From: Elusimicrobiota bacterium | Lineage (GTDB): Bacteria > Elusimicrobiota > Elusimicrobia > UBA1565 > UBA9628 | DNA: 64,000 nucleotides | Assembly: GCA_016218575.1 (NCBI GenBank) | Contig: JACRDN010000022.1 | Location: 1 to 64,000, forward strand | Direction: 5' to 3' | Part shown: in pieces, positions 1 through 64,000 of the stretch | Layout of the letters: every line of letters starts with the position of its first letter | How positions within the stretch are numbered: the stretch's first letter is position 1 | Notes under the pieces: generated by a model | The model's input: the letters and a program-made list of their open reading frames with translations, nothing else | The model's database searches: none | Told to the model about the DNA's origin: nothing | Position numbers and translations under genes: made by a program

Positions 1-72
1 AGCAATGTTCCTGCGCTGGCCGCGATTGGAACCGAAGAGCAAGCGGAGGTGAGGCAACTAGTCGCGGCCTAA
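1..72 (+). CDS. C-terminal fragment of a gene cut by the window edge
   Basis: Frame 1 is open from base 1 to a TAA at 70-72 and encodes 23 residues ending in Q-L-V-A-A. The rest of the gene lies to the left of the window. No function can be assigned. It is included because the frame is open from the edge and the codons are GC-rich at third positions like its neighbours. Confidence 0.35.
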   Translation, partial: SNVPALAAIGTEEQAEVRQLVAA

Positions 73-181
73 AAAGTTAGAATGAATCCCTCACCAATTA
101 GGTTACGCTACGCAATTTCCCCGGACATCGGGGCACGGCCCAACGGTCAAATTCGGCCGCTTCAACGGAACGCCGAGCCGT

Positions 182-592
182 TTGGAGACGCAAGTGTCAC
201 AGGAAGAGAAGAGGTTAGAAGCCGCATGGTCGCAGTATTTCAACATGATCCGCGAGCAGTTCCCTTACTCCAAGTGGAAGGACGTGAGGATTTCCAAGGG
301 CGCCGTCGTGGACTGGGGCCGCGTAGAGTTCACGGAGCTCCTTTCCCGAGGCGAAGAGCCTCCCCCGGAATTCGTTCCCGAGGATTTCAATTGGCAATGG
401 CGGCACCTGAGGCGGCGTTGCGAAGCCTTGCGGGACTGCGTTATTGCCGAGATCCATTTCACGCATGGACGCCCCGTGCAGGTCGTCTATGCCAAAGAAA
501 ACGGGAGGATGAGCAATCCCGCCGATTGCGTCAGGTTCCCGTTGATCGGGCAACAGCAGAACGCCCAGGAGGTGATGATGGCGGCAGTATAG
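182..592 (+). CDS. Hypothetical protein, 136 aa
   Basis: A 136-residue soluble protein with no signal peptide or membrane segment. It is rich in aromatic and charged residues (Tyr-Phe near the N-terminus, then N-W-Q-W-R-H-L-R-R-R). The start is uncertain: TTG at 182 is used here, and GTG at 194 is an equally good choice. Competing frames on both strands (82-609 plus, 215-688 minus) have Arg/Pro/Gly-rich compositions typical of shadow translation, so this frame is preferred. I do not recognise the family. It sits in the accessory left part of the mobile element. Confidence 0.5.
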   Translation: METQVSQEEKRLEAAWSQYFNMIREQFPYSKWKDVRISKGAVVDWGRVEFTELLSRGEEPPPEFVPEDFNWQWRHLRRRCEALRDCVIAEIHFTHGRPVQVVYAKENGRMSNPADCVRFPLIGQQQNAQEVMMAAV

Positions 593-690
593 TCGTCGAA
601 CGAACGTAAATCGTAAATCCCTTCGGGGATAAATTCCACCCGCAGCCGACCGAAAAAATCGGACGCCAAAGGTGATCGAGGAGATCATTT

Positions 691-1509
691 ATGGTACCGA
701 ACATCGGTCAAATAAGTAGCGTCGTCGTTGCCGTACCCGTCGCGGAATCCGTCGTCGCAACCCTCCCGGAGCCCGTTGAGCCCGTGGCGGAAGCCTGGGA
801 GATACGCCTCGTGAAAGCCGCCGCGGCGCGGCTGGGCCGGAGCTTCCCGCAGAAGCCGCGCCACAAGGTCATCGAGGAACTTCTCGATGGTCTGATGGAG
901 GAGAAACAATCCCGCCAGCTCCAAAACCTCAATCACTGGCCTGAGCATGGCCCGAGGTTTCTTGAAGCCCTTGCCCAGCGCTGGCGGGTTCAAGAAGCGG
1001 CGCGGCTCGAAAGAATCCCGGCGGTTCTCGCCGCGAAGCATGAGGGCGCGCTTAAGCTGGCCTTCGCGATAACGGACAACCTTCCCGACGCCGATGAGGC
1101 GGTCGCTCAGTCCGACTTCGAGTTCCTGACCGACGCGGTCAAGGAAGACTTCTACCCTCTGGCGGTCAAAAGGAACTCCCTGGACATTGTCAGGGACCGC
1201 GAAGGGCATGGGGTGGTGCCCTTGGAGGGAGCCTTCGATGGATCGGATGACGGCGGCGAGGAGACGGTGGATATCCTCCTACACCGCCTTCAAAGCGAGC
1301 CCGTCGCGGCGGGCTCCGACGGGAAAGACCCTCTGAGGATTCTGCTTGACCGCAAGTCCAGGCACCTCGCGCGCACCCAGCGCTCGAAAGCGAAAAAAAA
1401 GGCCGCGACTGATGGAAAGCATCGCTGGGTCAAGCAGAAACTCTGGGGGCAAAAATTGGGAATCGGGGCGAAAATCGGTAACGATTCGCCTCGCTCGTCC
1501 GATTACTAA
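691..1509 (+). CDS. Hypothetical protein, 272 aa, basic C-terminus
   Basis: The ATG at 691 is preceded by GAGGAG about eight bases upstream, and the codons show the expected GC-rich third positions. Residues 1-30 are Val/Pro/Ala-rich without a clear signal peptide. Residues 35-130 look helical and charged. The last 50 residues are Lys/Arg-rich, which would fit nucleic-acid binding, but no catalytic motif is visible. An overlapping minus-strand frame (685-1209) lacks a good ribosome site and is treated as a shadow. The family is not recognised. Its position in the ICE accessory region suggests a mobile-element function, which is inference. Confidence 0.55.
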   Translation: MVPNIGQISSVVVAVPVAESVVATLPEPVEPVAEAWEIRLVKAAAARLGRSFPQKPRHKVIEELLDGLMEEKQSRQLQNLNHWPEHGPRFLEALAQRWRVQEAARLERIPAVLAAKHEGALKLAFAITDNLPDADEAVAQSDFEFLTDAVKEDFYPLAVKRNSLDIVRDREGHGVVPLEGAFDGSDDGGEETVDILLHRLQSEPVAAGSDGKDPLRILLDRKSRHLARTQRSKAKKKAATDGKHRWVKQKLWGQKLGIGAKIGNDSPRSSDY

Positions 1510-1607
1510 GTGAGGGGCAATTGCGGGCAGCCTGGTAGCCAGTCAGCGAGACTCGGGGAGCGCGAATCATCCCCACCTGCCCAGCAATCCCAAGGAGGGA
1601 GTAGAGA

Positions 1608-2414
1608 GTGGCAAGCGTAGCGGAGAAGAAAGGCGGCGAGCAGATTCAAGTGGGACAACCGGGGACGGCGTCCAGGTTCCGGCACCACAGCCGTAGGCAT
1701 CCGATCGGCATCATGGGGCGATATTTCACGGATGAGGAGGGCCGGTTCTGCTACCGGGACGGCGGCGAACCGGTGCTTCAAGAGCGGCGTCTGCCCCCTA
1801 CGCCGCACCGCCGGGTGATGACGTTCAGCGCGCTTTGGGCGCTTGGACCCGCTGCCTTGGAGTCGTGCGAGGCCCTGCTGCTTCCCGATGAGTTCATCAA
1901 GCTCGTGGAGGCCGTCTCAGGACATTCGGTGGATAGGCAAACCCTCCAGTTCTACAGCTCACCGCGAGGCCGTCTGATTCCTCCGCCGAACTACCGGTTT
2001 CGCCACCGATCTCACTATCTGCATCCCGAGCACACCTACGTCACCGCGGTCGTCCTGCACCTTCGGAGGCGCTATTTCTTTCCGGTCAGCCTGGCGCGGG
2101 AAGTCGTCCGGGCTGTCTCGCCGAAGCATTACGACCTGATCCTGAGGGATGCGCTCAATGCGGAGGAGATTCGTCTGCTGGCATCCTCCGGCACGCCAAG
2201 GATTACCCCTGAGGCGCTCATGTCCAGGCGCATCTTGCGACCTTTGTGGGCTCCTGAAGCGGTGGACAAGGGCGGGCTCTCGGGAGCTTTGGGTGGGTTG
2301 GGGATTCTTGGCGGCGTGAAGAATTTCTGCGGCCGCGCGCGGGGAAGGCGCCGCATAAAAGGGAACAACCGGGCGCCGGGGCGCTCGCAAAAGGAGAAAA
2401 CCAGACATGGCTAA
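1608..2414 (+). CDS. MerR-like winged-helix protein (putative regulator)
   Basis: A GTG start at 1608 follows a GGAGGGAG ribosome site. About residues 98-165 resemble the MerR DNA-binding fold: a helix ending V-D-R-Q-T-L-Q-F-Y, then a wing with R-L-I-P-P-P-N-Y and R-H-R-S-H-Y-L, then a helix with H-L-R-R-R-Y-F-F-P-V-S-L-A-R-E-V-V. This matches the family pattern of TLRYYE, GLLPPP, RxY, LRxxGFSLxEI. The N-terminal 60 residues and the basic C-terminus are unassigned. No metal-binding cysteines follow the domain, so metal sensing is unlikely. A role in controlling transfer or replication of the element is inferred from position. The next gene overlaps by eight bases. Confidence 0.6.
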   Translation: MASVAEKKGGEQIQVGQPGTASRFRHHSRRHPIGIMGRYFTDEEGRFCYRDGGEPVLQERRLPPTPHRRVMTFSALWALGPAALESCEALLLPDEFIKLVEAVSGHSVDRQTLQFYSSPRGRLIPPPNYRFRHRSHYLHPEHTYVTAVVLHLRRRYFFPVSLAREVVRAVSPKHYDLILRDALNAEEIRLLASSGTPRITPEALMSRRILRPLWAPEAVDKGGLSGALGGLGILGGVKNFCGRARGRRRIKGNNRAPGRSQKEKTRHG

Positions 2415-2688
2415 CGACATGACGGCGGTGGAGGAGGACGGCGGGTTGGGTCACCTGGAGGACGGGGAACCCGGACAGTCTGGCCGGCCGGAAGGCCGGA
2501 AGTCGAAGGCCGCGACCTACATCAAGCTCCAGACTTATCAGCCGCTCAAGGAGGCCGTGACGCTCGATGAGATCCGGCTCAAATACATGAAGCAGGGCGT
2601 GGACGTGAGCCGCAGCCGGCTGATCTCCGAGGCGATCAAGCTGCTGGCGCAGGCCGTCTCGGAGGGCAAATTTGAGCTCAGGGGGTAG
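2407..2688 (+). CDS. Small ribbon-helix-helix-like DNA-binding protein
   Basis: A 93-residue protein whose ATG overlaps the end of the upstream gene by eight bases, with GGAGAAAA as the ribosome site. The N-terminal 35 residues are acidic and Gly-rich, probably disordered. The C-terminal 55 residues fit a strand-helix-helix plan: T-Y-I-K-L-Q-T-Y, then K-E-A-V-T-L-D-E-I-R-L-K-Y, then S-R-S-R-L-I-S-E-A-I-K-L-L. This is typical of plasmid ribbon-helix-helix regulators and of MobC-like accessory proteins. It lies directly upstream of the palindromic block at 2697-2902, which it might bind. The fold is inferred by eye and was not tested. Confidence 0.55.
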   Translation: MANDMTAVEEDGGLGHLEDGEPGQSGRPEGRKSKAATYIKLQTYQPLKEAVTLDEIRLKYMKQGVDVSRSRLISEAIKLLAQAVSEGKFELRG

Positions 2689-2696
2689 CTGCTACA

Positions 2697-2730
2697 CGCT
2701 TCTGTCGCCGCTTCTGTCGTTGCAGAAGCG
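2697..2730 (+). repeat. Tandem 11-bp repeat with inverted third copy (hairpin)
   Basis: CGCTTCTGTCG occurs at 2697-2707 and again at 2709-2719, with a 12-base period. The second copy pairs with CAGAAGCG at 2723-2730 to give a perfect 8-bp stem with a 6-base loop. It lies just after the stop of the ribbon-helix-helix-like gene. It could be a terminator without a T-run, or a set of protein-binding sites in an origin region. Confidence 0.6.
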
Positions 2731-2763
2731 TGGTGAAAACACTGAAACCATGAAATCATCTGG

Positions 2764-2902
2764 ATTTCACTGCCAAATTTAGTCCACCTCTTTGGCGCCG
2801 GGGGCGCCAAATCCTCCTGACCACACCCCCACTACGATAGTGAGAATTTGGGTTGGGGTGGTGGTGTGGTCAGGAGGTCGGTGGACTGGAAGGCAGTGAA
2901 AT
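2764..2902. other. Nested palindromic block, candidate oriT or replication origin
   Basis: Three pairs of perfect inverted arms are nested around one centre. They are 2764-2774 with 2892-2902 (11 bp), 2781-2788 with 2880-2887 (8 bp), and 2813-2827 with 2863-2877 (15 bp). The left half also carries its own hairpin, TTTGGCGCC with GGCGCCAAA, between 2791 and 2811. The block lies between a ribbon-helix-helix-like gene and a Replic_Relax-type gene that precedes the coupling protein, which is a typical oriT position. No nick site can be named from sequence alone. Confidence 0.6.
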
Positions 2903-2924
2903 AGGAAAAAAAAGAGGACTGATT

Positions 2925-3983
2925 GTGATTGAGATACAGATTTTTAGGAACGGAAAAAAGATGAAGGTGGAGGTAGGAATAAGGACTTTAGGGATTCTGA
3001 GATCTCTGGAAAAGTGGGGAATCATGGGGTTGGCTCAGATGGAAGGGCTGCTGTTCTGCAACGGTTTGGATACGACGGCGAGGGTTGATTTGTTCTTCAA
3101 CTCGAAGTTCCGGGACGAGTATCGGGGGGCCAGTTACAAGGCTGTCAGGTACCTTGAGGAATTGGGTCTGGTAACGGTCAACCACTATACGAACATGCCT
3201 CGGATTTACACCCTGACTACGGCGGGGCACCAAGCCCTAAGGGGGCTGGACCTGTCTTTATTGCCGGAGTTCCGGGCCTCTTTGGCCGATTCTTTGGTCA
3301 AGCACGAACTGCTGGTCACCGGGATCGGCTTGGTCTTGAGCGAGCTTCTCGGCTTGTCCGTCTCGACCGAGTTTGAACGGCAGGTGTTCAGCCAGGGGGC
3401 CGCGCGGAGCGCGGCTGCGGGCGACATTCCCATGCCGGACCTTTGGATTTCTGAGCCGGGAAAACCCAAGGTCATAGAGGTGGAAAGGACGCAGAAGTCA
3501 CGCGAGCGTTACCGCAAAACCTGGGCGTCGTACCGGCACGATCTTCCGCCCGCGACGGTCGTGCTTTACATCACCTCCTTCCCCAACGGGCCAAGGCTCA
3601 TCCTCGCCAGGGCGCGAAAACTGATGGCCGACTTCATCTACGTGTGCAGCCTGGAGGACTTCAAAGCCAGCTTGGGGCGCGGCCCTTATGTGGGCTATCG
3701 CGGCGGCGAGATCGTGCTGGGCCAGCCCCAAGGGACGAATCCCCAGCGCGTCGCGCCAGCAAGCCTCCCAGCCCGCCAGGACGCCTCGGCCGGGGGGAGT
3801 CTTCCCGTCGCGCCGTTCGCTCCGCCTCCCCAATCCATCCGGATCGGGGAGCTCATCCGGCCGAGGGGCCGGCCGGATCAGTTCGCTGCGCCGCTGGCGA
3901 TTCGTCCCTTCCCCCGCCCCCATCCTCCGACTCCTTCCCCGGCCCCGGAAGGAGAGGAACTGCTGAACGGAGACCCGCGATGA
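2925..3983 (+). CDS. Replic_Relax-type protein, putative relaxase or initiator
   Basis: A 352-residue protein. GTG at 2925 follows AGAGGA with six bases of spacing; ATG at 2961 is an alternative. The N-terminal 120 residues look like a winged helix with L-R-S-L-E-K-W-G-I-M-G, Y-K-A-V-R-Y-L-E-E-L-G-L-V and a Y-T-L-T-T-A-G-H-Q-A-L segment. About residues 165-205 carry M-P-D-L-W, then V-I-E-V-E-R-T-Q-K-S-R-E-R-Y, resembling the PD-(D/E)xK-like core of the Replic_Relax family. That family is known from plasmids and integrative elements. The C-terminal 100 residues are Pro-rich. The stop overlaps the start of the coupling-protein gene (ATGA). No canonical relaxase is visible elsewhere in the window, so this is the best candidate for DNA processing. 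Confidence 0.65.
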   Translation: MIEIQIFRNGKKMKVEVGIRTLGILRSLEKWGIMGLAQMEGLLFCNGLDTTARVDLFFNSKFRDEYRGASYKAVRYLEELGLVTVNHYTNMPRIYTLTTAGHQALRGLDLSLLPEFRASLADSLVKHELLVTGIGLVLSELLGLSVSTEFERQVFSQGAARSAAAGDIPMPDLWISEPGKPKVIEVERTQKSRERYRKTWASYRHDLPPATVVLYITSFPNGPRLILARARKLMADFIYVCSLEDFKASLGRGPYVGYRGGEIVLGQPQGTNPQRVAPASLPARQDASAGGSLPVAPFAPPPQSIRIGELIRPRGRPDQFAAPLAIRPFPRPHPPTPSPAPEGEELLNGDPR

Positions 3984-5737
3984 GCCAAGTCCTCTTCCTA
4001 TTAATGATGGCGGTGATGGCGGCAAGCCTGGTCCTGTTGGGGCTGGGCTACAAGAAGACGGGCGCCGCCGTCTTCGCGAAGGCGGCCTTCATCTTCCTGG
4101 CCTTCCTGCCGTGGCGGACGGTGGATCTCCTGGTCCGGGACAACGCCCGGTTCCGGAAATGGGCCGTTCCCCGGATGGGCGCGGTCCGCCGCGGCTGGTA
4201 CTCCGCCTCGGGAGCCTTCAGCCTGGCGGTCGGCCTCTGCATCGCGCTGCGGAAATCCAAGCAAGGCCGCCGGTCGGAGTGGGACGAGCCGAAAGACCAG
4301 CGCGGTTTGGACAAGGCGCTTGAGAAACATCTGGATCGCGGGGCCGAGAAAGCCGGCACGTTCATGGGCATGGCGGCCGGGGGGCGGTCCGTTTTTCTCA
4401 CGCCGGTTTCCCGCGAGCGGCACATGCAGATCGTGGGGCCGACGCGCTCCGGGAAATCCCAGTTCCTCTTCGCCTTGAGCGCCCAGGACATGCGCCAGGG
4501 CATGCCGGTTTTCTTCATGGAAGCCAAGGGCGACCATTCCGATTTCGACCAATTCCACGCCCTGGCGGACCGCTGCGGCCGTGGCTCGGCGGTGCGCTAC
4601 TTCAATCCCCAGGACCCGCGCTCCCACACGTTCAACCCAATCCGCCCCGTCCCTGGGCAGGATGCCACGGCGCTCGCCAACCAACTGGCGCGGGTCCTGG
4701 GACGGGAGCCCAAGTCGTCCGGCGAGGGGAAGGACTACTACCTTCAGGTGGACTACGCCAAGATCCAGAACATGGCGGAGATCTTCTGGAAATCCGGCCT
4801 TCAGTTCACCTTCCGGGACTGCTTCTACTACTTCAGCCGCTCCGAGTGCCGGGAGAAGGCGTTTCGAGCCTGCAACGATGAGGCCTTGGTCGCGATGGCG
4901 CGGCAGGAGTTCGAGCAGAATCCGGACACCACGGCCCTGACCTCGGCGATAAGACCCTGGACCACCGGGGTATTGGGCGATCTCCTTAATACTTATTCGC
5001 CCCAGATCAAGCTGGAGGACATTTTCAACGATAAGCAGCTTGCCTACTTCGCCATACCGATAGGGCACCTTCAGGTCCTCGCCAACCCCCTCGGCCGGAT
5101 GCTGATCTCGGGCCTCCTGTCGGTGGCGACCTGGCGGCAGCAGGCCCGGGTCAAGCCCGGCCCGGCCTCGGTGATCCTGGATGAGTTTGCAGAATTCGCG
5201 ACGCCGGCTTTCAAGTCTTTCATCCAGACGGTGGGCTCGGCGCGGTTCTGGACCATTCTCTCCCATCAGGACCTGGGCCAGCTCAGGAATATCGAAGGGA
5301 TGGACGCCGACGCCTTCGAGTCCGCGGTGTTCAACAACACGTCCGGCTGCAAGGTGTGCTTCCGGACCCCGGACCCGGAGGACGCCGAATTCTGGTCCTC
5401 CATGCTGGGCACCTATTCGACTTTCGACGACACCGAGCGCGTTCAGAAGAGCTTCCTCGGAACCCGCGGGACCGGAGAGATGTCCCGCCGCAAGGTGGAG
5501 CACTTCAAGGTTCACCCCAATACCCTCAAGAATCTCAAGCCGGGGAGCGCGCTCGTGTTCGCTCCGGGCCACGAAGACACCATGGCTCGGACCGCGCGGG
5601 TCTTCAAACTGGCGGGCGGCCGGACGCCGGAACTGGAAGCCGTGATGCCTGAAACCGAGGAAGGCCTGGACCTGGCCTCGGCGGCCAAGCCCAGCCAGAA
5701 GACCGCCGTCGTCAACGAGAGAGGCCTCCGATCATGA
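3980..5737 (+). CDS. virD4: Type IV coupling protein, VirD4/TraG family
   Basis: A 585-residue inner-membrane ATPase that would hand the DNA-protein substrate to the secretion channel. Two or three N-terminal membrane segments (about residues 5-25, 32-50 and 70-85) precede the P-loop domain. Walker A is G-P-T-R-S-G-K-S near residue 155, and Walker B is V-I-L-D-E-F near 400. The length fits the family. ATG 3980 is chosen because it overlaps the upstream stop (ATGA) and starts directly with the membrane segments; the open frame upstream to 3644 is out of character. The 3' end overlaps the next gene in the same way. Confidence 0.9.
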   Translation: MSQVLFLLMMAVMAASLVLLGLGYKKTGAAVFAKAAFIFLAFLPWRTVDLLVRDNARFRKWAVPRMGAVRRGWYSASGAFSLAVGLCIALRKSKQGRRSEWDEPKDQRGLDKALEKHLDRGAEKAGTFMGMAAGGRSVFLTPVSRERHMQIVGPTRSGKSQFLFALSAQDMRQGMPVFFMEAKGDHSDFDQFHALADRCGRGSAVRYFNPQDPRSHTFNPIRPVPGQDATALANQLARVLGREPKSSGEGKDYYLQVDYAKIQNMAEIFWKSGLQFTFRDCFYYFSRSECREKAFRACNDEALVAMARQEFEQNPDTTALTSAIRPWTTGVLGDLLNTYSPQIKLEDIFNDKQLAYFAIPIGHLQVLANPLGRMLISGLLSVATWRQQARVKPGPASVILDEFAEFATPAFKSFIQTVGSARFWTILSHQDLGQLRNIEGMDADAFESAVFNNTSGCKVCFRTPDPEDAEFWSSMLGTYSTFDDTERVQKSFLGTRGTGEMSRRKVEHFKVHPNTLKNLKPGSALVFAPGHEDTMARTARVFKLAGGRTPELEAVMPETEEGLDLASAAKPSQKTAVVNERGLRS

Positions 5738-8700
5738 GATACGCCGCGCTTGCAGTCCTGCTGTCTTCCACGGTTTTCCCTGCGGAGCTGTTTGCGGGCG
5801 CCTACTTCCAACAAGCCTCCTTCCCGGTCGCTTATGCCTCGGTGGCTGGGACGGACAGCGATTCGCTCGGAAACCTATACGTCTTGGGGAGGCCGGCGGG
5901 AGGGGCAAGCTACCAGGTCTCCGGCTTCCAGACTCCCGGGATGTCGGCCCTTTTCTCTTTCGATACCGGCGTCTCCTCGCCTATCGCCTTCGCGGTCGAG
6001 GGCTCCGGGATCATCGACATCCTGGACGCATCCTCGACCACCGTCACGTTGAAGCGTTTCCAGAATACCGGAGCGTTCGTGGGTCAGGTTTCCTACCCGC
6101 TCATGGCCAGCATTTACGACAACCCCAAGACCGTATTTTCGGCCGCCATAGATAAGGTGAACGGCCTGGTGTATCTGGCGTACCAGCAGTGGAGAAGCTA
6201 TTTGTGCCTGCAATGCCTCGGTTGCGGCTGCCCTCCCAGCGGCTATAAGGGCTACATCAGCCAGTACGATTTTTCAGGGAGTCTCCTGCTGACGGTAACG
6301 ATGCCCGGCGTCAGCGCGACCTACAGCTCGTGCTATACGCCGTCTTCCCTTGCCACGGACCCCCAAGGGGATATCTTCGTCGCGGACAACGTCTGCCAGC
6401 AGCTCTTCAAATATTCCAAGGCCGGCAGCCTCTTGAGCACCTTCTCGCCGCCGAGCTGGACCTCCAACTACTACGTCACGGTCCGGGGGATGTGGTCCGA
6501 CGCGCAGTCCAACCTGTATATCAGCCAGCCGGTGTGCGGCCCGAGCGGATGCCAGGCGGGCGTCGTGAAGCTGGATGGCATGGGCAATGTCCAGAGCAAG
6601 TTGGCCGCGGACTCTCCGACGGGCTGCGCGTGGGATGACCGGATTCTTTATCTCAATTCCGCGGGCGCGACGCCTTTGCGGCGGTTTATTTTCAACGGCG
6701 TCCCATCCGTCCCCAGCGAGAGCGCCCCCATCGGGCCGGTGGTTCAGCATTCATCCTCCGCGGCTCTCTCCTGGCAGTCTTCGGGCGACCCGGACGGCGA
6801 CCCGGTGACGTATTACGTCAGCCTCGGCGTCTCGCCGACGCAGCTTTCACCGATCGGCAATACCTCGCAGACGAGCTTCAACACGGCGCCGCTTACTTTC
6901 GAGGCGACGTATTACTGGCAAGTCGTGGCCATGGACTCCTATCAAGGCGTCCCGCTGCAACAACAATCCGCGCCCGTGGTCAGCGCCCGGCTGAGCCTTC
7001 AGAATTCCGCGCCGGGGGCGTTCGGCGTCGTTTCGGGGACCGGCACGGTCCTCACGCGGGCCGCTACGGCGCCGTTATCTTGGCAGACGGCGACGGACCC
7101 GGACGGCGATCCCGTGCTCTATGACGTATTCTGGAGGCCCGCCTCGCAAGCCACGGCCGCGGTGATCGCAACGATACCGCAGAACTCCGCGCAAGTCAGC
7201 GGCCTTTCCTTCGGCGCGACTTATTATTGGTCCGTCAAGGCGAGGGACGTTTACAACGCCTCGCGGCTCATGGCGGGCGGGGTCGAGCAGCCCTACAACT
7301 TGGTGTTTAAGAACTCGCCGCCGCCAGCGCCGCCCATTACGAGCGGGACCGGGATTTCGCAGCAGCACACGCTCTCTCCCCAGGCCAACCTGGCGTGGGC
7401 CGGGGTCACGGACCCGGACGGCGATCCCGTGGCCTACCATCTTCATGTCGGGACCAATCCCGCCGCCCTCGCGGCGGTTCAGGACGGGGCCCCTACATCC
7501 TTTCCCCTGCCCGGCCCGCTTTTCGGCACGACGTATTACTGGCAGGTGGCGGCCTCCGACCCCTACGGCGGGGCCAGCACGAGCCCGATTCAAAACCTGC
7601 TCCTCGTCCTTCAAGACAACCCGCCGACGCCGGTCGTTTACCTGACCACGGCGACTTCTTGGAGCCAGCATGCCGCGTCGCCAAACGTCGCCCTGCGCTG
7701 GGCCGCCTCCAACGATCCCGACGGAGATCCGGTTTCGTATCTCCTTGAAATTCAGACGGGCACCGAAGCCTGGCCCTCGATTCCAATGGGAGCCGCAACC
7801 AGCATAACGGTGAACCCGCTTTTCGAGACGACCTACTACTGGCGCGTGACGGCCTCCGACCCCTACGGCGGGGCTTCCACGGGGTCGTGGATGAACTTCG
7901 CGGTCCATCTCGCGAACCGGCCGCCCAATCCCATCGTCTATTCGACGCCGAATACGCTCGTCACGCGGGCGACCAGCTCCATCCTAAGCTGGCAGGACGC
8001 CGGCGATCCCGACGGCGACCCCACGAGCTATAGCCTGTCGCTCTCGACCGATCCTTCGGCGCAATTCGCAGTCCAGCAGGGAACAGCCACGGCTTACAAC
8101 CTGGGGTTTCAATTCGGGACCACCTATTACTGGTCCGTCTCCGCGACCGACAGTTTCGGGGGGCGCACGGATGGCCCTCTGCAAAGTTTCCTTCCCGTCT
8201 TCAAGAACTCGCCGCCGCTTTCCTTTTCGATCCTCACCGGAGCGGGCGTCCTCTCCACGAGGAATGCTTCGCAGCTCCTGTCCTGGCAGGCCACGACGGA
8301 CCCTGATGGGGATGGGGTGGCCTACGACCTCTCCCTTTCGAGCGACCCCAATACCATGCCGATTGTTCAGAGCTCCACGGCCGCGAGCTACAGCCTGCCG
8401 TTCCAGTTCGGGACGACCTATTATTGGCAGGTCACGGCCCGCGATGTCTTCGGCGCGGCGACATCGCCCGGGCTTCAAACTTTCCTGCCCGTTTTTCGGA
8501 ATTCACCTCCAACCGTTCCGGTCAACCAATCGAAGGCCGGCACCGTCCTCTATCACGGTTTCGCTCCAGCGCAATCCTTCTTCTGGCAACCTTCGACCGA
8601 TCCGGACGGCGACCCCTTCGCCTATAGCTTCTATATAGGGACCGACGCGACGAATCTCTCGGTCTCGAGCCCGGTTCCCCTGGGCTTCACGGTCCCGAGT

Positions 8701-10392
8701 CTTTCCGTGAACACGGCCTACTACTACAAGATCGTGGCGACGGACAGTTATGGCGCCGCGTCGGCCTCTCCGGTCAACTGGGTCTATTACCAATTCTCCA
8801 ACGCCGCGCCGCAGGCGTTCGATACCGTGGCCGCCACCGGGACATTCGTCACCCGCGATACGACGGCGGGCCTCGCCTGGACGCTATCGACGGACCCCTA
8901 CGGCGATCCGGTCGCCTATCGGGTGTTCGCGGGCACCGCGGCGGCCTCGCTCGCGCCTTTGGGCGACACCACCCAGCCGAATTTCCTCCTATCCGGCCTC
9001 GGCTTCGGAACGACGTATTACTGGCGCGTGGAGGCCTACGACGGCTTGGGCGCGACTACGACGATCAACGGCGGGACCCAGAGCCTCCTCCACGTCTTCA
9101 GGATCGTCCCGCCAAGCCCCATAGTCTACCTGACCACCGCCGCGTCGTTCGGTCTGCACACGACCTCGCCAAGCGTGACCCTGAGCTGGTCGCCCTCCGC
9201 CAATGCGGACGCGGACCCGATCTCCTACCGCCTCGACCTTCAGGCGGGCGCCGGGAACCTGTCCTCGGTCGCGCTGGGCTCTGCGACGAACCTCGCGCTC
9301 GGCGTGCTATTCGAGACGACCTACTATTGGCGCGTGACGGCCTCGGACCCCTACGGCGGGGCCTCGACCGGCGCTTGGCTGAGCTTAGTGGCGCACTTCG
9401 CCAATCAACCGCCCGCGCCTTTCGCCGGCCTGTCCGGCTCCGGCAGCGTCTCGACTCGCGCGACCTCCCAGCTCCTCTCCTGGAAAAGTTCGACCGATCC
9501 CGATGGAGACGCCCTGACTTACGGCTTATTCCTGTCCACGAGTCCCGCTTTTCTGCCGGTCATACAGCAATCAACCTCGACCAGTTTCAACCTGGCGTTC
9601 GAGTATGGAACGACCTGCTACTGGCACGTCGAGGCCTACGACGGTTTTGGCGGCACGACATCCGTGACGGGCGGCGTGCAGACCTTCCTGCCTCTTTTCT
9701 TGAACGACCCGCCGGGCCAGCTCAACCTCGTCTCGCCTTTCAAGGGCTCCCCTGTGGTGAGCACCATGCGCAACAACGTCTTGGTGTCTTGGGGCCAGGT
9801 GACCACGCCCCAGGGCGACCCGATTACCTACACGGTCTACTTCGGAAATTCTCCCGACTCCATGGACGTGCTTACTCGCGTTACGCAGACGCTCGCCGCC
9901 AGCGGCCCAATACTCGCTTCGATGCCGGCGGCCGTCCGCCCGGCCTCTCAAGTGGAGCTGGAGGGCGATACGATCAAGCTGACCCTCTCCGGGCTCGACT
10001 ACTACCGGCGCTACTATCTCCGCATCGTGGCGACAAACCCCTACGGCGCGTCGAGCGCGACTTCGCTTCAGACCTTCGCCCTGAACCCGGAGAATGGCTT
10101 TCCCAAAGCCTACAACTATCCGAATCCCTTCAATCCCAATCGCGGCGGCACGCATATCGTCTTCAACGCCCCGTCGTCGGGCTATGCCAGCGCCAAGGTC
10201 TCGATCTACTCCGAGCTGCAGGACCTCCTGTTCGAGAAGGACTACGCGAACATCCCGCCCGGAATCAGCGAGTTCGTCTTCGACGGCCGGGACCGGAACG
10301 GCCGGTCTCTCTTCAACGGGAGCTACATCTGCCGGGTCCGCTTCACGGGGCCCGACGACAAGGAAATCTTCTACCTCCTGGTGGTGAAATAA
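5734..10392 (+). CDS. Giant FN3-repeat surface protein with T9SS-like C-terminal domain
   Basis: A 1,552-residue secreted protein. Residues 1-22 form a signal peptide. About 30-320 look like NHL or beta-propeller repeats with I-S-Q-Y-D-F and L-F-K-Y-S-K-A-G motifs and a Cys-rich loop (C-L-Q-C-L-G-C-G-C). About 330-1445 hold eleven FN3-like modules of roughly 100 residues, each with a D-P-D-G-D-P-V-x-Y signature followed by F-G-T-T-Y-Y-W-x-V. The last 95 residues begin Y-N-Y-P-N-P-F-N-P and resemble the FlgD-Ig or type IX secretion sorting domain. It is coupled by ATGA to virD4 and by TAATG to a PorV-like gene. An adhesin role in cell contact during conjugation is inference. Confidence 0.8.
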   Translation: MRYAALAVLLSSTVFPAELFAGAYFQQASFPVAYASVAGTDSDSLGNLYVLGRPAGGASYQVSGFQTPGMSALFSFDTGVSSPIAFAVEGSGIIDILDASSTTVTLKRFQNTGAFVGQVSYPLMASIYDNPKTVFSAAIDKVNGLVYLAYQQWRSYLCLQCLGCGCPPSGYKGYISQYDFSGSLLLTVTMPGVSATYSSCYTPSSLATDPQGDIFVADNVCQQLFKYSKAGSLLSTFSPPSWTSNYYVTVRGMWSDAQSNLYISQPVCGPSGCQAGVVKLDGMGNVQSKLAADSPTGCAWDDRILYLNSAGATPLRRFIFNGVPSVPSESAPIGPVVQHSSSAALSWQSSGDPDGDPVTYYVSLGVSPTQLSPIGNTSQTSFNTAPLTFEATYYWQVVAMDSYQGVPLQQQSAPVVSARLSLQNSAPGAFGVVSGTGTVLTRAATAPLSWQTATDPDGDPVLYDVFWRPASQATAAVIATIPQNSAQVSGLSFGATYYWSVKARDVYNASRLMAGGVEQPYNLVFKNSPPPAPPITSGTGISQQHTLSPQANLAWAGVTDPDGDPVAYHLHVGTNPAALAAVQDGAPTSFPLPGPLFGTTYYWQVAASDPYGGASTSPIQNLLLVLQDNPPTPVVYLTTATSWSQHAASPNVALRWAASNDPDGDPVSYLLEIQTGTEAWPSIPMGAATSITVNPLFETTYYWRVTASDPYGGASTGSWMNFAVHLANRPPNPIVYSTPNTLVTRATSSILSWQDAGDPDGDPTSYSLSLSTDPSAQFAVQQGTATAYNLGFQFGTTYYWSVSATDSFGGRTDGPLQSFLPVFKNSPPLSFSILTGAGVLSTRNASQLLSWQATTDPDGDGVAYDLSLSSDPNTMPIVQSSTAASYSLPFQFGTTYYWQVTARDVFGAATSPGLQTFLPVFRNSPPTVPVNQSKAGTVLYHGFAPAQSFFWQPSTDPDGDPFAYSFYIGTDATNLSVSSPVPLGFTVPSLSVNTAYYYKIVATDSYGAASASPVNWVYYQFSNAAPQAFDTVAATGTFVTRDTTAGLAWTLSTDPYGDPVAYRVFAGTAAASLAPLGDTTQPNFLLSGLGFGTTYYWRVEAYDGLGATTTINGGTQSLLHVFRIVPPSPIVYLTTAASFGLHTTSPSVTLSWSPSANADADPISYRLDLQAGAGNLSSVALGSATNLALGVLFETTYYWRVTASDPYGGASTGAWLSLVAHFANQPPAPFAGLSGSGSVSTRATSQLLSWKSSTDPDGDALTYGLFLSTSPAFLPVIQQSTSTSFNLAFEYGTTCYWHVEAYDGFGGTTSVTGGVQTFLPLFLNDPPGQLNLVSPFKGSPVVSTMRNNVLVSWGQVTTPQGDPITYTVYFGNSPDSMDVLTRVTQTLAASGPILASMPAAVRPASQVELEGDTIKLTLSGLDYYRRYYLRIVATNPYGASSATSLQTFALNPENGFPKAYNYPNPFNPNRGGTHIVFNAPSSGYASAKVSIYSELQDLLFEKDYANIPPGISEFVFDGRDRNGRSLFNGSYICRVRFTGPDDKEIFYLLVVK

Positions 10393-12242
10393 TGGGAATC
10401 CTCCTGCGCCTGCTCGCCTTATATCTCGGCGGCCTTCCGGTCTTCGCCCAAACCTCGGGAGCGACGCACCTGCTCTCGCGCGGGCCGGGAGCCGAGGCCG
10501 CGGCCCTGGGCAACTCGATCATCCCCACCGTCAACGACCCCGCGGCGCTTTACTGGAACCCGGCGGGCCTCGCGCACGCCGGGGGAGCGGTGATGGGCGA
10601 GCACCTGTTTCTCTATGACGGCGCGCGCTATGACTTTCTAGGGCTGAGCGTGCCGTCGCCGGTCGGCACCTTCGGCCTGGGCGCGCTGCAGCTCGACCGG
10701 GGTAATATCGTGGCCCGCAACGCCATAGACGATCCGGGGACGAAGGTCTCAAACAGCCAGTCGGACTATCTGCTGGGCTTCGCGCGGCGGCTGGGGGAGC
10801 ATTTCTCCGCGGGCGGGACGGCCAATCTCCTCAACTTCAACCTGGCCGGCTATCACGACATGTCCTTCGGCCTCGACCTCGGAGGGCAAGCCCGCTACCC
10901 GGGAGACGACCTCTGGGCGCTCAAGCAGACTCTCTGGTCTTTCGGGGCCGTGCTCAAGAACCTCTTGCCTCCGAGCCTCAAGCTCTTGAACGGCAAGGAC
11001 ACCCTCCCGCGCGAGCTGCGCGGCGGCCTGAGCCTGTCCTTCAATACTCTTTCGCGGGCTTCCTTGGATTCCGGCGTCATCCGAAGCGACCGGACCTCGG
11101 TCTCTCTATCGTTCAAGAAGGTCGCGGGAGAGCCGGGGCTTCATCCGGGCGTCGGCCTGAGCTACGCCCTGGAGAAATTGCTCGTGGTCCGGCTCGGCTA
11201 CGACCAGGGCATTTCCGGCGGCATCGGCCTCCACACCTCCGACGGGAAGTTCGCCGTGGACTACGCGCTTGAGAACAAGCCGTTGTCCATGAACCACCGC
11301 TTCACGGTGTCCTACAGGTTTCTCAAGGCCGCGGCCTCCGCCAACGCGCCGTCCCAACAAGAGGTGGACGAGGATTATGCAAAGGCCCTGGCCCGCGCCC
11401 AATCGCTCTCCGAGGAGCACTACCTCAAGGGCCGGGCCTACTTCAAGGATGAGAATTACGACAAGGCCATCGGGCCGCTCCAACTCGCGTCCCTTCTTGA
11501 TCCTGAGAATAAAGAGAAGGCCGATGCCCATAGGCGCGCGGTGGAAGTGAATAACCGGGAACGGCTTCGGAAGCTTTCGGATGTGGATGCCGTGGCTCCC
11601 GGAACCGAGATCAACGTCTATAAGGACTTGGCCGCGGCGCTGGATTTGCGGCCCGCCAACCGGACGGCGTTGATCGAGATCATGAAGAAATTGCCGGGGC
11701 GGATGAAGCCACAGGATTTCGAGACGATCTCCCAAGCCGCCGTTGAGCAAAGACGTGCCGAGATTCTCCGTCTAAAGACTGTCGGCCTTACGTCCGACGC
11801 CCTTTATCTCATCGAGAATCTCGAGGTCGGCCAAAGCGCCGCGTCCGCCGGCGCCATCGCTCTGCTTAAGGAACAGGTCCTGTCCGCAGGCGGGACCGCG
11901 CGGGCGTACCTGGAGGTCCGGGCCGAGGACGCGCGGCGATCCGGCAATTACGGCCAGGCTCTCCGCGCATTGACGGCCATTCAGCGGGCTTATCCAGACG
12001 ACCGCGAGCTCGCCGGCAAAGTCGAGTCAGGGAGGCGCGAGGTCGTATCGAGGGTTTCACTGACTTTACGGGAGCGGCTCTATCTGCGCAGGCTGTATTT
12101 CCTGGCGGCCGTCCGCTATGCCAACCACAACCCGGAGGCCGCGCGGGATCTCCTGGAGGAGATACTCCGCCGCAACGCGGCCGATCCGGACGCGAACGCC
12201 CTGGAAGAGGCGATGATTCGCAACAAGACGACGGAGGAATAA
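10392..12242 (+). CDS. PorV/PorQ-like outer-membrane protein with C-terminal TPR region
   Basis: A 616-residue protein. ATG 10392 shares its A with the upstream TAA, and residues 1-20 are a signal peptide (L-L-A-L-Y-L-G-G-L-P-V-F-A-Q). About 25-325 match the PorV/UPF0164 beta-barrel pattern: G-P-G-A-E-A-A-A-L-G-N, then N-D-P-A-A-L-Y-W-N-P-A-G-L, later Y-R-F closing the barrel. About 335-616 are helical, with TPR-like repeats (Y-L-K-G-R-A-Y-F-K-D-E-N-Y-D-K-A). In known type IX systems PorV shuttles CTD-bearing cargo at the outer membrane. The adjacent FN3 protein has a CTD-like end, so the two may be a cargo-shuttle pair. No other type IX component is in the window. Confidence 0.75.
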   Translation: MGILLRLLALYLGGLPVFAQTSGATHLLSRGPGAEAAALGNSIIPTVNDPAALYWNPAGLAHAGGAVMGEHLFLYDGARYDFLGLSVPSPVGTFGLGALQLDRGNIVARNAIDDPGTKVSNSQSDYLLGFARRLGEHFSAGGTANLLNFNLAGYHDMSFGLDLGGQARYPGDDLWALKQTLWSFGAVLKNLLPPSLKLLNGKDTLPRELRGGLSLSFNTLSRASLDSGVIRSDRTSVSLSFKKVAGEPGLHPGVGLSYALEKLLVVRLGYDQGISGGIGLHTSDGKFAVDYALENKPLSMNHRFTVSYRFLKAAASANAPSQQEVDEDYAKALARAQSLSEEHYLKGRAYFKDENYDKAIGPLQLASLLDPENKEKADAHRRAVEVNNRERLRKLSDVDAVAPGTEINVYKDLAAALDLRPANRTALIEIMKKLPGRMKPQDFETISQAAVEQRRAEILRLKTVGLTSDALYLIENLEVGQSAASAGAIALLKEQVLSAGGTARAYLEVRAEDARRSGNYGQALRALTAIQRAYPDDRELAGKVESGRREVVSRVSLTLRERLYLRRLYFLAAVRYANHNPEAARDLLEEILRRNAADPDANALEEAMIRNKTTEE

Positions 12243-12263
12243 AAAGTGAGTGAGGAGGTAGGC

Positions 12264-12563
12264 ATGAGAAAGAAAATGGGAAGGGCGCTGGCGGGATTGG
12301 GGATGCTGGCCTGGGCCGGGCAGGCCCACGCCTACGGAAACGAAGGGGCGCTGACCAGCTTCCTGGACCAGTCCGCCAACTGGCTGGTGACGATCCTGGG
12401 GCCGGGCATCTTCGTGATCGGGGTCATCATGGTGGGCATCAGCCTGTCGATCGGCGACCAGGACGCAATGCGCAAGGGCGGCTACGTGATCGGGGGCGGG
12501 GCGCTGATCTTCCTATCCCAGGCCGTGGTGGCGCTGTTGAAGCGCCTGGCGGGCGGGTTCTGA
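12264..12563 (+). CDS. virB2: VirB2/TrbC-like pilin
   Basis: A 99-residue propilin-like protein. ATG 12264 is chosen over GTG 12246 because GAGGAGGT lies just upstream. A long signal peptide ends A-G-Q-A-H-A-Y-G. Two hydrophobic helices follow, separated by a short polar loop (S-I-G-D-Q-D-A-M-R-K-G-G), the standard VirB2 topology. It would be the major pilus subunit of the conjugative type IV system. It follows the PorV-like gene by 21 bases and starts the structural half of the transfer operon. Confidence 0.85.
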   Translation: MRKKMGRALAGLGMLAWAGQAHAYGNEGALTSFLDQSANWLVTILGPGIFVIGVIMVGISLSIGDQDAMRKGGYVIGGGALIFLSQAVVALLKRLAGGF

Positions 12564-12646
12564 GCGCGCTGCGCGGGGCGGCGTTCGCGCACGCCGGGGA
12601 GCTGGTCGGACCGGTCATGTCGCAACTGAAAAGGAGGTTGGAATCC

Positions 12647-13039
12647 ATGGAAAAAGACGAGGCGGAGCCGGGAGTATCGACGGCGGGCGAGGGCGCGGAC
12701 CTGCCATACGAGAACGACGTGATGTTGACGGGCCGGTGCGGGAACGCGCCGAAAGTCACCAAAACGGAGAAAGGCCACTTGAGGGCGGCCTTTTCGCTGA
12801 CCGTCACGCGCGGCAAGGAGAGGACCTTCGTGAACGTGGTGGCCTGGGACGCTCTGGCGGAGAGCTGCGGACGGCTGGCCAAGAACGCCCCTCTGCATGT
12901 CGAGGGCCGCCTGCGAAGCTGGAAGGACGACGAGGGCAAGAAGTTCCAGTTGCAGGTCGTCGCCAACGTCGTGCAGCCGCTGAAGGACCCGCAGACCAAG
13001 GGCGTGGCGTCGCGCCAAGGGGAGTTGGCCGGCGTCTGA
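12647..13039 (+). CDS. ssb: Single-stranded DNA-binding protein
   Basis: A 130-residue OB-fold protein. ATG 12647 has AGGAGGT eight bases upstream and is preferred to ATG 12617. The core reads D-V-M-L-T-G-R-C-G-N-A-P-K, then A-A-F-S-L-T-V, F-V-N-V-V-A-W-D-A-L-A-E and G-R-L-R-S-W, the usual SSB strands. It lacks the long acidic-tipped tail (D-D-I-P-F) of chromosomal SSB. Conjugative elements often carry their own SSB to coat the incoming strand, but its place between the pilin and VirB3 genes is unusual. Confidence 0.85.
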   Translation: MEKDEAEPGVSTAGEGADLPYENDVMLTGRCGNAPKVTKTEKGHLRAAFSLTVTRGKERTFVNVVAWDALAESCGRLAKNAPLHVEGRLRSWKDDEGKKFQLQVVANVVQPLKDPQTKGVASRQGELAGV

Positions 13040-13045
13040 AACATC

Positions 13046-13072
13046 GCCCCGGCCCCCTTTGGGGGCCGGGGC
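13046..13072 (+). terminator. Strong intra-operon GC hairpin between ssb and virB3
   Basis: A perfect 12-bp stem (13046-13057 with 13061-13072) with a TTT loop lies in the short gap between ssb and virB3. No T-run follows, and the virB3 ribosome site starts only eight bases after it. It is more likely an mRNA stabiliser or a partial terminator that sets the pilin and SSB level above the rest than a full stop. Confidence 0.6.
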
Positions 13073-13089
13073 CCGATTTGAGGAGAATC

Positions 13090-13383
13090 ATGGATAGCGT
13101 CAGGGTCTATCGAAACATCAATACCGTGGACAAGTTCTTCGGCTTGGAACTTGTGGACGGCTGCGTTCTGCTGGTCATCTTCTTCGCGGCCTTCAGCATC
13201 AACCGCGAGGGGCTTTTCAGCAACGGGGCTCTTTTGGCGCTCGTTTATTTCGGGTTGCGAGCCATGAAGCGCGGCAAGCCCGACCGCTACATGCTGGTGC
13301 TGTCGCGCCACGTCTTGATGAGCCGATTCAAGAGGGCTCCCGCTTTTGCGGAATGCGAACCGTTGAGGCCCTATATCAGATGA
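13090..13383 (+). CDS. virB3: VirB3/TraL-like inner-membrane protein
   Basis: A 97-residue protein with GAGGAG before ATG 13090. Two adjacent hydrophobic segments (V-D-G-C-V-L-L-V-I-F-F-A-A-F and G-A-L-L-A-L-V-Y-F-G-L) are followed by a basic, cytosolic-looking end with K-R-G-K-P-D-R-Y. Size, topology and position directly before VirB4 fit VirB3/TraL, which anchors the ATPase to the membrane. The stop overlaps the VirB4 start (ATGA). Confidence 0.75.
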   Translation: MDSVRVYRNINTVDKFFGLELVDGCVLLVIFFAAFSINREGLFSNGALLALVYFGLRAMKRGKPDRYMLVLSRHVLMSRFKRAPAFAECEPLRPYIR

Positions 13384-15818
13384 ACCGGATCGAGCTGATG
13401 TTGACCAACCTGAGGAGCATCCTGCACGGGCCGAAAGTCCCGCCGCTGGCGCAATACCTCAATCTCTGGAGCCTTTGGGGGGACACGCTCATCGGCGTCA
13501 ACCTGGACTTCTCATCGGTCTATGAATTGGAGTTCGACAACATCTTTCTGATGGAGCCCGGCCGCCAGGACCTTTTCTCCGCGCAATCCCGCTCCTTCCT
13601 CAACGCGCTCCCGCCCGACGCCACCCTGCAATTCCTCGTCCGCATCCGCAAGGGAGACCCGGAGGCATTGCGGGAACACCGGCAGGCGGTCCTTGGGGAA
13701 AATCCCGAGGACTTCGCCAGGGCTATCATCGAGAAGAAATGCGAGTTCATCGAGGGCAAGTTCATCCAGCGCCGACGGTATTTTCTCTACGTCACGAGCC
13801 ACCCGCGGGAGAGAAAGACCCCGCTGACCTTCATCCTCCCCACCTTCAACCACCCATGGCGGGAAGTCACGCGCGACTACCACGAGCTGCGGATCAAGGA
13901 ACACTCGGCTCTGGAGCAGATCGTTTCCGAGCGGCTCCACAGCATGGGGCTTCGCTTCAGGAAATTGGCTGGGCAGGAGGTCCTCGACCTGGTTTTTGAC
14001 CAGCTAAACCCGGGCCGGCCGCGCGGAATTGCCGCGCAAGGGCTTTCGCCGTTCAGAACCATCCGCGAGCAGGCGGCTTTCTACCCGTTGAAGGAGGAGT
14101 TCGACCACGTCCAGGTCAACGGAACGTATTTCAAGGGCTTGGGCCTTCTGAGGCTGCCCGAGGTTTCGCACCTGGGCTACACGCAGAAGCTCATCAACTC
14201 CCTTTGGCCGGATTCCGACCTCTGCCTCACCGTGCATTCCCTGGACACGGAGGGCGCGCTTTCAAGCCTCAAGCTCCGGAACAACATCACGCGGACGCTC
14301 GCTTTCTCGGCCTGGACCAAGAATTATGAGGCCGAGCAGAAGCACCTTGAGTTGGACGAGATGATTACGGAGATCCGCGCCTCGGCCCAGCGGCTTTTCC
14401 GCTTCGGCTTGTCGGTCCTGGTGAGGGCCGACAGCCTCGACGAGCTTAAGGACAAGACCAACCCCGTCATCGGCGCCTTCCACGATTTCGCTTCGGCCGA
14501 GGCGGCTTCCGACGATATGAACCATTTCCGGCTCTACCTCCAATCCATACCGGGGCATGGGGAACTGAACGACCGCAAGTTCTACGTCCAGACCAATGCC
14601 CTTGCCGGTTTCCTGCCGTTGACGGGCTCTTGGAGAGGCAGCCGCCAGAAGAAGATGCTGGTCGAGACCCCGCTGGGTGAACTGGTGGGCCTTGATCCTT
14701 TCGACGATGAGCTGCCGGCCAAGCACGGCCTCATTCTCGGGACGACCGGCTCGGGCAAGAGCTTCACCACCAACTATATCCTGAGCAACTTCATGGTCGA
14801 GTCCAAAAACAACCATGTGGTCCTAATCGACGTGGGAGGCTCCTACCGCAAGCTGGCGCGCTCCTTCAATGGAGAGTATCTCGAAGTCGCTTTATCCGAG
14901 GAGTTCGGGTTCAACCCCTTCCCGCTGAGGGCGCATATCGCTCCGGGCGGCCAGTTCGACGATGACGCCGTGGCCTATCTCTCCCTCCTGATCTCAAGGA
15001 TGTGCGTCGAGCAGGGGACCGGCGTTTCGGTCTATCAAAAGGGTTTTCTGGAAAAGGCGATCAAGGCGGCCTATGCCGACAAGGAGGAGGTCGTCTTGTC
15101 GGACATCCGCGCGCAGCTTTTCAACCTGGCGAAGGAACATCCGACGGCCAAGGCCTTCGCCGATGCCCTGGAGCTATGGACGTCGGGCATGTACGGGCGG
15201 CTTTTCAACCGGCCGGGCGCGCTCGACATCTCCAACCGCATGGTGGTCTTTGACCTTCAGAACCTCGAAAACCACCCGGACCTTCAGGGAGTCTATTTCT
15301 TCGTGATCCGTTCGATCATATGGGGCAAGCTCCAAAACCGCGCCTTAAAGAAGATCATCGCCATAGACGAGGGCTGGAAGTTCTTCAACGACGACGTGGG
15401 GGCGGAGCTGATAGAGAACCTCTACCGCACGGCCCGCAAGTTCAACGGCGCTGTATTCTCCATCTCGCAGTCGCCCGCGGACTTTCTTGAGACGCGCGCG
15501 GCCAAGGCCATCATCACCAACAGCTACATCAAGTACATCCTCAAGCTGACCAAGGGGCACGAGCTTCTCTCGCAGTTTGACCTCAATTCCAACGAGGTCG
15601 AGGCGGTCAAGCAGCTCCAGTCCAAGCAAGGCGTCTTCACGGATGTTTTCGCCAAGTACGGCAACCATTCCATGGTGGTCCGCATCGAACCATGCCCCCT
15701 GGACTACTGGATTTGCACGACCGATGCCAAGGACCGGGTGCGCGAGGACCAGGTCCGGGCCGATAACCCCGGCATCTCGGAGACCGATCTGTTGCTCAAG
15801 CTCGCGGAGGCTCGATGA
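13380..15818 (+). CDS. virB4: VirB4/TraC-like conjugation ATPase
   Basis: An 812-residue cytosolic ATPase that powers pilus assembly and transfer. ATG 13380 overlaps the virB3 stop and is preferred to ATG 13353. The N-terminal 400 residues resemble TraC_F. Walker A is G-T-T-G-S-G-K-S near residue 457, and Walker B is I-I-A-I-D-E-G near 660, followed by a Q-S-P-A-D-F segment usual in VirB4. The length matches the family. Gene order TraL-TraC-VirB5 fits F- or P-type systems. No VirB11 ATPase is found in the window. Confidence 0.92.
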   Translation: MNRIELMLTNLRSILHGPKVPPLAQYLNLWSLWGDTLIGVNLDFSSVYELEFDNIFLMEPGRQDLFSAQSRSFLNALPPDATLQFLVRIRKGDPEALREHRQAVLGENPEDFARAIIEKKCEFIEGKFIQRRRYFLYVTSHPRERKTPLTFILPTFNHPWREVTRDYHELRIKEHSALEQIVSERLHSMGLRFRKLAGQEVLDLVFDQLNPGRPRGIAAQGLSPFRTIREQAAFYPLKEEFDHVQVNGTYFKGLGLLRLPEVSHLGYTQKLINSLWPDSDLCLTVHSLDTEGALSSLKLRNNITRTLAFSAWTKNYEAEQKHLELDEMITEIRASAQRLFRFGLSVLVRADSLDELKDKTNPVIGAFHDFASAEAASDDMNHFRLYLQSIPGHGELNDRKFYVQTNALAGFLPLTGSWRGSRQKKMLVETPLGELVGLDPFDDELPAKHGLILGTTGSGKSFTTNYILSNFMVESKNNHVVLIDVGGSYRKLARSFNGEYLEVALSEEFGFNPFPLRAHIAPGGQFDDDAVAYLSLLISRMCVEQGTGVSVYQKGFLEKAIKAAYADKEEVVLSDIRAQLFNLAKEHPTAKAFADALELWTSGMYGRLFNRPGALDISNRMVVFDLQNLENHPDLQGVYFFVIRSIIWGKLQNRALKKIIAIDEGWKFFNDDVGAELIENLYRTARKFNGAVFSISQSPADFLETRAAKAIITNSYIKYILKLTKGHELLSQFDLNSNEVEAVKQLQSKQGVFTDVFAKYGNHSMVVRIEPCPLDYWICTTDAKDRVREDQVRADNPGISETDLLLKLAEAR

Positions 15819-16504
15819 AACGAATTCTACCCATTCTGCTTATTCTGATATTCCTGACGGAGGCTCCCGCTCATGCGATCATCGTGGACACCTTCGTCGG
15901 CAGCCTGAAGTACGCCCAGGACCAGGCCTATCAGGCTTTCATGAAGCTCAAGATCATCGAGGAGATCCGCATCCTCAAACAGAACTTCGACGCCTCCGTG
16001 CGCTACTACAACGAGTTCAAGCGCCTCAACGAGGGCCGCGGCATCCTCTACAACGTGGGAATGCAGCTCAAGGTCGCCGCGGAGCAGATGGGCGACGACT
16101 TGCAGCGCTCCGTGGACCGCGACTTCATCAACACCTACAAGACCGATACCAAGGTGGACCAGTTCTTCCAGAGCATAGACCACGGGATCGCCAACAACAT
16201 GAAGTACGCGGGCGACGAGCTGGGAAACCTCATCGCCAATCGCAAAATCGGTGTCGATATCGCCAGAAACGCCGGGAACCTTTCCCCGAAGGACGCGGCC
16301 AACCTCGCGGTGAAGGCGCAAGGCATTCAGCTTCAATATCTTTCCCAGATTCACGAGGATAATATCAGGATCATCGAGATACACTCCCTGCAACTGGCAA
16401 ACGACACCAGGCGCCAGCAGGCCGAGCAGCGCCTGATCGAAAGCGTCCGCAAGAGCGTGAAGAAGTTGGCCCCGGGGGCCGTCCGTGAGGAGGAACCCAA
16501 ATGA
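15815..16504 (+). CDS. virB5: VirB5/TrbJ-like periplasmic protein
   Basis: A 229-residue exported protein whose start overlaps the VirB4 stop. Residues 1-21 are a signal peptide ending A-P-A-H-A. The mature part is almost wholly helical with charged heptads (L-K-I-I-E-E-I-R-I-L-K-Q-N-F; K-A-Q-G-I-Q-L-Q-Y-L-S-Q-I). This fits VirB5/TrbJ, the minor pilus-tip protein, in size, export and place between VirB4 and VirB6. Sequence identity to the family is not obvious, so the assignment rests partly on order. Confidence 0.7.
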   Translation: MKRILPILLILIFLTEAPAHAIIVDTFVGSLKYAQDQAYQAFMKLKIIEEIRILKQNFDASVRYYNEFKRLNEGRGILYNVGMQLKVAAEQMGDDLQRSVDRDFINTYKTDTKVDQFFQSIDHGIANNMKYAGDELGNLIANRKIGVDIARNAGNLSPKDAANLAVKAQGIQLQYLSQIHEDNIRIIEIHSLQLANDTRRQQAEQRLIESVRKSVKKLAPGAVREEEPK

Positions 16505-17472
16505 GCCCGAGCCTCTTCATCGACATCACCGTCATTCCCGCGAAGCTCTCCGGCCTTGCGGGCCTGGTCTCGGGCCTCGCCGGGGCCATGCTGGCTTTCA
16601 TCATCCCCTTCACCATCATCGAGATGAACGTGAGGAGCCTGGAGTCCAAGGAGAGGCCAAGCTACAGCGGCCTTTTCACTCGGGTTTTTGCCGTGATCGT
16701 ATGCCTGATGTGCTACCAGCGCCTCTTCTATTTCATCCTCAAGGTGTCCCAGATCATGTCTTTCGCCATTTTGAGCGAGCAGGATTGGGGAGACTTCCTG
16801 ACCCGATCCCTGAAGGGCAGCGACTCGACCTATCCGACGCTCTCCATACTCTTTCACTCCGTCACGTCGATACAGCAGATCATCCTTTTCCTCTCGACGC
16901 TCGTCGCCGTCACGGTGAGGGACGTGATCGTGATGCTCCAGGGCTGCTTCTTGAGCCTCCTGTTCGCCTTCGGACCCATCGCCATCGTCTGCTCCGTGAA
17001 CCAGAAGAGCGCCCAGGTCACCCGGGGCTGGCTTGCCAACTCCTTCCAGGCGGCGTTTTGGAGCTTCTTCCTGCGGCTGGTAATGCGGGTCTGGCTTACC
17101 TTGGGACCCATGGCCGCCTCGGCCGGAGCCGGCGGTGCCGACGACTATCTCGGGATGCTCACGGTGAACGTAACCTTCATCCTGCTGGTCCTGGGAACCC
17201 CGGTCGTTTCGGCGCGGCTGCTCTCGGGCGAGAACCTGGCGGCCTTCGGGGAGGCGGCCTTGGGCACAATGCAGACCTTGGTCATCGCCAAGACCCTATC
17301 CACCGGCAAATTCGCCAGCAGCGAGGTCGAGAAATACAAGAAAGCCTCGCCGCACGAGCAGAAGAGCTTCTTTCACCATCCCATTCCCGCCACCATGACT
17401 CGGACGTATCAGAGTCTCTTCGGCGCCCCGAAGGCCCCGAGCCGGACGGACGGCACGGGGAGCAAGTCATGA
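16501..17472 (+). CDS. virB6: VirB6/TrbL-like polytopic membrane protein
   Basis: A 323-residue protein with about six to eight hydrophobic segments, among them V-S-G-L-A-G-A-M-L-A-F-I-I-P-F-T, F-A-V-I-V-C-L-M-C-Y and L-L-F-A-F-G-P-I-A-I-V-C. A central W-L-A-N-S-F-Q-A-A-F-W motif is typical of VirB6/TrbL. It would form part of the inner-membrane channel. Start and stop both overlap neighbours by four bases. The hydrophilic C-terminal 60 residues contain a basic, Ser-rich tail. Confidence 0.75.
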   Translation: MSPSLFIDITVIPAKLSGLAGLVSGLAGAMLAFIIPFTIIEMNVRSLESKERPSYSGLFTRVFAVIVCLMCYQRLFYFILKVSQIMSFAILSEQDWGDFLTRSLKGSDSTYPTLSILFHSVTSIQQIILFLSTLVAVTVRDVIVMLQGCFLSLLFAFGPIAIVCSVNQKSAQVTRGWLANSFQAAFWSFFLRLVMRVWLTLGPMAASAGAGGADDYLGMLTVNVTFILLVLGTPVVSARLLSGENLAAFGEAALGTMQTLVIAKTLSTGKFASSEVEKYKKASPHEQKSFFHHPIPATMTRTYQSLFGAPKAPSRTDGTGSKS

Positions 17473-18176
17473 GCCTGCTGGGACGTTTCTTCAACAAGAA
17501 GGGCGCGGCCGGGCCACCCCCGACGGCCAGGGCCGCGGCCCCTATCGCGACTGCGATCCCGGCGTACTACGAGGTTTGGGGCAGCCTTGAACGCGCCAAC
17601 CGGGCGCTGTGGGCCGGCCTCTGGCTGGCCACGACGACGGCCGTCCTGTGCCTCATCCTGGTGCGGCTTCTCATTACGCGACCGCCCATCGTGATCCGGG
17701 TTACCGACGCGGGCATGGCGCAAGTCGTCGCGGACCCAAGCCGCCAGCCCCCGGTCAGCGAGGCGGAGATCAAGAACTTCCTTTCGCTTTTCGAGAGGTT
17801 CTTCTTCGGCCTCAACGCCTACACCTACGAGGCGGATCTCAATGTGGCCTTCCCCATGATGACGGCGGGCTTCCAGCCGAAGGCGAACGACATGCTCAAG
17901 CGCCAAGGCACCATTGACGCCCTCAAGTCGAACCAGGGCCGCGTGACGGTGACTCTCACGGAACTGAAGGTTCTCCGCGACACGACCGATATCGTGGAGT
18001 GCCGGGTCATGGGAAACCGGCAAGTGGGCTCGTTCAAGCTGGACGGCGGCTCGGGACGGGTGGTTTTCGAGCACGATATCATACTGCGAAAGGTGCCTCG
18101 ATCCGACAAGGCTCCCTACGGAGTCCTGGTCGATGATCTGCACGAGAGCGTCTATGAAAATACTCTTAAAAACTAG
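17469..18176 (+). CDS. virB8: VirB8/TraE-like assembly protein
   Basis: A 235-residue bitopic protein. ATG 17469 overlaps the VirB6 stop; the open frame to its left is a shadow. A Pro/Ala-rich cytosolic stretch is followed by one membrane helix (about residues 50-70, A-L-W-A-G-L-W-L-A-T-T-T-A-V-L-C-L) and a periplasmic domain of about 160 residues with N-F-L-S-L-F-E-R-F-F-F and a G-R-V-T-V-T-L-T-E-L strand. Layout and position match VirB8/TraE, the nucleation factor of the inner-membrane complex. Confidence 0.72.
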   Translation: MSLLGRFFNKKGAAGPPPTARAAAPIATAIPAYYEVWGSLERANRALWAGLWLATTTAVLCLILVRLLITRPPIVIRVTDAGMAQVVADPSRQPPVSEAEIKNFLSLFERFFFGLNAYTYEADLNVAFPMMTAGFQPKANDMLKRQGTIDALKSNQGRVTVTLTELKVLRDTTDIVECRVMGNRQVGSFKLDGGSGRVVFEHDIILRKVPRSDKAPYGVLVDDLHESVYENTLKN

Positions 18177-18987
18177 CGCGCCTTGGATCGTGCTCTCGGT
18201 AACGGCGGCGCTATGCGTCGTCTTTGGGCTCTCGTTCGGCAAGGAACGTTCGACCGGGACCACCTACAGCTCCTTCGGGAGCCTGGTTTCGACCTTTGCC
18301 GCCGCACAGGCTTCGTTGGACAAGCACCTCGGCTCGAATCCCTCGGCGGCGGTGGCGGCGACGACTGGCCAGGAGCCCGCCGGCGGGCTCACAGTTTACG
18401 ATCAGTCTCCCTCTGAGGTGACCAAGACAACCGCCACCGCTCCAGGCGCTCGAATGCGGAGAGCGGGCCGCCATCGTTCTTCCCTGAAAGGCGCACCGGC
18501 CCGGCCTCCGGCTCCAGCGCCGCCTGATTCGCCGGACAAGCGAAACGGTGCTCCCTCCCCGATCGAGGGAATCCCGGTGGCGGCTCCCGCGGCAGAGCCC
18601 GCGGTGGGACCGATTGAATTCACTCCCGATTTGATCCGCGACTCATTTGACGGCGAGCTCTCGAAGTTTCCTCTCGACCTGAAGATCGCCAATGAGAGGG
18701 TGTCCCTGCGCCTTGAGGGTCTGTGCCGTTGGCGCGGCCACTTCATCCTGAAGGTCGCCGTAGACAACCAGACGGGCGGAGACTTCTTCGTGAAAGAGCT
18801 TTCCGCCTATGACGGGTCGGTTTACGTGACGATCAAATCCTATTTCAGGCTCCTGGTGGAGCCCGGAAGGACCCGGGAGGGACATTTGCTTTTCGATGCC
18901 CCCGCGGGCGCCAAAGTCAAAATCACACTAAAGGAGGATCGGGAGAACGGCCGGGCTATGGAGTTGCCAGTCCGCTATCCCTTTTGA
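18154..18987 (+). CDS. Membrane-anchored periplasmic conjugation protein, unassigned
   Basis: A 277-residue protein. ATG 18154 lies inside the end of the VirB8 gene and opens directly into a membrane anchor (W-I-V-L-S-V-T-A-A-L-C-V-V-F-G-L). A Ser/Ala- and Pro-rich linker of about 100 residues follows, then a 110-residue beta-rich domain (L-K-I-A-N-E-R-V-S-L-R-L-E-G; S-V-Y-V-T-I-K-S-Y-F). Anchor plus Pro-rich linker is the plan of the VirB10 N-terminus, while the beta domain recalls VirB9/TraK. It may supply the part that the short VirB10-like protein downstream lacks. This is inference. Confidence 0.55.
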   Translation: MKILLKTSAPWIVLSVTAALCVVFGLSFGKERSTGTTYSSFGSLVSTFAAAQASLDKHLGSNPSAAVAATTGQEPAGGLTVYDQSPSEVTKTTATAPGARMRRAGRHRSSLKGAPARPPAPAPPDSPDKRNGAPSPIEGIPVAAPAAEPAVGPIEFTPDLIRDSFDGELSKFPLDLKIANERVSLRLEGLCRWRGHFILKVAVDNQTGGDFFVKELSAYDGSVYVTIKSYFRLLVEPGRTREGHLLFDAPAGAKVKITLKEDRENGRAMELPVRYPF

Positions 18988-18992
18988 AATCC

Positions 18993-19514
18993 ATGCACAC
19001 GACATTGCCGGAATTCTTGGAAAGGAAACCGCACTCGCCTTCGAGACCCGTTCCGCCCACGCGAGCCATGATCGAGGCCCTGCACCGGCCTTTGAGCGCG
19101 ATCTCCTCGCCGCCTTTGGACGACAACGGCGCTCCCATGGAGGAGGAACCCATGCGCCTCAAGGATGTTGCCTCTGCCGCCAGCCCGAAGGCGGCGGAGC
19201 CCAACCCGTTCTTCAAATTCCGGTTCAAGCGCCCCTGGTTCGGCGAGTACACCACCAAGGATTACAAGTTTGTCCTGCGGGTGGAGCACTTCCCGGAGCT
19301 GATGCGGTTGGTCAATGAGTTCAACAAGACCAGGCCGGAGGACGAATTCCCGGTCAGCGTCTCCGACATCGTGAGCGCGGCGCTCGATTTCGTTCTGGAC
19401 CACCCCGTGGTATTGACCGGTCTAAAGAAACCGGAAGAAATCCGCGAGGCCATGGCCACCGCCATTTACCGGAAGGCTTACTGGCCGTTGAGGCAGCTCC
19501 ATGAGCTATTTTAG
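18993..19514 (+). CDS. Unknown ICE protein, paralogue A
   Basis: A protein of 173 residues from ATG 18993 (TTG 18984, overlapping the previous stop, is the alternative). The N-terminal 85 residues are Pro-rich and look disordered. The C-terminal 80 residues align by eye with the C-terminus of the gene at 20202-20651: V-L-R-V-E-H against L-L-R-V-D-H, S-D-I-V-S-A-A-L-D-F-V against S-D-I-V-N-G-V-L-D-F-A, and closing L-H-E-L-F against F-N-E-A-F. A strand followed by two helices recalls a ribbon-helix-helix fold. No function is known to me. Confidence 0.6.
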   Translation: MHTTLPEFLERKPHSPSRPVPPTRAMIEALHRPLSAISSPPLDDNGAPMEEEPMRLKDVASAASPKAAEPNPFFKFRFKRPWFGEYTTKDYKFVLRVEHFPELMRLVNEFNKTRPEDEFPVSVSDIVSAALDFVLDHPVVLTGLKKPEEIREAMATAIYRKAYWPLRQLHELF

Positions 19515-20202
19515 GCCCATGCGGCGCCGGATATGGCTGGGAGCCTGGCTGGTGGCGCTTGGTTCCGCCTGGCCCGCCTTGGCTCAGGAGAAGCGCGCGC
19601 CTCCGGCTCCTGAAAAGCCGGCGCGGGCCAAAGCGGATTCCGATTGGCAGGGGGTCAGCCAGAAGACGGCATCGAAGGCGCGGTATTTCCTCCCGACCGG
19701 ATTTTCCTTCCCGGCTCGGCTTGAGAACGCCATCTACTCCTACAACGTGGAGACCCCGGCCATCGGCATCGTGGAGCGGGGCATCAAGTACCTGGATAAG
19801 GTCGTGGTCCCGCCTGAGACGCGGATCATCGGGACTGTCACGGTCCAGAAGAGCCATGACAGGGTACTGGTGAATTGGCACACGATGGTATTCCCGGAGG
19901 GGGACGAGATCAAGTTCTCCGGAATCGCGCTCTCCGTCGATGGCTCCGCGGGCCTGAAGGGCAAGGTCGAAACCCACAAGGATTCCGCGGTCGCAAACAC
20001 GGTGCTGAGATCCGTGGTCTCGGGCACCCAGGCCGCCCTCGACATTACGGGGGTGAGCCCGATCGCGTCGCAGGCCACCCAGGGCGTCTCGCAGGAAGCG
20101 TTGAAAGAACTGGATATAGAAAAACAGCAGGTGGCGACGAGCATCTCGATAGACTCGGACGTGGGCCTGCGCATTTTCGTCAATCAGCGCGTGGAGTATT
20201 GA
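19501..20202 (+). CDS. Short VirB10/TrbI-like protein
   Basis: A 233-residue exported protein with a cleavable signal peptide ending W-P-A-L-A-Q. From about residue 65 the sequence matches the VirB10/TrbI C-terminal barrel: G-F-S-F-P-A-R-L-E-N-A-I-Y-S, then V-V-V-P-P-E-T-R-I-I-G-T-V, then V-N-W-H-T-M-V-F-P-E-G and I-A-L-S-V-D-G-S-A-G-L-K-G. VirB10 proteins are normally 360-480 residues with an N-terminal membrane anchor and Pro-rich linker. Here those parts are missing, and the gene upstream at 18154 has them. It would form the outer-membrane pore of the core complex. Confidence 0.72.
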   Translation: MSYFRPMRRRIWLGAWLVALGSAWPALAQEKRAPPAPEKPARAKADSDWQGVSQKTASKARYFLPTGFSFPARLENAIYSYNVETPAIGIVERGIKYLDKVVVPPETRIIGTVTVQKSHDRVLVNWHTMVFPEGDEIKFSGIALSVDGSAGLKGKVETHKDSAVANTVLRSVVSGTQAALDITGVSPIASQATQGVSQEALKELDIEKQQVATSISIDSDVGLRIFVNQRVEY

Positions 20203-20651
20203 TGATAGAATTAGAAATCCTTCGCGGACCTGAAAGCTACTTTCCAGAGAACCTTCAGCCCACACGAAAAATCTGGGACCGTTTCCAAGCAGAGTCGGAA
20301 AGTTCCGCGCCGGCACGGTCGGCAAAAACGCCTTCTTCCTTCGACGACATCCCCGAATCCCGTGGGGGATACGCCGAGATATACAGCACCAAGCATCAGC
20401 GGGTCCTGCTCCGGGTGGACCACATCACGAAGATGGATGCCATCCGCAAGGGCTTTAACGCCAGCCGTCTGCACCCCGGACAGCGATCGCTCACCACGAG
20501 CGACATCGTGAACGGGGTGCTGGACTTCGCTTTCGAGCACCGGATTCCGTTCTACGAACTGCAGGACGCCGACGGCCTCAAGGATTTGATCTCTAAAAGC
20601 GTCTACCGGAGCGTTCTTTCGAGATGGAAACAGTTCAACGAGGCGTTTTGA
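20202..20651 (+). CDS. Unknown ICE protein, paralogue B
   Basis: A 149-residue protein whose ATG shares its A with the stop of the VirB10-like gene. Its C-terminal 85 residues align with those of the gene at 18993-19514 (L-L-R-V-D-H, S-D-I-V-N-G-V-L-D-F-A-F-E-H, S-V-Y-R). The N-terminal half differs and contains no motif I know. The pair therefore flanks the VirB10-like gene. A strand-helix-helix layout suggests a ribbon-helix-helix-like domain. Function is unknown. Confidence 0.6.
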   Translation: MIELEILRGPESYFPENLQPTRKIWDRFQAESESSAPARSAKTPSSFDDIPESRGGYAEIYSTKHQRVLLRVDHITKMDAIRKGFNASRLHPGQRSLTTSDIVNGVLDFAFEHRIPFYELQDADGLKDLISKSVYRSVLSRWKQFNEAF

Positions 20652-20657
20652 TGGGTC

Positions 20658-20705
20658 TTGACAGAGGTATACTTATACATTACACTGTTAGTAATTCGCT
20701 AACAG
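20658..20705 (+). promoter_or_regulatory. Promoter and inverted-repeat operator of the abiE genes
   Basis: TTGACA (20658-20663) and TACACT (20681-20686) are 17 bases apart. CTGTTAG (20685-20691) and CTAACAG (20699-20705) form a perfect 7-bp inverted repeat over the -10 box and probable transcription start. AbiEi antitoxins are known to autoregulate by binding inverted repeats at their promoter, so this is the likely operator. The local AT-rich composition stands out from the GC-rich operon. Confidence 0.7.
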
Positions 20706-20722
20706 GAGATAATACTACTAGA

Positions 20723-21544
20723 ATGACCAGACGCAGCCTGTCGAAAAGAGAAGGCGACCTTGTTCTGGCCCTTGAGTGGGAGAAGCAGCGCTTTGTCAGC
20801 CTCAAGGACATCAGAAGGCGCCTGCGGTGCTCCCCCGAGTACGCCCGCTTCATGGCGCATGCCCTCCACAAGAAAGGATGGCTTGAGCCCCTGGCTAAGG
20901 GCCAATCTCAGCTCATCGGCGCCGAGCGGGGTCCGAAGGGCGTCCGCGAAATGAATCCCTATGTCGTGGCGCGTTTTCTGCCGAACCCCTATTTCTTCGC
21001 GTACCGCTTCGCGTGCGAGCATTATGGTCTTCTGACGCAGGTGCCGACCACCATCCATGTCGCGCTCAAGCGTCCGAAGCGTCCGCTGGAGCTCAAGAAT
21101 GTCCGGTTCGAGTTCGTCGTCCTGACGCCAAAGAGATTTTTCGGGTTCGAGGAAATCACCATCCTCGGTGAAAAGATTCAGGTCTCCGACCTTGAGAGGA
21201 CGGTCTTGGACGCCCTGGACCGGCCCGAGCTTGTCGGCGGCATAGAAGCCTCGATCCAGGTCCTATTCCACGCGGGCAAGAAGGCCGACTACGCTAAACT
21301 CCTAGGCTATCTCAAGCGAATGGATGATAGGGCGTTGTCGCGGCGCTTCGGTTACTTGGCGGACCAGCTCAAGTTGGAGTTTCCAAAGGAGCTGTCCCAG
21401 TATCTCCGGGCGCAGGTGAACAAAAATCCGGCCTACCTCGGTTCCCCGGCGCGCTGGGGAAAGGACGGCCAACGCGACCCCGGTTGGAATCTCGTCATAA
21501 ACGTTCCCAAGCAGGAGCTTCTAGGGGAGGTCCGAATAGGATGA
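20723..21544 (+). CDS. abiEi: AbiEi-family antitoxin
   Basis: A 273-residue protein. ATG 20723 is chosen because promoter, operator and an AGGAGAT ribosome site lie immediately upstream; the longer open frame back to 20624 runs through the promoter. About residues 1-60 form a winged helix (F-V-S-L-K-D-I-R-R-R-L-R-C-S-P-E-Y-A). The rest has the AbiEi hallmarks: M-N-P-Y-V-V-A-R-F, P-T-T-I-H-V-A and V-S-D-L-E-R-T-V-L-D-A-L. It neutralises and represses the AbiEii toxin downstream, with which it overlaps by four bases (ATGA). Such type IV systems stabilise elements and abort phage infection. Confidence 0.85.
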   Translation: MTRRSLSKREGDLVLALEWEKQRFVSLKDIRRRLRCSPEYARFMAHALHKKGWLEPLAKGQSQLIGAERGPKGVREMNPYVVARFLPNPYFFAYRFACEHYGLLTQVPTTIHVALKRPKRPLELKNVRFEFVVLTPKRFFGFEEITILGEKIQVSDLERTVLDALDRPELVGGIEASIQVLFHAGKKADYAKLLGYLKRMDDRALSRRFGYLADQLKLEFPKELSQYLRAQVNKNPAYLGSPARWGKDGQRDPGWNLVINVPKQELLGEVRIG

Positions 21545-22428
21545 TCGAGCAAAAACACACCGAGTTGTTCGCGCAGGGCGCCCAGGTGCCCCTCGCCGTC
21601 GCCGAGCGGGAGATCGTGCTGACTTACGTCCTGAAAATTCTCGAGGACGCGGGGCTTCTCAAGTCCCTGGCCTTCAAGGGCGGCACGTGCCTGCGCAAAT
21701 GCGTCTACGGCAAGGAGACGAGGTTCTCGGTGGACCTGGATTTCACCAGCCTCACCGAAGCGGCGGCGGACGACGTGATCCTGGGGCTGGTGACGGCACT
21801 CGACAAGCCGGCCTACGGGTTGACCTTTCAGATCGAGACCAAGGATTTCTATGTGGCCGAGGATGGCTTTTCTTGCGGCGCGACCGTCGGCTATCGCCAT
21901 TCATGGAACGAGGCCCGGTTCAAGCTGGATGTGAGTCTTCGTGAACGGCCGTCCCTTTCCTTGGCCGTCATGCCTTTCCAATCCCAGCCCTACTTCAAAT
22001 CGCTGGAGTTCAAACCATCCCAGGTCGCCTGTTTCCGGTTCGAGGAACTGCTCGGCGAGAAGATCCGCGCCGCAAGCCAGAGGGTTCGGGCACGGGACCT
22101 TTACGACCTGGCGAAAGCCGCGGAGAAGCCCATAAGCGCGCCCGTGATCCGGGCCCTGGCCGTCATCAAGTGCTGGAACGTCCGCGACGCCTTCGATCCG
22201 GCGCGTTTTCTGCAAAGACTCCGGTCGAGCCAATACGACTGGGAGGACCTGAGGCAGTTGGTGCGGCGGAGCGAGAAAATCGATCCGGAGAGACTGATCT
22301 CCCTCTGCGAGAACCGGTACAAGTTCCTGCTGTCATTGACGGAAAAAGAGAAGCAGTTGATCGCCGACGCGAAGCGGCATAAATTGAAAGACCTTCCCCG
22401 GACTTTGCTCAAGGAGGTAAAGGCATGA
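21541..22428 (+). CDS. abiEii: AbiEii-family nucleotidyltransferase toxin
   Basis: A 295-residue nucleotidyltransferase-fold toxin. K-G-G-T-C-L-R-K (residues 46-53) and F-S-V-D-L-D-F (62-68) are the conserved substrate- and metal-binding motifs of the AbiEii/AbiGii family. E-E-L-L-G-E-K-I-R-A and R-A-R-D-L-Y-D-L motifs follow, as expected. Characterised relatives add nucleotides to tRNA ends and stop growth. It overlaps both the antitoxin and the excisionase gene by four bases, tying it to the integration module. Confidence 0.88.
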   Translation: MIEQKHTELFAQGAQVPLAVAEREIVLTYVLKILEDAGLLKSLAFKGGTCLRKCVYGKETRFSVDLDFTSLTEAAADDVILGLVTALDKPAYGLTFQIETKDFYVAEDGFSCGATVGYRHSWNEARFKLDVSLRERPSLSLAVMPFQSQPYFKSLEFKPSQVACFRFEELLGEKIRAASQRVRARDLYDLAKAAEKPISAPVIRALAVIKCWNVRDAFDPARFLQRLRSSQYDWEDLRQLVRRSEKIDPERLISLCENRYKFLLSLTEKEKQLIADAKRHKLKDLPRTLLKEVKA

Positions 22429-22613
22429 CGGAACGATTGTTGACGATCGAGGAGGTCTGCCACAAGCTGGGCGGCGTGAAGCCGTGGACGATCCGCTGTT
22501 GGGTGAGCCAGCGCCGGATACCCTACACGAAGGTCGGCCGGCTGACCCGATTCCCCGAGTCTCAAATAAACGAGTGGATCAGGTCGAACACTCATGCGCC
22601 CGTGGAAGCCTAG
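22425..22613 (+). CDS. Excisionase-like helix-turn-helix protein
   Basis: A 62-residue protein of the MerR-like excisionase type: L-T-I-E-E-V-C-H-K-L, W-T-I-R-C-W-V-S-Q-R-R-I-P-Y, then K-V-G-R-L-T-R-F-P and I-N-E-W-I. It overlaps the toxin stop (ATGA) and precedes the integrase by 64 bases. It would bend DNA at the attachment site and favour excision. It could alternatively act as a plain regulator. Confidence 0.8.
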   Translation: MTERLLTIEEVCHKLGGVKPWTIRCWVSQRRIPYTKVGRLTRFPESQINEWIRSNTHAPVEA

Positions 22614-22677
22614 CTCAGGGAACTTTTTTGAGGGATAAACGTTGTATATGGAGGGGCTTTTAAAAGCGAGGTGAGCG

Positions 22678-23862
22678 ATGGGAGTCTATAAAAAGGACGG
22701 GAACTGGTTCATCGATTACAGGGCCTACGGCCGGCGCATCCGTGAAAAGATCGGAGAGAGCCGAAAACTGGCCGATTCAGTGCTGGCCAAGCGCAAGACC
22801 GAGATCGCCGAGAAACGATTCCTCGATGTGCGCAAGGTGAGCCGGGAGACGTTCCGCGAATTCTCGGCGCGGTACCTGGAATGGATTCAGGGCCGCATCA
22901 GGACCGTCGATGACGACCAGCAGCGCGTCCGCCGGCTGTTGCTGACATTCGGAAACCTGCAGCTCGCCGAGATCGACATCGCCCAAGCCGAGAAATACAT
23001 GGCCAAGCGTCTGCAGGACCCGATCTCTCACCCTTTTTGGGGCAGAACGGGGGCGGCGCTGGCGCGGCGAACCCCTGAGGAGCGAGCGGCCAAACTGAAA
23101 GCCTGGGCGGCAAGAAATACCAGGACCGTCTCGAAGTCCACGGTGAATCGTGAAATCGCCTGCTTGAGGAAGATACTCAATAAGGCCGTGGATTGGAAAG
23201 TCATCCCGGCCAACCCGCTGCGCGGCATCAAGCTGTTCGATGAGCGCGAGTTCATTCGGAAGCGTTACCTCAAGCCCGATGAAGTCCGGCTGTTGCTGGA
23301 ATCCTGCACCCCGGCGCTGCGAAACGTCGTCACCTTCGCCCTTTATACGGGACGAAGGCAAGGGGAAATTCTCGGCATGCGCTGGCAGGACGTGGATTTG
23401 CAAAACGGCTACGTCTACTACCCGCGCACGAAGAAGAAGGAGCCCGACCAGGTCTCCATCCCGCCGCGAGCCCTGAAACTCCTGGAGACCCTGTCCGCCG
23501 GCCCGCATGGGGAATTCGTCTTCAACCAGGATCGGAGCCAGACGCAACCGCTGAGGTTCGTTCAGCATCAGTTCACGCAGGCCTGCTTCAAAGGCGGCAT
23601 CAAGGGTTTCCGCTTTCATGATCTCCGCCACACCGCCGTCTCGTACATGATGATGAACGGAATCGACCTCAAGACCATCGCGGAGCTTGTCGGACACACG
23701 ACGGCCGAAATGGTCGATCAGCGCTACGGACACCTGTCGCCGGACCACAAGCGCGTGGCGACCGAGATCTTCGGCTCCGCGATGGATCGTCTCACAGGCC
23801 TCGCCAACGAGGTCCGCGAGGGCTCGGTACGATACCGCGCCAAGGCCAAGGTCAAATTCTAG
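22678..23862 (+). CDS. int: Tyrosine site-specific integrase
   Basis: A 394-residue tyrosine recombinase with a GAGGTGA ribosome site. An N-terminal AP2-like arm-binding region (V-Y-K-K-D-G-N-W-F-I-D-Y), a core-binding domain to about 195, and a catalytic domain are present. The catalytic set is complete: Arg in T-G-R-R-Q-G-E near 225, H-D-L-R-H near 315-319, His in V-G-H-T-T near 340, and Tyr350 in Q-R-Y-G-H-L. It lies 278 bases from tRNA-Ser and should catalyse integration and excision of the element. Confidence 0.93.
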   Translation: MGVYKKDGNWFIDYRAYGRRIREKIGESRKLADSVLAKRKTEIAEKRFLDVRKVSRETFREFSARYLEWIQGRIRTVDDDQQRVRRLLLTFGNLQLAEIDIAQAEKYMAKRLQDPISHPFWGRTGAALARRTPEERAAKLKAWAARNTRTVSKSTVNREIACLRKILNKAVDWKVIPANPLRGIKLFDEREFIRKRYLKPDEVRLLLESCTPALRNVVTFALYTGRRQGEILGMRWQDVDLQNGYVYYPRTKKKEPDQVSIPPRALKLLETLSAGPHGEFVFNQDRSQTQPLRFVQHQFTQACFKGGIKGFRFHDLRHTAVSYMMMNGIDLKTIAELVGHTTAEMVDQRYGHLSPDHKRVATEIFGSAMDRLTGLANEVREGSVRYRAKAKVKF

Positions 23863-23918
23863 GCAATGGGACCTGACTGGCGACAATTTGCTATCATGAC
23901 TCAATCGCGACAAGCGCA

Positions 23919-23938
23919 GGGACTCCGCGAGGAGTCCC
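23919..23938 (+). terminator. Hairpin terminator after the integrase
   Basis: GGGACTCC and GGAGTCCC form a perfect 8-bp stem with a GCGA tetraloop, followed by GTATTTT. It lies 56 bases after the integrase stop. A TGCTATCAT motif at 23889-23897 lies between the two but leads into no convincing gene. Confidence 0.6.
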
Positions 23939-23995
23939 GTATTTTGGGTTGTGCGGCTCGATGCGTGGGCCGTGATGGGTTTGGGGTCACTTTGT

Positions 23996-24041
23996 TGGAC
24001 AGAGTGTCCAGGTGGATCGGCGGTGGACACTTTTTGGACAC
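23996..24041. repeat. Cluster of four TGGACA repeats near the attachment region
   Basis: TGGACA occurs at 23996-24001, in reverse at 24005-24010 (three-base gap, so a 15-base inverted repeat), and again at 24024-24029 and 24035-24040. The last two are direct copies 11 bases apart, about one helical turn, each followed by CTTT. The place between integrase and tRNA suits arm-type sites for integrase or excisionase. Confidence 0.55.
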
Positions 24042-24140
24042 TTTGAGGATTTCGGCTCGCGCAGGCCGGAATCTTTAGACCGCTCAGCCCGTAGAATTGC
24101 TTATGGTTTTCAATACTAAATTGAAGACCACTCAAATTTT

Positions 24141-24231
24141 GGAGAGGTGGGTGAGCGGCTGAAACCGACGGTTTGCTAAACCGTTGTATCTGTGTAAACG
24201 GGTACCGAGGGTTCGAATCCCTCCCTCTCCG
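24141..24231 (+). tRNA. tRNA-Ser (anticodon GCU)
   Basis: The gene is 91 bases long. The 7-bp acceptor stem is 24141-24147 (GGAGAGG) with 24224-24230 (CCTCTCC), and G is the discriminator base at 24231. The anticodon stem ACGGT/ACCGT carries the loop TTGCTAA with GCT at 24175-24177. A long variable arm, typical of serine tRNAs, precedes the T arm with GGTTCGAATCC. No CCA is encoded. It is intact and lies next to the integrase, so it is the probable integration target. Confidence 0.95.
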
Positions 24232-24240
24232 TGATTTTCA

Positions 24241-26163
24241 TCAGTCCCCGCCTTGAGAAAGAAACTCTCCCAGCTCTTCCAAAGACGCGAGCTTCCGGCA
24301 GCGGGGAATGGCCCCGAGGAATGCCTCTCCATAAGAGCGGCGGACAATTCTGGGGTCGAGCACGACCACGGCTCCGCGGTCGGTGGAGGAGCGGATGAGG
24401 CGCCCGAAGCCCTGGCGGAACTTCATGACGGCGCGGGGCAGGCTGTGGGAGTCAAAGTAGGAGCGGCCCAAGGACTCGTGCCAGGCGCGGCGGGCCTCCT
24501 CCATGGGAGAGGCGAAATTCGGGAAGGGAAGCTTGGCCAGGACCACGCAGGAAAGGGCCTCTCCGGGCACGTCCACGCCCTGCCAGAAGGTGTCCACACC
24601 GAGAAGGACGGCGTTGCCGGCCTTCATGAAGTCGCTGAGCAAGGCCTCATGGCCCGAACGCCCCTGCACCCAGAGGGGGCGCTTCTTCAACTTGCCCTTC
24701 ATCTCCTCGTGGACCGCGCGCAGCATCCTCCAGCTTGAGAAAAGCAGGAACACCCCTCCGGGGACCTTGCGGACGATCTTGAGGCAGGCGCGGGCCAAGG
24801 CCCTGGCGTGGCTTTCACCCTCCGCGGGCTCGGGTAAGTCCTCGAGGATGAGGAGCCCGGCCTGGCTTTCGTAATCGTAAGGGGAGTCGAGCACGAGCTC
24901 TCGAGCGCCCGAGAAGCCCACCCTGGACTTGAACTCGCCGAGGCCGTTTCCGGAGGAGAGGGTGGCCGAGGTCATGACGGCCGGAATCTCCCGCGACCAA
25001 AGGCCTTCCTCGAGCCTTGAGCCCACCTCCAAGGGCACCGAGCGCAGCTCGACGGCTCCGCCCGACCATTCGACCCAGCGCGCCGTGCTTTCGCTTTCCT
25101 CGCCCAGGATGGCGACCAGATCTGCGCGCAGGGCCGAGGCTTTTCCCTGGAGACTATGCAGTTCCAGAAGAGAGGCCTCGTCGGCTTCGCTCCGGGAGCC
25201 CTGAGCCTCGAGCTCCCGGATCAAGGCGGATTCGAGCGCGGTCAGAGCGCCGGGCGAGGGAGGGGCCTTCTCCTGCGACAAAAGCCTCCCGCCCTCCTTG
25301 GCGCCGGGAGAGAAGCCGTGCTCCCGGGCCAACTCCGCGAAGAAGGCCTGGCCCGCCCGCTCGAACTCGCCGAGAATCGGCCCCAAGTCCGGAACCACGG
25401 CGGCCCAGGGCCGCAAGTCCTCGGCCAGGCGGCTCCAGCGCGCCGAGGAGACCGCGACCCCGTAGTGGGAAACAGCGCTTTCCTCGAAGGAATGGGCCTC
25501 ATCTATGACAATGGCGTCGTAGGGGGGCAGGCGTGCGCCGGAGAGAAGAAGGGCGTGATTGACCACGAGAATGTGGCTCGACTCGGCTCTTTCCCGGTCC
25601 TTGCGGTAGAGGCAGCGCGTTCGCGCCGCCCCGGCCGGGCAAAGCTCGGGATCGCGCGAGACCCGGCTCCAAAAAGCTTGGCTGACAAGGCAGGGCATGG
25701 ACGAGCGATGAGCGGTCTCAGCGCTTCGGGCCCAGGAGGCCATTTGGGCCAGCGCCCGGCGCTGGGCCTGGGGCAAAGGCTCGGCGGAGGCCGCGAGTCT
25801 TTCCAGCCTCCGCAGGCAAAGGTAGTTATCCGCGCCCTGCAGCATGGCGTAGCGTAGAGTAAGGCCGAGGCGCTTCATAGCCTCGGCCGCCAGAGGGAGT
25901 TCTTTCTCTAGTATCTGTTCCTGAAGAGCCCGCGTGCAGGTCGAGACGAGCAGGCGCTTGCCTTTTTGCGCCGCCCACAAAGCGCCGGGCAGGAGGTAGG
26001 CCAGGGACTTGCCGACTCCGGTCCCGGCCTCGACCACGAGGCGGCTTTCGCCCTCCAAGGCCTCGGCCACGGCCTCGGCCATCTTCAACTGCTGGGGGCG
26101 GGTTTCGTAGCGCGGCGAGACATCCGCCAGAATCCCGTCGGGGGCGAAAAGCTGGGCGAGCAT
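24241..26163 (-). CDS. dinG: DinG-family ATP-dependent helicase
   Basis: A 640-residue XPD/DinG-type helicase on the minus strand. The start is the ATG at 26163, because the further open frame to 26274 begins with unrelated, Pro-rich sequence. Walker A is A-G-T-G-V-G-K-S at residues 46-53, the DEAH box is V-I-D-E-A-H-S-F, and motif VI appears as Q-G-F-G-R-L-I-R-S. Cysteines between Walker A and DEAH (C-L-V-S, L-C-P-A-G, C-L-Y-R) could hold an iron-sulphur cluster. DinG enzymes unwind R-loops and forked DNA. A TATAAT box on this strand ends seven bases before the start codon, so the mRNA may be leaderless. Confidence 0.88.
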   Translation of the reverse strand: MLAQLFAPDGILADVSPRYETRPQQLKMAEAVAEALEGESRLVVEAGTGVGKSLAYLLPGALWAAQKGKRLLVSTCTRALQEQILEKELPLAAEAMKRLGLTLRYAMLQGADNYLCLRRLERLAASAEPLPQAQRRALAQMASWARSAETAHRSSMPCLVSQAFWSRVSRDPELCPAGAARTRCLYRKDRERAESSHILVVNHALLLSGARLPPYDAIVIDEAHSFEESAVSHYGVAVSSARWSRLAEDLRPWAAVVPDLGPILGEFERAGQAFFAELAREHGFSPGAKEGGRLLSQEKAPPSPGALTALESALIRELEAQGSRSEADEASLLELHSLQGKASALRADLVAILGEESESTARWVEWSGGAVELRSVPLEVGSRLEEGLWSREIPAVMTSATLSSGNGLGEFKSRVGFSGARELVLDSPYDYESQAGLLILEDLPEPAEGESHARALARACLKIVRKVPGGVFLLFSSWRMLRAVHEEMKGKLKKRPLWVQGRSGHEALLSDFMKAGNAVLLGVDTFWQGVDVPGEALSCVVLAKLPFPNFASPMEEARRAWHESLGRSYFDSHSLPRAVMKFRQGFGRLIRSSTDRGAVVVLDPRIVRRSYGEAFLGAIPRCRKLASLEELGEFLSQGGD

Positions 26164-26279
26164 CCGAAGGATTATATTAATAAAGCAAGGGCCTATTTCC
26201 CATGGGCCCTTCGGCTTCGCCGTCCTAGGACCTTCGCTCCTATCCCGCGGCGCCGCCCCGCGGTATACTACCAAGGCAG

Positions 26280-28253
26280 ATGAAACTCGGACGCCTCGCC
26301 TTGATAGGCCTTGCCGCCTTTCCCTCCCCGGCGTTCTCTGCCCAGACGGACGGCACGTTCAAGACCGTGAAGCTCGCGCCCCAGGGGCAAAAAACACTCC
26401 ACCTGCCGCGCCCGGAGATCATCGCGGGAATGCGCATCAAGGCGCCTTCCTCGGCCCATCTGGAACAAACGGCGGAGCATACGCAACTGCTGCGCCCCAA
26501 CGCCTCTCAGGAAGAAGCCGCCGCAGCCATGGGGCGGCCCTATTCCGGCGCCCCGCGACAAGAGACGGAGCCTCACTCGGCCATGACAAGGCCCTTTGCC
26601 CTTGCCGCGGCCCGCCCCACCCAAGCTCTCCCCGCATTGAGGGATGCCGAATGGGCCAGGAGCTTGTGGAGCGGAAAGCCGGAGGAAGTTTCACAGGCCG
26701 CCGCGGCTTTGGAGGCCACCCTCGCCGACCCCGAGCAGGTCGTGTCCCCCGAGCTAGAGCCCTTGCTGAGGGGGGAAATCCTCGCTTATCTGCAGCAGGG
26801 CCCGTCGTCCCGGCCGAGCCTCAAGAGCAACGGCAGGCACGAGCCGGAAACCAGCATCCAGGAAATATTCCGGACCTACGAGACCATGGCCGCGGAGAAG
26901 CCGTTTTTAATCCCCCATGGGTTCTTGGGAGAAATGCTGGATTTGTGGCAAGTCGAGCCTCAATCCTGGATCAGGGACTCGAAGTCGTTCGACCTATCGC
27001 TTTGGATTTTCAGGAAATTGCTGACCATCGTTTGGTACGCCGGTGCCGCCGTCTCGGAGGCAGAGCGCGAGCTCCTGAAGGGCAAATGGAAGGAGATCGA
27101 GGCCAACGCCGCCTCCATCGCCTTCATGCGCGGCCGCAACGACCCCCTTCTTCGGGAAACCCGGGCATGGCTGGCGCAAATGCCGCGCCTGCCGGAGCTC
27201 CCCGCGCGGACTTCGAGAGAGGCGCTGGCCTTGTCCCGTCCTCTCCGGCAGGATAAGAGAATCATGGACTTGGACGCTCCGGCGGCCCGGGTCCTTTGGG
27301 CCCGGGACGGCTCTTCCTTCATCGTGGGAACCGAGAACGGCGAGCTTTCCCTTTGGGACCCCAGGCGGAGAAAACCCCTCTGGACGATGTCAATGGGGGA
27401 GCAGGGCGTCAAAGATTTGGCCCTGAGCCCGGACGGCGAGACCTTCTTCATCCTCTTGAAGGACGACGCCAAAATATATCAGCGGGGCTGGCTCGACGGG
27501 GAAAAGAGGGAGATCATCACGATCCACGAGAAGCATACGGAGGAAACCCTGCTCTCGCTGGCCGTGAGCCCGGAAAGCCATTTGCTGGCCGGCCTGAGCT
27601 CCGAAGGGCGGATCTGGATATGGGCCACCGCCACCGGAGCCCTGCGGAAGATAATCCAGACCAATAATATCTCTCCAGGTGACAGAGCCATTCAATGGAC
27701 CCCCGATGGAAGAAAGCTCGCATGGGTTGACTGGCATGCTACTACAGGCAAGATCATGGTGATCCACCTCGACCACTACTCCGTGGAAACGGGGCTGAGG
27801 GATCGCAGGCCCATCAGCATCCGCCGGCAACAAAAACACGAACACTTTGTATCCATCAGTCCTGACGGAAATTCTCTTGTTCTTTCCAGCATGAAGTGCA
27901 CGATGCTGGATAACATATCCCATGATTCTGTAGACGCACGCTGGACACCCATCCTGGAGATAGTCCATTCCGGCCCATTGTCGAGACTCAATCCCTCAAG
28001 ATACATCACCATGGGCAGGGAAACCGCCAGCCGGGTTACCAACATCGCCTGGAGCCCGGACGGCAGGCTCCTGGCCACCGCCGAGGACAACGGCCGCGTC
28101 GTTATTTGGGACGCGGCTTCACTGAAGCCGATTCAAAGCCCGTGGGGCCATTCAGGCACCGTCAATGCCATCGCCTTCAGCCCTGACGGAAAATGGCTGC
28201 TCACCGGCGGCAGCGATAAAACGGCCCGCCTTCACCCCGTCCAACTCCGCTGA
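26280..28253 (+). CDS. Secreted WD40-repeat protein
   Basis: A 657-residue protein with a signal peptide ending P-A-F-S-A-Q. The region to about 330 is helical and unassigned. From about 335 on there are WD40-type repeats: S-L-W-D-P-R-R, A-L-S-P-D-G-E, I-W-I-W-A-T-A-T-G, A-W-S-P-D-G-R-L-L-A-T, V-I-W-D-A-A and I-A-F-S-P-D-G-K-W-L-L-T-G-G-S-D-K-T. The repeats should form a propeller in the periplasm or outside the cell. A TATACT box at 26264-26269 leaves only ten bases before ATG. Codons around 27,660-28,000 are less GC-rich than the rest. Confidence 0.75.
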   Translation: MKLGRLALIGLAAFPSPAFSAQTDGTFKTVKLAPQGQKTLHLPRPEIIAGMRIKAPSSAHLEQTAEHTQLLRPNASQEEAAAAMGRPYSGAPRQETEPHSAMTRPFALAAARPTQALPALRDAEWARSLWSGKPEEVSQAAAALEATLADPEQVVSPELEPLLRGEILAYLQQGPSSRPSLKSNGRHEPETSIQEIFRTYETMAAEKPFLIPHGFLGEMLDLWQVEPQSWIRDSKSFDLSLWIFRKLLTIVWYAGAAVSEAERELLKGKWKEIEANAASIAFMRGRNDPLLRETRAWLAQMPRLPELPARTSREALALSRPLRQDKRIMDLDAPAARVLWARDGSSFIVGTENGELSLWDPRRRKPLWTMSMGEQGVKDLALSPDGETFFILLKDDAKIYQRGWLDGEKREIITIHEKHTEETLLSLAVSPESHLLAGLSSEGRIWIWATATGALRKIIQTNNISPGDRAIQWTPDGRKLAWVDWHATTGKIMVIHLDHYSVETGLRDRRPISIRRQQKHEHFVSISPDGNSLVLSSMKCTMLDNISHDSVDARWTPILEIVHSGPLSRLNPSRYITMGRETASRVTNIAWSPDGRLLATAEDNGRVVIWDAASLKPIQSPWGHSGTVNAIAFSPDGKWLLTGGSDKTARLHPVQLR

Positions 28254-28315
28254 TCCGGCCTGATCCCGGACCGCGGGATTATATTATAATGGGCTCTCAC
28301 GGACCCGAGCCGCGC

Positions 28316-28648
28316 ATGAACAAGACCGAGACCCTGGAAGTCGAGCGACTGTGGCAGGCCGCGCGCTTTTTGCCGCAGAGCGCGCGCCTGCTTGGCACCC
28401 GCTACCGCCACCTTTTTCTGGCCTACGCCAAGCAGTTCACGGCGGGGGGAGAGGCGCGCACCGTGGCCGACGCCCTGGGGTTCATCGAGTTCGCCTTCCG
28501 GCAGAACCGGGTGGCTCTGCTCGAGCCAGAGCAAAAGGCCCTGCGCCAGGACGCGCGAAAGCTCTTGAGGCGCTACACGCTGCGCCGCGACGGCCCGGCC
28601 TTGGAGGCGGTGGAGAAATGGAGGATCAGGCAATGGCTCAACATTTGA
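28316..28648 (+). CDS. Hypothetical small basic protein
   Basis: A 110-residue, Arg- and Leu-rich helical protein without known motifs. ATG 28316 is used because the earlier ATG at 28289 lies inside a TATAAT box (28285-28290). It overlaps the methyltransferase gene by 16 bases and is probably cotranscribed with it. Function is unknown. Confidence 0.55.
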   Translation: MNKTETLEVERLWQAARFLPQSARLLGTRYRHLFLAYAKQFTAGGEARTVADALGFIEFAFRQNRVALLEPEQKALRQDARKLLRRYTLRRDGPALEAVEKWRIRQWLNI

Positions 28649-29304
28649 GGCTTGAAGGCTCCCCGGCGGCCCACCGGGCGGGGCTCATCCTGGGGCGGGA
28701 GAGCGAGGTCTTGCGGCAAATCCACGAGGAGACTCCCAAGAAGGGCATCCCTCCCATTCACATCGGGGCCGAGGAGGGGCAAATCCTCCACTTCCTGGTC
28801 CAAGCCTGCTCGGCCGTCAAGGCCGTGGAGATCGGGACCTTGGCCGGCTACTCGGCCTGCTGGATCGCCCAAGCCCTGCCCGAGAACGGGGCCCTTTACA
28901 CCCTCGAATTCAACCCCAAGCACGCGGCCGCGGCCCGGGAGAACATCCGCAAGGCGGGGCTTAACTCCAAGATATCGGTCGAGGAGGGGGCCGCTCTCGA
29001 GCTCCTGCCCGCTTTGGCCGCCCAAGGACCTTTCGACTTCTGCTTCATAGACGCCGACAAGGTGAATTACCCGAGCTACCTGCGCTGGGCCGTCGAAAAC
29101 GTCCGCCCCGGAGGGATAGTCGCGGGAGACAACGCCTACCTCTTCGGCAAGCTCCACCTCGCCCCCAAGGACGCGGGCGAGGACGCGGCCGGGGTGCCGG
29201 CCATGCGCGAGTTCTTGAAGCTCATGGCCGATCCGCAGTATTTCTCCTCCTGCGCCATGCTGCCCACCGCCGAGGGGCTGGCCGTGGCCGTGCGGGCGGG
29301 CTGA
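28633..29304 (+). CDS. SAM-dependent O-methyltransferase (class I, COMT-like)
   Basis: A 223-residue enzyme with GGAGG eight bases before ATG 28633. The SAM motif I reads V-E-I-G-T-L-A-G-Y-S-A-C-W. L-Y-T-L-E-F-N-P-K-H and F-D-F-C-F-I-D-A-D-K follow, then V-R-P-G-G-I-V-A-G-D-N. This is the Methyltransf_3 family, metal-dependent catechol or caffeoyl-CoA-type enzymes; Asp and Asn in D-A-D-K and D-N are the likely metal ligands. The substrate cannot be told from sequence. The stop overlaps the clpS start. Confidence 0.85.
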   Translation: MAQHLRLEGSPAAHRAGLILGRESEVLRQIHEETPKKGIPPIHIGAEEGQILHFLVQACSAVKAVEIGTLAGYSACWIAQALPENGALYTLEFNPKHAAAARENIRKAGLNSKISVEEGAALELLPALAAQGPFDFCFIDADKVNYPSYLRWAVENVRPGGIVAGDNAYLFGKLHLAPKDAGEDAAGVPAMREFLKLMADPQYFSSCAMLPTAEGLAVAVRAG

Positions 29305-29591
29305 TGCCCGCGACCGCAGCGAGGCCCACGCGAGAGAGCCGCTCCGAGGCGGAGCCGCGCGGCGACTACGAGTGGAAGACCATCCTCCACAACTGCGAGT
29401 GCCACACCTTCGACCAGGTCGAGCGCCAGCTCATCAAGGCCATCCGCTGCTCTTTGTCCCAGGCCAGGAGATTCTCCATGGAGGTTCACACCCAGGGCTC
29501 GGCGGTGGTCTACCATGGGGCGCGGGAGCGCTGCGAGGCCGTGGCCATGGTCCTGGAAGAGATCGGCCTCCAGGTCCGGGTCTCGAAATAA
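29304..29591 (+). CDS. clpS: ClpS-like protease adaptor
   Basis: A 95-residue protein. After a variable N-terminal 20 residues, W-K-T-I-L-H-N-C-E-C-H-T-F-D-Q-V runs where ClpS has V-x-L-x-N-D-D-Y-T-x-x-x-x-V, and M-E-V-H-T-Q-G-S-A-V-V matches the conserved M-x-V-H-x-x-G-x-A-V. ClpS delivers N-degron substrates to ClpA or ClpC. The usual Asn-Asp-Asp substrate residues are replaced (N-C-E-C), so specificity may differ. No ClpA lies nearby. The ATG shares its A with the upstream stop. Confidence 0.75.
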   Translation: MPATAARPTRESRSEAEPRGDYEWKTILHNCECHTFDQVERQLIKAIRCSLSQARRFSMEVHTQGSAVVYHGARERCEAVAMVLEEIGLQVRVSK

Positions 29592-29610
29592 AATTTGCTA
29601 AAGTAGCGCC

Positions 29611-30621
29611 GTGGCAGGAACTCCCGCCGCTAAAAGCCCGATGCCCCGCCGGCGCCTTGGCCGGACCGGGCTCATGGTCTCCGAGATCGGCTTCGGGGGT
29701 TGGGGGATCGGGAAATCCATGTGGGGAAAAACCGATGACGCGGAGTCTCTCAAGGCCCTGCGCGCGGCCTTGGACGCCGGCATCGTCTACTTCGACACGG
29801 CCTACGCCTACGGCCGGGGGCATTCCGAGAGGCTGATCGCCAAGGCGCTCAAGGAGTCGCGGCGAAGCGCTGTGGTCTCCACGAAGATACCTCCCCGCAA
29901 CATGGAGTGGCCGGCGCGCCCGAGCACGCCCCTGGCCTTGGCCTTCCCGCCGGACTGGATCTCGTTCTGTGTGGAGCGCTCGCTCGGCAATCTCGCCGTG
30001 GACTGCCTGACCTTGGAGCAGTTCCACGTCTGGACCGACGCCTGGCTCAAGGACCCGCTCTGGCCCGAGGTCGCCGAGACCTTCGCCAGGCTCAAAAAGG
30101 AGGGCAAGCTCCGCTTCGTCGGCGCCTCTCTCAACAGCGACGACCCGGACTCCGCCTTGGAGCTCGTGAAATCGGGCTTGGTGGACCAGGTCCAGGTTCT
30201 CTTCAACCTCTTCGATCAAAGGGCCGCGGACCGCCTATTTCCGCTCTGCCTTGAGAAGGGGGTGGCCGTGGTCGTGCGCTGCCCCTTCGACGAGGGAAGC
30301 CTCACCGGGGAGCTCAGGCCCGAAACCCGGTTCGAGCCCGAGGACTTCCGCGGCCACTATTTCGGAGGGGAGCGCCTGGCCGAGACCTGCCGCAGGGTCC
30401 AGGCCCTGGAGCCGGCCGTGCTGGGAGAAAAGGCCCCCGTCTTGGCGACGGCGGCCTTGAAGTATTGCCTGAGCTTTCCCGCGGTCTCGACCGTGATCCC
30501 GGGCATGCGCAAGGCGGCCCACGTGGAGAAAAACGCCCGGGCCGCGGACTCCGACTACTACGGCCCCCGGGAGCTCGAGGCCATCGCGGCCCATCGCTGG
30601 GTGCGGAACTTCTACACTTGA
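29611..30621 (+). CDS. Aldo/keto reductase
   Basis: A 336-residue TIM-barrel oxidoreductase: R-R-L-G-R-T-G-L-M-V-S-E-I-G-F-G, F-D-T-A-Y-A-Y-G-R-G-H-S-E (catalytic Asp and Tyr), V-V-S-T-K-I-P (Lys) and L-E-Q-F-H-V-W (His). V-S-T-V-I-P-G-M-R sits at the NADP-binding end. GTG 29611 lies six bases after a TGCTAAAGT extended -10 element (29596-29604), which suggests a leaderless mRNA; ATG 29641 is the alternative start. The substrate is unknown. Confidence 0.85.
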   Translation: MAGTPAAKSPMPRRRLGRTGLMVSEIGFGGWGIGKSMWGKTDDAESLKALRAALDAGIVYFDTAYAYGRGHSERLIAKALKESRRSAVVSTKIPPRNMEWPARPSTPLALAFPPDWISFCVERSLGNLAVDCLTLEQFHVWTDAWLKDPLWPEVAETFARLKKEGKLRFVGASLNSDDPDSALELVKSGLVDQVQVLFNLFDQRAADRLFPLCLEKGVAVVVRCPFDEGSLTGELRPETRFEPEDFRGHYFGGERLAETCRRVQALEPAVLGEKAPVLATAALKYCLSFPAVSTVIPGMRKAAHVEKNARAADSDYYGPRELEAIAAHRWVRNFYT

Positions 30622-30983
30622 AGATATCAAACTGCGTCCGGACACGCTCGGCATTAGCCCTGGGAGGGCTCGGGCTCTGCCTCGCCTTCAACGGCTGCTT
30701 CTGGGCTTTCATGGGCGGGGCCGCGGAGGGCGGCTACGTCGCCGGGCAAAAGGACCGCGGCGCGGGGGAAACAGTCTCCGATCAATGGATCCACGCCAAG
30801 GTCAAGGCCGCCCTTCTCGGCGAAGGCAGGCTGCGCTCCGGCCATATCAACGTGGACGTGGACAAAAGCGTGGTCACCTTGCGCGGCCTGGCGCACACCG
30901 AGGAGGAGCGCCGGCTCGCCCTGGCCCTGGCCCGCTCGATCAAGGGCGTCAAGGATGTCAAAGACGAGCTCAAGCTTCCCTAG
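30618..30983 (+). CDS. BON-domain lipoprotein
   Basis: A 121-residue protein starting at TTG 30618, overlapping the stop of the reductase. A hydrophobic N-terminus ends L-A-F-N-G-C, a plausible though imperfect lipobox. The BON domain covers about residues 50-120: S-D-Q-W-I-H-A-K-V-K-A-A-L-L, I-N-V-D-V-D-K-S-V-V-T-L-R-G, and G-V-K-D-V-K-D-E-L. BON proteins bind membranes or envelope polymers, often under osmotic stress. It overlaps the next gene by 29 bases. Confidence 0.72.
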   Translation: MKISNCVRTRSALALGGLGLCLAFNGCFWAFMGGAAEGGYVAGQKDRGAGETVSDQWIHAKVKAALLGEGRLRSGHINVDVDKSVVTLRGLAHTEEERRLALALARSIKGVKDVKDELKLP

Positions 30984-32232
30984 CCTGGCCCAAGCCGCGC
31001 CCTGGCTCGTGTTCGCCCTGGCGCTCGGGGCGCGTTTGGCCTATGCCGCCTGGATAGGCCAGGGCCCGGCCGCGCGCGCGGGGGACGCCCTCGAGTACCA
31101 CCTCTACGCGGTAAATCTGCTCGACCACGGGCGCTACCAGATTCCGGCGGGCCTGGCCTGGCGCACGCCGGGGTATCCCCTGTTCCTGGCGGGAATCTAC
31201 TCTCTTTTCGGACGGGGGGTTCTCCCGGTCCAGCTCGTCCAATGCCTGCTCGGGGCCGGGGCCTGCCTGTTAACATTCCTGATCGCCCGAGAAAGCCTGG
31301 GCTCGCTGAAGTGGGCGGCCGCGGCCGGACTCGCGACCGCCTGCTACCATGACCTGATCTCTCCCTGCGCGCGACTGCTCACCGAGGCGCCCGCCACTTT
31401 CCTCGTCACCGCGGTCTTTTGGCTGCTGGCGCGAAACTCCCGCGGCCTCGGGAAAATGACGGCGCTCGGGGCCGGGGCTCTCCTGGGAGCGGCGTTTCTG
31501 ATGCGCTCGGAAGTACTGCTGTTCCTGCCGATTTTGATGGCACTCCAGTACTTCGCAAGACCGGAAACAACCCCGACACACGCCAGGTTCTTGATTTTCA
31601 TCTTGGCGAGTTTCAGCATGTTCTTACTTCCCTGGGCCCTGCGCAACCAGAGGGCCCTCGGCCGGCCCGTCATCACCGGCACGGCGGGCTCCTTCAACCT
31701 CTACGCCTGGGGCGTGCCGCGCACCGTGCGCCTGCGCCTAGGCGGGGTCAGGAATTACGCGGAGCCGGACCAGTCCCTGGACGAGCTGAAGAAAGGGGAG
31801 TTTTATCGCCGTGCGGTCAAGAAATTTTACAAGGAAACTCCGCTCCCGGTCTTGGCGCGCGCGATCCTCATCAATCTCGCTCTCTTCTACTATCCATTCC
31901 ATCCGGGATTCGACCCGACCCTCGTCTTTTTCTTGCCGCTCGCATTCGCCGGGATATGGATGAGCCGCAAAGAGCCCCGCGCCCGGCCCTGGGCCGCGTG
32001 GGTTCTCTACCTCACGGCCCTGCATCTCTTCGTGGCCGTGGGGGAATCCCGTCACCGCCAGAAGCTGGGAACGGCCGTCGTCCTTCTTTCCTTCCTGGCG
32101 CTGAAGACATTGCGCGAGAAATGGGGAGAGAAGTCCTTCTCCCGCGCCCTCTGGGCCTGGTCCGGAGCGAACCTGGCCGTGTGGGTGTGCTCGCCATTGC
32201 TGCGCCGCATCATCCTATCTGCTATTTTCTAA
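30955..32232 (+). CDS. GT-C glycosyltransferase, PMT/ArnT-like
   Basis: A 425-residue membrane protein with about ten hydrophobic helices. The first periplasmic loop has G-D-A-L-E-Y-H-L-Y-A and W-R-T-P-G-Y-P-L-F-L-A-G-I-Y, the acidic and H/R-P-Y signatures of the family 39-type (PMT_2) enzymes that use polyprenyl-phosphate sugars. The length is short for ArnT (about 550), which has a large C-terminal periplasmic domain absent here. The start is uncertain, because ATG 30955 lies inside the previous gene. Confidence 0.7.
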   Translation: MSKTSSSFPSLAQAAPWLVFALALGARLAYAAWIGQGPAARAGDALEYHLYAVNLLDHGRYQIPAGLAWRTPGYPLFLAGIYSLFGRGVLPVQLVQCLLGAGACLLTFLIARESLGSLKWAAAAGLATACYHDLISPCARLLTEAPATFLVTAVFWLLARNSRGLGKMTALGAGALLGAAFLMRSEVLLFLPILMALQYFARPETTPTHARFLIFILASFSMFLLPWALRNQRALGRPVITGTAGSFNLYAWGVPRTVRLRLGGVRNYAEPDQSLDELKKGEFYRRAVKKFYKETPLPVLARAILINLALFYYPFHPGFDPTLVFFLPLAFAGIWMSRKEPRARPWAAWVLYLTALHLFVAVGESRHRQKLGTAVVLLSFLALKTLREKWGEKSFSRALWAWSGANLAVWVCSPLLRRIILSAIF

Positions 32233-32242
32233 TGGCACGATC

Positions 32243-33433
32243 ATGATCTTGCTCATCAACCTAATCGGATTCCTGCTCGTTCCTCGGCTTTGCGTCGCCA
32301 TGTCAGCAAACCAGCCGCTTCTCAGAAAGATCGAAATCATCGACACCAATAATTTCCTTGCGCCTGGGGCTTCCTCTTATCCATTCGACATGACCGACAA
32401 CTCCGCCCTCCAAAAACTGCGCTCCTATGTCGCCAAGAGGGCAGCTTTTGAGCCGGCAAACGATCCCGAGGTGATCATCCGCGTTCTCGACTGGGTGAGC
32501 GCCCAGTGGGAGCATGACGGCATGAATGAGCCCAGAAAAGATGAATCAGCTCTCGACATTCTCAAAGATGTCCACGAGCGCGCCAAGCGTTACCGTTGCG
32601 TCGAGTACGGTCTCGTCGCATCCGAGCTCCTGCGCTCGTTGGGATATCCGGCTCGATCCGTAGAGATCGACTCCGATGATTTCACCTATGGCGGCTTTGG
32701 GCGCCAGCACGTCGCCGCTGAGGTTTGGTCCAATAGCCTCCAGAAATGGGTATTCATCGATCCCCAGAACGGTGCCTATCCCACTTTTGATGGCGAACTC
32801 TTGAGTTTTTATGATTTATACGATCTAAAAAGACGAGGAAAATTCGCTGCGGTCCAGTTCAATGTAACCGAAAGCTTCAGAAAACGCTATCCGGATTTCA
32901 ACGATCACGAATTCGACCGAACTTACCGGGAGTTTATTGCAAGGTACTTCGGGCATGTGGCAACGACCGTCAATCTCTCTGGGAGGAAACATCTTCTCGC
33001 TTTGCAGCTCGATGACAAGACCCAAGCGCTGGCCTTTCAAGGGTGGCCGTATGAGAATGCTGTCTATACACGCAAGCCGGAGGACTTCTATCCCGACATG
33101 AATCGGACCTTGATTAGTTTCGAATATCGAAACAAGCGCAGCGGCACAAAGCAGGAGTTGCTGCTGGCCCAGGGAATCAAGACGGAAGAAGAATATCTGG
33201 CCAAAATGCCCCTTTGGGCTCCCAAGCCCGACTTCATAGTCTCATTGGCGAATGGCTCCGCCTGGCATTCATATTACGCGTATCGGACATCGAGGCAAGG
33301 AGCCTGGGAGCATCTTGACGGAAACTCCATGCCCTGGTCCCTGTCTGCCGGCGACAACTTTTTCGAAGTGCGCTCTATTAATAAGATGGGGATCCCCGGC
33401 CCAAGTTCTTTCGTCGTCATCCGTTACCATTAG
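32243..33433 (+). CDS. Exported transglutaminase-like protein
   Basis: A 396-residue protein with a hydrophobic N-terminus that looks like a signal peptide or anchor. The catalytic triad of the transglutaminase-like fold is present: Cys119 (Y-R-C-V-E-Y-G), His156 (R-Q-H-V-A-A-E-V-W) and Asp173 (F-I-D-P-Q-N-G). The C-terminal 170 residues are beta-rich and unassigned. It may be a cysteine protease or amidase rather than a cross-linking enzyme. Codons are clearly less GC-rich than the neighbours, which could mark transfer. A TGCTATTTT element lies 14 bases before ATG 32243. Confidence 0.75.
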   Translation: MILLINLIGFLLVPRLCVAMSANQPLLRKIEIIDTNNFLAPGASSYPFDMTDNSALQKLRSYVAKRAAFEPANDPEVIIRVLDWVSAQWEHDGMNEPRKDESALDILKDVHERAKRYRCVEYGLVASELLRSLGYPARSVEIDSDDFTYGGFGRQHVAAEVWSNSLQKWVFIDPQNGAYPTFDGELLSFYDLYDLKRRGKFAAVQFNVTESFRKRYPDFNDHEFDRTYREFIARYFGHVATTVNLSGRKHLLALQLDDKTQALAFQGWPYENAVYTRKPEDFYPDMNRTLISFEYRNKRSGTKQELLLAQGIKTEEEYLAKMPLWAPKPDFIVSLANGSAWHSYYAYRTSRQGAWEHLDGNSMPWSLSAGDNFFEVRSINKMGIPGPSSFVVIRYH

Positions 33434-33821
33434 ACATTTTGGCCGCCGGCGCCCACTCCATGTTCCCGGGGTTTTGAAAGGCCCTTCGCCGCGAGACAAA
33501 CCGGGGCGGATAAGGCGACCTGATTCATAAAAAACGCCGCCTTTGCCAATATATTTTAAGTCCAACTTTCGCCGGCGAAAGTTCGCGGGCTTGGAAACGG
33601 AGCAAATTGCCGCGGTCTTGCTTGGGACCGCGATTTGGAGGGCTCGGGCCTATTTATCCCGACGACCCCGTGGGGAAGGGGGCCCCTTTAGGGGGGAACC
33701 CAGGACGGGTTCCCCGGGGCCCGGGGGCGGAGGGATGAATAGGCCTGGGCCCTCAAAGCCCGGGAACATGGCGGCACCCATCCTTGAATTTTTCTAGTTT
33801 CCGGGCCATACTCCCCAGGAC
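33434..33821. other. Structured non-coding stretch, 388 bases
   Basis: No convincing gene is present. Strong secondary structure is: a perfect 20-base palindrome at 33564-33583; a CGCGGTC/GACCGCG hairpin at 33611-33632; and 23-bp inverted arms at 33638-33660 and 33732-33754 with three mismatches. Those arms enclose a CCCCGTGGGG palindrome and a 9-bp hairpin (33693-33701 with 33707-33715). It could be a structured RNA or a small inverted-repeat element. Confidence 0.6.
33638..33754. repeat. Long inverted repeat with internal hairpins
   Basis: Arms of 23 bp (33638-33660 and 33732-33754) differ at three positions, and the enclosed 71 bases fold into further GC-rich hairpins. The architecture recalls MITE or REP-type elements, but no target duplication could be recognised. 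It lies in the largest gene-free gap of the window. Confidence 0.6.
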
Positions 33822-34724
33822 ATGGCCAGAAGCATTTCGCGGCACGCCCTTGCCGCTTCTTTGGCGCTGGCCTTCTGCCTTGCTGGGACGGCGTCGGCCG
33901 AACAGTTCACGGCCCCGGCAACCGAGGACGCATGCAAAAATGAAGTCCGTGATCCAGCCTGGACCAAGGTCCAATGCCTGAACGCCTACGCCGGCGGAAA
34001 AATATTTAAAAAGCTGCTCGCGGGAAGCGGTCTCCCCCAAGGGGAGCTCCTCTTGTATTTTTTGACGCATAAAAACGAAATAAACGCCAAGTATATCGAA
34101 TCTCTTAAAGAAATCCGGATCAACGGAGGGCTCCTGAGATTGCCTTCAAAAGCCTTGATCGCCGCGATCTCCCACGAAATGGGGCATTGGATTCAAAACA
34201 CCGTCTTGTTCAAAGGCGAGCTGATTGATGATGATTTCGGATACTCCCCGTGGAGCGATAAGAAGGTGGAGGGCCACGCCGATTGGCTGGGAGCTCGGCT
34301 CGCGGTGCGGGCGGGCTACAAGCCCAGGGACTGGATACTGGGCGCCATTATCTTATTCGGCTGCGCAAAAAATATCGAAAAGGAAGGCCGCACTCATCCC
34401 TCGCTCAAGAACCGTTTCGTCAACCTCATGAGCAAGGAAGCCAAACTGCGCTCCTGGGTGCGCGGCGACTACGAGCTGACCCATCCCAAGCCCTTCGTCA
34501 TTGGGGAGTCCCCGGACATGTTCGACCAGCATGGGGCCATTCCCCGCGCCCGCCCCCTCTCCGCCCTGGAGGTGCGCCAGCGCTGCTCGGAATACTCATA
34601 CGCCTGGCTCGCCGAGGAAAAGGAATTTCTCGACCTGACGGCCTCCTCCCTCGAAGCGCTTGAAGAAATGCCGGTCGCCGAGAAAAACTGCCTGGCCCAC
34701 GACGAAAGAAACGGCGCATATTGA
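33822..34724 (+). CDS. Secreted zinc metallopeptidase-like protein
   Basis: A 300-residue exported protein; the signal peptide ends G-T-A-S-A-E. H-E-M-G-H at residues 118-122 is an HExxH zinc site, and E150-G-H-A-D154 about 30 residues later could supply the third ligand, as in gluzincins. Four cysteines in the mature part may form disulphides. The family is not certain: it resembles secreted putative peptidases rather than M48 membrane enzymes, since no membrane helices follow. A CATACT box ends nine bases before ATG. Confidence 0.65.
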   Translation: MARSISRHALAASLALAFCLAGTASAEQFTAPATEDACKNEVRDPAWTKVQCLNAYAGGKIFKKLLAGSGLPQGELLLYFLTHKNEINAKYIESLKEIRINGGLLRLPSKALIAAISHEMGHWIQNTVLFKGELIDDDFGYSPWSDKKVEGHADWLGARLAVRAGYKPRDWILGAIILFGCAKNIEKEGRTHPSLKNRFVNLMSKEAKLRSWVRGDYELTHPKPFVIGESPDMFDQHGAIPRARPLSALEVRQRCSEYSYAWLAEEKEFLDLTASSLEALEEMPVAEKNCLAHDERNGAY

Positions 34725-34748
34725 TTTTGTAACAATTCCTCTTATACT
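34721..34748 (+). promoter_or_regulatory. Promoter of the large TPR gene
   Basis: TTGATT (34721-34726) and TATACT (34743-34748) are separated by 16 bases, just after the peptidase stop. The start codon at 34757 is only eight bases beyond the -10 box, so transcription should begin at or next to the ATG. Confidence 0.6.
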
Positions 34749-34756
34749 ACTAGGGC

Positions 34757-37570
34757 ATGTCCGGACGAAAAACGCTTGCTGTAAGCGCGGCTTTTCTGTG
34801 GCCCCTTCTTACGGCTCATGCCGCGGGCTCGCTCGAAGCCAAAGCCTCCCTCCAGCGGGCGGAAGAGCTCTTCCTCAAGGGCGACTGGAGCCGGACCCTC
34901 AAGGCCGCAAGCGAGCCCGGCGCCATGGGCGTCTATCCCGAGCAGGCGGGGGCCTTGCGCGCCCGGACTTTGGCGGCCTTAGGCTCCCAGGAAGAGTCAG
35001 CCAACGAGGCGCGCCAAGTTCTCGCCCGGCTCCAAGGCGCTTCCTTGGGCAATCTCGGCGCGGGGGAACGCGTCCTTCAGGCAAGCATGCTCCTGATCCT
35101 CGGCCAGCCCCAGGAGGCTTTGGCCAACTTCAACGCGGCCCTCTCCCTCGACAAGAAGTCCGCGGCGGCGCTCGAGGGCCGGGCCCGGGCCTGGCGGGCC
35201 CTCGGCAAGCCCGCCGAGGCGGTGAAGGACCTCGACGCTTTGATCGCGCGAAATCCCGGCGTCCCGCTCTATTTCTACCACCGGGCCTACGCCCGCCGGG
35301 AGCTGGGCCAATATCCAGCCGGCGTGGCGGACATCACGCAAATCCTGCGGCGCAACCGAAATTTCTACCCCGCCTACGGCCTCTTGGGAGAAGTCTTCGC
35401 CCTCCAGGGAGACAAGAAGAGGGCCGCGCAGGCCTTCGGCAAGGCCTTGGAGATCAACCCCGATTACTCCTTCGCCTACCTTGGCCGGGCGGCGCTGGCA
35501 ATCGCCGCCGGTTCTGAGGAGGAGGCCTTCAAGAACTTCGCCTTGGCCGTGCGTTCGGACATGGCGGGCTACGCTCCCTATTACAACAGGGGCGAGGCCT
35601 ATTGGAGGCGCGGCAGCAAGGACGAGGCGGCGCGGGATTACAAAAAGGCCTTGGAGGCTGCCGGGGTCCCTCCGGAAGCCGTCCTCGTCATGGGCGAGCG
35701 CCTAGCGGCGCTGAAGCTCTTCGAGGAGGCGGCCCGGGCCTTCGGGCGAGGCTTGTCGGCGCCCGCCACCAAGCTCAAGGCCCGGGCCTTCCTCGGCCGC
35801 GGCCGGGCCTCTTTGGCCCTTGGCCGCCAAGAGGCCGCCTTGGCCGATTTCAACGAAGGAATCGCGCTCGAGCCCAAGAATGCGGAGCTGAGGCTTGCCC
35901 GCGGGGCCTGCTACGCCAACGCGGACAGAGGCCGGGAAGCCCTCGACGACTTCAACGCGGCCCTCGAGGCCGATCCCAAGTCCGCCGAGGCTTACAGCCG
36001 CCGCGGCGCCTATTTCGCGGCCGCGGGAAGGCCTGAGGAGGCCTTGAGCGACGTCCAAGCCGCGGCCGCTCTTGAGTCCGGCAATCCCCAATACCAACTG
36101 CGCCTGGGCATGCTTTATCTGAAGGTCAGACGCTTCAATAAGGCCGTGGAGGCCCTGAGTTCGGCGTTGGCCTCGGACGTCCCCGCCTCCTGGATCTTGG
36201 AGTCCCGCGCCGCGGCCTATGCGCAGCTCGGCGACAAGAAGAGGGCCCTCGAGGACCTCCACACGGCCCTCGAGGCCGACCCCCAACAGGCCTCGCTCTA
36301 CAAGGCCGTGGGCCAAGCGCATCTGCTCAGCCACGACTACGAGGCCGCGGCGCGGGCCATGAGCCAGGCCTTGGAGCTCAACCCCAAGAGCGCCGCCGCC
36401 TTCCTCGGCCGCGGCAAAGCCGAGGCCGCCTCGGGCGAGCTCAAAAAAGCCCTGCGCGATTTCAGCCAAGCCGCGCGCCTGGCACCCCGCTCCGCGGAGG
36501 CCCTTGCCGCCCTCTGCCAGGTCCGGCGCTTCCTCAAAGAACCTCGCAAGGCCGTGGAGCAATGCGGCCGCGCCGCCGAGGCCGACCCGTCCTACGCCCC
36601 GGCCTATCTGCAAAGGGCCCTGGCCCATCTCGCGCTCAAGGAATATCCGCAGGCGATCGAGGACGTGGACTCCGCGGTCGGCCTGGGGCTCAAAAGTCCG
36701 GAGGGTTATCTCGCCCAGGCGGTCGCGCACGCGGCCATGCGCCAATACCGACAGGCGCACAAGGAGTACCTGGTGGCCCTCCAGCTCCACCCTGGAGTGC
36801 GCTCGCCGGAGATCGGCTTCGGCCCGGCCGCGGGCCGCGACGACGACTTCTACAACGCGATCTGGGACCTCGAGAAGACCCTCAAGGCCGACGACTCCAA
36901 CCCCTACGTGCACGTGCTCAAGGGCGACGCCCTGCACAACGCGGAGCTCTACGACAAGGCGGTCTTGGAATACACCAGGGCCATGGATCTGGACGGGACA
37001 ATCGCCGACGCCTATTCAGGACGCGCCCTCTGCCAGGCCTCCCTCGAGTCCCTCGAGGACGCCCAGCAGGACGCGCTCAAGGCCATGGAGCTGAACCGAG
37101 ACGATTTCCAGCTCCACGTCCAACTGGCCAACATCCTGACCTTGAAGCAGGTCTACCCGGAGGCCCTGGCGGAGATACGCAAGGCCATACGCCTCAACCC
37201 CAAGGGAAGCCAGGCCTTCCTGCGCGCGGGGAACATCTATTACTTCCAGAAGGACTTCAGGCGCGCTCTCGACAATTACGAGCTCGCGGTGAAATACGAC
37301 CCGGACAATCCCGTGACCCTGAACGGGCTCGGCCTCGGATTCTTCGCCCTGCGCCGCTATCCCGAGGCCTTGGAGGCCTTCAGCCGTGCCATCGCCGCCA
37401 ACCCCAACATGGACCGCCCCTACCGCAACCGCGGCTCCACCTACGTTAACATGCGCGCCTTCGCCAACGCGGCGGCGGACTACAAGATCGCGAGCCTGGC
37501 CAACACCGACCCGTCCATGGCCGCCGAGTATCAAAGGCTTATTGAAGACAGCCTAGGAATGCTAGAATGA
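34757..37570 (+). CDS. Very large exported TPR protein
   Basis: A 937-residue protein with a signal peptide ending L-T-A-H-A-A-G. The rest is almost entirely tetratricopeptide repeats, more than twenty 34-residue units with patterns such as A-L-A-N-F-N-A-A-L-S-L-D, A-L-E-I-N-P-D-Y-S-F-A-Y-L-G-R-A-A and A-V-K-Y-D-P-D-N-P-V-T-L-N-G-L-G. It should act as a periplasmic or surface scaffold. Partners cannot be named. No ribosome site is present; a -10 box sits eight bases upstream. Confidence 0.85.
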   Translation: MSGRKTLAVSAAFLWPLLTAHAAGSLEAKASLQRAEELFLKGDWSRTLKAASEPGAMGVYPEQAGALRARTLAALGSQEESANEARQVLARLQGASLGNLGAGERVLQASMLLILGQPQEALANFNAALSLDKKSAAALEGRARAWRALGKPAEAVKDLDALIARNPGVPLYFYHRAYARRELGQYPAGVADITQILRRNRNFYPAYGLLGEVFALQGDKKRAAQAFGKALEINPDYSFAYLGRAALAIAAGSEEEAFKNFALAVRSDMAGYAPYYNRGEAYWRRGSKDEAARDYKKALEAAGVPPEAVLVMGERLAALKLFEEAARAFGRGLSAPATKLKARAFLGRGRASLALGRQEAALADFNEGIALEPKNAELRLARGACYANADRGREALDDFNAALEADPKSAEAYSRRGAYFAAAGRPEEALSDVQAAAALESGNPQYQLRLGMLYLKVRRFNKAVEALSSALASDVPASWILESRAAAYAQLGDKKRALEDLHTALEADPQQASLYKAVGQAHLLSHDYEAAARAMSQALELNPKSAAAFLGRGKAEAASGELKKALRDFSQAARLAPRSAEALAALCQVRRFLKEPRKAVEQCGRAAEADPSYAPAYLQRALAHLALKEYPQAIEDVDSAVGLGLKSPEGYLAQAVAHAAMRQYRQAHKEYLVALQLHPGVRSPEIGFGPAAGRDDDFYNAIWDLEKTLKADDSNPYVHVLKGDALHNAELYDKAVLEYTRAMDLDGTIADAYSGRALCQASLESLEDAQQDALKAMELNRDDFQLHVQLANILTLKQVYPEALAEIRKAIRLNPKGSQAFLRAGNIYYFQKDFRRALDNYELAVKYDPDNPVTLNGLGLGFFALRRYPEALEAFSRAIAANPNMDRPYRNRGSTYVNMRAFANAAADYKIASLANTDPSMAAEYQRLIEDSLGMLE

Positions 37571-37576
37571 CGCGCC

Positions 37577-38446
37577 ATGAGGATTCCGGAGCTATTCCGC
37601 CAGGGCGGACCCGTATTCTCCTTTGAGTTCTTCCTTCCCAAGGCCCCTGAGGACATGGAAGGCTTCCTGCAAAGCGTGCGCCGGCTCAAGGAACTGCGCC
37701 CATCCTTCGTCACCTTGACCTACGGGGCGGGGGGATCGGCCCGCGAGAAAACGGTCGAGACTGCGGGCCGCATCAAGGCCGAGATCGGAATAGAGACGGC
37801 CTGCCACCTTACCTGCATCACCCATACCCGGGCCGAGATCATCCAAATCCTGGACCGCCTGGAGGCATTGGGCATCGAGAACATCGTGGCCCTGCGCGGG
37901 GACCCCCCGAACGGCCAGGCCGTCCCGCCGCCGCAAGAGCGGGAGCTTGCCTACGCCGGGGATCTCGTGGCCGCGGTCAAGAGACGGGGGGGCTTTAGTC
38001 TCGCGGTGGCGGGATATCCGGAGACCCACCCGGAGGCCTCCTCTCCGGAGGACGACTTGAGAAGGCTCCGCGCCAAGGTGCGAGCCGGAGGCGACTGGGT
38101 CATCACCCAGCTATTCTTCGACAATCGGGACTACTTCGACTTCGTGCGCCGCGCGCGCGCGGCCGGCGTCCAAGCACCGATAGTGCCGGGGATCATGCCC
38201 GTGACGGGCTACGCCCAGCTTAAGCGCTTCACCAACCTGTGCAAGGCGAAGCTCCCGCCGGAGATGACCGCCCGCCTCGAGGATATCCAGAACGACCCAG
38301 AGGCCGTCATCGCCTACGGCATCGAGCACGCCAGCCGCCAATGCCTCGAGCTATTGGAGGGGGGTGCCCCCGGCATCCACTTCTACACCCTCAACCGCTC
38401 CCGCTCCACCGCCGAAATCCTATCCCGTCTGCGTCAAAATCTATAG
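37577..38446 (+). CDS. metF: Methylenetetrahydrofolate reductase
   Basis: A 289-residue FAD enzyme that makes 5-methyltetrahydrofolate for methionine synthesis. F-S-F-E-F-F-L-P-K (catalytic Glu), F-V-T-L-T-Y-G-A-G-G-S, H-L-T-C-I-T-H, I-V-A-L-R-G-D-P-P and G-G-D-W-V-I-T-Q-L-F-F-D are the family blocks in order. Full length for bacterial MetF. A TGCTAGAAT extended -10 (37560-37568) lies eight bases before the ATG, within the end of the TPR gene. The stop TAG overlaps the GTG of the next gene. Confidence 0.93.
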   Translation: MRIPELFRQGGPVFSFEFFLPKAPEDMEGFLQSVRRLKELRPSFVTLTYGAGGSAREKTVETAGRIKAEIGIETACHLTCITHTRAEIIQILDRLEALGIENIVALRGDPPNGQAVPPPQERELAYAGDLVAAVKRRGGFSLAVAGYPETHPEASSPEDDLRRLRAKVRAGGDWVITQLFFDNRDYFDFVRRARAAGVQAPIVPGIMPVTGYAQLKRFTNLCKAKLPPEMTARLEDIQNDPEAVIAYGIEHASRQCLELLEGGAPGIHFYTLNRSRSTAEILSRLRQNL

Positions 38447-40104
38447 TGCTAGGTCAGACAGGGAGGCTGGCCTGGCTGGCGGCGGCCCTGTCTTGGGCCC
38501 CCGCGGCCGGGGCCCAGCCCTCGGATGCCGTCAGCGACGTCCGCGTGGAGCGCCTCAACGTCTTCGATCCGAGAGTACCGGGCGAGAATTGGTGGCCGTT
38601 CCGGATAGCCAACAAAATCCATTTCATCTCCAAAGAATCCGTGCTCCGGCGCGAGCTTCTCCTTGGGCCGGGGGACCGCTGGGACAAGCTTAAAGCCCTG
38701 GAGTCCGAGCGCAATATGCGCTTCCTGGGATTCTTCCGGAAAGCCGAGGTCCGCCCCGAGCGCCGGCCAGACGGCAAGCTCGACTTGGCGGTCTACACCC
38801 AGGACGCATGGACCACCAACGTCTTCGTTTCCGCGGGGACCGAGGGAGGGGAGAACTTCTTTACCTACGGCGCCTCGGAGGACAACCTCCTGGGCTATGG
38901 AAAATCCATCGGCTTCTCACACTCCCAGGTAGGATCCAAGATCAGCAACGACCTGCGCTACAGCGATCCGCGCTTCCTGGGCTCGCGCGTGCGCCTCTCT
39001 CCTTTTTATACCCAATCCCAGCACGGCGACTCCGTGGGAATCGAGCTCGCAAGGCCCTTCTTTTCCGTGGACACCCCCTACGCGGGCTCCTTCTCTGCCT
39101 CCCGCACCAACGCCGAGAACCAGCTCTTCCAAAACGCCTCGGAAAGCACCAAATTCCTCCGGAGCTCGCGCCAGGCCTCAGCGAGCCTGGGCATGCGGTT
39201 GGGGCGAGACCCCCGGCTCGTCCAAAGGGGGGAGGTCGGCTGGGAATATCAGCGGGACCGGTTCTCGGAGCTGCCCCAGACCGCGCCCGGGACTTTGCCC
39301 GCCAACCGCGAATTCTCCGGGCCGGCCCTGCGCTATTCCTGGGTCCAGCCGCGCTACGTCAAGGAAACCTACATCAACAAGATGGAGCGGGTCGAGGATT
39401 TCAACATGGGAAACGAGCTCTCGAGCGTGTTTTGGTTCCAAGGCGAATACACCGGCTCGACCCGGGACCGTTGGCTGGTCAATGTCGCCGACCAGCAAGG
39501 GCTCTCCCTCTCCGAGGGTCGGTTCCTGCTGGGCCAGGCGGGCATGAGCGGCAGGGTCGCGCAAGGACGCTGGGAAAACAGCCTTCTCTACGGCAGCCTC
39601 AACTTGTTTTGGAAGACCCAGCACCGCCTGGCCCAGACCTGGGTGGCGCACCTCGAGGGCAACTTCGGGCACAACCTGGACTCCGACGCGCAAATGGTCC
39701 TGGGCGGAAACACCGGCCTGCGCGGCTACAAAAACAACAGCTTCACCGGAGCCAAATCGGCTCTCCTCAACCTCGAGAACCGATTCTTTCTCCCCGGGGA
39801 ATACCTGCACCTCCTGCGCTTCGGGGGCGTGGTCTTCTTCGACTCGGGAGTGGTGCTGCCCCAAGCAGGCGGCTACTCCCTGGCGCGGTTCAAGTCCGAC
39901 GTCGGAGTCGGCCTGCGCATGAGCTCGACGCGCTCCCAGAGCGGCGGAGTGATCCGAATTGATCTGGCCTACGCCTTGAACCGCGGCCCGGGCCCCTCGC
40001 GCTGGGTCGTCTCGGTGCGCGGCCAGCAGGCCTTCCAGATATTCAACAGCACCAGCCGCGGCATCAGCCAAGGCCCCGGCTCCAAGTTAGGCCCTGTCAA
40101 GTAA
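38446..40104 (+). CDS. Omp85/BamA-superfamily outer-membrane protein
   Basis: A 552-residue protein from GTG 38446, chosen because it overlaps the metF stop and opens a signal peptide (L-A-W-L-A-A-A-L-S-W-A-P-A-A-G-A-Q). One POTRA-like domain (about residues 30-120; F-L-G-F-F-R-K-A-E-V-R-P) precedes a beta-barrel of alternating hydrophobic strands. V-L-G-G-N-T-G-L-R-G-Y carries the conserved Omp85 lid-lock motif. With only one POTRA it is shorter than BamA and could be a TamA-like or surface-antigen-type protein. Confidence 0.78.
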   Translation: MLGQTGRLAWLAAALSWAPAAGAQPSDAVSDVRVERLNVFDPRVPGENWWPFRIANKIHFISKESVLRRELLLGPGDRWDKLKALESERNMRFLGFFRKAEVRPERRPDGKLDLAVYTQDAWTTNVFVSAGTEGGENFFTYGASEDNLLGYGKSIGFSHSQVGSKISNDLRYSDPRFLGSRVRLSPFYTQSQHGDSVGIELARPFFSVDTPYAGSFSASRTNAENQLFQNASESTKFLRSSRQASASLGMRLGRDPRLVQRGEVGWEYQRDRFSELPQTAPGTLPANREFSGPALRYSWVQPRYVKETYINKMERVEDFNMGNELSSVFWFQGEYTGSTRDRWLVNVADQQGLSLSEGRFLLGQAGMSGRVAQGRWENSLLYGSLNLFWKTQHRLAQTWVAHLEGNFGHNLDSDAQMVLGGNTGLRGYKNNSFTGAKSALLNLENRFFLPGEYLHLLRFGGVVFFDSGVVLPQAGGYSLARFKSDVGVGLRMSSTRSQSGGVIRIDLAYALNRGPGPSRWVVSVRGQQAFQIFNSTSRGISQGPGSKLGPVK

Positions 40105-40136
40105 TAATATGATCATATTATTACTTGACAGGGCCT
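40089..40136. repeat. Perfect 48-bp palindrome between omp85-like and oxidoreductase genes
   Basis: Bases 40089-40112 are the exact reverse complement of 40113-40136, with GATC at the centre. The outer 7 bp of each arm are GC-rich and the inner 17 AT-rich. It covers the last five codons of the Omp85-like gene and its TAA, and ends one base before the next ATG at 40138. In RNA it would form a 24-bp hairpin next to the start. TTGACA occurs once on each strand within it. Confidence 0.9.
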
Positions 40137-40137
40137 T

Positions 40138-41244
40138 ATGACCCGCGTCGACGTCGCGGTCGTGGGCGCGGGGGCCGTGGGCCTGGCCGTGGCCCGGCGC
40201 CTGGCCGGCCCCGGGCGGGAAGTGGTGGTCCTGGAACGCCATGAAAGGCAGGGCCTTGAGACCTCGAGCCGGAGCTCCGAGGTGATCCACGCCGGGCTCT
40301 ATTACCCGCGCTCGAGCCTCAAGGCCAGGCTCTGCCTGAGCGGCCGCCTCCAACTCTACGAGCTATGCTCCCGCCACGATCTCTTCTGCCGCAAGACGGG
40401 CAAGCTCGTGGCGGCCTGCGATCCTTCGGAGGTTTCCGAGCTCAAGAGCCTCCTTCGCCGCGGACTTGAAAACGGGGTCGAGGGCTTGAGAATCCTGGAG
40501 CCGGGGGAGATCACGCGCCTGGCCCCGGGAGTCTCGGCCGCGGCGGCGCTATGGTCCCCCGAGTCCGGGATTTTCGACTCGGAGGAGCTGATGCGCTTCT
40601 ACCTGGGCCAGGCCCGGGACCGCGGCGCCTTATTTCTGTGGAAGGCCGAGCTTCTGCGCGTCGAGCGCGAGAGCGGCGGCTACCGCCTCCAAGTCTCGGG
40701 AGAGGCAGAGCCGATCCTGGCGCGCACGGTGGTCAACGCCGCGGGGCTCGGGGCGGACAAGGTCGCGGCCCTGGCCGGGATAGACCCCGATGCGGCCGGG
40801 TACCGCCTGCGCTACCTCAAGGGGGAATATTTCAACCTGCGCCGCAAGCTTCCCCTAGAGACCTTGGTCTATCCCATTCCCGAAGCCCACGGCCTTGGAA
40901 TTCATCTTACCTTGGATAGGCTCGGCCGGCAGCGCCTGGGCCCGAACGCTTTCCCAACGCCTGGCTTGGACTACTCGGTGGAGCCCTCCCACAAGGAGTC
41001 CTTTTGGCGGGCGGCCCGGCGCTACCTGCCGGAGCTGCGTCTAGAGGACCTGGTTCCGGGCACGGCCGGAATCCGGCCCAAGCTTTCCGATGACGGCAGC
41101 TTCCGCGACTTCGTGCTCGCCGAGGAATCCTCCCGCGGCCTTCCCGGCTGGGTGAATCTGATCGGGATCGACTCCCCCGGGCTTACCGCCAGCCCCGCGA
41201 TCGCCGATGAAGTGGCCAATTTGCTAATGTATGACGCCGAATGA
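40138..41244 (+). CDS. FAD-dependent oxidoreductase, L-2-hydroxyglutarate oxidase (LhgO)-like
   Basis: A 368-residue DAO-family flavoprotein. The Rossmann motif is V-A-V-V-G-A-G-A-V-G-L-A-V-A-R; then S-S-R-S-S-E-V-I-H-A-G-L-Y-Y, A-L-W-S-P-E-S-G-I-F-D, V-V-N-A-A-G-L, and G-I-H-L-T-L-D. These blocks fit LhgO, which oxidises L-2-hydroxyglutarate into the quinone pool, although other 2-hydroxyacids are possible. The start directly follows the 48-bp palindrome, with no ribosome site. Confidence 0.82.
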   Translation: MTRVDVAVVGAGAVGLAVARRLAGPGREVVVLERHERQGLETSSRSSEVIHAGLYYPRSSLKARLCLSGRLQLYELCSRHDLFCRKTGKLVAACDPSEVSELKSLLRRGLENGVEGLRILEPGEITRLAPGVSAAAALWSPESGIFDSEELMRFYLGQARDRGALFLWKAELLRVERESGGYRLQVSGEAEPILARTVVNAAGLGADKVAALAGIDPDAAGYRLRYLKGEYFNLRRKLPLETLVYPIPEAHGLGIHLTLDRLGRQRLGPNAFPTPGLDYSVEPSHKESFWRAARRYLPELRLEDLVPGTAGIRPKLSDDGSFRDFVLAEESSRGLPGWVNLIGIDSPGLTASPAIADEVANLLMYDAE

Positions 41245-42095
41245 GATTCTTCCTTTTATTGACGGCTCTGGGCTTGTCCGGCTGCAGCCTCAAGAGCGCG
41301 GCGCTGCGCTCGACCGCGGCGCTATTGGAGGGGGGCGCGGGGGCTTTCTACGAGGAGCCCGATCCAGCCCTGGCCAAGGACGCGATGGCGGGCCAGCTCA
41401 AGCTGCTGGAAGTCCTCCTGCGCAACGAGCCAGACAACGCCCGCCTCAACCTCCTCGCGGCCGAGGGCTTCAACGGCTATGCCTTCCTTTTCCTGGAGGA
41501 TTCGGCTCCCGAGCGCGCCAAGGCCCTCTACGAGCGCGGCCGGGACTACGGGCTCAAGGCCCTGGCCCGCAAGAGGGACTGGGCCCGGCTCAGGGACATG
41601 GATCTGGAGAGCCTCGAGAAAGCCCTGGGCTCGGCCTCCAAGGCCGACGTCCCCGCCCTGTTCTGGACGGCCTTCGGCTGGGCCAACGCCGTGAACCTGG
41701 CCAAGGATTCCCCGGAGGCCGTTTCCGAGCTTCCCAAGGCCGTGGCCCTCATGAAGCCGGTCCTGGAGCTCGGACCCGACTTCAATTTCGCGGGGGCCGA
41801 CCTCTTCTTTGGGCTCTATTACGCCTCCCGCCCGCCGCTCCTGGGAGGCAACCTTGGCAAGGCCAAGGCCCATTTCCAGGAGGCCCGGCGCCGCACCCAG
41901 GGCCGCTACCTCATGGGCTACTGGCTCGAGGCACGCTATTACGCGGTCGCGGCCCAGGACCGCGAGCTTTTCGCCGATCTTTTGAAAAAGATCAAGGAAG
42001 CCGCGCCAGGCTCCTTGCCCGACGCGCGGCTCGCCGACCAGGTTGCCAAGGGCCGGGCCAAGGCTCTCTTGGAGAAGGCCGATGATTACTTTTAA
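41241..42095 (+). CDS. TRAP transporter T-component lipoprotein (TatT-like)
   Basis: A 284-residue lipoprotein with lipobox L-S-G-C and helical TPR-like hairpins. P-A-L-A-K-D-A-M-A-G-Q-L-K-L-L, L-N-L-L-A-A-E-G-F-N-G-Y-A and Y-L-M-G-Y-W-L-E-A-R-Y-Y match the TatT family known from Treponema Tp0956. In that system TatT trimers bind the solute-binding TatP. Here it overlaps dctP by 14 bases and starts the TRAP operon. A TGCTAATGT element (41222-41230) precedes the ATG by ten bases, inside the oxidoreductase gene. Confidence 0.82.
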   Translation: MRFFLLLTALGLSGCSLKSAALRSTAALLEGGAGAFYEEPDPALAKDAMAGQLKLLEVLLRNEPDNARLNLLAAEGFNGYAFLFLEDSAPERAKALYERGRDYGLKALARKRDWARLRDMDLESLEKALGSASKADVPALFWTAFGWANAVNLAKDSPEAVSELPKAVALMKPVLELGPDFNFAGADLFFGLYYASRPPLLGGNLGKAKAHFQEARRRTQGRYLMGYWLEARYYAVAAQDRELFADLLKKIKEAAPGSLPDARLADQVAKGRAKALLEKADDYF

Positions 42096-43131
42096 GTCGA
42101 GGCTGCCGCGGGCGCTTTTTCTGGGATGCCTACTGCAGGCCTTGGCGGGCCCGGCCCGGGCCGCGGCCAAGCACGTCAAGTTCGCGACCTTGGCTCCAGA
42201 GGGCTCGACATGGATGAAGGTGATGTCCGAGCTCAACGCCGAGCTGCGGGAGAAGACCGGCGGCGCGCTCGCCCTGAAGATGTATCCCGGAGGCGTCTCC
42301 GGCGACGAGAAGGACGTGGTCAAGAAAATCCGCATCAACCAGCTTCACGCCGCGGGATTCACCGGCGTGGGCTTGGGCGAGATCTCCCCCGAGGTGCGCG
42401 TGCTCGACTCGCCTTGGCTTTTCCAAAACGTCCAGGAAGTGGACCATGTCCACAAGCTTTTCGACCCGGACTTCCAGGCGGCGGTCCGGAAGGGAGGCTA
42501 CCGGCTCCTGGGCTGGGTGGACCTGGGCTCTGTCTACCTCTTCAGCAAGAAGCCGATCCGGGGACCGGAGGACATGAAGCAGGCCAAAATGTGGGTGTGG
42601 GAGGGCGACCCCATCGCCCAGGCCGCTTACGGCGCCATCGGGGTGAGCCCCATACCGCTTTCCGTGGTGGATGTCCTGTCCTCCCTGCAAACGGGGATGA
42701 TCGATGCGGTTTATGGCCCGCCCATGGGGGTCTTGGCCCTTCAGTGGTTTACCCGGACGAAATACATCTATCCCGTGCCCATGGCCTACGCCACCGGGGC
42801 CGTCCTGATCTCCAACAAGTTCTTCGATGGCCAGCTCTCCGAGGCCGAGCAGAAGACTCTCCTCGAAATCAGCGCCAAGCACCTCAAGCGCTTAAACCAG
42901 CTCTCCCGCGAGGAAAACGACCAGGCTCTCAAATCCCTGCAGAAGCAGGGTCTCGTTCTTTCGGGAAAGCCATCCCCCGATACCCTCGAGCTCTACCAAG
43001 AGCTTGGCAAGAAAGCCCGCCAGGAACTGGCGGGCAGGCTCTACTCGGCGCAACTCCTTAAAAAAGTGGAGAAGTCCTTGGAAAAATTGCGCGCCGGTAA
43101 AAACGGGAAAAACGAGTCCACGAGCCGCTAG
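42082..43131 (+). CDS. dctP: TRAP transporter solute-binding protein DctP
   Basis: A 349-residue periplasmic protein; the signal peptide ends G-P-A-R-A-A. V-K-F-A-T-L-A-P-E-G-S-T-W-M, L-K-M-Y-P-G-G-V-S-G-D-E, and the W-V-W-E-G-D-P-I/P-I-P-L-S-V-V-D-V-L-S-S-L-Q-T-G block are DctP signatures. The Arg that binds carboxylate substrates in most DctP proteins cannot be placed with certainty here, so the substrate is open. ATG 42082 overlaps the TatT gene. Confidence 0.88.
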   Translation: MITFKSRLPRALFLGCLLQALAGPARAAAKHVKFATLAPEGSTWMKVMSELNAELREKTGGALALKMYPGGVSGDEKDVVKKIRINQLHAAGFTGVGLGEISPEVRVLDSPWLFQNVQEVDHVHKLFDPDFQAAVRKGGYRLLGWVDLGSVYLFSKKPIRGPEDMKQAKMWVWEGDPIAQAAYGAIGVSPIPLSVVDVLSSLQTGMIDAVYGPPMGVLALQWFTRTKYIYPVPMAYATGAVLISNKFFDGQLSEAEQKTLLEISAKHLKRLNQLSREENDQALKSLQKQGLVLSGKPSPDTLELYQELGKKARQELAGRLYSAQLLKKVEKSLEKLRAGKNGKNESTSR

Positions 43132-43132
43132 A

Positions 43133-43600
43133 ATGCTGGCCCGCCTGATCCGCGTCGAAAAAGCCCTGCTGGTGTTTCTCCTTTCGGCCATCGTGGCGCT
43201 CTCCTTCCTCCAGGTGCTCATGAGACAGCTCTTTGCCAGCGGTTTGCTTTGGGCCGACACCTTGGTGCGCCACCTCGTGCTCTGGGTGGGCTTTCTGGGC
43301 GCGGCCCTAGCCACGGCCGAGGGCAAACACTTCGCCTGGGAAACCCCGAGCTCCGAGCGAAAGAACCGCTTCTCCATCCCGACCGAGCTCATCCAGCTCG
43401 TGACGGCCGCCGTGACTTTCCTCCTATTCAAGGCTTCATGGGATTTCCTGCGCGACGAGCGCGCCTCCGGGGCGACTCTTTTTCATTTGGGGAGCCTCGA
43501 CGTTCCCGGCTGGCTCCTGCTTTCGGTGATTCCCCTGGGTTTCCTGCTGGTATTTTTGCACACCGTCCTGCGCGCCTTCGCCTTGCGGAAATCAAGATGA
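43133..43600 (+). CDS. dctQ: TRAP transporter small permease DctQ
   Basis: A 155-residue protein with four hydrophobic helices. V-L-M-R-Q-L-F, W-A-D-T-L-V-R-H-L-V-L-W-V-G-F-L-G-A and A-E-G-K-H-F are the usual DctQ signature residues. ATG 43133 follows the dctP stop by one base; the longer frame to 43004 is the shadow of dctP. The stop overlaps dctM by four bases. Confidence 0.85.
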   Translation: MLARLIRVEKALLVFLLSAIVALSFLQVLMRQLFASGLLWADTLVRHLVLWVGFLGAALATAEGKHFAWETPSSERKNRFSIPTELIQLVTAAVTFLLFKASWDFLRDERASGATLFHLGSLDVPGWLLLSVIPLGFLLVFLHTVLRAFALRKSR

Positions 43601-44868
43601 CGATCCTTGTCGCCGCCGCGGCCCTGGCGCTGGCCTTCCTGGGCACTCCCATCTTCGCGCTCCTGGGGGGAATAGCCCTCCTTCTTTTTAGGAGCGCGGG
43701 GATCGAATCATCGGCCGTGATCATCGAGCTCGCGCGGCTGGCGGCCCTGCCGTCCTTGGTCGCAGTACCCCTCTTCACCTTCGCGGGCTACGTCCTGGCC
43801 GAGAGCCGGGCGCCGCAGAGGGTCGTGGCCTTGGCCGAGGCCTTGTTCGGCTGGATGCCGGGAGGCGTGGCCGTGGCGGGCCTGGCGGCCTGCGCCCTTT
43901 TCACGGCTTTCACCGGCGCCTCGGGCGTGACCATTATCGCCTTGGGCGGGCTGATCTATCCTCTCCTGCGCCGGCAGGGCTACCCAGAGAGCTTTTCCCT
44001 GGGGCTGGTGAGCACCACGGGAAGCCTGGGGCTCCTTTTTCCCCCGAGCCTTCCCATCATCCTCTACGCTTTGGTGGGGAAGATCTCGGTGGACAAGCTC
44101 TTCGCGGCCGCCGCCGTTCCGGGCCTCGTACTCCTTGCGGCACTCGGTATTTACGCCATGGCCGTGGCCGCGCGCCACAAGGTTCCTCGCCCGCCTTTCT
44201 CCGTGAAGGCCCTGCTCCAGGCCGCGCGCGCAGCCCTCTGGGAGATCCCGCTGCCTTTCCTCATAGTGGGGGGCATCTACAGCGGCAAATTCACGGCCTC
44301 GGAGGCAGCCGCCGTCATGGCATTTTACGTCCTGGTCGTAGAAACGCTGATGTACAAGGACCTGGACTTCAAGAACATCCCCGGGATCATGGTGAGAAGC
44401 CAAATATTGGTGGGAGCCATCCTTATCGTTCTCGGCACGGCCCTGGGGCTCACCAACTACCTCATAGACGCGGAGGTCCCCGGCCGGCTTTTCAAGTTCC
44501 TGAGCGCCCATATCCGCCACCCCTGGGGCTTTCTCGCTTTGCTCAATGTCTTCCTGCTCGTCGTCAACATGGTCGAGATTTTCTCGGCCATCATCATCGT
44601 GGTGCCCATCATAGTTCCCGTGGCCCTGAAGTACCACATCGATCCGGTGCACCTGGGGGCGCTGTTCCTGCTCAACCTCGAAATCGGCTACATGACCCCG
44701 CCCTTGGGCCTCAATTTATTCCTCGCCAGCCGGCGCTTCGAGCGCCCCTTGCCGGTCCTTTACCGCGCCGTGCTCCCGTTTTGGGCCCTGCTCCTCGGCG
44801 TCCTGGCCCTGGTCACCTACGTGCCCAATCTCAGCCTATGGCTTCCTCGAACCCTGAAAATCCAATGA
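43597..44868 (+). CDS. dctM: TRAP transporter large permease DctM
   Basis: A 423-residue membrane protein with about twelve helices. L-G-T-P-I-F-A-L-L-G, P-L-F-T-F-A-G-Y-V-L-A-E, T-A-F-T-G-A-S-G-V-T, L-L-F-P-P-S-L-P-I-I-L-Y and G-Y-M-T-P-P-L-G-L-N-L-F are the conserved DctM blocks. It couples substrate import to the sodium or proton gradient. The start overlaps dctQ and the stop overlaps the LOG gene, both by four bases. Confidence 0.92.
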   Translation: MTILVAAAALALAFLGTPIFALLGGIALLLFRSAGIESSAVIIELARLAALPSLVAVPLFTFAGYVLAESRAPQRVVALAEALFGWMPGGVAVAGLAACALFTAFTGASGVTIIALGGLIYPLLRRQGYPESFSLGLVSTTGSLGLLFPPSLPIILYALVGKISVDKLFAAAAVPGLVLLAALGIYAMAVAARHKVPRPPFSVKALLQAARAALWEIPLPFLIVGGIYSGKFTASEAAAVMAFYVLVVETLMYKDLDFKNIPGIMVRSQILVGAILIVLGTALGLTNYLIDAEVPGRLFKFLSAHIRHPWGFLALLNVFLLVVNMVEIFSAIIIVVPIIVPVALKYHIDPVHLGALFLLNLEIGYMTPPLGLNLFLASRRFERPLPVLYRAVLPFWALLLGVLALVTYVPNLSLWLPRTLKIQ

Positions 44869-45746
44869 ACATGAAAAAAGACGACCCCGAAATCACCGTT
44901 TCCCAAAAGGAGGCCTTGATCCAGCGCATCAAGTCCTCCAGGGCCTATCTCAAGGCCTACGAGGACAACGAATTCCTGCGCAAGAAGGACCTGCGCCCCG
45001 TGCGCCTGCAATTGGAGCTCTTGAAGCCCGAACTGATCCTGCGCGAGCACAAGATCCGGTCCACCATAGTGGTGTTCGGCTCGGCCCGGCTGATCTCGAG
45101 GCAGGAAGCCCAAGAGCAGGTGGACGCGGCCAAGCGGAAGCTTCCGGCCGATCCCAAGAACCGGGAGCTTCGGCGGCGCCTCGACCTGGCCTACCAGCGC
45201 TTGAAGCAATCGCGCTACTACGAGGAGGCCCGGCGCTTCGCGGCCCTCATCTCACGGGCCCAGCGGGCCGACAAGAGCCTGGAGTTTGTGATCGTCACCG
45301 GCGGAGGGCCTGGAATCATGGAGGCGGCCAACCGGGGAGCCTTCGAGACGGGGTTCAAGAGCATCGGCCTCAACATCACCTTGCCCCACGAACAGGATCC
45401 CAACCCCTACATCACCCCGGACCTGAGCTTCCAGTTCCATTACTTCTCCCTGCGCAAGATGCATTTCATGATGCGGGCCAAGGCCCTGGTGGCCTTCCCG
45501 GGAGGCTATGGAACCCTGGACGAGCTTTTCGAGACTTTGACCTTGGTCCAGACCGGCAAGAAAAGGCCGCTGCCGATCGTTCTGTTCGGCCGGGAGTTCT
45601 GGAACCGCCTCATAGACTTCAAGTTCTTGGCCGAGCAGGGAATGATTTCCTGGGAGGACACGAAGCTCTTCGCGGTGGTGGAGAAGGCCGAGGAGGGCTG
45701 GGACTACATCCGCCGGTTTTGGAACGACAAGAAGGAGGCCGCTTGA
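44865..45746 (+). CDS. LOG-family (TIGR00730-like) Rossmann protein
   Basis: A 293-residue protein. V-V-F-G-S-A-R begins the Rossmann fold, V-T-G-G-G-P-G-I-M-E-A-A-N-R-G-A is the nucleotide-5'-monophosphate site, and F-P-G-G-Y-G-T-L-D-E-L-F-E is the catalytic P-G-G-x-G-T-x-x-E. Members hydrolyse nucleotide monophosphates to base and ribose phosphate. The 70-residue charged N-terminal extension makes it longer than plant LOG proteins. ATG 44865 overlaps dctM and is preferred to ATG 44838. Confidence 0.85.
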   Translation: MNMKKDDPEITVSQKEALIQRIKSSRAYLKAYEDNEFLRKKDLRPVRLQLELLKPELILREHKIRSTIVVFGSARLISRQEAQEQVDAAKRKLPADPKNRELRRRLDLAYQRLKQSRYYEEARRFAALISRAQRADKSLEFVIVTGGGPGIMEAANRGAFETGFKSIGLNITLPHEQDPNPYITPDLSFQFHYFSLRKMHFMMRAKALVAFPGGYGTLDELFETLTLVQTGKKRPLPIVLFGREFWNRLIDFKFLAEQGMISWEDTKLFAVVEKAEEGWDYIRRFWNDKKEAA

Positions 45747-46564
45747 GGCTGGCTTTCCTCCTGCTGGGGCTCCTGCGCCCCGCCTGGGGAGCCGACGAGT
45801 TCCTCAAGAACCTGCGCCGGGCCGAACGCCTGAGCGGGCTTGAGGAGAAGATCGAGTATTGCACCCGCGCCATACGGGCCTGGACCCCTTCCGACGGAAA
45901 TTCTCTGCTGGCCCACTGCCATTTCCGCCGGGGCCAGGCCCGCTACGAAAACGCGAAATTTCCCGAGGCGGAAAGCGACCTCGCCAAAAGCCTCTCCCTC
46001 GACCCCGGAAACGCCCAAGCCCACCTGCTGCTGGGTAAAATCGAGATGAGGCTTGGGCGCTGGGAGAGCGCCTCGCGCGCGTTCAAGGAATACACCGTGC
46101 TCAACCCCAAGGACGGCGCGGGCTGGCTGCGGCTGGCGGACTCCTACCGAGGCGCCGGAAAACACCGGGCCGCGGCCAAGGCCTACGCCAAGGCCGCGCA
46201 GGCGACGCCGGAAGACTTCCGGACGGACCTCGGACTGGCCCGCGCGGCGCTTGCCCGCAAGGACTGGCCCGCGGCGCAAGGTGCTATCGAGCTCGCTAGG
46301 TCCAAATCCCGGGGCCGAGCGCCCGAGGTGTTTTCGGCTAAGGCGGACCTCGAGGCCGCGCGGGGAAACGAAAGGCAGGCTCTCTCGGATCAGCGCCGGG
46401 CCATCGAACTCGGCCTGCGCGAGTTGGAGGACTTGACCCGCGGCCGCGCAAGCCCCGTGGACATCCTCGAATCCCGAGAGAAACTCTCCCAAGCCTACCG
46501 CCAAGCTTGCCGATGGGGGGACAGGCAATCTTGCGCCCAGGGCCAGGAGAGCCATGCCGAATAA
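45743..46564 (+). CDS. Exported TPR protein
   Basis: A 273-residue protein starting at TTG 45743, which follows AAGGAGG and overlaps the LOG stop; the resulting N-terminus is a signal peptide (L-A-F-L-L-L-G-L-L-R-P-A-W-G-A). About five TPR units follow (A-E-S-D-L-A-K-S-L-S-L-D-P-G-N; W-E-S-A-S-R-A-F-K-E-Y). Two cysteines lie near the C-terminus. It overlaps the next TPR gene by 11 bases, so the two are probably partners. Confidence 0.75.
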   Translation: MRLAFLLLGLLRPAWGADEFLKNLRRAERLSGLEEKIEYCTRAIRAWTPSDGNSLLAHCHFRRGQARYENAKFPEAESDLAKSLSLDPGNAQAHLLLGKIEMRLGRWESASRAFKEYTVLNPKDGAGWLRLADSYRGAGKHRAAAKAYAKAAQATPEDFRTDLGLARAALARKDWPAAQGAIELARSKSRGRAPEVFSAKADLEAARGNERQALSDQRRAIELGLRELEDLTRGRASPVDILESREKLSQAYRQACRWGDRQSCAQGQESHAE

Positions 46565-47720
46565 GGCCCTCCTGGCCCTACTTCTGCTGCCCGAGGCGGC
46601 CCTGGGCTTGGGCCCCCAGGCGGCCGAACGAATCGAGACGGGCCTCAAGAACCTGTACGACCTGAACTACGAGCAGTCGCGAGCCTCGTTCCGGGAAATA
46701 ATCGCCCTCGAGCCGGACAATCCCTTCGGGTATTTGGCCGAGTCTGGAGCCCTGTGGTGGCAATCCTTCCAGGAGTACGGGCTCTTCAAGGACACCCCCA
46801 CCTTGGAGGGCCTCTTCGAGGCCGACGTGGAGGCCGCCTTGGCCAAGGCGGAGCCCTTGACCGACTCGGAGGACAAGTCCGTCAAGGCCGACGCCCATTT
46901 CGTTATGGGAATGGCCTTGGGGACCCGCGGGCAATGGCATATGATGAGGGGGCAATGGCTCAAGGCCTATTTCGACGGCAAGAAGGCCCTCAAGCACCTC
47001 AAGAAATGCCTCAAGAGCGACCCGGAATACTACGACGCCTATCTGGGCCTCGGCGTCTACGACTACCAAGTGGACCATTTCAGGGGCCTGCTCAAGCTCG
47101 GCTTCCTGTTCGGCGTGCGCGGCGACGAGGACAGGGGTCTTGAAAGAATGCGGCTCGCCATGGACAGGGGCCGCTACGGCTCGCGGCAGGCCGCGCAGTT
47201 TCTCTGCAGCATCTACATCACCGACCGCGGCGATTACGCTCAGGCCCTTCAAATTACCCGCAAGCTGCTGGAGAGCTTTCCAGACAGCCTCTATTTCCAG
47301 TTCTTGGAGGCGATGCTTCTCTATAAAACCGGGGATTTGGAGGGCTCTCTACAGGCCGGCGGCGCTATCCTCAAGAAAGCCCAGGCCGATCCGAGGCAAT
47401 TCAACCGAAAGCTCCTGAGCCTAGCCTGCGGGATGACAGGAGACCGCTGCCTCTCTCCTGAAGTGCTGCGCGACTCCGTCAACTGGTTCGACCAGGCCCT
47501 TGCCATCAAGAGAGGCGACGCTTGGCTCGCCCTCAACCACCTCTACCGCGGCTACGCCCACGCGGGCCTAGGGCAAGACCAGGAAGCGCGGCGGGATTTC
47601 CTTTGGGTCCTGACCCACCCGGATTTCTCGGACGCCCATTCCCGGGCCAAGGAGTGCTTGAAGAAGAATTGCGACGCCGCGGAGGTGCTGTCTTATCTCA
47701 GGGCGCTTTCAAGGAGTTGA
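46554..47720 (+). CDS. Exported TPR protein
   Basis: A 388-residue protein with a signal peptide (A-L-L-A-L-L-L-L-P-E-A-A-L-G) and TPR-like helical hairpins. Y-Y-D-A-Y-L-G-L-G-V-Y-D-Y and G-D-Y-A-Q-A-L-Q-I-T-R-K-L-L are the clearest. A W-W-Q-S-F-Q-E-Y segment near residue 65 is distinctive. It likely acts as a periplasmic scaffold. No ribosome site is obvious, and coupling to the upstream gene is likely. Confidence 0.78.
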   Translation: MPNKALLALLLLPEAALGLGPQAAERIETGLKNLYDLNYEQSRASFREIIALEPDNPFGYLAESGALWWQSFQEYGLFKDTPTLEGLFEADVEAALAKAEPLTDSEDKSVKADAHFVMGMALGTRGQWHMMRGQWLKAYFDGKKALKHLKKCLKSDPEYYDAYLGLGVYDYQVDHFRGLLKLGFLFGVRGDEDRGLERMRLAMDRGRYGSRQAAQFLCSIYITDRGDYAQALQITRKLLESFPDSLYFQFLEAMLLYKTGDLEGSLQAGGAILKKAQADPRQFNRKLLSLACGMTGDRCLSPEVLRDSVNWFDQALAIKRGDAWLALNHLYRGYAHAGLGQDQEARRDFLWVLTHPDFSDAHSRAKECLKKNCDAAEVLSYLRALSRS

Positions 47721-47725
47721 GGCAA

Positions 47726-47893
47726 ATGGAGCACCGATCCGCGCGTAGGACCCGGCTGATTCAGGAGCTCGAAGCGCGCCTTCGGCGCGCGGCTTGGCTG
47801 GAGGCCGAGCTGGCGCAGAAGGAGCGTGAACTGGCCAAGACCCGGACCCTGGCCGAGCTATTCCAGGGCTTCACCTCAAAATTCGGGAAATAG
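47726..47893 (+). CDS. Small coiled-coil protein, 55 aa
   Basis: ATG 47726 has AAGGAG nine bases upstream and follows the TPR gene by five bases. The product is Arg/Glu/Leu-rich with heptads (L-I-Q-E-L-E-A-R-L; A-E-L-A-Q-K-E-R-E-L-A), likely one long helix. No function is known. Confidence 0.5.
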   Translation: MEHRSARRTRLIQELEARLRRAAWLEAELAQKERELAKTRTLAELFQGFTSKFGK

Positions 47894-47912
47894 ACGCCGC
47901 CGAACCTTCCCT

Positions 47913-47993
47913 TATAATTAGCACTCCCAAGATTTGATTGACAGTTTTCAGCCCGCTGTGATATAATTAGCACTGAGGAAGAGCGACTGCCAA
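47913..47993 (+). promoter_or_regulatory. groESL promoter with degenerate CIRCE operator
   Basis: TTGACA (47938-47943) and TATAAT (47962-47967) are 18 bases apart. TTAGCACTG (47967-47975), nine bases, then GACTGCCAA (47985-47993) match the CIRCE consensus TTAGCACTC-N9-GAGTGCTAA at 15 of 18 positions. HrcA control is therefore likely. A second copy of TATAATTAGCACT lies at 47913-47925, giving a direct repeat of 13 bases 49 bases upstream. Confidence 0.7.
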
Positions 47994-48049
47994 TAAAGCT
48001 CGACCTCATAATCTCAGTCAGACACACTAATATCCGGAGGTAAGACCAT

Positions 48050-48361
48050 ATGGCCGAAGCGACGTTGACCAAAGTCAAATTGCAGCCTCTTGGCGACCGC
48101 GTGCTGGTAAAGCCCGTTGAGCAGAAGGAAACCAAGCGCGGGGGCATCATCATCCCCGACACCGCCAAGGAGAAGCCACAAGAGGGGGAGATCGTGGCCG
48201 CCGGCAAGGGCAAGATCACCGAGGACGGGAAGGTCCTTCCCATGGACGTAAAGCCCGGGGACCGCATCCTTTACGGCAAATATTCGGGATCCGAGGTCAA
48301 GCTCGACGACGTCGAGTACTTGATCATGCATCAAGACGATATTCTCGGCGTGCTGAAGTAA
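48050..48361 (+). CDS. groES: Co-chaperonin GroES
   Basis: A 103-residue ring subunit that caps Gro[11 protein letters not shown], the mobile-loop region [18 protein letters not shown], and [14 protein letters not shown] are conserved. GGAGGT lies upstream of ATG 48050. It is first in a two-gene operon, 29 bases before groEL. Confidence 0.97.
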
Positions 48362-48390
48362 CCTGATTCTAAAAGGAGAGGTGCGATTAA

Positions 48391-50013
<1,623 letters not shown>

Positions 50014-50037
50014 TTAAAAAGACGCGAAAGACTAGGA

Positions 50038-50074
50038 ATCCCCCGCCCCGGTTCCCGGGGCGGGGGATTGTTTT
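50038..50074 (+). terminator. Rho-independent terminator of groESL
   Basis: A perfect 14-bp GC-rich stem (50038-50051 with 50055-50068) with a three-base loop is followed by TGTTTT. It ends the groESL operon 25 bases after the groEL stop. Confidence 0.92.
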
Positions 50075-50115
50075 ACGGGATGAATTTTGATAAAATACCT
50101 TTGTTGGACTTTAGC

Positions 50116-50790
50116 ATGGTCCTTGACAATTTAAGACGAATTCGAGATCGCGTGGATCAAGCCGCTCGGCGCTCGGGGCGGGATCCCGACTCGGTCAAGG
50201 TGGTGGCCGTCACCAAGTACGCGAAGCTTGAAGGAATGAAGGCTTTGCTCGAATCCGGCCTCATCCAGGAAATCGGCGAGAACCGGGTCCAGGAAGCCGC
50301 CGCGAAAAAGGCGGCCCTCGGCCCCCTGGCGCAGAAAGCTAAGTGGCGCCTCATAGGCCACCTTCAGACCAACAAGGCGAAGAAGGCTTTAGGCATTTTT
50401 GACGTTATCGACTCTTTAGACAGCGTGGAACTGGCGGATATCTTGGAAAAACTTCTAATCGAGCAAAGCAGGCGCCTTCCTATTCTGGTTCAAGTCAAGC
50501 TCACGAGCCGGCAGCAGCAGTCGGGCCTGGCCTTGGAGGCCCTGGGCGAGGTCCTTGCGCAGCTTCAGGCCCGCCCCCATCTGGACATCCGCGGGCTCAT
50601 GGCCATCGCCCCGGCCGAGGATCCCGTTGAGAAAACAAGGCCCCATTTCAGGCGCCTGCGCCAGGCCTTTGAGCAGTTCTTCGGGGGCCGCGCCGAGGCG
50701 CAGCTCTCCATGGGAATGAGCCGTGATTTCGAGATCGCCATTGAAGAAGGAGCCACTCACGTGCGCATCGGCTCATTGTTATTTGCATGA
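50116..50790 (+). CDS. YggS-family PLP-binding protein
   Basis: A 224-residue PLP homeostasis protein. V-V-A-V-T-K-Y holds the PLP lysine, then I-G-E-N-R-V-Q-E, W-R-L-I-G-H-L-Q-T-N-K, G-L-M-A-I-A-P and L-S-M-G-M-S-R-D-F-E-I-A-I-E-E-G-A-T-H-V-R-I-G are the family blocks. ATG 50116 is preferred to 50068, because a TGATAAAAT -10 box (TAAAAT at 50091-50096) lies between them; TTG 50101 is a further option. It forms an operon with the DUF167 gene. Confidence 0.9.
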   Translation: MVLDNLRRIRDRVDQAARRSGRDPDSVKVVAVTKYAKLEGMKALLESGLIQEIGENRVQEAAAKKAALGPLAQKAKWRLIGHLQTNKAKKALGIFDVIDSLDSVELADILEKLLIEQSRRLPILVQVKLTSRQQQSGLALEALGEVLAQLQARPHLDIRGLMAIAPAEDPVEKTRPHFRRLRQAFEQFFGGRAEAQLSMGMSRDFEIAIEEGATHVRIGSLLFA

Positions 50791-50806
50791 CGCAAAGGAG
50801 GCATGA

Positions 50807-51070
50807 ATGATCGTCAAAGTCCGCGTCATCCCGAATGCCCCTGACAATGAGGTCGTCAGCCGCATCGGCAGCGTGCTGAGAGTCAAAGTGGCGGCCCCGG
50901 CCGTGGACGAAAAGGCCAACTCGGCCTTGAAAAACTATTTGGCGGAGTTCTTCGAGGTGTCTGCGCGCAAGGTGAACATCCTGCGGGGAGCCAATGGCCG
51001 GGAAAAAACCGTCGAGATCGTTGGACGCACCGAGGAACAGCTCAAGCGGGTCATGGAGTCGATTCCTTAA
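50807..51070 (+). CDS. DUF167 / YggU-family protein
   Basis: An 87-residue protein of the UPF0235 family: V-K-V-R-V-I-P-N-A, L-R-V-K-V-A-A-P-A-V-D-E-K-A-N and L-R-G-A-N-G-R-E-K-T-V-E-I. AAAGGAGG precedes the start. In many bacteria it follows yggS, as here. Its biochemical role is not established. Confidence 0.88.
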   Translation: MIVKVRVIPNAPDNEVVSRIGSVLRVKVAAPAVDEKANSALKNYLAEFFEVSARKVNILRGANGREKTVEIVGRTEEQLKRVMESIP

Positions 51071-51101
51071 AAAAGCATCGCTGCGCGCCAACTGATCTGG
51101 G

Positions 51102-51142
51102 GGAACACCCGCGGCGACTTTCCTGACAGCCGCGGGTGTTCC
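51102..51142 (+). terminator. Hairpin terminator after the DUF167 gene
   Basis: A perfect 14-bp stem (51102-51115 with 51129-51142) with a 13-base loop is followed by GCTTTAAAA. It separates the yggS operon from mtnA, whose ATG comes 12 bases later. Confidence 0.75.
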
Positions 51143-51154
51143 GCTTTAAAAGAT

Positions 51155-52195
51155 ATGACGAAAGCCAAGGACTTCCCCCTCAAGGATCCGGTCGCTCCCG
51201 TGCGCTGGCGGGGGGAACGCCTGGAAGTCCTGGATCAGCGCCTCCTTCCCGCCAAAATCCTCTATTTGAACTGCCGAAACCCGGAAAGCGTGGCCAAGGC
51301 CACTCGGGACATGGCATTGCGGGGAGCTCCTCTTATCGGAGTGGCGGCCGCCTACGGGATGGCCTTGGCCGCGCGGCAAAGCTCTCTTGCATCGGTTGAG
51401 AAAGCGGCCGAGATCCTGCGCCGGGCCCGCCCCACGGCGGTCAATCTCGCCCACGCGGTCGAGCGCATGCTCGCCGTGGCCCGCCGCTCGCCGGGCCGGG
51501 GGATGGGCCAGGCCGTGGCGCGCGAGGCCGAGCGTTTCCATGCCGAGGACTTGGCGGCCAACCAAGCTATGGCGCGGCTCGGGGCCTCTTTGCTTGCCAA
51601 GAACTCGCGGGTCATCACCTACTGCAACGCCGGAGCCCTGGCGACCTCGGGGCTCGGGACCTCCCTGGGAGTCATTCGCTACGCCCACTATTTGGGGAAA
51701 ATCGAGCATGTCTACCCCTGCGAAACCCGGCCCTATCTGCAGGGCAGCCGTTTGACCCTCTGGGAGCTCATGCGGGCCAAGGTGCCAGCAACTTTGATCA
51801 CGGACAACATGGCGGCCCACCTCATGAAAATCAGCAGGATCGACGCGGTCATCGTGGGCAGCGACCGCATCGCGGCCAACGCAGACGTCTGCAACAAGAT
51901 AGGCACCTACGGGCTCGCGATCCTGGCGCGCCACCATGGGATCCCCTTTTACGCGGTGGCCCCTTCCACCACCATCGATTTCGCCTGCCCCGATGGGAGC
52001 CGCATTCCGATAGAGGAACGCGGCCCGGATGAAGTCCTGAAGATTTTCGGCCGGCCCATCGCCCCGTCCGGCGCAAAAGCCCGCCACTTCGCCTTCGACG
52101 TAACTCCCCACGGGCTCGTGAGCGCCATAGTCACGGAAAGGGGAATCGCCTCTCCGGCCAACGCCAAGAAACTCAAGGAGCTTTATGCTGGATAG
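51155..52195 (+). CDS. mtnA: S-methyl-5-thioribose-1-phosphate isomerase
   Basis: A 346-residue enzyme of the methionine salvage pathway with the eIF2B-like fold. R-G-A-P-L-I-G-V-A-A-A-Y-G, T-Y-C-N-A-G-A-L-A-T-S-G (catalytic Cys), V-G-S-D-R-I-A-A-N-A-D-V-C-N-K-I-G-T-Y (catalytic Asp) and F-D-V-T-P-H-G-L-V-S-A-I-V-T-E are family blocks. No other salvage gene is adjacent. It overlaps pyk by 11 bases. Confidence 0.94.
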   Translation: MTKAKDFPLKDPVAPVRWRGERLEVLDQRLLPAKILYLNCRNPESVAKATRDMALRGAPLIGVAAAYGMALAARQSSLASVEKAAEILRRARPTAVNLAHAVERMLAVARRSPGRGMGQAVAREAERFHAEDLAANQAMARLGASLLAKNSRVITYCNAGALATSGLGTSLGVIRYAHYLGKIEHVYPCETRPYLQGSRLTLWELMRAKVPATLITDNMAAHLMKISRIDAVIVGSDRIAANADVCNKIGTYGLAILARHHGIPFYAVAPSTTIDFACPDGSRIPIEERGPDEVLKIFGRPIAPSGAKARHFAFDVTPHGLVSAIVTERGIASPANAKKLKELYAG

Positions 52196-53657
52196 CCCGT
52201 CATCGCTCAATAGCCGTTCCCGCCAAAAAATGGCGAAGATACTGGCCACTTTGGGCCCGGCCTCGGCCACGCCCGAGGCCGTGGCGGCACTCCTCCAAGC
52301 CGGAGCCAATGCCTTCCGCCTCAACTGCTCCCACGCATCCATGGCGGAACTGTCGAGCCACGTCAGCCTCATACGCAGGACCTCCGCGCGGCTCAAGATC
52401 GCCTGCGCGGCCGTGATGGACCTGCAGGGGCCGCGCTTGCGCGTAGGCCGCCTCAGGAACGCCGAACCGGTGGCGCTCCAGAAAGGAGCGCGCCTGCGCA
52501 TCACGACCCACGACGTGCCCGGCACCGAGAATGAGATTTCGACGAATTTCACGAAGCTACCGAAGACCGTATCGAAGGGCTCAAAAATACTCCTCGATGA
52601 CGGCTCCATCGTCCTTCGAGTCCTCAAGACCGCCTCCTCGAGCGTGGAGTGCGAGGTCATGGTGGGGGGGCTTCTCAAGGAGCATAAGGGCATCAATCTT
52701 CCCGGGGCCGATATAGATTTGCCGGCCTTGACCTCCAAGGACATCCGGGACCTGCAGATGGGGCTGAAGTTGGGCCTCGACCACGTGGCCCTATCCTTCG
52801 TCAGGAGCCCCGACGACATCCACCGGGCCAGGCAAATGGTGCGACAAGCGGGCTCCAACATGAAGGTCATCGCCAAGATCGAGCATCCCCTCGCACTGGA
52901 GCGCATAGACCCGATCTTGGACGCCTGCGACGGCATCATGGTCGCGCGCGGGGACTTGGCCGTCGAGCTCTCCCCGGGAGACGTCCCCGTAGCGCAGAAG
53001 CTCCTGGTGCGCAAGGCCAACGAGGCGGGAAAGCTATGCATCGTGGCGACTCAAATGCTCGAGTCCATGATCTCACAGCCCTACCCCACCCGAGCCGAGG
53101 CCTCCGACGTGGCCAACGCGATCTTCGACGGCGCCGACGTGGTGATGCTCTCCGGGGAAACCGCGGTGGGCCTGCATCCGGTCGGGGCAGTCACCATGAT
53201 GACGGAAATCATCGCCAAGGCGGAGAAGTCCCCGTTCAAGTATCCGCACCTGCCGCAGGGCCTCATAGACACCCAGGAAACGGGATTTGCCAACGCACTG
53301 GCCCGGGCCGCGCGAGACGCCTGCAACGCGACCGGAGCCAAGGCCGTCGCCGTCTACACCATGACGGGATGGTCCGCGCACATCATGTCGAAGTACCGTC
53401 CGAGCGCCCCCATCTACGCCCTGACTCCGCTGGCCACGACCTTCAACCAGCTCTCGCTCTACTGGGGAGTCACTCCCATCCTCTGCCCGCTCGGACAATC
53501 CACCGACACCATGCTCGCCATCGGGGAACGCCTCATGGTCAAGGCGGGCCTCCTGCAGAAGGGCGAGACCGTCCTCATCACGGCCGGCGGCACCGCCAAG
53601 CACAAGGCCTCCAATATGCTCAAGATCCACGTGATCGGCTCTCTCACGTATCGGTAG
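52185..53657 (+). CDS. pyk: Pyruvate kinase
   Basis: A 490-residue glycolytic enzyme making ATP and pyruvate. M-A-K-I-L-A-T-L-G-P-A-S, F-R-L-N-C-S-H, K-G-I-N-L-P-G, V-I-A-K-I-E-H (catalytic Lys), M-V-A-R-G-D-L-A-V-E and M-L-S-G-E-T-A-V-G are in order, followed by the C-terminal regulatory domain. ATG 52185 overlaps mtnA; ATG 52230 would remove a poorly conserved N-terminal tail. Its product feeds the pyruvate dehydrogenase encoded at the right end of the window. Confidence 0.95.
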   Translation: MLDSPSSLNSRSRQKMAKILATLGPASATPEAVAALLQAGANAFRLNCSHASMAELSSHVSLIRRTSARLKIACAAVMDLQGPRLRVGRLRNAEPVALQKGARLRITTHDVPGTENEISTNFTKLPKTVSKGSKILLDDGSIVLRVLKTASSSVECEVMVGGLLKEHKGINLPGADIDLPALTSKDIRDLQMGLKLGLDHVALSFVRSPDDIHRARQMVRQAGSNMKVIAKIEHPLALERIDPILDACDGIMVARGDLAVELSPGDVPVAQKLLVRKANEAGKLCIVATQMLESMISQPYPTRAEASDVANAIFDGADVVMLSGETAVGLHPVGAVTMMTEIIAKAEKSPFKYPHLPQGLIDTQETGFANALARAARDACNATGAKAVAVYTMTGWSAHIMSKYRPSAPIYALTPLATTFNQLSLYWGVTPILCPLGQSTDTMLAIGERLMVKAGLLQKGETVLITAGGTAKHKASNMLKIHVIGSLTYR

Positions 53658-53671
53658 CGCCGCAAAGGGGA

Positions 53672-53707
53672 TATCCACAAAACTTCGCGGCGAAGTCCTG
53701 TGGATAA
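53672..53707. terminator. Hairpin after pyk containing two inverted DnaA-box-like sites
   Basis: TATCCACA (53672-53679) pairs with TGTGGATA (53699-53706), and inside it ACTTCG pairs with CGAAGT around a CGG loop. It lies 14 bases after the pyk stop and probably acts as a terminator or RNA stabiliser. TGTGGATAA at 53699-53707 is also a perfect DnaA box in reverse, and the left arm matches it at eight of nine bases. Confidence 0.6.
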
Positions 53708-53802
53708 CATAGGCCCAAAGGCCTAGAATCCGCTGGGCTCAAGGACCCTCGCGAGCCTTGGGCATATCCTCTATCATTTATTGTCGCCCTCATAGGAGAA
53801 TT

Positions 53803-54579
53803 ATGAAATTTAAAATGACGCTGGTACCCATCCTCATGCCGCTGCTGACCGCCAATCTCTCCGCGCAGCTCGCCCCCCAGGGGCTGACAGGTCCCGCGAT
53901 GCGCCAGTTGATGGATCAGGTGGGACGCGAGAACTACTTCTCGGCTCCGGCGGCCTCCGGGAAAGTCGCGGCTCAACAGAACGACGCCGAAGCGACTCCT
54001 CAAAAAACGGTATTCCTCAAGGTCAGCGGCGTGGACGCCACCAAGAAACACGTCTCAGCGGAGCAGGCCCTGGCGGACCTGGGAATCACTTTGTCCAACG
54101 TGGCTGAGAACACCCGGGTCGTCATCGTGGACGCCCGCACCGAGTATGAGGGCAAGGCCGTGCTCCCGCCTTCCTATGACAACCCCAACATCATGACTCA
54201 GAAAGGGGCCAACGGCCCCATCAGCTTCACCATGAATTTCAAGCGGCCGATCTGCGAGCTGAGTCTGACCCGCCCGGCCTTGATCGCGGGAGAGCACGGC
54301 ATCTCGCACCCTTACTGGGCGGCCATAGCTTTCTCGGGAGGCGCGGTCGCAGCCGAGATCGAAGAAGAGATGATCAAATATTTCAATCGGGACAATCCCC
54401 TTCCGGCCAAGACCTTCACTCTCACGGCCAAGGATCCCAAGAAGGGCTTTGACTCCGTGCGCGTCAATTCCGATGGGGACATCTATTTCAGGAACGCCGA
54501 GGGCAAAATCACCTCCCAACATTTCGCGGCCTTCGGCGGCGTGCTCATTTCCAATCTGACGATCACTTACTGCCAATAA
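53803..54579 (+). CDS. Exported protein of unknown function
   Basis: A 258-residue protein with ATAGGAGA before ATG 53803 and a signal peptide ending A-N-L-S-A-Q. The mature part has mixed strands (T-V-F-L-K-V-S-G-V; N-T-R-V-V-I-V-D-A-R) and a helix K-H-V-S-A-E-Q-A-L-A-D-L-G-I that might be a secretin-like or STN-type fold, though this is weak. No family is recognised. Confidence 0.6.
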   Translation: MKFKMTLVPILMPLLTANLSAQLAPQGLTGPAMRQLMDQVGRENYFSAPAASGKVAAQQNDAEATPQKTVFLKVSGVDATKKHVSAEQALADLGITLSNVAENTRVVIVDARTEYEGKAVLPPSYDNPNIMTQKGANGPISFTMNFKRPICELSLTRPALIAGEHGISHPYWAAIAFSGGAVAAEIEEEMIKYFNRDNPLPAKTFTLTAKDPKKGFDSVRVNSDGDIYFRNAEGKITSQHFAAFGGVLISNLTITYCQ

Positions 54580-54633
54580 GCGCCTCCGCGCGGGTGAGGG
54601 ACCCGCGCCCGCGCTTTTTGCTACCATGGGGAC

Positions 54634-54993
54634 ATGGACAGCATAAAGTACTGCGTCGTTTTATCCACGGTTCCCGACGCCAAGGCCGCCGAGGAGATCG
54701 CCTCGGGCTTGGTCCAGGAGAAGCTCGCGGCCTGCGTGAGCGAGGTGCCGCAGGTCAGCTCCCATTACATGTGGGAGGGAAAGCTCCGCAAGGAGGTTGA
54801 AATACTCCTGGTAATCAAGACCAAGACCGGGCTCATGGGGGAGCTTCTTCAATACATCAGGAAGAAGCACCCCGCCAAGGTCCCCGAGATCATAGCGCTC
54901 CCGATCACGGGCGGCTCCAAGCCCTACCTGGAGTGGCTGGGCGCTGGCACCCGCATGGCGCGTCAATCCGAGGAAGGCTTCCGGGCCCTATGA
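54634..54993 (+). CDS. cutA: CutA-like divalent cation tolerance protein
   Basis: A 119-residue trimeric PII-like protein. V-V-L-S-T-V-P-D-A-K-A-A-E-E-I-A, K-L-A-A-C-V-S-E, Y-M-W-E-G-K, L-L-V-I-K-T-K and P-E-I-I-A-L-P-I-T-G-G are the conserved CutA blocks. A TGCTACCAT extended -10 (54619-54627) ends six bases before ATG, so the mRNA is probably leaderless. The stop overlaps the next gene. Confidence 0.92.
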   Translation: MDSIKYCVVLSTVPDAKAAEEIASGLVQEKLAACVSEVPQVSSHYMWEGKLRKEVEILLVIKTKTGLMGELLQYIRKKHPAKVPEIIALPITGGSKPYLEWLGAGTRMARQSEEGFRAL

Positions 54994-55730
54994 CCGGAGG
55001 GCCAGCGGCCCTCCAGGCCAGCCCCGCCAGGGCCTTTTCGGCCCGCATCATCTCGACCAAGCAGGAAACCCCGGGAGTCAAAACCTTCCGACTAGAAGTC
55101 CCGAGGGACTTCCAGTTTATTCCGGGCATGTGGGTGATGCTGAGACTGCCGGGCCGGCCCAAGCCCTCCCGCGCCTACTCGCTGGCCTCCTCGCCTTTCG
55201 AGAGGGGCGCCGTTGAGATCAGCTTCAACCAGGTCGGGGAGTTCACGCGCAAGCTTTCCGGACTCAAAGCCGGGGACCGCGTGGAGCTCCAGGGCCCCTA
55301 TGGAAAATGGCGCTACAGCGACGAGGCCCGGCACGGAGTGCTCATCTCCGGAGGCACGGGCATCACCCCGTTTCGCTCCATATGCCGCTACGCCCTGGAA
55401 AGAGGCCTTCCCAACAAACTCTCCCTTTTTTACTCCTCGAAAACCCCCGCGGACATACTATACCGCGAAGAATTGGAGGAGTTCCGCAGGAAAGGCGTTC
55501 AAGTCTACCTCACGATCACCCGGCCCGAGGACATGGGGCCGGGAGACAATTGGACGGGACCTACCGGACGCCTCGACGTCGCCGTGCTCTCAAAGCAGAT
55601 CGCGGACTTGGCCGAGGCGGACTATTTTCTCTGCGGCCCGGTCTCCTTGGTAGAGGGCTTCACCAAGGCCCTCCTTGAGAAAGGGATCCCGCGCGACCGT
55701 ATCCATTACGAGAAGTGGGGGGACTACTGA
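54990..55730 (+). CDS. Ferredoxin-NAD(P)H reductase-like flavoprotein
   Basis: A 246-residue FAD/NAD(P) oxidoreductase. R-A-Y-S-L-A-S-S-P is the flavin motif, G-P-Y-G-K-W-R-Y follows, G-V-L-I-S-G-G-T-G-I-T-P-F-R-S binds the nicotinamide nucleotide, and Y-F-L-C-G-P-V-S-L-V is the C-terminal motif. No iron-sulphur cysteines follow, so it needs an external partner. ATG 54990 overlaps the cutA stop (ATGA). Confidence 0.88.
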   Translation: MTGGPAALQASPARAFSARIISTKQETPGVKTFRLEVPRDFQFIPGMWVMLRLPGRPKPSRAYSLASSPFERGAVEISFNQVGEFTRKLSGLKAGDRVELQGPYGKWRYSDEARHGVLISGGTGITPFRSICRYALERGLPNKLSLFYSSKTPADILYREELEEFRRKGVQVYLTITRPEDMGPGDNWTGPTGRLDVAVLSKQIADLAEADYFLCGPVSLVEGFTKALLEKGIPRDRIHYEKWGDY

Positions 55731-56290
55731 AGCTGATCCTGGCCTCCGCTTCTCCTCAGCGCCGCAAGCTCTTGAAGAAGCTCGGACTTGTCTTCAAGGT
55801 CGTGCCGAGCTGTGTCTCGGAGCGCTCCGCCGAAAAAAATCCGAGAAAACTGGTCCAACTCCTGGCCCTGCGCAAGGCCAAAAGCGTGGCCCGGGACCAC
55901 CCCGACGATTGGGTTCTGGGGGCAGACACCATAGTGGTATGCCGCGGACAAATTCTGCTCAAGCCCAAGAATCTCTCGGACGCCCGGCGCATCCTGGGCC
56001 TCCTGAATGGCCGTTGGCACAAGGTCTACACGGGATTCGCCCTGGTCCGAAAGACAGAGAAAAGGTCCATCGCGCGCTCCGTGGCAAGCTCGGTGCGCGC
56101 ACGCAGGCTCGGCGAGCCCGAGCTTCTGCGCCTGGCCGGCAAGCATATGGACAAGGCCGGGGCCTACGCGGTCCAAGATCATGAAGATCCCTTCATCGCC
56201 GAGATCCGGGGGGATTTCGACAACGTGGTCGGCCTTCCGGTGGCGGCCGTGGGGCGAGCCATTGAGGACGCGCTCGACCTCGCGGCCTAG
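55715..56290 (+). CDS. maf: Maf-family nucleoside triphosphate pyrophosphatase
   Basis: A 191-residue protein. L-I-L-A-S-A-S-P-Q-R-R-K-L-L, W-V-L-G-A-D-T-I-V-V, L-L-N-G-R-W-H-K-V-Y-T-G, and A-Y-A-V-Q-D-H-E-D-P-F-I with G-D-F-D-N-V-V-G-L-P are Maf motifs. It hydrolyses non-canonical or excess NTPs. GTG 55715 lies in the end of the reductase gene; the true start may be a few codons later, since the conserved motif begins at residue 6. Confidence 0.88.
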   Translation: MGGLLKLILASASPQRRKLLKKLGLVFKVVPSCVSERSAEKNPRKLVQLLALRKAKSVARDHPDDWVLGADTIVVCRGQILLKPKNLSDARRILGLLNGRWHKVYTGFALVRKTEKRSIARSVASSVRARRLGEPELLRLAGKHMDKAGAYAVQDHEDPFIAEIRGDFDNVVGLPVAAVGRAIEDALDLAA

Positions 56291-56316
56291 ATCGGACACC
56301 GCCGCGAAATCTATCG

Positions 56317-57777
56317 CTAAAGCAGCTCCGGCTGGGCCGCCGGCAGCCTGAAGTAGAAGCAGGCCCCCTTGGAGGGGGCGTCCTCGATCCCGATCGTCCC
56401 CTCGTGGCGCAAAACCGCCTTCTCGCAGAAAGCCAGCCCCAACCCGACGTTGCCCACGTGGCGCTTGACCTCCTTTTGGAAGAACTTGCGGAAAATCGAG
56501 GCCCGCGCCTCGTGAGGGATTCCCGGCCCCGAGTCGCTGACGCTCACGCGCACAGCACCGGGCTCGAGCTCGACTGCGAGCGCGATGGAGAGCCCGCTCG
56601 GGGTGTGCTCCACCGCGTTGTTGAGAAGGTTGTCCAATACCCGGCGCAGGAGGGCCGGATCGCCCATCACGGGTGGCACGGGCTCCTTGGGAAGCCTTAG
56701 ATGGAGCTTTTGTCCGTGGTCGGCCGCGATGAGCTGGAAATCCTTGGCGCAGGCCCTGGCCATCTCCGATAAATCCACCGGAACCCTCTCGCGAAGTCCG
56801 GCCACCTCTTCGAGCCTGGCGAGCTGGAGCACGTCCTCCACCATGCGGCGCAGGCGGCTGGTGGACATCTTGAGGAGTTCAAAGGTACGCTGCTGGCTGG
56901 CGCTGGCGCGGCCCCCGGCCTTGCGCGCTGGGGCCTCCGCCTGCCCCGAAGCCGCCTTCAAGAAGGCTTCCGCCCCCTGCTGCTCCTCGAGCAAGGTGAT
57001 CCCGGAATGGATCACGGTAAGAGGGGTTTTTAAGTCGTGCACGAGCATCGCGGCCAGCTCCGCCTTCTCGCTCTCGAGCTCCTGGCGGCGCAAGGTCTCG
57101 CTCTTGAGTGAGTCCCCGAGGCGATTAAAAGCCGCCAGGAGCCTCGAAACCTCGTCGGTTCCCGAAGCTCCCCTGATGGGGCGAAAACCCGCCGGGTCCT
57201 TGGGCAAAGCCTCGATGCGCGGCACCAGCCGCTCGATGCGAAGCCCGAACCAGGTCCCTATGAGCCACGCTGACAAGGTGATCGCTAAAAAAGCCATCAC
57301 GGCCAAGCGCACGGCGATCCCCGCCAAGTCGTTGAGCCGATCCTCCAAGTCTCTGGTGTGAAAGCCCACGTAAAGCGTCCCCATGCCGCGGGGACCCAAG
57401 CGGACGGCCTTGGCCACGTCATAAATGCCGTCCGTGACCTGATCCACGGCCACCCCGGGATGGGGCTCGCGGGAAAGCCAGCGCCTGTCGTCGAAGCGGC
57501 CCACCAGGCGCCTCCCCTTTCGATCCGTTATCACGATGGCGGCGATGCCGGCCTGGCGGATCATCTCCTGGAGATTGCGCCCGATCTGGCCGAAGCGCCC
57601 CGTGCCGGCCTGCTCCTCCACCAGGGTCTTCACGGCCGTCGAGGTGACCTCCGCCATGTTGACGACCCGGGCGTAGGACTCCCGGCGGATGAGCCGGATG
57701 TGGTTGTAAAGAAAGCCCCCGGCAATGGCGAACCCGAAAAGGGAGAAAACCAAGGCCAGGCGATGGCTGAGGCTCAT
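56317..57777 (-). CDS. Membrane sensor histidine kinase (orphan)
   Basis: A 486-residue kinase. Two membrane helices (about residues 7-25 and 150-175) enclose a 125-residue periplasmic sensor. A HAMP-like linker follows, then H-D-L-K-T-P-L with the phospho-His near residue 245, the N box D-N-L-L-N-N-A-V-E-H, and G boxes D-S-G-P-G-I-P and G-L-G-L-A-F-C. No response regulator lies beside it. Its promoter is back to back with that of the gene at 57834. Confidence 0.9.
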   Translation of the reverse strand: MSLSHRLALVFSLFGFAIAGGFLYNHIRLIRRESYARVVNMAEVTSTAVKTLVEEQAGTGRFGQIGRNLQEMIRQAGIAAIVITDRKGRRLVGRFDDRRWLSREPHPGVAVDQVTDGIYDVAKAVRLGPRGMGTLYVGFHTRDLEDRLNDLAGIAVRLAVMAFLAITLSAWLIGTWFGLRIERLVPRIEALPKDPAGFRPIRGASGTDEVSRLLAAFNRLGDSLKSETLRRQELESEKAELAAMLVHDLKTPLTVIHSGITLLEEQQGAEAFLKAASGQAEAPARKAGGRASASQQRTFELLKMSTSRLRRMVEDVLQLARLEEVAGLRERVPVDLSEMARACAKDFQLIAADHGQKLHLRLPKEPVPPVMGDPALLRRVLDNLLNNAVEHTPSGLSIALAVELEPGAVRVSVSDSGPGIPHEARASIFRKFFQKEVKRHVGNVGLGLAFCEKAVLRHEGTIGIEDAPSKGACFYFRLPAAQPELL

Positions 57778-57799
57778 GACTGGTTCCCAAGTTTACTTC

Positions 57800-57813
57800 A
57801 TTTTAGCTATACT
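57800..57813. promoter_or_regulatory. Back-to-back divergent -10 boxes
   Basis: TATACT (57808-57813) faces right, and TAAAAT reads on the minus strand over 57800-57805. The two are separated only by GC within TAGCTA. They serve the histidine kinase (minus) and the zinc-ribbon gene (plus), so only one of the two promoters could be occupied at a time. Confidence 0.5.
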
Positions 57814-57833
57814 GTGCGCGGCAGACGGCCCAT

Positions 57834-58334
57834 ATGGGCGATATTTCAACCCTGGCGCGGCGTTATTGGTTTCTGGCCAGAAGCCTCCCGATCCGCTTCC
57901 GGTTCATGACCGGCAAGGCCAGCTTCGTGGAGGCCGAGATAGGCCTGACCACCCACAATGTCCTGGATCAAGCCGAGGCGAGCCGCCCGAGCTCCCAGAG
58001 GCTCTTGTCCCATTATCAGCTCTCCACGCGCAAGCCACGCACGGGCAGCCAGGGCTGGCGGCTCTTCGAGGAAAGGGTCGGGCTCGACCATTTGCACCAG
58101 ACCGTGGAGCTGGAATGCGCCTATTGCGGGCATCTCTTCATCATCCAAATCCTTTCCTCGATAGACCCCTTGGCCGTCGAGATTCCGGGCCAGCCGAGCC
58201 CCGGCAAGCCCGCCTCCTACAGCTCGGACTGGTTCACCTTCATGCACCGGGATTACCAGGGCAGTCCCTCTCTTTCATGCACACACTGCGAGCAGAAGCA
58301 GGAGCCTAAGGTTCGGTATCTGGCGGCCTCGTGA
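57834..58334 (+). CDS. Zinc-ribbon protein of unknown function
   Basis: A 166-residue soluble protein with two CxxC pairs, C95-A-Y-C98 and C149-T-H-C152, likely a zinc ribbon. The N-terminal 90 residues are basic and aromatic. It overlaps the SDR gene by four bases, so it could belong to the pterin cluster, but no function is known to me. Confidence 0.65.
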   Translation: MGDISTLARRYWFLARSLPIRFRFMTGKASFVEAEIGLTTHNVLDQAEASRPSSQRLLSHYQLSTRKPRTGSQGWRLFEERVGLDHLHQTVELECAYCGHLFIIQILSSIDPLAVEIPGQPSPGKPASYSSDWFTFMHRDYQGSPSLSCTHCEQKQEPKVRYLAAS

Positions 58335-59062
58335 AGCTGGCGGGCAAGACCGTGCTCGTCACCGGAGCCGCCAAGCGCGTGGGACGGGCCCTGGTCCTGG
58401 CCGCGGCGCAAAAAGGCGCGCGCCTGGCCGTGCACTACCGAGGCTCCAAGGCCGCGGCCCGGGAGCTCGTTTGGCGCCTGCGCGCCATGGGCCGCGAGGC
58501 GGAGGCATTCCAGGCCGAACTCTCGGACGCCGCGGCCTGCCGGCGCCTCATCGAGAAAGCGGCCAGGAGATTCGGCGGGCTCCATGTCCTTATCAACAAC
58601 GCCTCGCTCTATGAAAAAAACGCCTTCGGCCGAACCAGCCTCAAGGACTGGGACTCGCACCTCGACGTGAACCTGCGAGCACCCTTCTTTCTTTCCCAGG
58701 CCGCGGCCGCGGTCATGCTCGGCCAGAAGGAGGGGAAAATCATCAACATCGCCGATTGGGCCGGCGTCAGGCCCTACGCGGACTACATTCCCTACTGCGT
58801 CTCCAAGGCCGGGCTCCTATGCTTGAACACAGCGCTCGCCAAGGCCCTAGCACCCCATGTCCAGGTCAACGCCATCCTGCCCGGCCCGGTCCTTCTTCCC
58901 GAAAACAGCGGCGAGGCTTTCCGCAAGGCCGTGGTCGAGGCCACGCCCTTGAGGCGCCTGGGGTCCCCCGAGGACGTGGCCCGAGCCGCGCTGTTTTTGA
59001 TCGAGGAGGATTTCATCACCGGCGCCTCTCTGCCGGTGGATGGGGGGAGGCTCATCGCCTAA
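58331..59062 (+). CDS. SDR reductase, probably pteridine reductase/FolM-like
   Basis: A 243-residue short-chain dehydrogenase starting at GTG 58331. V-L-V-T-G-A-A-K-R-V-G-R-A is the cofactor motif in the form typical of pteridine reductases, L-I-N-N-A-S-L-Y follows, and the catalytic Tyr and Lys are in Y-C-V-S-K. In place of the usual catalytic Ser there is I-A-D-W-A, as in FolM and PTR1-type enzymes (Asp). The place directly before a PTPS-like gene and folB supports a pterin substrate, which is inference. Confidence 0.75.
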   Translation: MKLAGKTVLVTGAAKRVGRALVLAAAQKGARLAVHYRGSKAAARELVWRLRAMGREAEAFQAELSDAAACRRLIEKAARRFGGLHVLINNASLYEKNAFGRTSLKDWDSHLDVNLRAPFFLSQAAAAVMLGQKEGKIINIADWAGVRPYADYIPYCVSKAGLLCLNTALAKALAPHVQVNAILPGPVLLPENSGEAFRKAVVEATPLRRLGSPEDVARAALFLIEEDFITGASLPVDGGRLIA

Positions 59063-59487
59063 TGTACACGGTCACGCGCGTCATCCACTTCTGCTACGGA
59101 CACCGCCTCCTTGGCTACGATGGCAAATGCCGCCACCCCCACGGCCACAACGGGCGCATCGAGGTCACGATCCAAAGGGAAAAGCTCGACGGCCTCGGCA
59201 TGGTCATGGACTTCGAGGAGATCAAGGAGAATATCCAGAAGTGGGTGGACACCGAGCTCGACCACAAGATGCTCCTCCACGAGAAGGATCCCTTGGCCGG
59301 GATTTTGAGGAAGCTCGGCGAACCCGTGGTCACCATGCCAGAAAACCCCACCGCCGAGAACATCGCGCGCCTTGTCTACGATCACGCGACCGGGAAGAAG
59401 CTGCCCGTCCTATCGGTGCGCCTGTGGGAGACCGTCAATTCCTACGCCGAGTACGGCAAATCTCCACAACAACCTCGCGAGTCTTAG
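59062..59487 (+). CDS. 6-pyruvoyltetrahydropterin synthase / QueD-like protein
   Basis: A 141-residue zinc enzyme of the T-fold. His14, His27 and His29 (G-H-R-L and H-G-H-N) are the zinc ligands, and Cys23 is the expected nucleophile. M-V-M-D-F-E-E-I-K, L-D-H-K-M-L-L and P-T-A-E-N-I-A-R-L are family motifs. It could act in queuosine (QueD), pterin or folate synthesis. The neighbours favour pterin. The ATG shares its A with the SDR stop. Confidence 0.82.
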   Translation: MYTVTRVIHFCYGHRLLGYDGKCRHPHGHNGRIEVTIQREKLDGLGMVMDFEEIKENIQKWVDTELDHKMLLHEKDPLAGILRKLGEPVVTMPENPTAENIARLVYDHATGKKLPVLSVRLWETVNSYAEYGKSPQQPRES

Positions 59488-59818
59488 GCATGACGGCCGG
59501 TTTCTTGCGGGCCCGAACCCAAACCCCCTGCGCGAGCCTCTCTCGGCTTAAGACCAGGCGCGCCACGTCCTCGGCCACAGTCTCCAGAAGCCTTCTCTCG
59601 CGGCTCTCGGCCTCGGCCCGAACCGCCTTCTCCAAGCCCCAGTAATCCACGGTTTTGGTGAAGTCGTCTCCGGCCGCGCTTTGCGAAATATCGAGCTCCA
59701 AGCCGACATCAATCAGTATCTTCTGCCGGCGCTTGCGTTCCTGGTCCGGCACCCCTAAATGAACCCGGCATTCGATGCCGTTGAGCCAAATCCGATCCTT
59801 TCCCATGTCTATTTTCAA
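59435..59818 (-). CDS. folB: Dihydroneopterin aldolase
   Basis: A 127-residue T-fold enzyme of folate synthesis. D-R-I-W-L-N-G-I-E-C-R-V-H-L-G-V, K-I-L-I-D-V-G-L-E-L-D, T-V-D-Y-W-G-L and the S-R-E-R-R-L-L-E-T-V-A-E-D-V-A block are typical. It converges on the PTPS-like gene and overlaps its 3' end by 53 bases. The start may be the ATG at 59818 or the one at 59806. Confidence 0.85.
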   Translation of the reverse strand: MKIDMGKDRIWLNGIECRVHLGVPDQERKRRQKILIDVGLELDISQSAAGDDFTKTVDYWGLEKAVRAEAESRERRLLETVAEDVARLVLSRERLAQGVWVRARKKPAVMPKTREVVVEICRTRRRN

Positions 59819-59823
59819 ATTGT

Positions 59824-59829
59824 TATAAT
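59824..59829 (+). promoter_or_regulatory. -10 box of trxB
   Basis: TATAAT lies 12 bases before the trxB ATG in an AT-rich 60-base gap between the divergent folB and trxB genes. No ribosome site is visible, so the transcript would have at most a few leader bases. Confidence 0.55.
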
Positions 59830-59841
59830 GACTTCTAAATT

Positions 59842-60768
59842 ATGGCTAATTCAAGAACAGTTGTCATTATAGGGTCAGGGGCCGCGGCTTACACGGCGGG
59901 GATATATTCGGCCCGGGCCAACTTGAGCCCCCTGATCTTCGGCGGCGTGGCTTTAGGCGGCCAGCTCATGATCACCTCGGACGTGGAGAATTTCCCTGGA
60001 TTTCCCGAGCCCATCCTGGGCCCCGAGCTCATGGAGCGCATGAAGAAGCAGTGCGAAAGGTTGGACGTCGAAATCATCCAAGAATACGTTTCTGGCGCGG
60101 ATCTTTCCAAACGGCCTTTCTTGCTTGAAACCACGGAGGGCAAGCAAGCCTCGGCCGAGGCCTTGATCATAGCCACCGGCGCCAACGCCAAGCTCATGGG
60201 CATCGAGTCCGAGGCCCGGCTCATGGGCCACGGGGTCTCGGCCTGCGCCACCTGCGACGGCTTCTTCTTCAAGGGCAAGGAGGTCTTCGTGGTGGGCGGG
60301 GGCGACACCGCCATGGAGGAGGCCACCTTCCTCACCAAGTTCGCGAGCAAGGTCACCGTGGTCCACCGCCGGGACAAGCTGCGCGCCTCCAAGATCATGC
60401 AGGAGCGGGCCTTGAAGAACCCCAAGATCGGCTTTGTCTGGGACTCGGTCGTGACCGAGGTTCTCGGCAACGGCTCGGTGGACGGCGTCAGGCTCAAGAA
60501 TTTGAAGAGCGGCAAGGAAAGCGAGGCTTCCTGCCAGGGCCTGTTCGTGGCCATCGGCCACTCTCCCACCACGGATTTTCTCAAGGGCCAGCTCAAGCTG
60601 GACGCCGCCGGCTATATCGTCACGGATGGCCGCGCCCGGACCTCGGTCGAGGGGGTGTTCGCGGCGGGCGACGTCATGGACTCTCGCTACCGCCAGGCCG
60701 TCACGGCCGCGGGCTCTGGCTGCATGGCGGCCCTCGAGGCGGAAAGGTTCCTCGCCGAGCATGAGTGA
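59842..60768 (+). CDS. trxB: Thioredoxin reductase
   Basis: A 308-residue flavoprotein. I-I-G-S-G-A-A-A-Y-T-A is the FAD motif, C-A-T-C-D-G-F-F-F the redox-active pair, V-V-G-G-G-D-T-A-M-E-E-A the NADPH site, and G-V-F-A-A-G-D-V-M-D the C-terminal FAD motif. Full length for the low-molecular-weight type. No thioredoxin gene is adjacent. The stop overlaps lipA by eight bases. Confidence 0.94.
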   Translation: MANSRTVVIIGSGAAAYTAGIYSARANLSPLIFGGVALGGQLMITSDVENFPGFPEPILGPELMERMKKQCERLDVEIIQEYVSGADLSKRPFLLETTEGKQASAEALIIATGANAKLMGIESEARLMGHGVSACATCDGFFFKGKEVFVVGGGDTAMEEATFLTKFASKVTVVHRRDKLRASKIMQERALKNPKIGFVWDSVVTEVLGNGSVDGVRLKNLKSGKESEASCQGLFVAIGHSPTTDFLKGQLKLDAAGYIVTDGRARTSVEGVFAAGDVMDSRYRQAVTAAGSGCMAALEAERFLAEHE

Positions 60769-61669
60769 GGCGCTCGCGGCCAAAAGCGGCCTTCCTTCCT
60801 GGCTCAAGGTCAAGCTCCCGGGCGGGGAGAATTTCAACCGGATCAAGGGCGTCTCCGCCCGCCGCAACCTCCACACCGTCTGCGAGGAGGCCCGCTGCCC
60901 CAACATCGGGGAATGCTGGGCAGCGGGAACCGCCACCTTCATGGTCCTGGGGAACTCGTGCACCAGGGGCTGCCGCTTCTGCTCCGTCAGCGCGGCCGCG
61001 GCCCCCGCAGCGCCCGACCCCGACGAGCCCCGGAACCTGGCCGCGACCTTGGCCGATATGCGGCTTGAGTACGTCGTGCTGACCACCGTCTGCCGGGACG
61101 ACCTCCCCGATCAAGGCTCCGCGCACCTGGCGGCCTGCGTGCGCGCCGCCAAGAAGCGCTGTCCGGGAATGCTCGTGGAAATTCTCCTCCAGGACTTCCG
61201 CGGCGAGGCCGAGCCCTTGAAGACCGTCCTCAACGCGGGGCCGGACGTGGTCGCCCACAATCTGGAGACAGTCGAGCGCCTGACGCCGCAAGTGCGCGAC
61301 GCCAAGGCCGGCTACCGCCAGTCCCTCGGGGTATTGGAGAACTCCCGCAAGCTGCGGCCGAATTCCCCGACGAAATCCTCCCTGATGCTGGGCCTCGGAG
61401 AGACCCAAGAAGAACTTGTGTCCGCTTTTAAGGACCTGCGCTCCGCGGGAGTCGACATCTTGACCCTCGGGCAGTACTTGAGGCCCACCGCCTCGCCGCG
61501 GCACCTGCCGGTGGCCGGGTTCATACCTCCGGAACGCTTCGAGGAGTACGGGGCCCTGGCCCGGGAGATGGGCTTTCTCTACGTGGCCTCCGGCCCCTTC
61601 GTGCGCTCCTCCTATCGGGCCGGGGAGCTTTTTCTCAAGGGTCTTTTGGAAAAAAGCCATGCCTCTTGA
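60761..61669 (+). CDS. lipA: Lipoyl synthase
   Basis: A 302-residue radical-SAM enzyme that inserts two sulphurs into octanoyl groups. The auxiliary cluster cysteines are in C-E-E-A-R-C-P-N-I-G-E-C, the radical-SAM cluster in C-T-R-G-C-R-F-C, and the C-terminal R-S-S-Y motif is present. It overlaps pdhA by 11 bases, which ties it to lipoylation of the E2 subunit encoded downstream. Confidence 0.96.
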   Translation: MSEALAAKSGLPSWLKVKLPGGENFNRIKGVSARRNLHTVCEEARCPNIGECWAAGTATFMVLGNSCTRGCRFCSVSAAAAPAAPDPDEPRNLAATLADMRLEYVVLTTVCRDDLPDQGSAHLAACVRAAKKRCPGMLVEILLQDFRGEAEPLKTVLNAGPDVVAHNLETVERLTPQVRDAKAGYRQSLGVLENSRKLRPNSPTKSSLMLGLGETQEELVSAFKDLRSAGVDILTLGQYLRPTASPRHLPVAGFIPPERFEEYGALAREMGFLYVASGPFVRSSYRAGELFLKGLLEKSHAS

Positions 61670-62786
61670 GACGATAGACCGCGGCCGCATCGAGCGCCTC
61701 GAGATTTTGAGCCCGGCCGGGATCGCCGACGCCTCCTTGGCGGCGGTGATCCCGGCCGAGAGGATTCTTGAGATGTACCGCAAGATGGTCGAGATCCGCC
61801 TCTTCGACGAGCGCGCGGTCAAGCTCCAGCGCCAAGGGCGGCTGGGCACCTACCCGCAGATTTTGGGGCAGGAAGCCACCCAAATCGTGCCGCCCCTCTG
61901 CCTGAGATCCAAGGACTGGCTCCTGCCCACCTACCGCGGCCAGGGCAGCTATTACGCGCGCGGCATGGAGCTTCGCTACTCCCTCCTGTACTGGGCGGGA
62001 GACGACCGGGGAACGAGGTTCCCGGAAGAGAACAACGACATGATGTTCGCCATCCCGGTGGGCGCCCACCTCACCTGGGCCGCGGGCCTGGCCTGGGCCG
62101 AAAAGCTCAAGAAGCAAGATGGCGTGGCCTTGGCCTACCTCGGCGACGGCACGACTTCCAAGGGCGACTTCCATGAGGCCCTGACCTTCGCCGGGCAGTT
62201 CAAGCTGCCCGTCATTTATCTCATCGAGAACAACCATTGGGCGATCTCGGTGCCGCGCGAAAAGCAGGCCGCCAGCCCCACCTTGGCCCAGAAGGCTTGG
62301 GGCTACGGCGCGCGCGGGCTCGTGGTAGACGGAAACGACTGCCTCGCCGTCTACAAGGCCGTGAGCGATGCCGTGGCCGCGGCGAGAGCGGGTCTCGGGC
62401 CCACGGTCCTCGAGTGCGAGACCTACCGCATGGGCCACCACACCACGGCCGATGACGCCTCGCGTTACCGCTCGGCCTCGGAGCTCGAGGCTTGGAAGAG
62501 AAAAGACCCCGTGGCCAGGCTCAGGCGCTACCTGGCCTTGCAGGGGCTTTGGAACGACGCCGATGAAGCCAAGCTCTTGGAAGAAGCCCAGGCCATGATC
62601 CAACGGGAGATAGAGGCCTACGAATCCTTCCCCGCGCCCAATCCCTTGAACATGTTCTCCGACAATTACGAGAGCGCCCCGTGGCCGCTCATCGAGCAGC
62701 GCCGGGAGCTTGCGGAGCTCCTCGAGCTCAAGAAGGCCCACGAGCCCGTCTTTGAGCTGCCGCCCGCGGAGGGGCGCTTCCCGTGA
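61659..62786 (+). CDS. pdhA: Pyruvate dehydrogenase E1 component, alpha subunit
   Basis: A 375-residue thiamine-diphosphate enzyme subunit. R-L-G-T-Y-P-Q-I-L-G-Q-E-A, A-Y-L-G-D-G-T-T-S-K-G-D-F-H-E-A (ThDP motif ending I-E-N-N), and E-C-E-T-Y-R-M-G-H-H-T-T-A-D-D are the family blocks. A branched-chain 2-oxoacid enzyme cannot be excluded, since the two look alike; pyruvate is more likely. It overlaps pdhB by four bases. Confidence 0.9.
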   Translation: MPLETIDRGRIERLEILSPAGIADASLAAVIPAERILEMYRKMVEIRLFDERAVKLQRQGRLGTYPQILGQEATQIVPPLCLRSKDWLLPTYRGQGSYYARGMELRYSLLYWAGDDRGTRFPEENNDMMFAIPVGAHLTWAAGLAWAEKLKKQDGVALAYLGDGTTSKGDFHEALTFAGQFKLPVIYLIENNHWAISVPREKQAASPTLAQKAWGYGARGLVVDGNDCLAVYKAVSDAVAAARAGLGPTVLECETYRMGHHTTADDASRYRSASELEAWKRKDPVARLRRYLALQGLWNDADEAKLLEEAQAMIQREIEAYESFPAPNPLNMFSDNYESAPWPLIEQRRELAELLELKKAHEPVFELPPAEGRFP

Positions 62787-63760
62787 CGGAGATGAACCTC
62801 GTCCAGGCCCTGAACCTGGGCTTAAGCCAAGCCATGGAGGCCGACCCCTCGGTCATGATCCTGGGGGAAGACGTGGGCTTGAACGGCGGGGTTTTCCGCG
62901 CCACCGAGGGGCTTTTCCAGAAATTCGGCCCGGAGCGTGTGGTGGACACGCCCCTGGCCGAGATCGGGATTCTGGGCGCCTCCATGGGCCTGGCCATGAA
63001 CGGGATGCGCCCGGTCTGCGAGATCCAATTCGACGGTTTCCTGCCCTCGGTGCTCGACCAGGTGGTCTGCCATTTGGGGCGCATGCGCAACAGGACCCGC
63101 GGCCGCTATAGCCTGCCCTTGGTCCTGAGGGCACCCCACGGCGGCCTCATCCACGCCCCCGAGCACCACTCGGAAGCGCCGGAGGCTTATTTCTGCCACA
63201 CCCCTGGGATCAAGGTAATCTGTCCTTCCACGCCCCAGGACGCCAAGGGCCTGATCCAAGCCGCCATCAACGACCCTGACCCCGTGGTCTTCTTCGAGCC
63301 CAAGGCCCTCTATAGGGCCGCTCGGGGGCCGGTGCCCCATGAGCCCTACGAGGTTCCTATCGGCAAAGCCCGGGTCGCCAGAGAGGGCGGAGACCTCACT
63401 TTCATTTCTTGGGGCGCGATGGTCGAGACCTGCCTCGCGGCCGCCGAGCGCCTCGGCCAGGAGGGAATCTCAGCCGAGGTCCTCGACCTGCGCACCTTGG
63501 CGCCCTTGGACCTGGAGGCGATCTTGGCCAGCGCCGAGAAGACCGGCCGCGTCGTGATCGCCCACGAGGCCCCCAACGCGGGCTCCTGGGCGGCCGAGAT
63601 CAGCGCTCTCATCCATGAGCGCGCCCTCTTGAAGCTCCAGGCCCCGGTCCGGCGCGTGGGCTCCTGGGACATACGCATGCCGCTTTTCCGGCTCGAAAAA
63701 TACTACATTCCCGACGCCGACCGCGTCGTGGAAGCCGCGAAGAAAACCTTGTCTTTCTGA
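62783..63760 (+). CDS. pdhB: Pyruvate dehydrogenase E1 component, beta subunit
   Basis: A 325-residue transketolase-like subunit. L-G-E-D-V-G-L-N-G-G-V-F-R-A-T, V-V-D-T-P-L-A-E-I-G-I-L-G, F-D-G-F-L, P-H-G-G-L-I-H-A-P-E-H-H-S-E and the C-terminal V-L-D-L-R-T-L-A-P-L-D are conserved. It pairs with the alpha subunit to form the E1 active site. Confidence 0.93.
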   Translation: MTEMNLVQALNLGLSQAMEADPSVMILGEDVGLNGGVFRATEGLFQKFGPERVVDTPLAEIGILGASMGLAMNGMRPVCEIQFDGFLPSVLDQVVCHLGRMRNRTRGRYSLPLVLRAPHGGLIHAPEHHSEAPEAYFCHTPGIKVICPSTPQDAKGLIQAAINDPDPVVFFEPKALYRAARGPVPHEPYEVPIGKARVAREGGDLTFISWGAMVETCLAAAERLGQEGISAEVLDLRTLAPLDLEAILASAEKTGRVVIAHEAPNAGSWAAEISALIHERALLKLQAPVRRVGSWDIRMPLFRLEKYYIPDADRVVEAAKKTLSF

Positions 63761-63774
63761 ACTTTGGAGGAATC

Positions 63775-64000
63775 ATGATTTACGAATTCAAGCTCCCGGA
63801 CATCGGAGAAGGCCTCACCGAGGGAGAGGTCGTCAAATGGCACGTCAAGGAGGGGGACGCGGTCAAGGAGAACCAGCCCCTCTGCAACGTCCTCACCGAC
63901 AAGGCCGAGGTGGAGATCCCCAGCCCCAAGAGCGGCAAGGTCGTCAAGCTCATGGCCCAGGCCGGCCAGAAGGTCAAGGTCAAGGAAAGCTTGGTTGCCT
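63775..64000 (+). CDS. pdhC: Dihydrolipoyl acyltransferase E2, N-terminal part
   Basis: Partial: the gene runs off the right edge after 75 codons. GGAGG precedes ATG 63775. The visible part is a lipoyl domain (F-K-L-P-D-I-G-E-G-L-T-E-G-E-V) with Lys43 in T-D-K-A-E-V-E as the lipoylation site. It follows pdhB by 14 bases and completes the E1-E2 order. Confidence 0.92.
   Translation, partial: MIYEFKLPDIGEGLTEGEVVKWHVKEGDAVKENQPLCNVLTDKAEVEIPSPKSGKVVKLMAQAGQKVKVKESLVA

Follow-up and report, generated by a model that had tools for sequence, protein, structure and literature searches.

A pair of adjacent genes, encoding a secreted FN3 protein with a type IX secretion system (T9SS)/FlgD-type C-terminal domain (CTD) and a PorV-family outer-membrane barrel, lies between virD4 and virB2 in the type IV secretion system (T4SS) operon of an Elusimicrobiota element. 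Such a pair, with the cargo 5' of the PorV gene, is present in all 18 of the 18 T4SS loci of the class that could be assessed, these being the loci with VirB4 and enough flanking sequence on one contig. It is likely that the association is beyond chance, recurring as it does in other elements of the class. The reading preferred here, with moderate confidence, is that the pair is a surface adhesin module dedicated to the T4SS, for contact between donor and recipient; this function is inferred and there is no experiment behind it.

The element and its T4SS operon

The window, which is the whole 64,000 nt stretch of DNA analysed here, opens contig C22 of an Elusimicrobiota MAG of 2.82 Mb. The parts of a conjugative T4SS that are present are the VirD4 and VirB4 ATPases, the VirB2 pilin, VirB6, VirB8, and VirB10 (Table 1). 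After the PorV gene the operon runs VirB2, SSB, VirB4, an unassigned gene, VirB6, VirB8, two unassigned genes, and VirB10, and 3' of this are an AbiE pair, an HTH gene, and a tyrosine integrase next to tRNA-Ser. No VirB7 or VirB9 was recognised among the operon genes, and a profile of the 18133–18987 protein found no match in the PDB. The best plasmid match to the element VirB4 is only about 26% identical (Myxococcus).

The contig starts at the first base of the window, so that the sequence lacks the element's left end. A search for an att site found no repeat of the tRNA end within the window, and Pfam identified no relaxase among the scanned genes, the left end being off the contig. Transfer of DNA by the element is an assumption, made from sequence alone on the presence of VirD4, SSB, and the integrase, with no relaxase recognised.

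The original prediction, that an FN3/CTD protein and a PorV-like barrel lie between virD4 and virB2 and are joined by stop-start overlaps, held when the sequence, domains, and starts were re-read. The open frame of virD4 extends from 3644, and its ATG at 3980 overlaps the preceding stop. The start of the FN3 gene overlaps the virD4 stop (ATGA, 5734–5737), and the PorV gene starts at the ATG at 10392, with a 1 nt overlap with the FN3 gene (TAATG), which replaces a start at 10389.

Table 1. Features of the element, with window coordinates and the evidence for each
Feature	Position	Strand	Evidence and remarks
Replication-relaxation/MobC-like winged-helix protein	2925..3983	+	PD..E.E..K-like motif; start uncertain; NF041423 MobC_subf weak, E 0.09; kept 5' of virD4 in relatives
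virD4-type (VirD4/TraG) coupling protein	3980..5737	+	TraG-D_C E 2.7e-9; T4SS-DNA_transf E 1.7e-8
Proposed adhesin: secreted tip, FN3 stalk, T9SS/FlgD-type CTD	5734..10392	+	1,552 aa
Putative C-terminal sorting/docking domain	10120..10389	+	Residues ~1463–1552; FlgD_ig; profile matches to FlgD, PorZ, PorU CTD, T9SS CTD 8GLJ
PorV-family outer-membrane barrel with C-terminal TPR domain	10392..12242	+	Barrel residues ~27–311, TPR ~320–610; NF033709 90.6 bits
VirB2/TrbC pilin	12246..12563	+	PF04956 E 1e-10
Single-strand DNA-binding protein (SSB)	12617..13039	+	PF00436 E 5.9e-13
VirB4/TraC ATPase	13353..15818	+	PF19044 E 4.6e-37
Conserved T4SS-operon protein, unassigned	15815..16504	+	No Pfam match; kept in relatives
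VirB6/TrbL-like	16501..17472	+	PF04610 E 1.5e-4
VirB8-like	17469..18176	+	Profile matches TrwG, E 6e-4
Two conserved T4SS-operon proteins, unassigned	18133..19514	+	No VirB9/VirB7 recognised
VirB10/TrbI	19501..20202	+	PF03743 E 3.3e-16
Tyrosine integrase	22678..23862	+	PF00589 E 1.2e-27; probable right end of integrative element
tRNA-Ser	24140-24232		ARAGORN; integrase 0.3 kb away

The FN3/CTD protein and the PorV-TPR barrel

The FN3 protein carries an N-terminal signal peptide and an N-terminal domain of approximately 300 residues that has weak NHL/propeller matches (E 0.065). There are five significant fn3 stretches (E 5e-25), and from the motif spacing there appear to be about 11 FN3 repeats, 100 residues apart. 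The C-terminal domain, YNYPNPFNPNRGG...NGSYICRV...LLVVK, matches FlgD_ig at E 4.8e-4, which is below the cut-off, and CHU_C at E 0.06. When a profile of the CTD is compared with the PDB, FlgD is the top match, above the T9SS CTDs, with PorZ, PorU, and T9SS CTD chains also matched. The matches from Foldseek on a model of the CTD and last FN3 repeat were dominated by antibody Fabs, and this result was set aside.

The barrel only just passes the NCBIfam PorV_fam model (NF033709, cut-off 90 bits). Its AlphaFold2 model, with a pLDDT of 84, has as its top Foldseek matches in the PDB the T9SS PorV chains 8GL6_F (E 1e-10) and 6H3I_F (E 8e-9), and one of these best structural matches is a T9SS PorV with bound CTD substrate. 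FadL is further down the list, the top PorV match being better by some five orders of magnitude in E-value. Across 72,556 plasmids there was a single weak match to this PorV, on a non-mobilizable plasmid of Rhodothermus. The same PorV was found in GTDB at 14 loci, 13 of them titled Elusimicrobia or Elusimicrobiota and one titled only 'bacterium'.

Type IX-like components in the host

The host carries a divergent SprA/Sov homologue of about 1,855 aa (TIGR04189, E 1.7e-52), which at 178.1 bits is below the equivalog cut-off of 200. A homologue is present in 139 of the 147 genomes of the class and in none of 14 controls, and a profile of 11 of the class homologues matches the solved SprA 6H3I with E 1.1e-24. 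There are eight matches to PorV_fam in the host, seven near full length and six over the cut-off. Leaving aside the copy in the element, five host PorV genes were examined together with their neighbours, and each is directly 3' of a secreted cargo with a CTD-like C terminus, several of the pairs overlapping. Among these cargo proteins are an M4-protease-like protein, a 1,894 aa kelch/FN3 protein, and one that passes TIGR04183 (29.9 versus 23 bits).

There is no match in the host to PF18962 (Por_Secre_tail) and none in its own genome to the PorU C25 catalytic domain (NF033707). PorU is matched only in its C-terminal domain: across 57 genomes, the stronger NF033707 matches are all within the C-terminal 150 positions. 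GldM was found in 0 of 28 genomes, but the controls gave no match either, such that there is no positive control. With SprA, PorV, and CTD proteins present and the PorU catalytic domain and GldM unfound, the host system is filed as type IX-like, and it is likely that it is not a member of the canonical T9SS.

Survey of T4SS loci in the class

Among the 147 genomes of the class, the PorV of the window has 13 strong orthologues in 12 other genomes (40–64% identity, E <1e-120), followed by a gap. As far as the contigs extend, the order at these loci is virD4-FN3/CTD-PorV-virB2-ssb-virB4, and the stop-start overlap of cargo and PorV is kept in most of the loci with a readable junction.

A sample based upon PorV would be biased, and VirB4 was therefore used as the survey query, both as protein and as PF19044, which identified 21 loci in 19 of the 147 genomes. 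The 18 assessable loci are those of G000, G001, G006, G012, G013, G027, G028, G033, G034 (two), G036, G037, G039, G040 (two), G057, G058, and G059. Not among these are G032, which is split over two contigs with an arrangement consistent with the pair, and G029, where the contig ends inside VirB4 and is too short to judge. Contig C38 of G068 was considered as an exception lacking the pair; it is 8.7 kb, with 39% GC, a VirB4 24% identical, and, by eye, M23 endopeptidase-like and PrgI-like genes, and is probably a foreign contig, with a T4SS of a different kind, that was left uncounted. The chance of a PorV gene within 10 kb of VirB4 is estimated at about 5%, given seven near-full-length PorV genes in 2.8 Mb, which is a guide only since the loci share ancestry.

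The pair is found across three diverged types of T4SS. In all elements of the window's own type, T4a, it adjoins virD4 and/or virB2, within the reach of the contigs. In T4b (L051, L052, L053, L054), VirB4 is 31–43% identical to that of the window, and the pair is after virB8 in L051, L053, and L054, and before virB10 in L051 and L054, where the contigs reach there; in L052 it is between virD4 and virB2. In T4c (L094, L095), VirB4 is 28–32% identical to that of the window. The T4c PorV proteins are short and without the full TPR region, which means that the TPR is not universal.

In a tree of 40 PorV barrels, 19 T4SS-linked rows and L017 are on one side and 20 host rows are opposite, with support of 100/99. 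Sampling on the host side was not random, these rows being next-best matches together with the copies from the window genome itself, and the placement of three long branches is unsure. L017 is a cargo-PorV pair lying at the edge of its contig, where the 16 kb that were read show no T4SS, and the same holds for the related pair (G061, L172). That there is a single T4SS-linked branch would suggest that the pairing is old and has been inherited with the T4SS, and one old recruitment of the pair followed by such inheritance is likely to be the simplest reading.

These results bear on several parts of the original prediction. The order virD4-FN3-PorV-virB2 recurs in T4a elements and partly differs in T4b. 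Related elements without the two genes would have refuted it, as would an ordinary FlgD-type fold in a host with no type IX genes; neither is the case, the pair being at every assessable VirB4 locus and the host having divergent SprA/Sov and PorV_fam genes. Of the components to be sought in the host, a Sov (SprA) homologue was found and the PorU catalytic domain was not. For want of the latter, the suggestion that PorV is a shuttle to PorU is unsupported, and it is more likely to be a docking or anchoring partner. That an adhesin and its outer-membrane partner are part of the transfer machine, for mating contact, has support from the genomic evidence, the surface location and the contact itself being inferred.

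Proposed role of the pair

In the preferred reading, the FN3 protein would enter the periplasm by its signal peptide, which is itself visible in the sequence. The co-encoded PorV barrel would then recognise the CTD, and the protein would be threaded through the SprA/Sov-like channel of the host, an inference drawn from homology and from the genes present in the host. As no PorU sortase was found there, the CTD is predicted to stay on PorV, such that the protein of about 1,500 residues would be retained on the cell surface, its N-terminal domain furthest out, like SprB-SprF and type-B CTD-PorP. The TPR domain of PorV may face the periplasm and tie the adhesin to the T4SS, and the tip may grip the recipient before or during DNA transfer; both of these steps are inferred.

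Signal peptides are conserved across the T4a cargo proteins, the open frames of which span about three-fold in length, from 856 to 2,731 aa, due to the length of the stalk. Identity to the window across T4a elements is 48–65% for the tip, 57–75% for the CTD, 52–76% for the barrel, and 28–52% for the TPR. In T4b the CTD protein is short (FN3-CTD, about 280–295 aa), with a separate secreted protein beside it. This neighbour has a Phage Tail Collar domain in L051 (PF07484, E 2.1e-15), while in L052, L053, and L054 the tail-collar match is by resemblance only. A tail-fibre tip in this slot fits with receptor binding, which is inferred from the architecture.

Several observations count against the adhesin module: the PorU catalytic domain is unfound, as is GldM in a search without a positive control, the CTD scores closer to FlgD, there is no PF18962 match, T4c lacks the full TPR, no relaxase was identified among the scanned genes, and one related pair, at a contig edge, is without a T4SS over the 16 kb covered. 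A bolder reading, which could as readily prove wrong as right, is of hybrid conjugation machines across the phylum, in which a VirB-type T4SS has a built-in type IX-like adhesin module working through the SprA-like channel of the host, and interchangeable tips, either propeller-like or of the phage tail-collar kind, would choose the recipients.

Alternative explanations

The alternative that survives best, while still unlikely, is that PorV-TPR belongs to the structure of the T4SS itself, as an outer-membrane component that replaces VirB7/VirB9, the FN3 protein being a surface extension of the pore, with no type IX export. In its favour, VirB7 and VirB9 are unrecognised in the operon, and PorV-TPR, encoded next to the pilin, is inherited along with the T4SS. 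Against it stand the homology of the barrel to T9SS PorV and the host paralogues, which are paired with CTD cargo away from any T4SS; the unassigned operon proteins could also be diverged VirB7/9.

A role for the FN3 protein in surface exclusion or defence, in which it would cover the donor and prevent redundant mating or the binding of phage instead of promoting attachment, is very unlikely. Exclusion genes are often located in transfer operons, and this is a surface protein within one. However, the conservation of the tip across elements shows no diversification by exclusion group, and binding is suggested by the phage tail-collar protein that neighbours the CTD protein in one T4b element.

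Also very unlikely is that the pair is hitchhiking cargo of benefit to the host, such as a biofilm or nutrient adhesin, with no role in transfer. Similar cargo-PorV pairs are indeed scattered through the host genome, but the T4SS pair is in every assessable locus, among the core genes, in two positions, and on a single PorV branch.

A last alternative sees no type IX link at all, taking the CTD as an ordinary Ig fold of FlgD type and the barrel as a porin like FadL. It is supported by FlgD as top PDB profile match and by FadL in the Foldseek list, but is very unlikely given the margin by which PorV outranks FadL, the CTD profile matches to PorZ and PorU CTDs, the position of CTD genes immediately 5' of PorV genes in the host genome, and the presence of SprA.

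Comparison with known systems

The T9SS of Bacteroidota (SprB-SprF, type B CTD-PorP, PMC9143113; PorV-CTD translocon 6H3I, 8GL6) is alike in having adhesin-like cargo with a C-terminal Ig-type domain beside a barrel gene. A channel of SprA type is a further shared feature, and SprB and the type B CTD proteins are cargo bound to the barrel (PMC9143113). The T9SS differs in that the barrel of the element is PorV-like with a TPR tail and is encoded in the T4SS operon of a mobile element, that the PorU catalytic domain was not found here and GldM was undetected, and that the host is outside the FCB phyla.

The RSP and RSP2 proteins of IncHI plasmids (PMC6764697, PMC8730810) are likewise very large Ig-domain proteins of the transfer region, which are exported and needed for conjugation, but their export needs pilus proteins, and they are not known to have a T9SS-type CTD or PorV partner. 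The thioester adhesin of Bacillus subtilis (PMC8092201) is also an element-encoded surface adhesin that promotes mating and is needed for efficient conjugation; the Gram-positive conjugation adhesins (PMC8092201) differ from the FN3 protein in fold, anchoring, and cell envelope. VirB/Trb-type conjugative T4SSs share homologues of VirD4, VirB2, VirB4, VirB6, VirB8, and VirB10 in one operon, to which the core of this element adds SSB and the CTD-cargo/PorV pair. The original prediction knew of no conjugation system built in this way, and no description of one was found in the open-access literature searched.

Outside a few plasmids, little is known of the way in which a donor recognises a recipient and keeps hold of it. 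Here a proposed contact protein and its outer-membrane partner are encoded alongside the transfer machine, and the whole could be tested as a unit, in an element that links two secretion systems, type IV and type IX-like, which are usually studied apart. No T9SS in Elusimicrobiota is described in the open-access literature searched, and T9SS genes have been said to be absent outside the FCB phyla (PMC11285876). Contrary to that statement, SprA, PorV, and CTD-type genes are present through most of the Elusimicrobiota class.

Translocon and host pairs

Nearly all genomes of the class (139/147) encode a divergent outer-membrane translocon of the SprA/Sov kind, which places it beyond the phyla in which a T9SS has been reported. 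In the window's own genome, a PorV gene is directly 3' of a secreted cargo gene with a CTD-like end at L058, L060, L061, L062, and L063, and the cargo upstream of the host PorVs includes M4-protease-like, kelch/FN3, and multi-FlgD proteins. Each of these cargo genes apparently has a single PorV of its own.

Features and their coordinates
Feature	Position	Context
SprA/Sov homologue, divergent	L092:2721-8288	own genome, C23
Tail-collar or collar-like secreted protein	L051:7118-8524	second T4SS type
Tail-collar or collar-like secreted protein	L052:11245-12207	second T4SS type
Tail-collar or collar-like secreted protein	L053:1670-2962	second T4SS type
Tail-collar or collar-like secreted protein	L054:5958-7379	second T4SS type
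Cargo-PorV pair, T4SS branch	L172:323-2201	G061:C25, contig edge
AbiEi/AbiEii-type toxin-antitoxin pair	window 20624-22428	between virB10 and integrase

T4SS-associated and atypical loci

In the second T4SS type, a secreted phage tail-collar or collar-like protein adjoins a short FN3-CTD protein and PorV-TPR. A methyltransferase-like gene, identified by eye, also lies between them in L053 and L054.

No T4SS is present beside the L172 pair on the 16 kb read; this pair may be a remnant, a cut element, or a host pair, each being possible. In L048 (G037:C1, a single-contig genome) there are frame shifts in all five of virD4, FN3, PorV, virB2, and virB4, which are likely to be sequencing errors. 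The low-GC contig of L152 (G068:C38), with a PrgI/VirB4/M23-type T4SS, is probably foreign to its bin. The AbiEi/AbiEii-type pair is also present in L042/L156, and the L159 copy is possibly broken.
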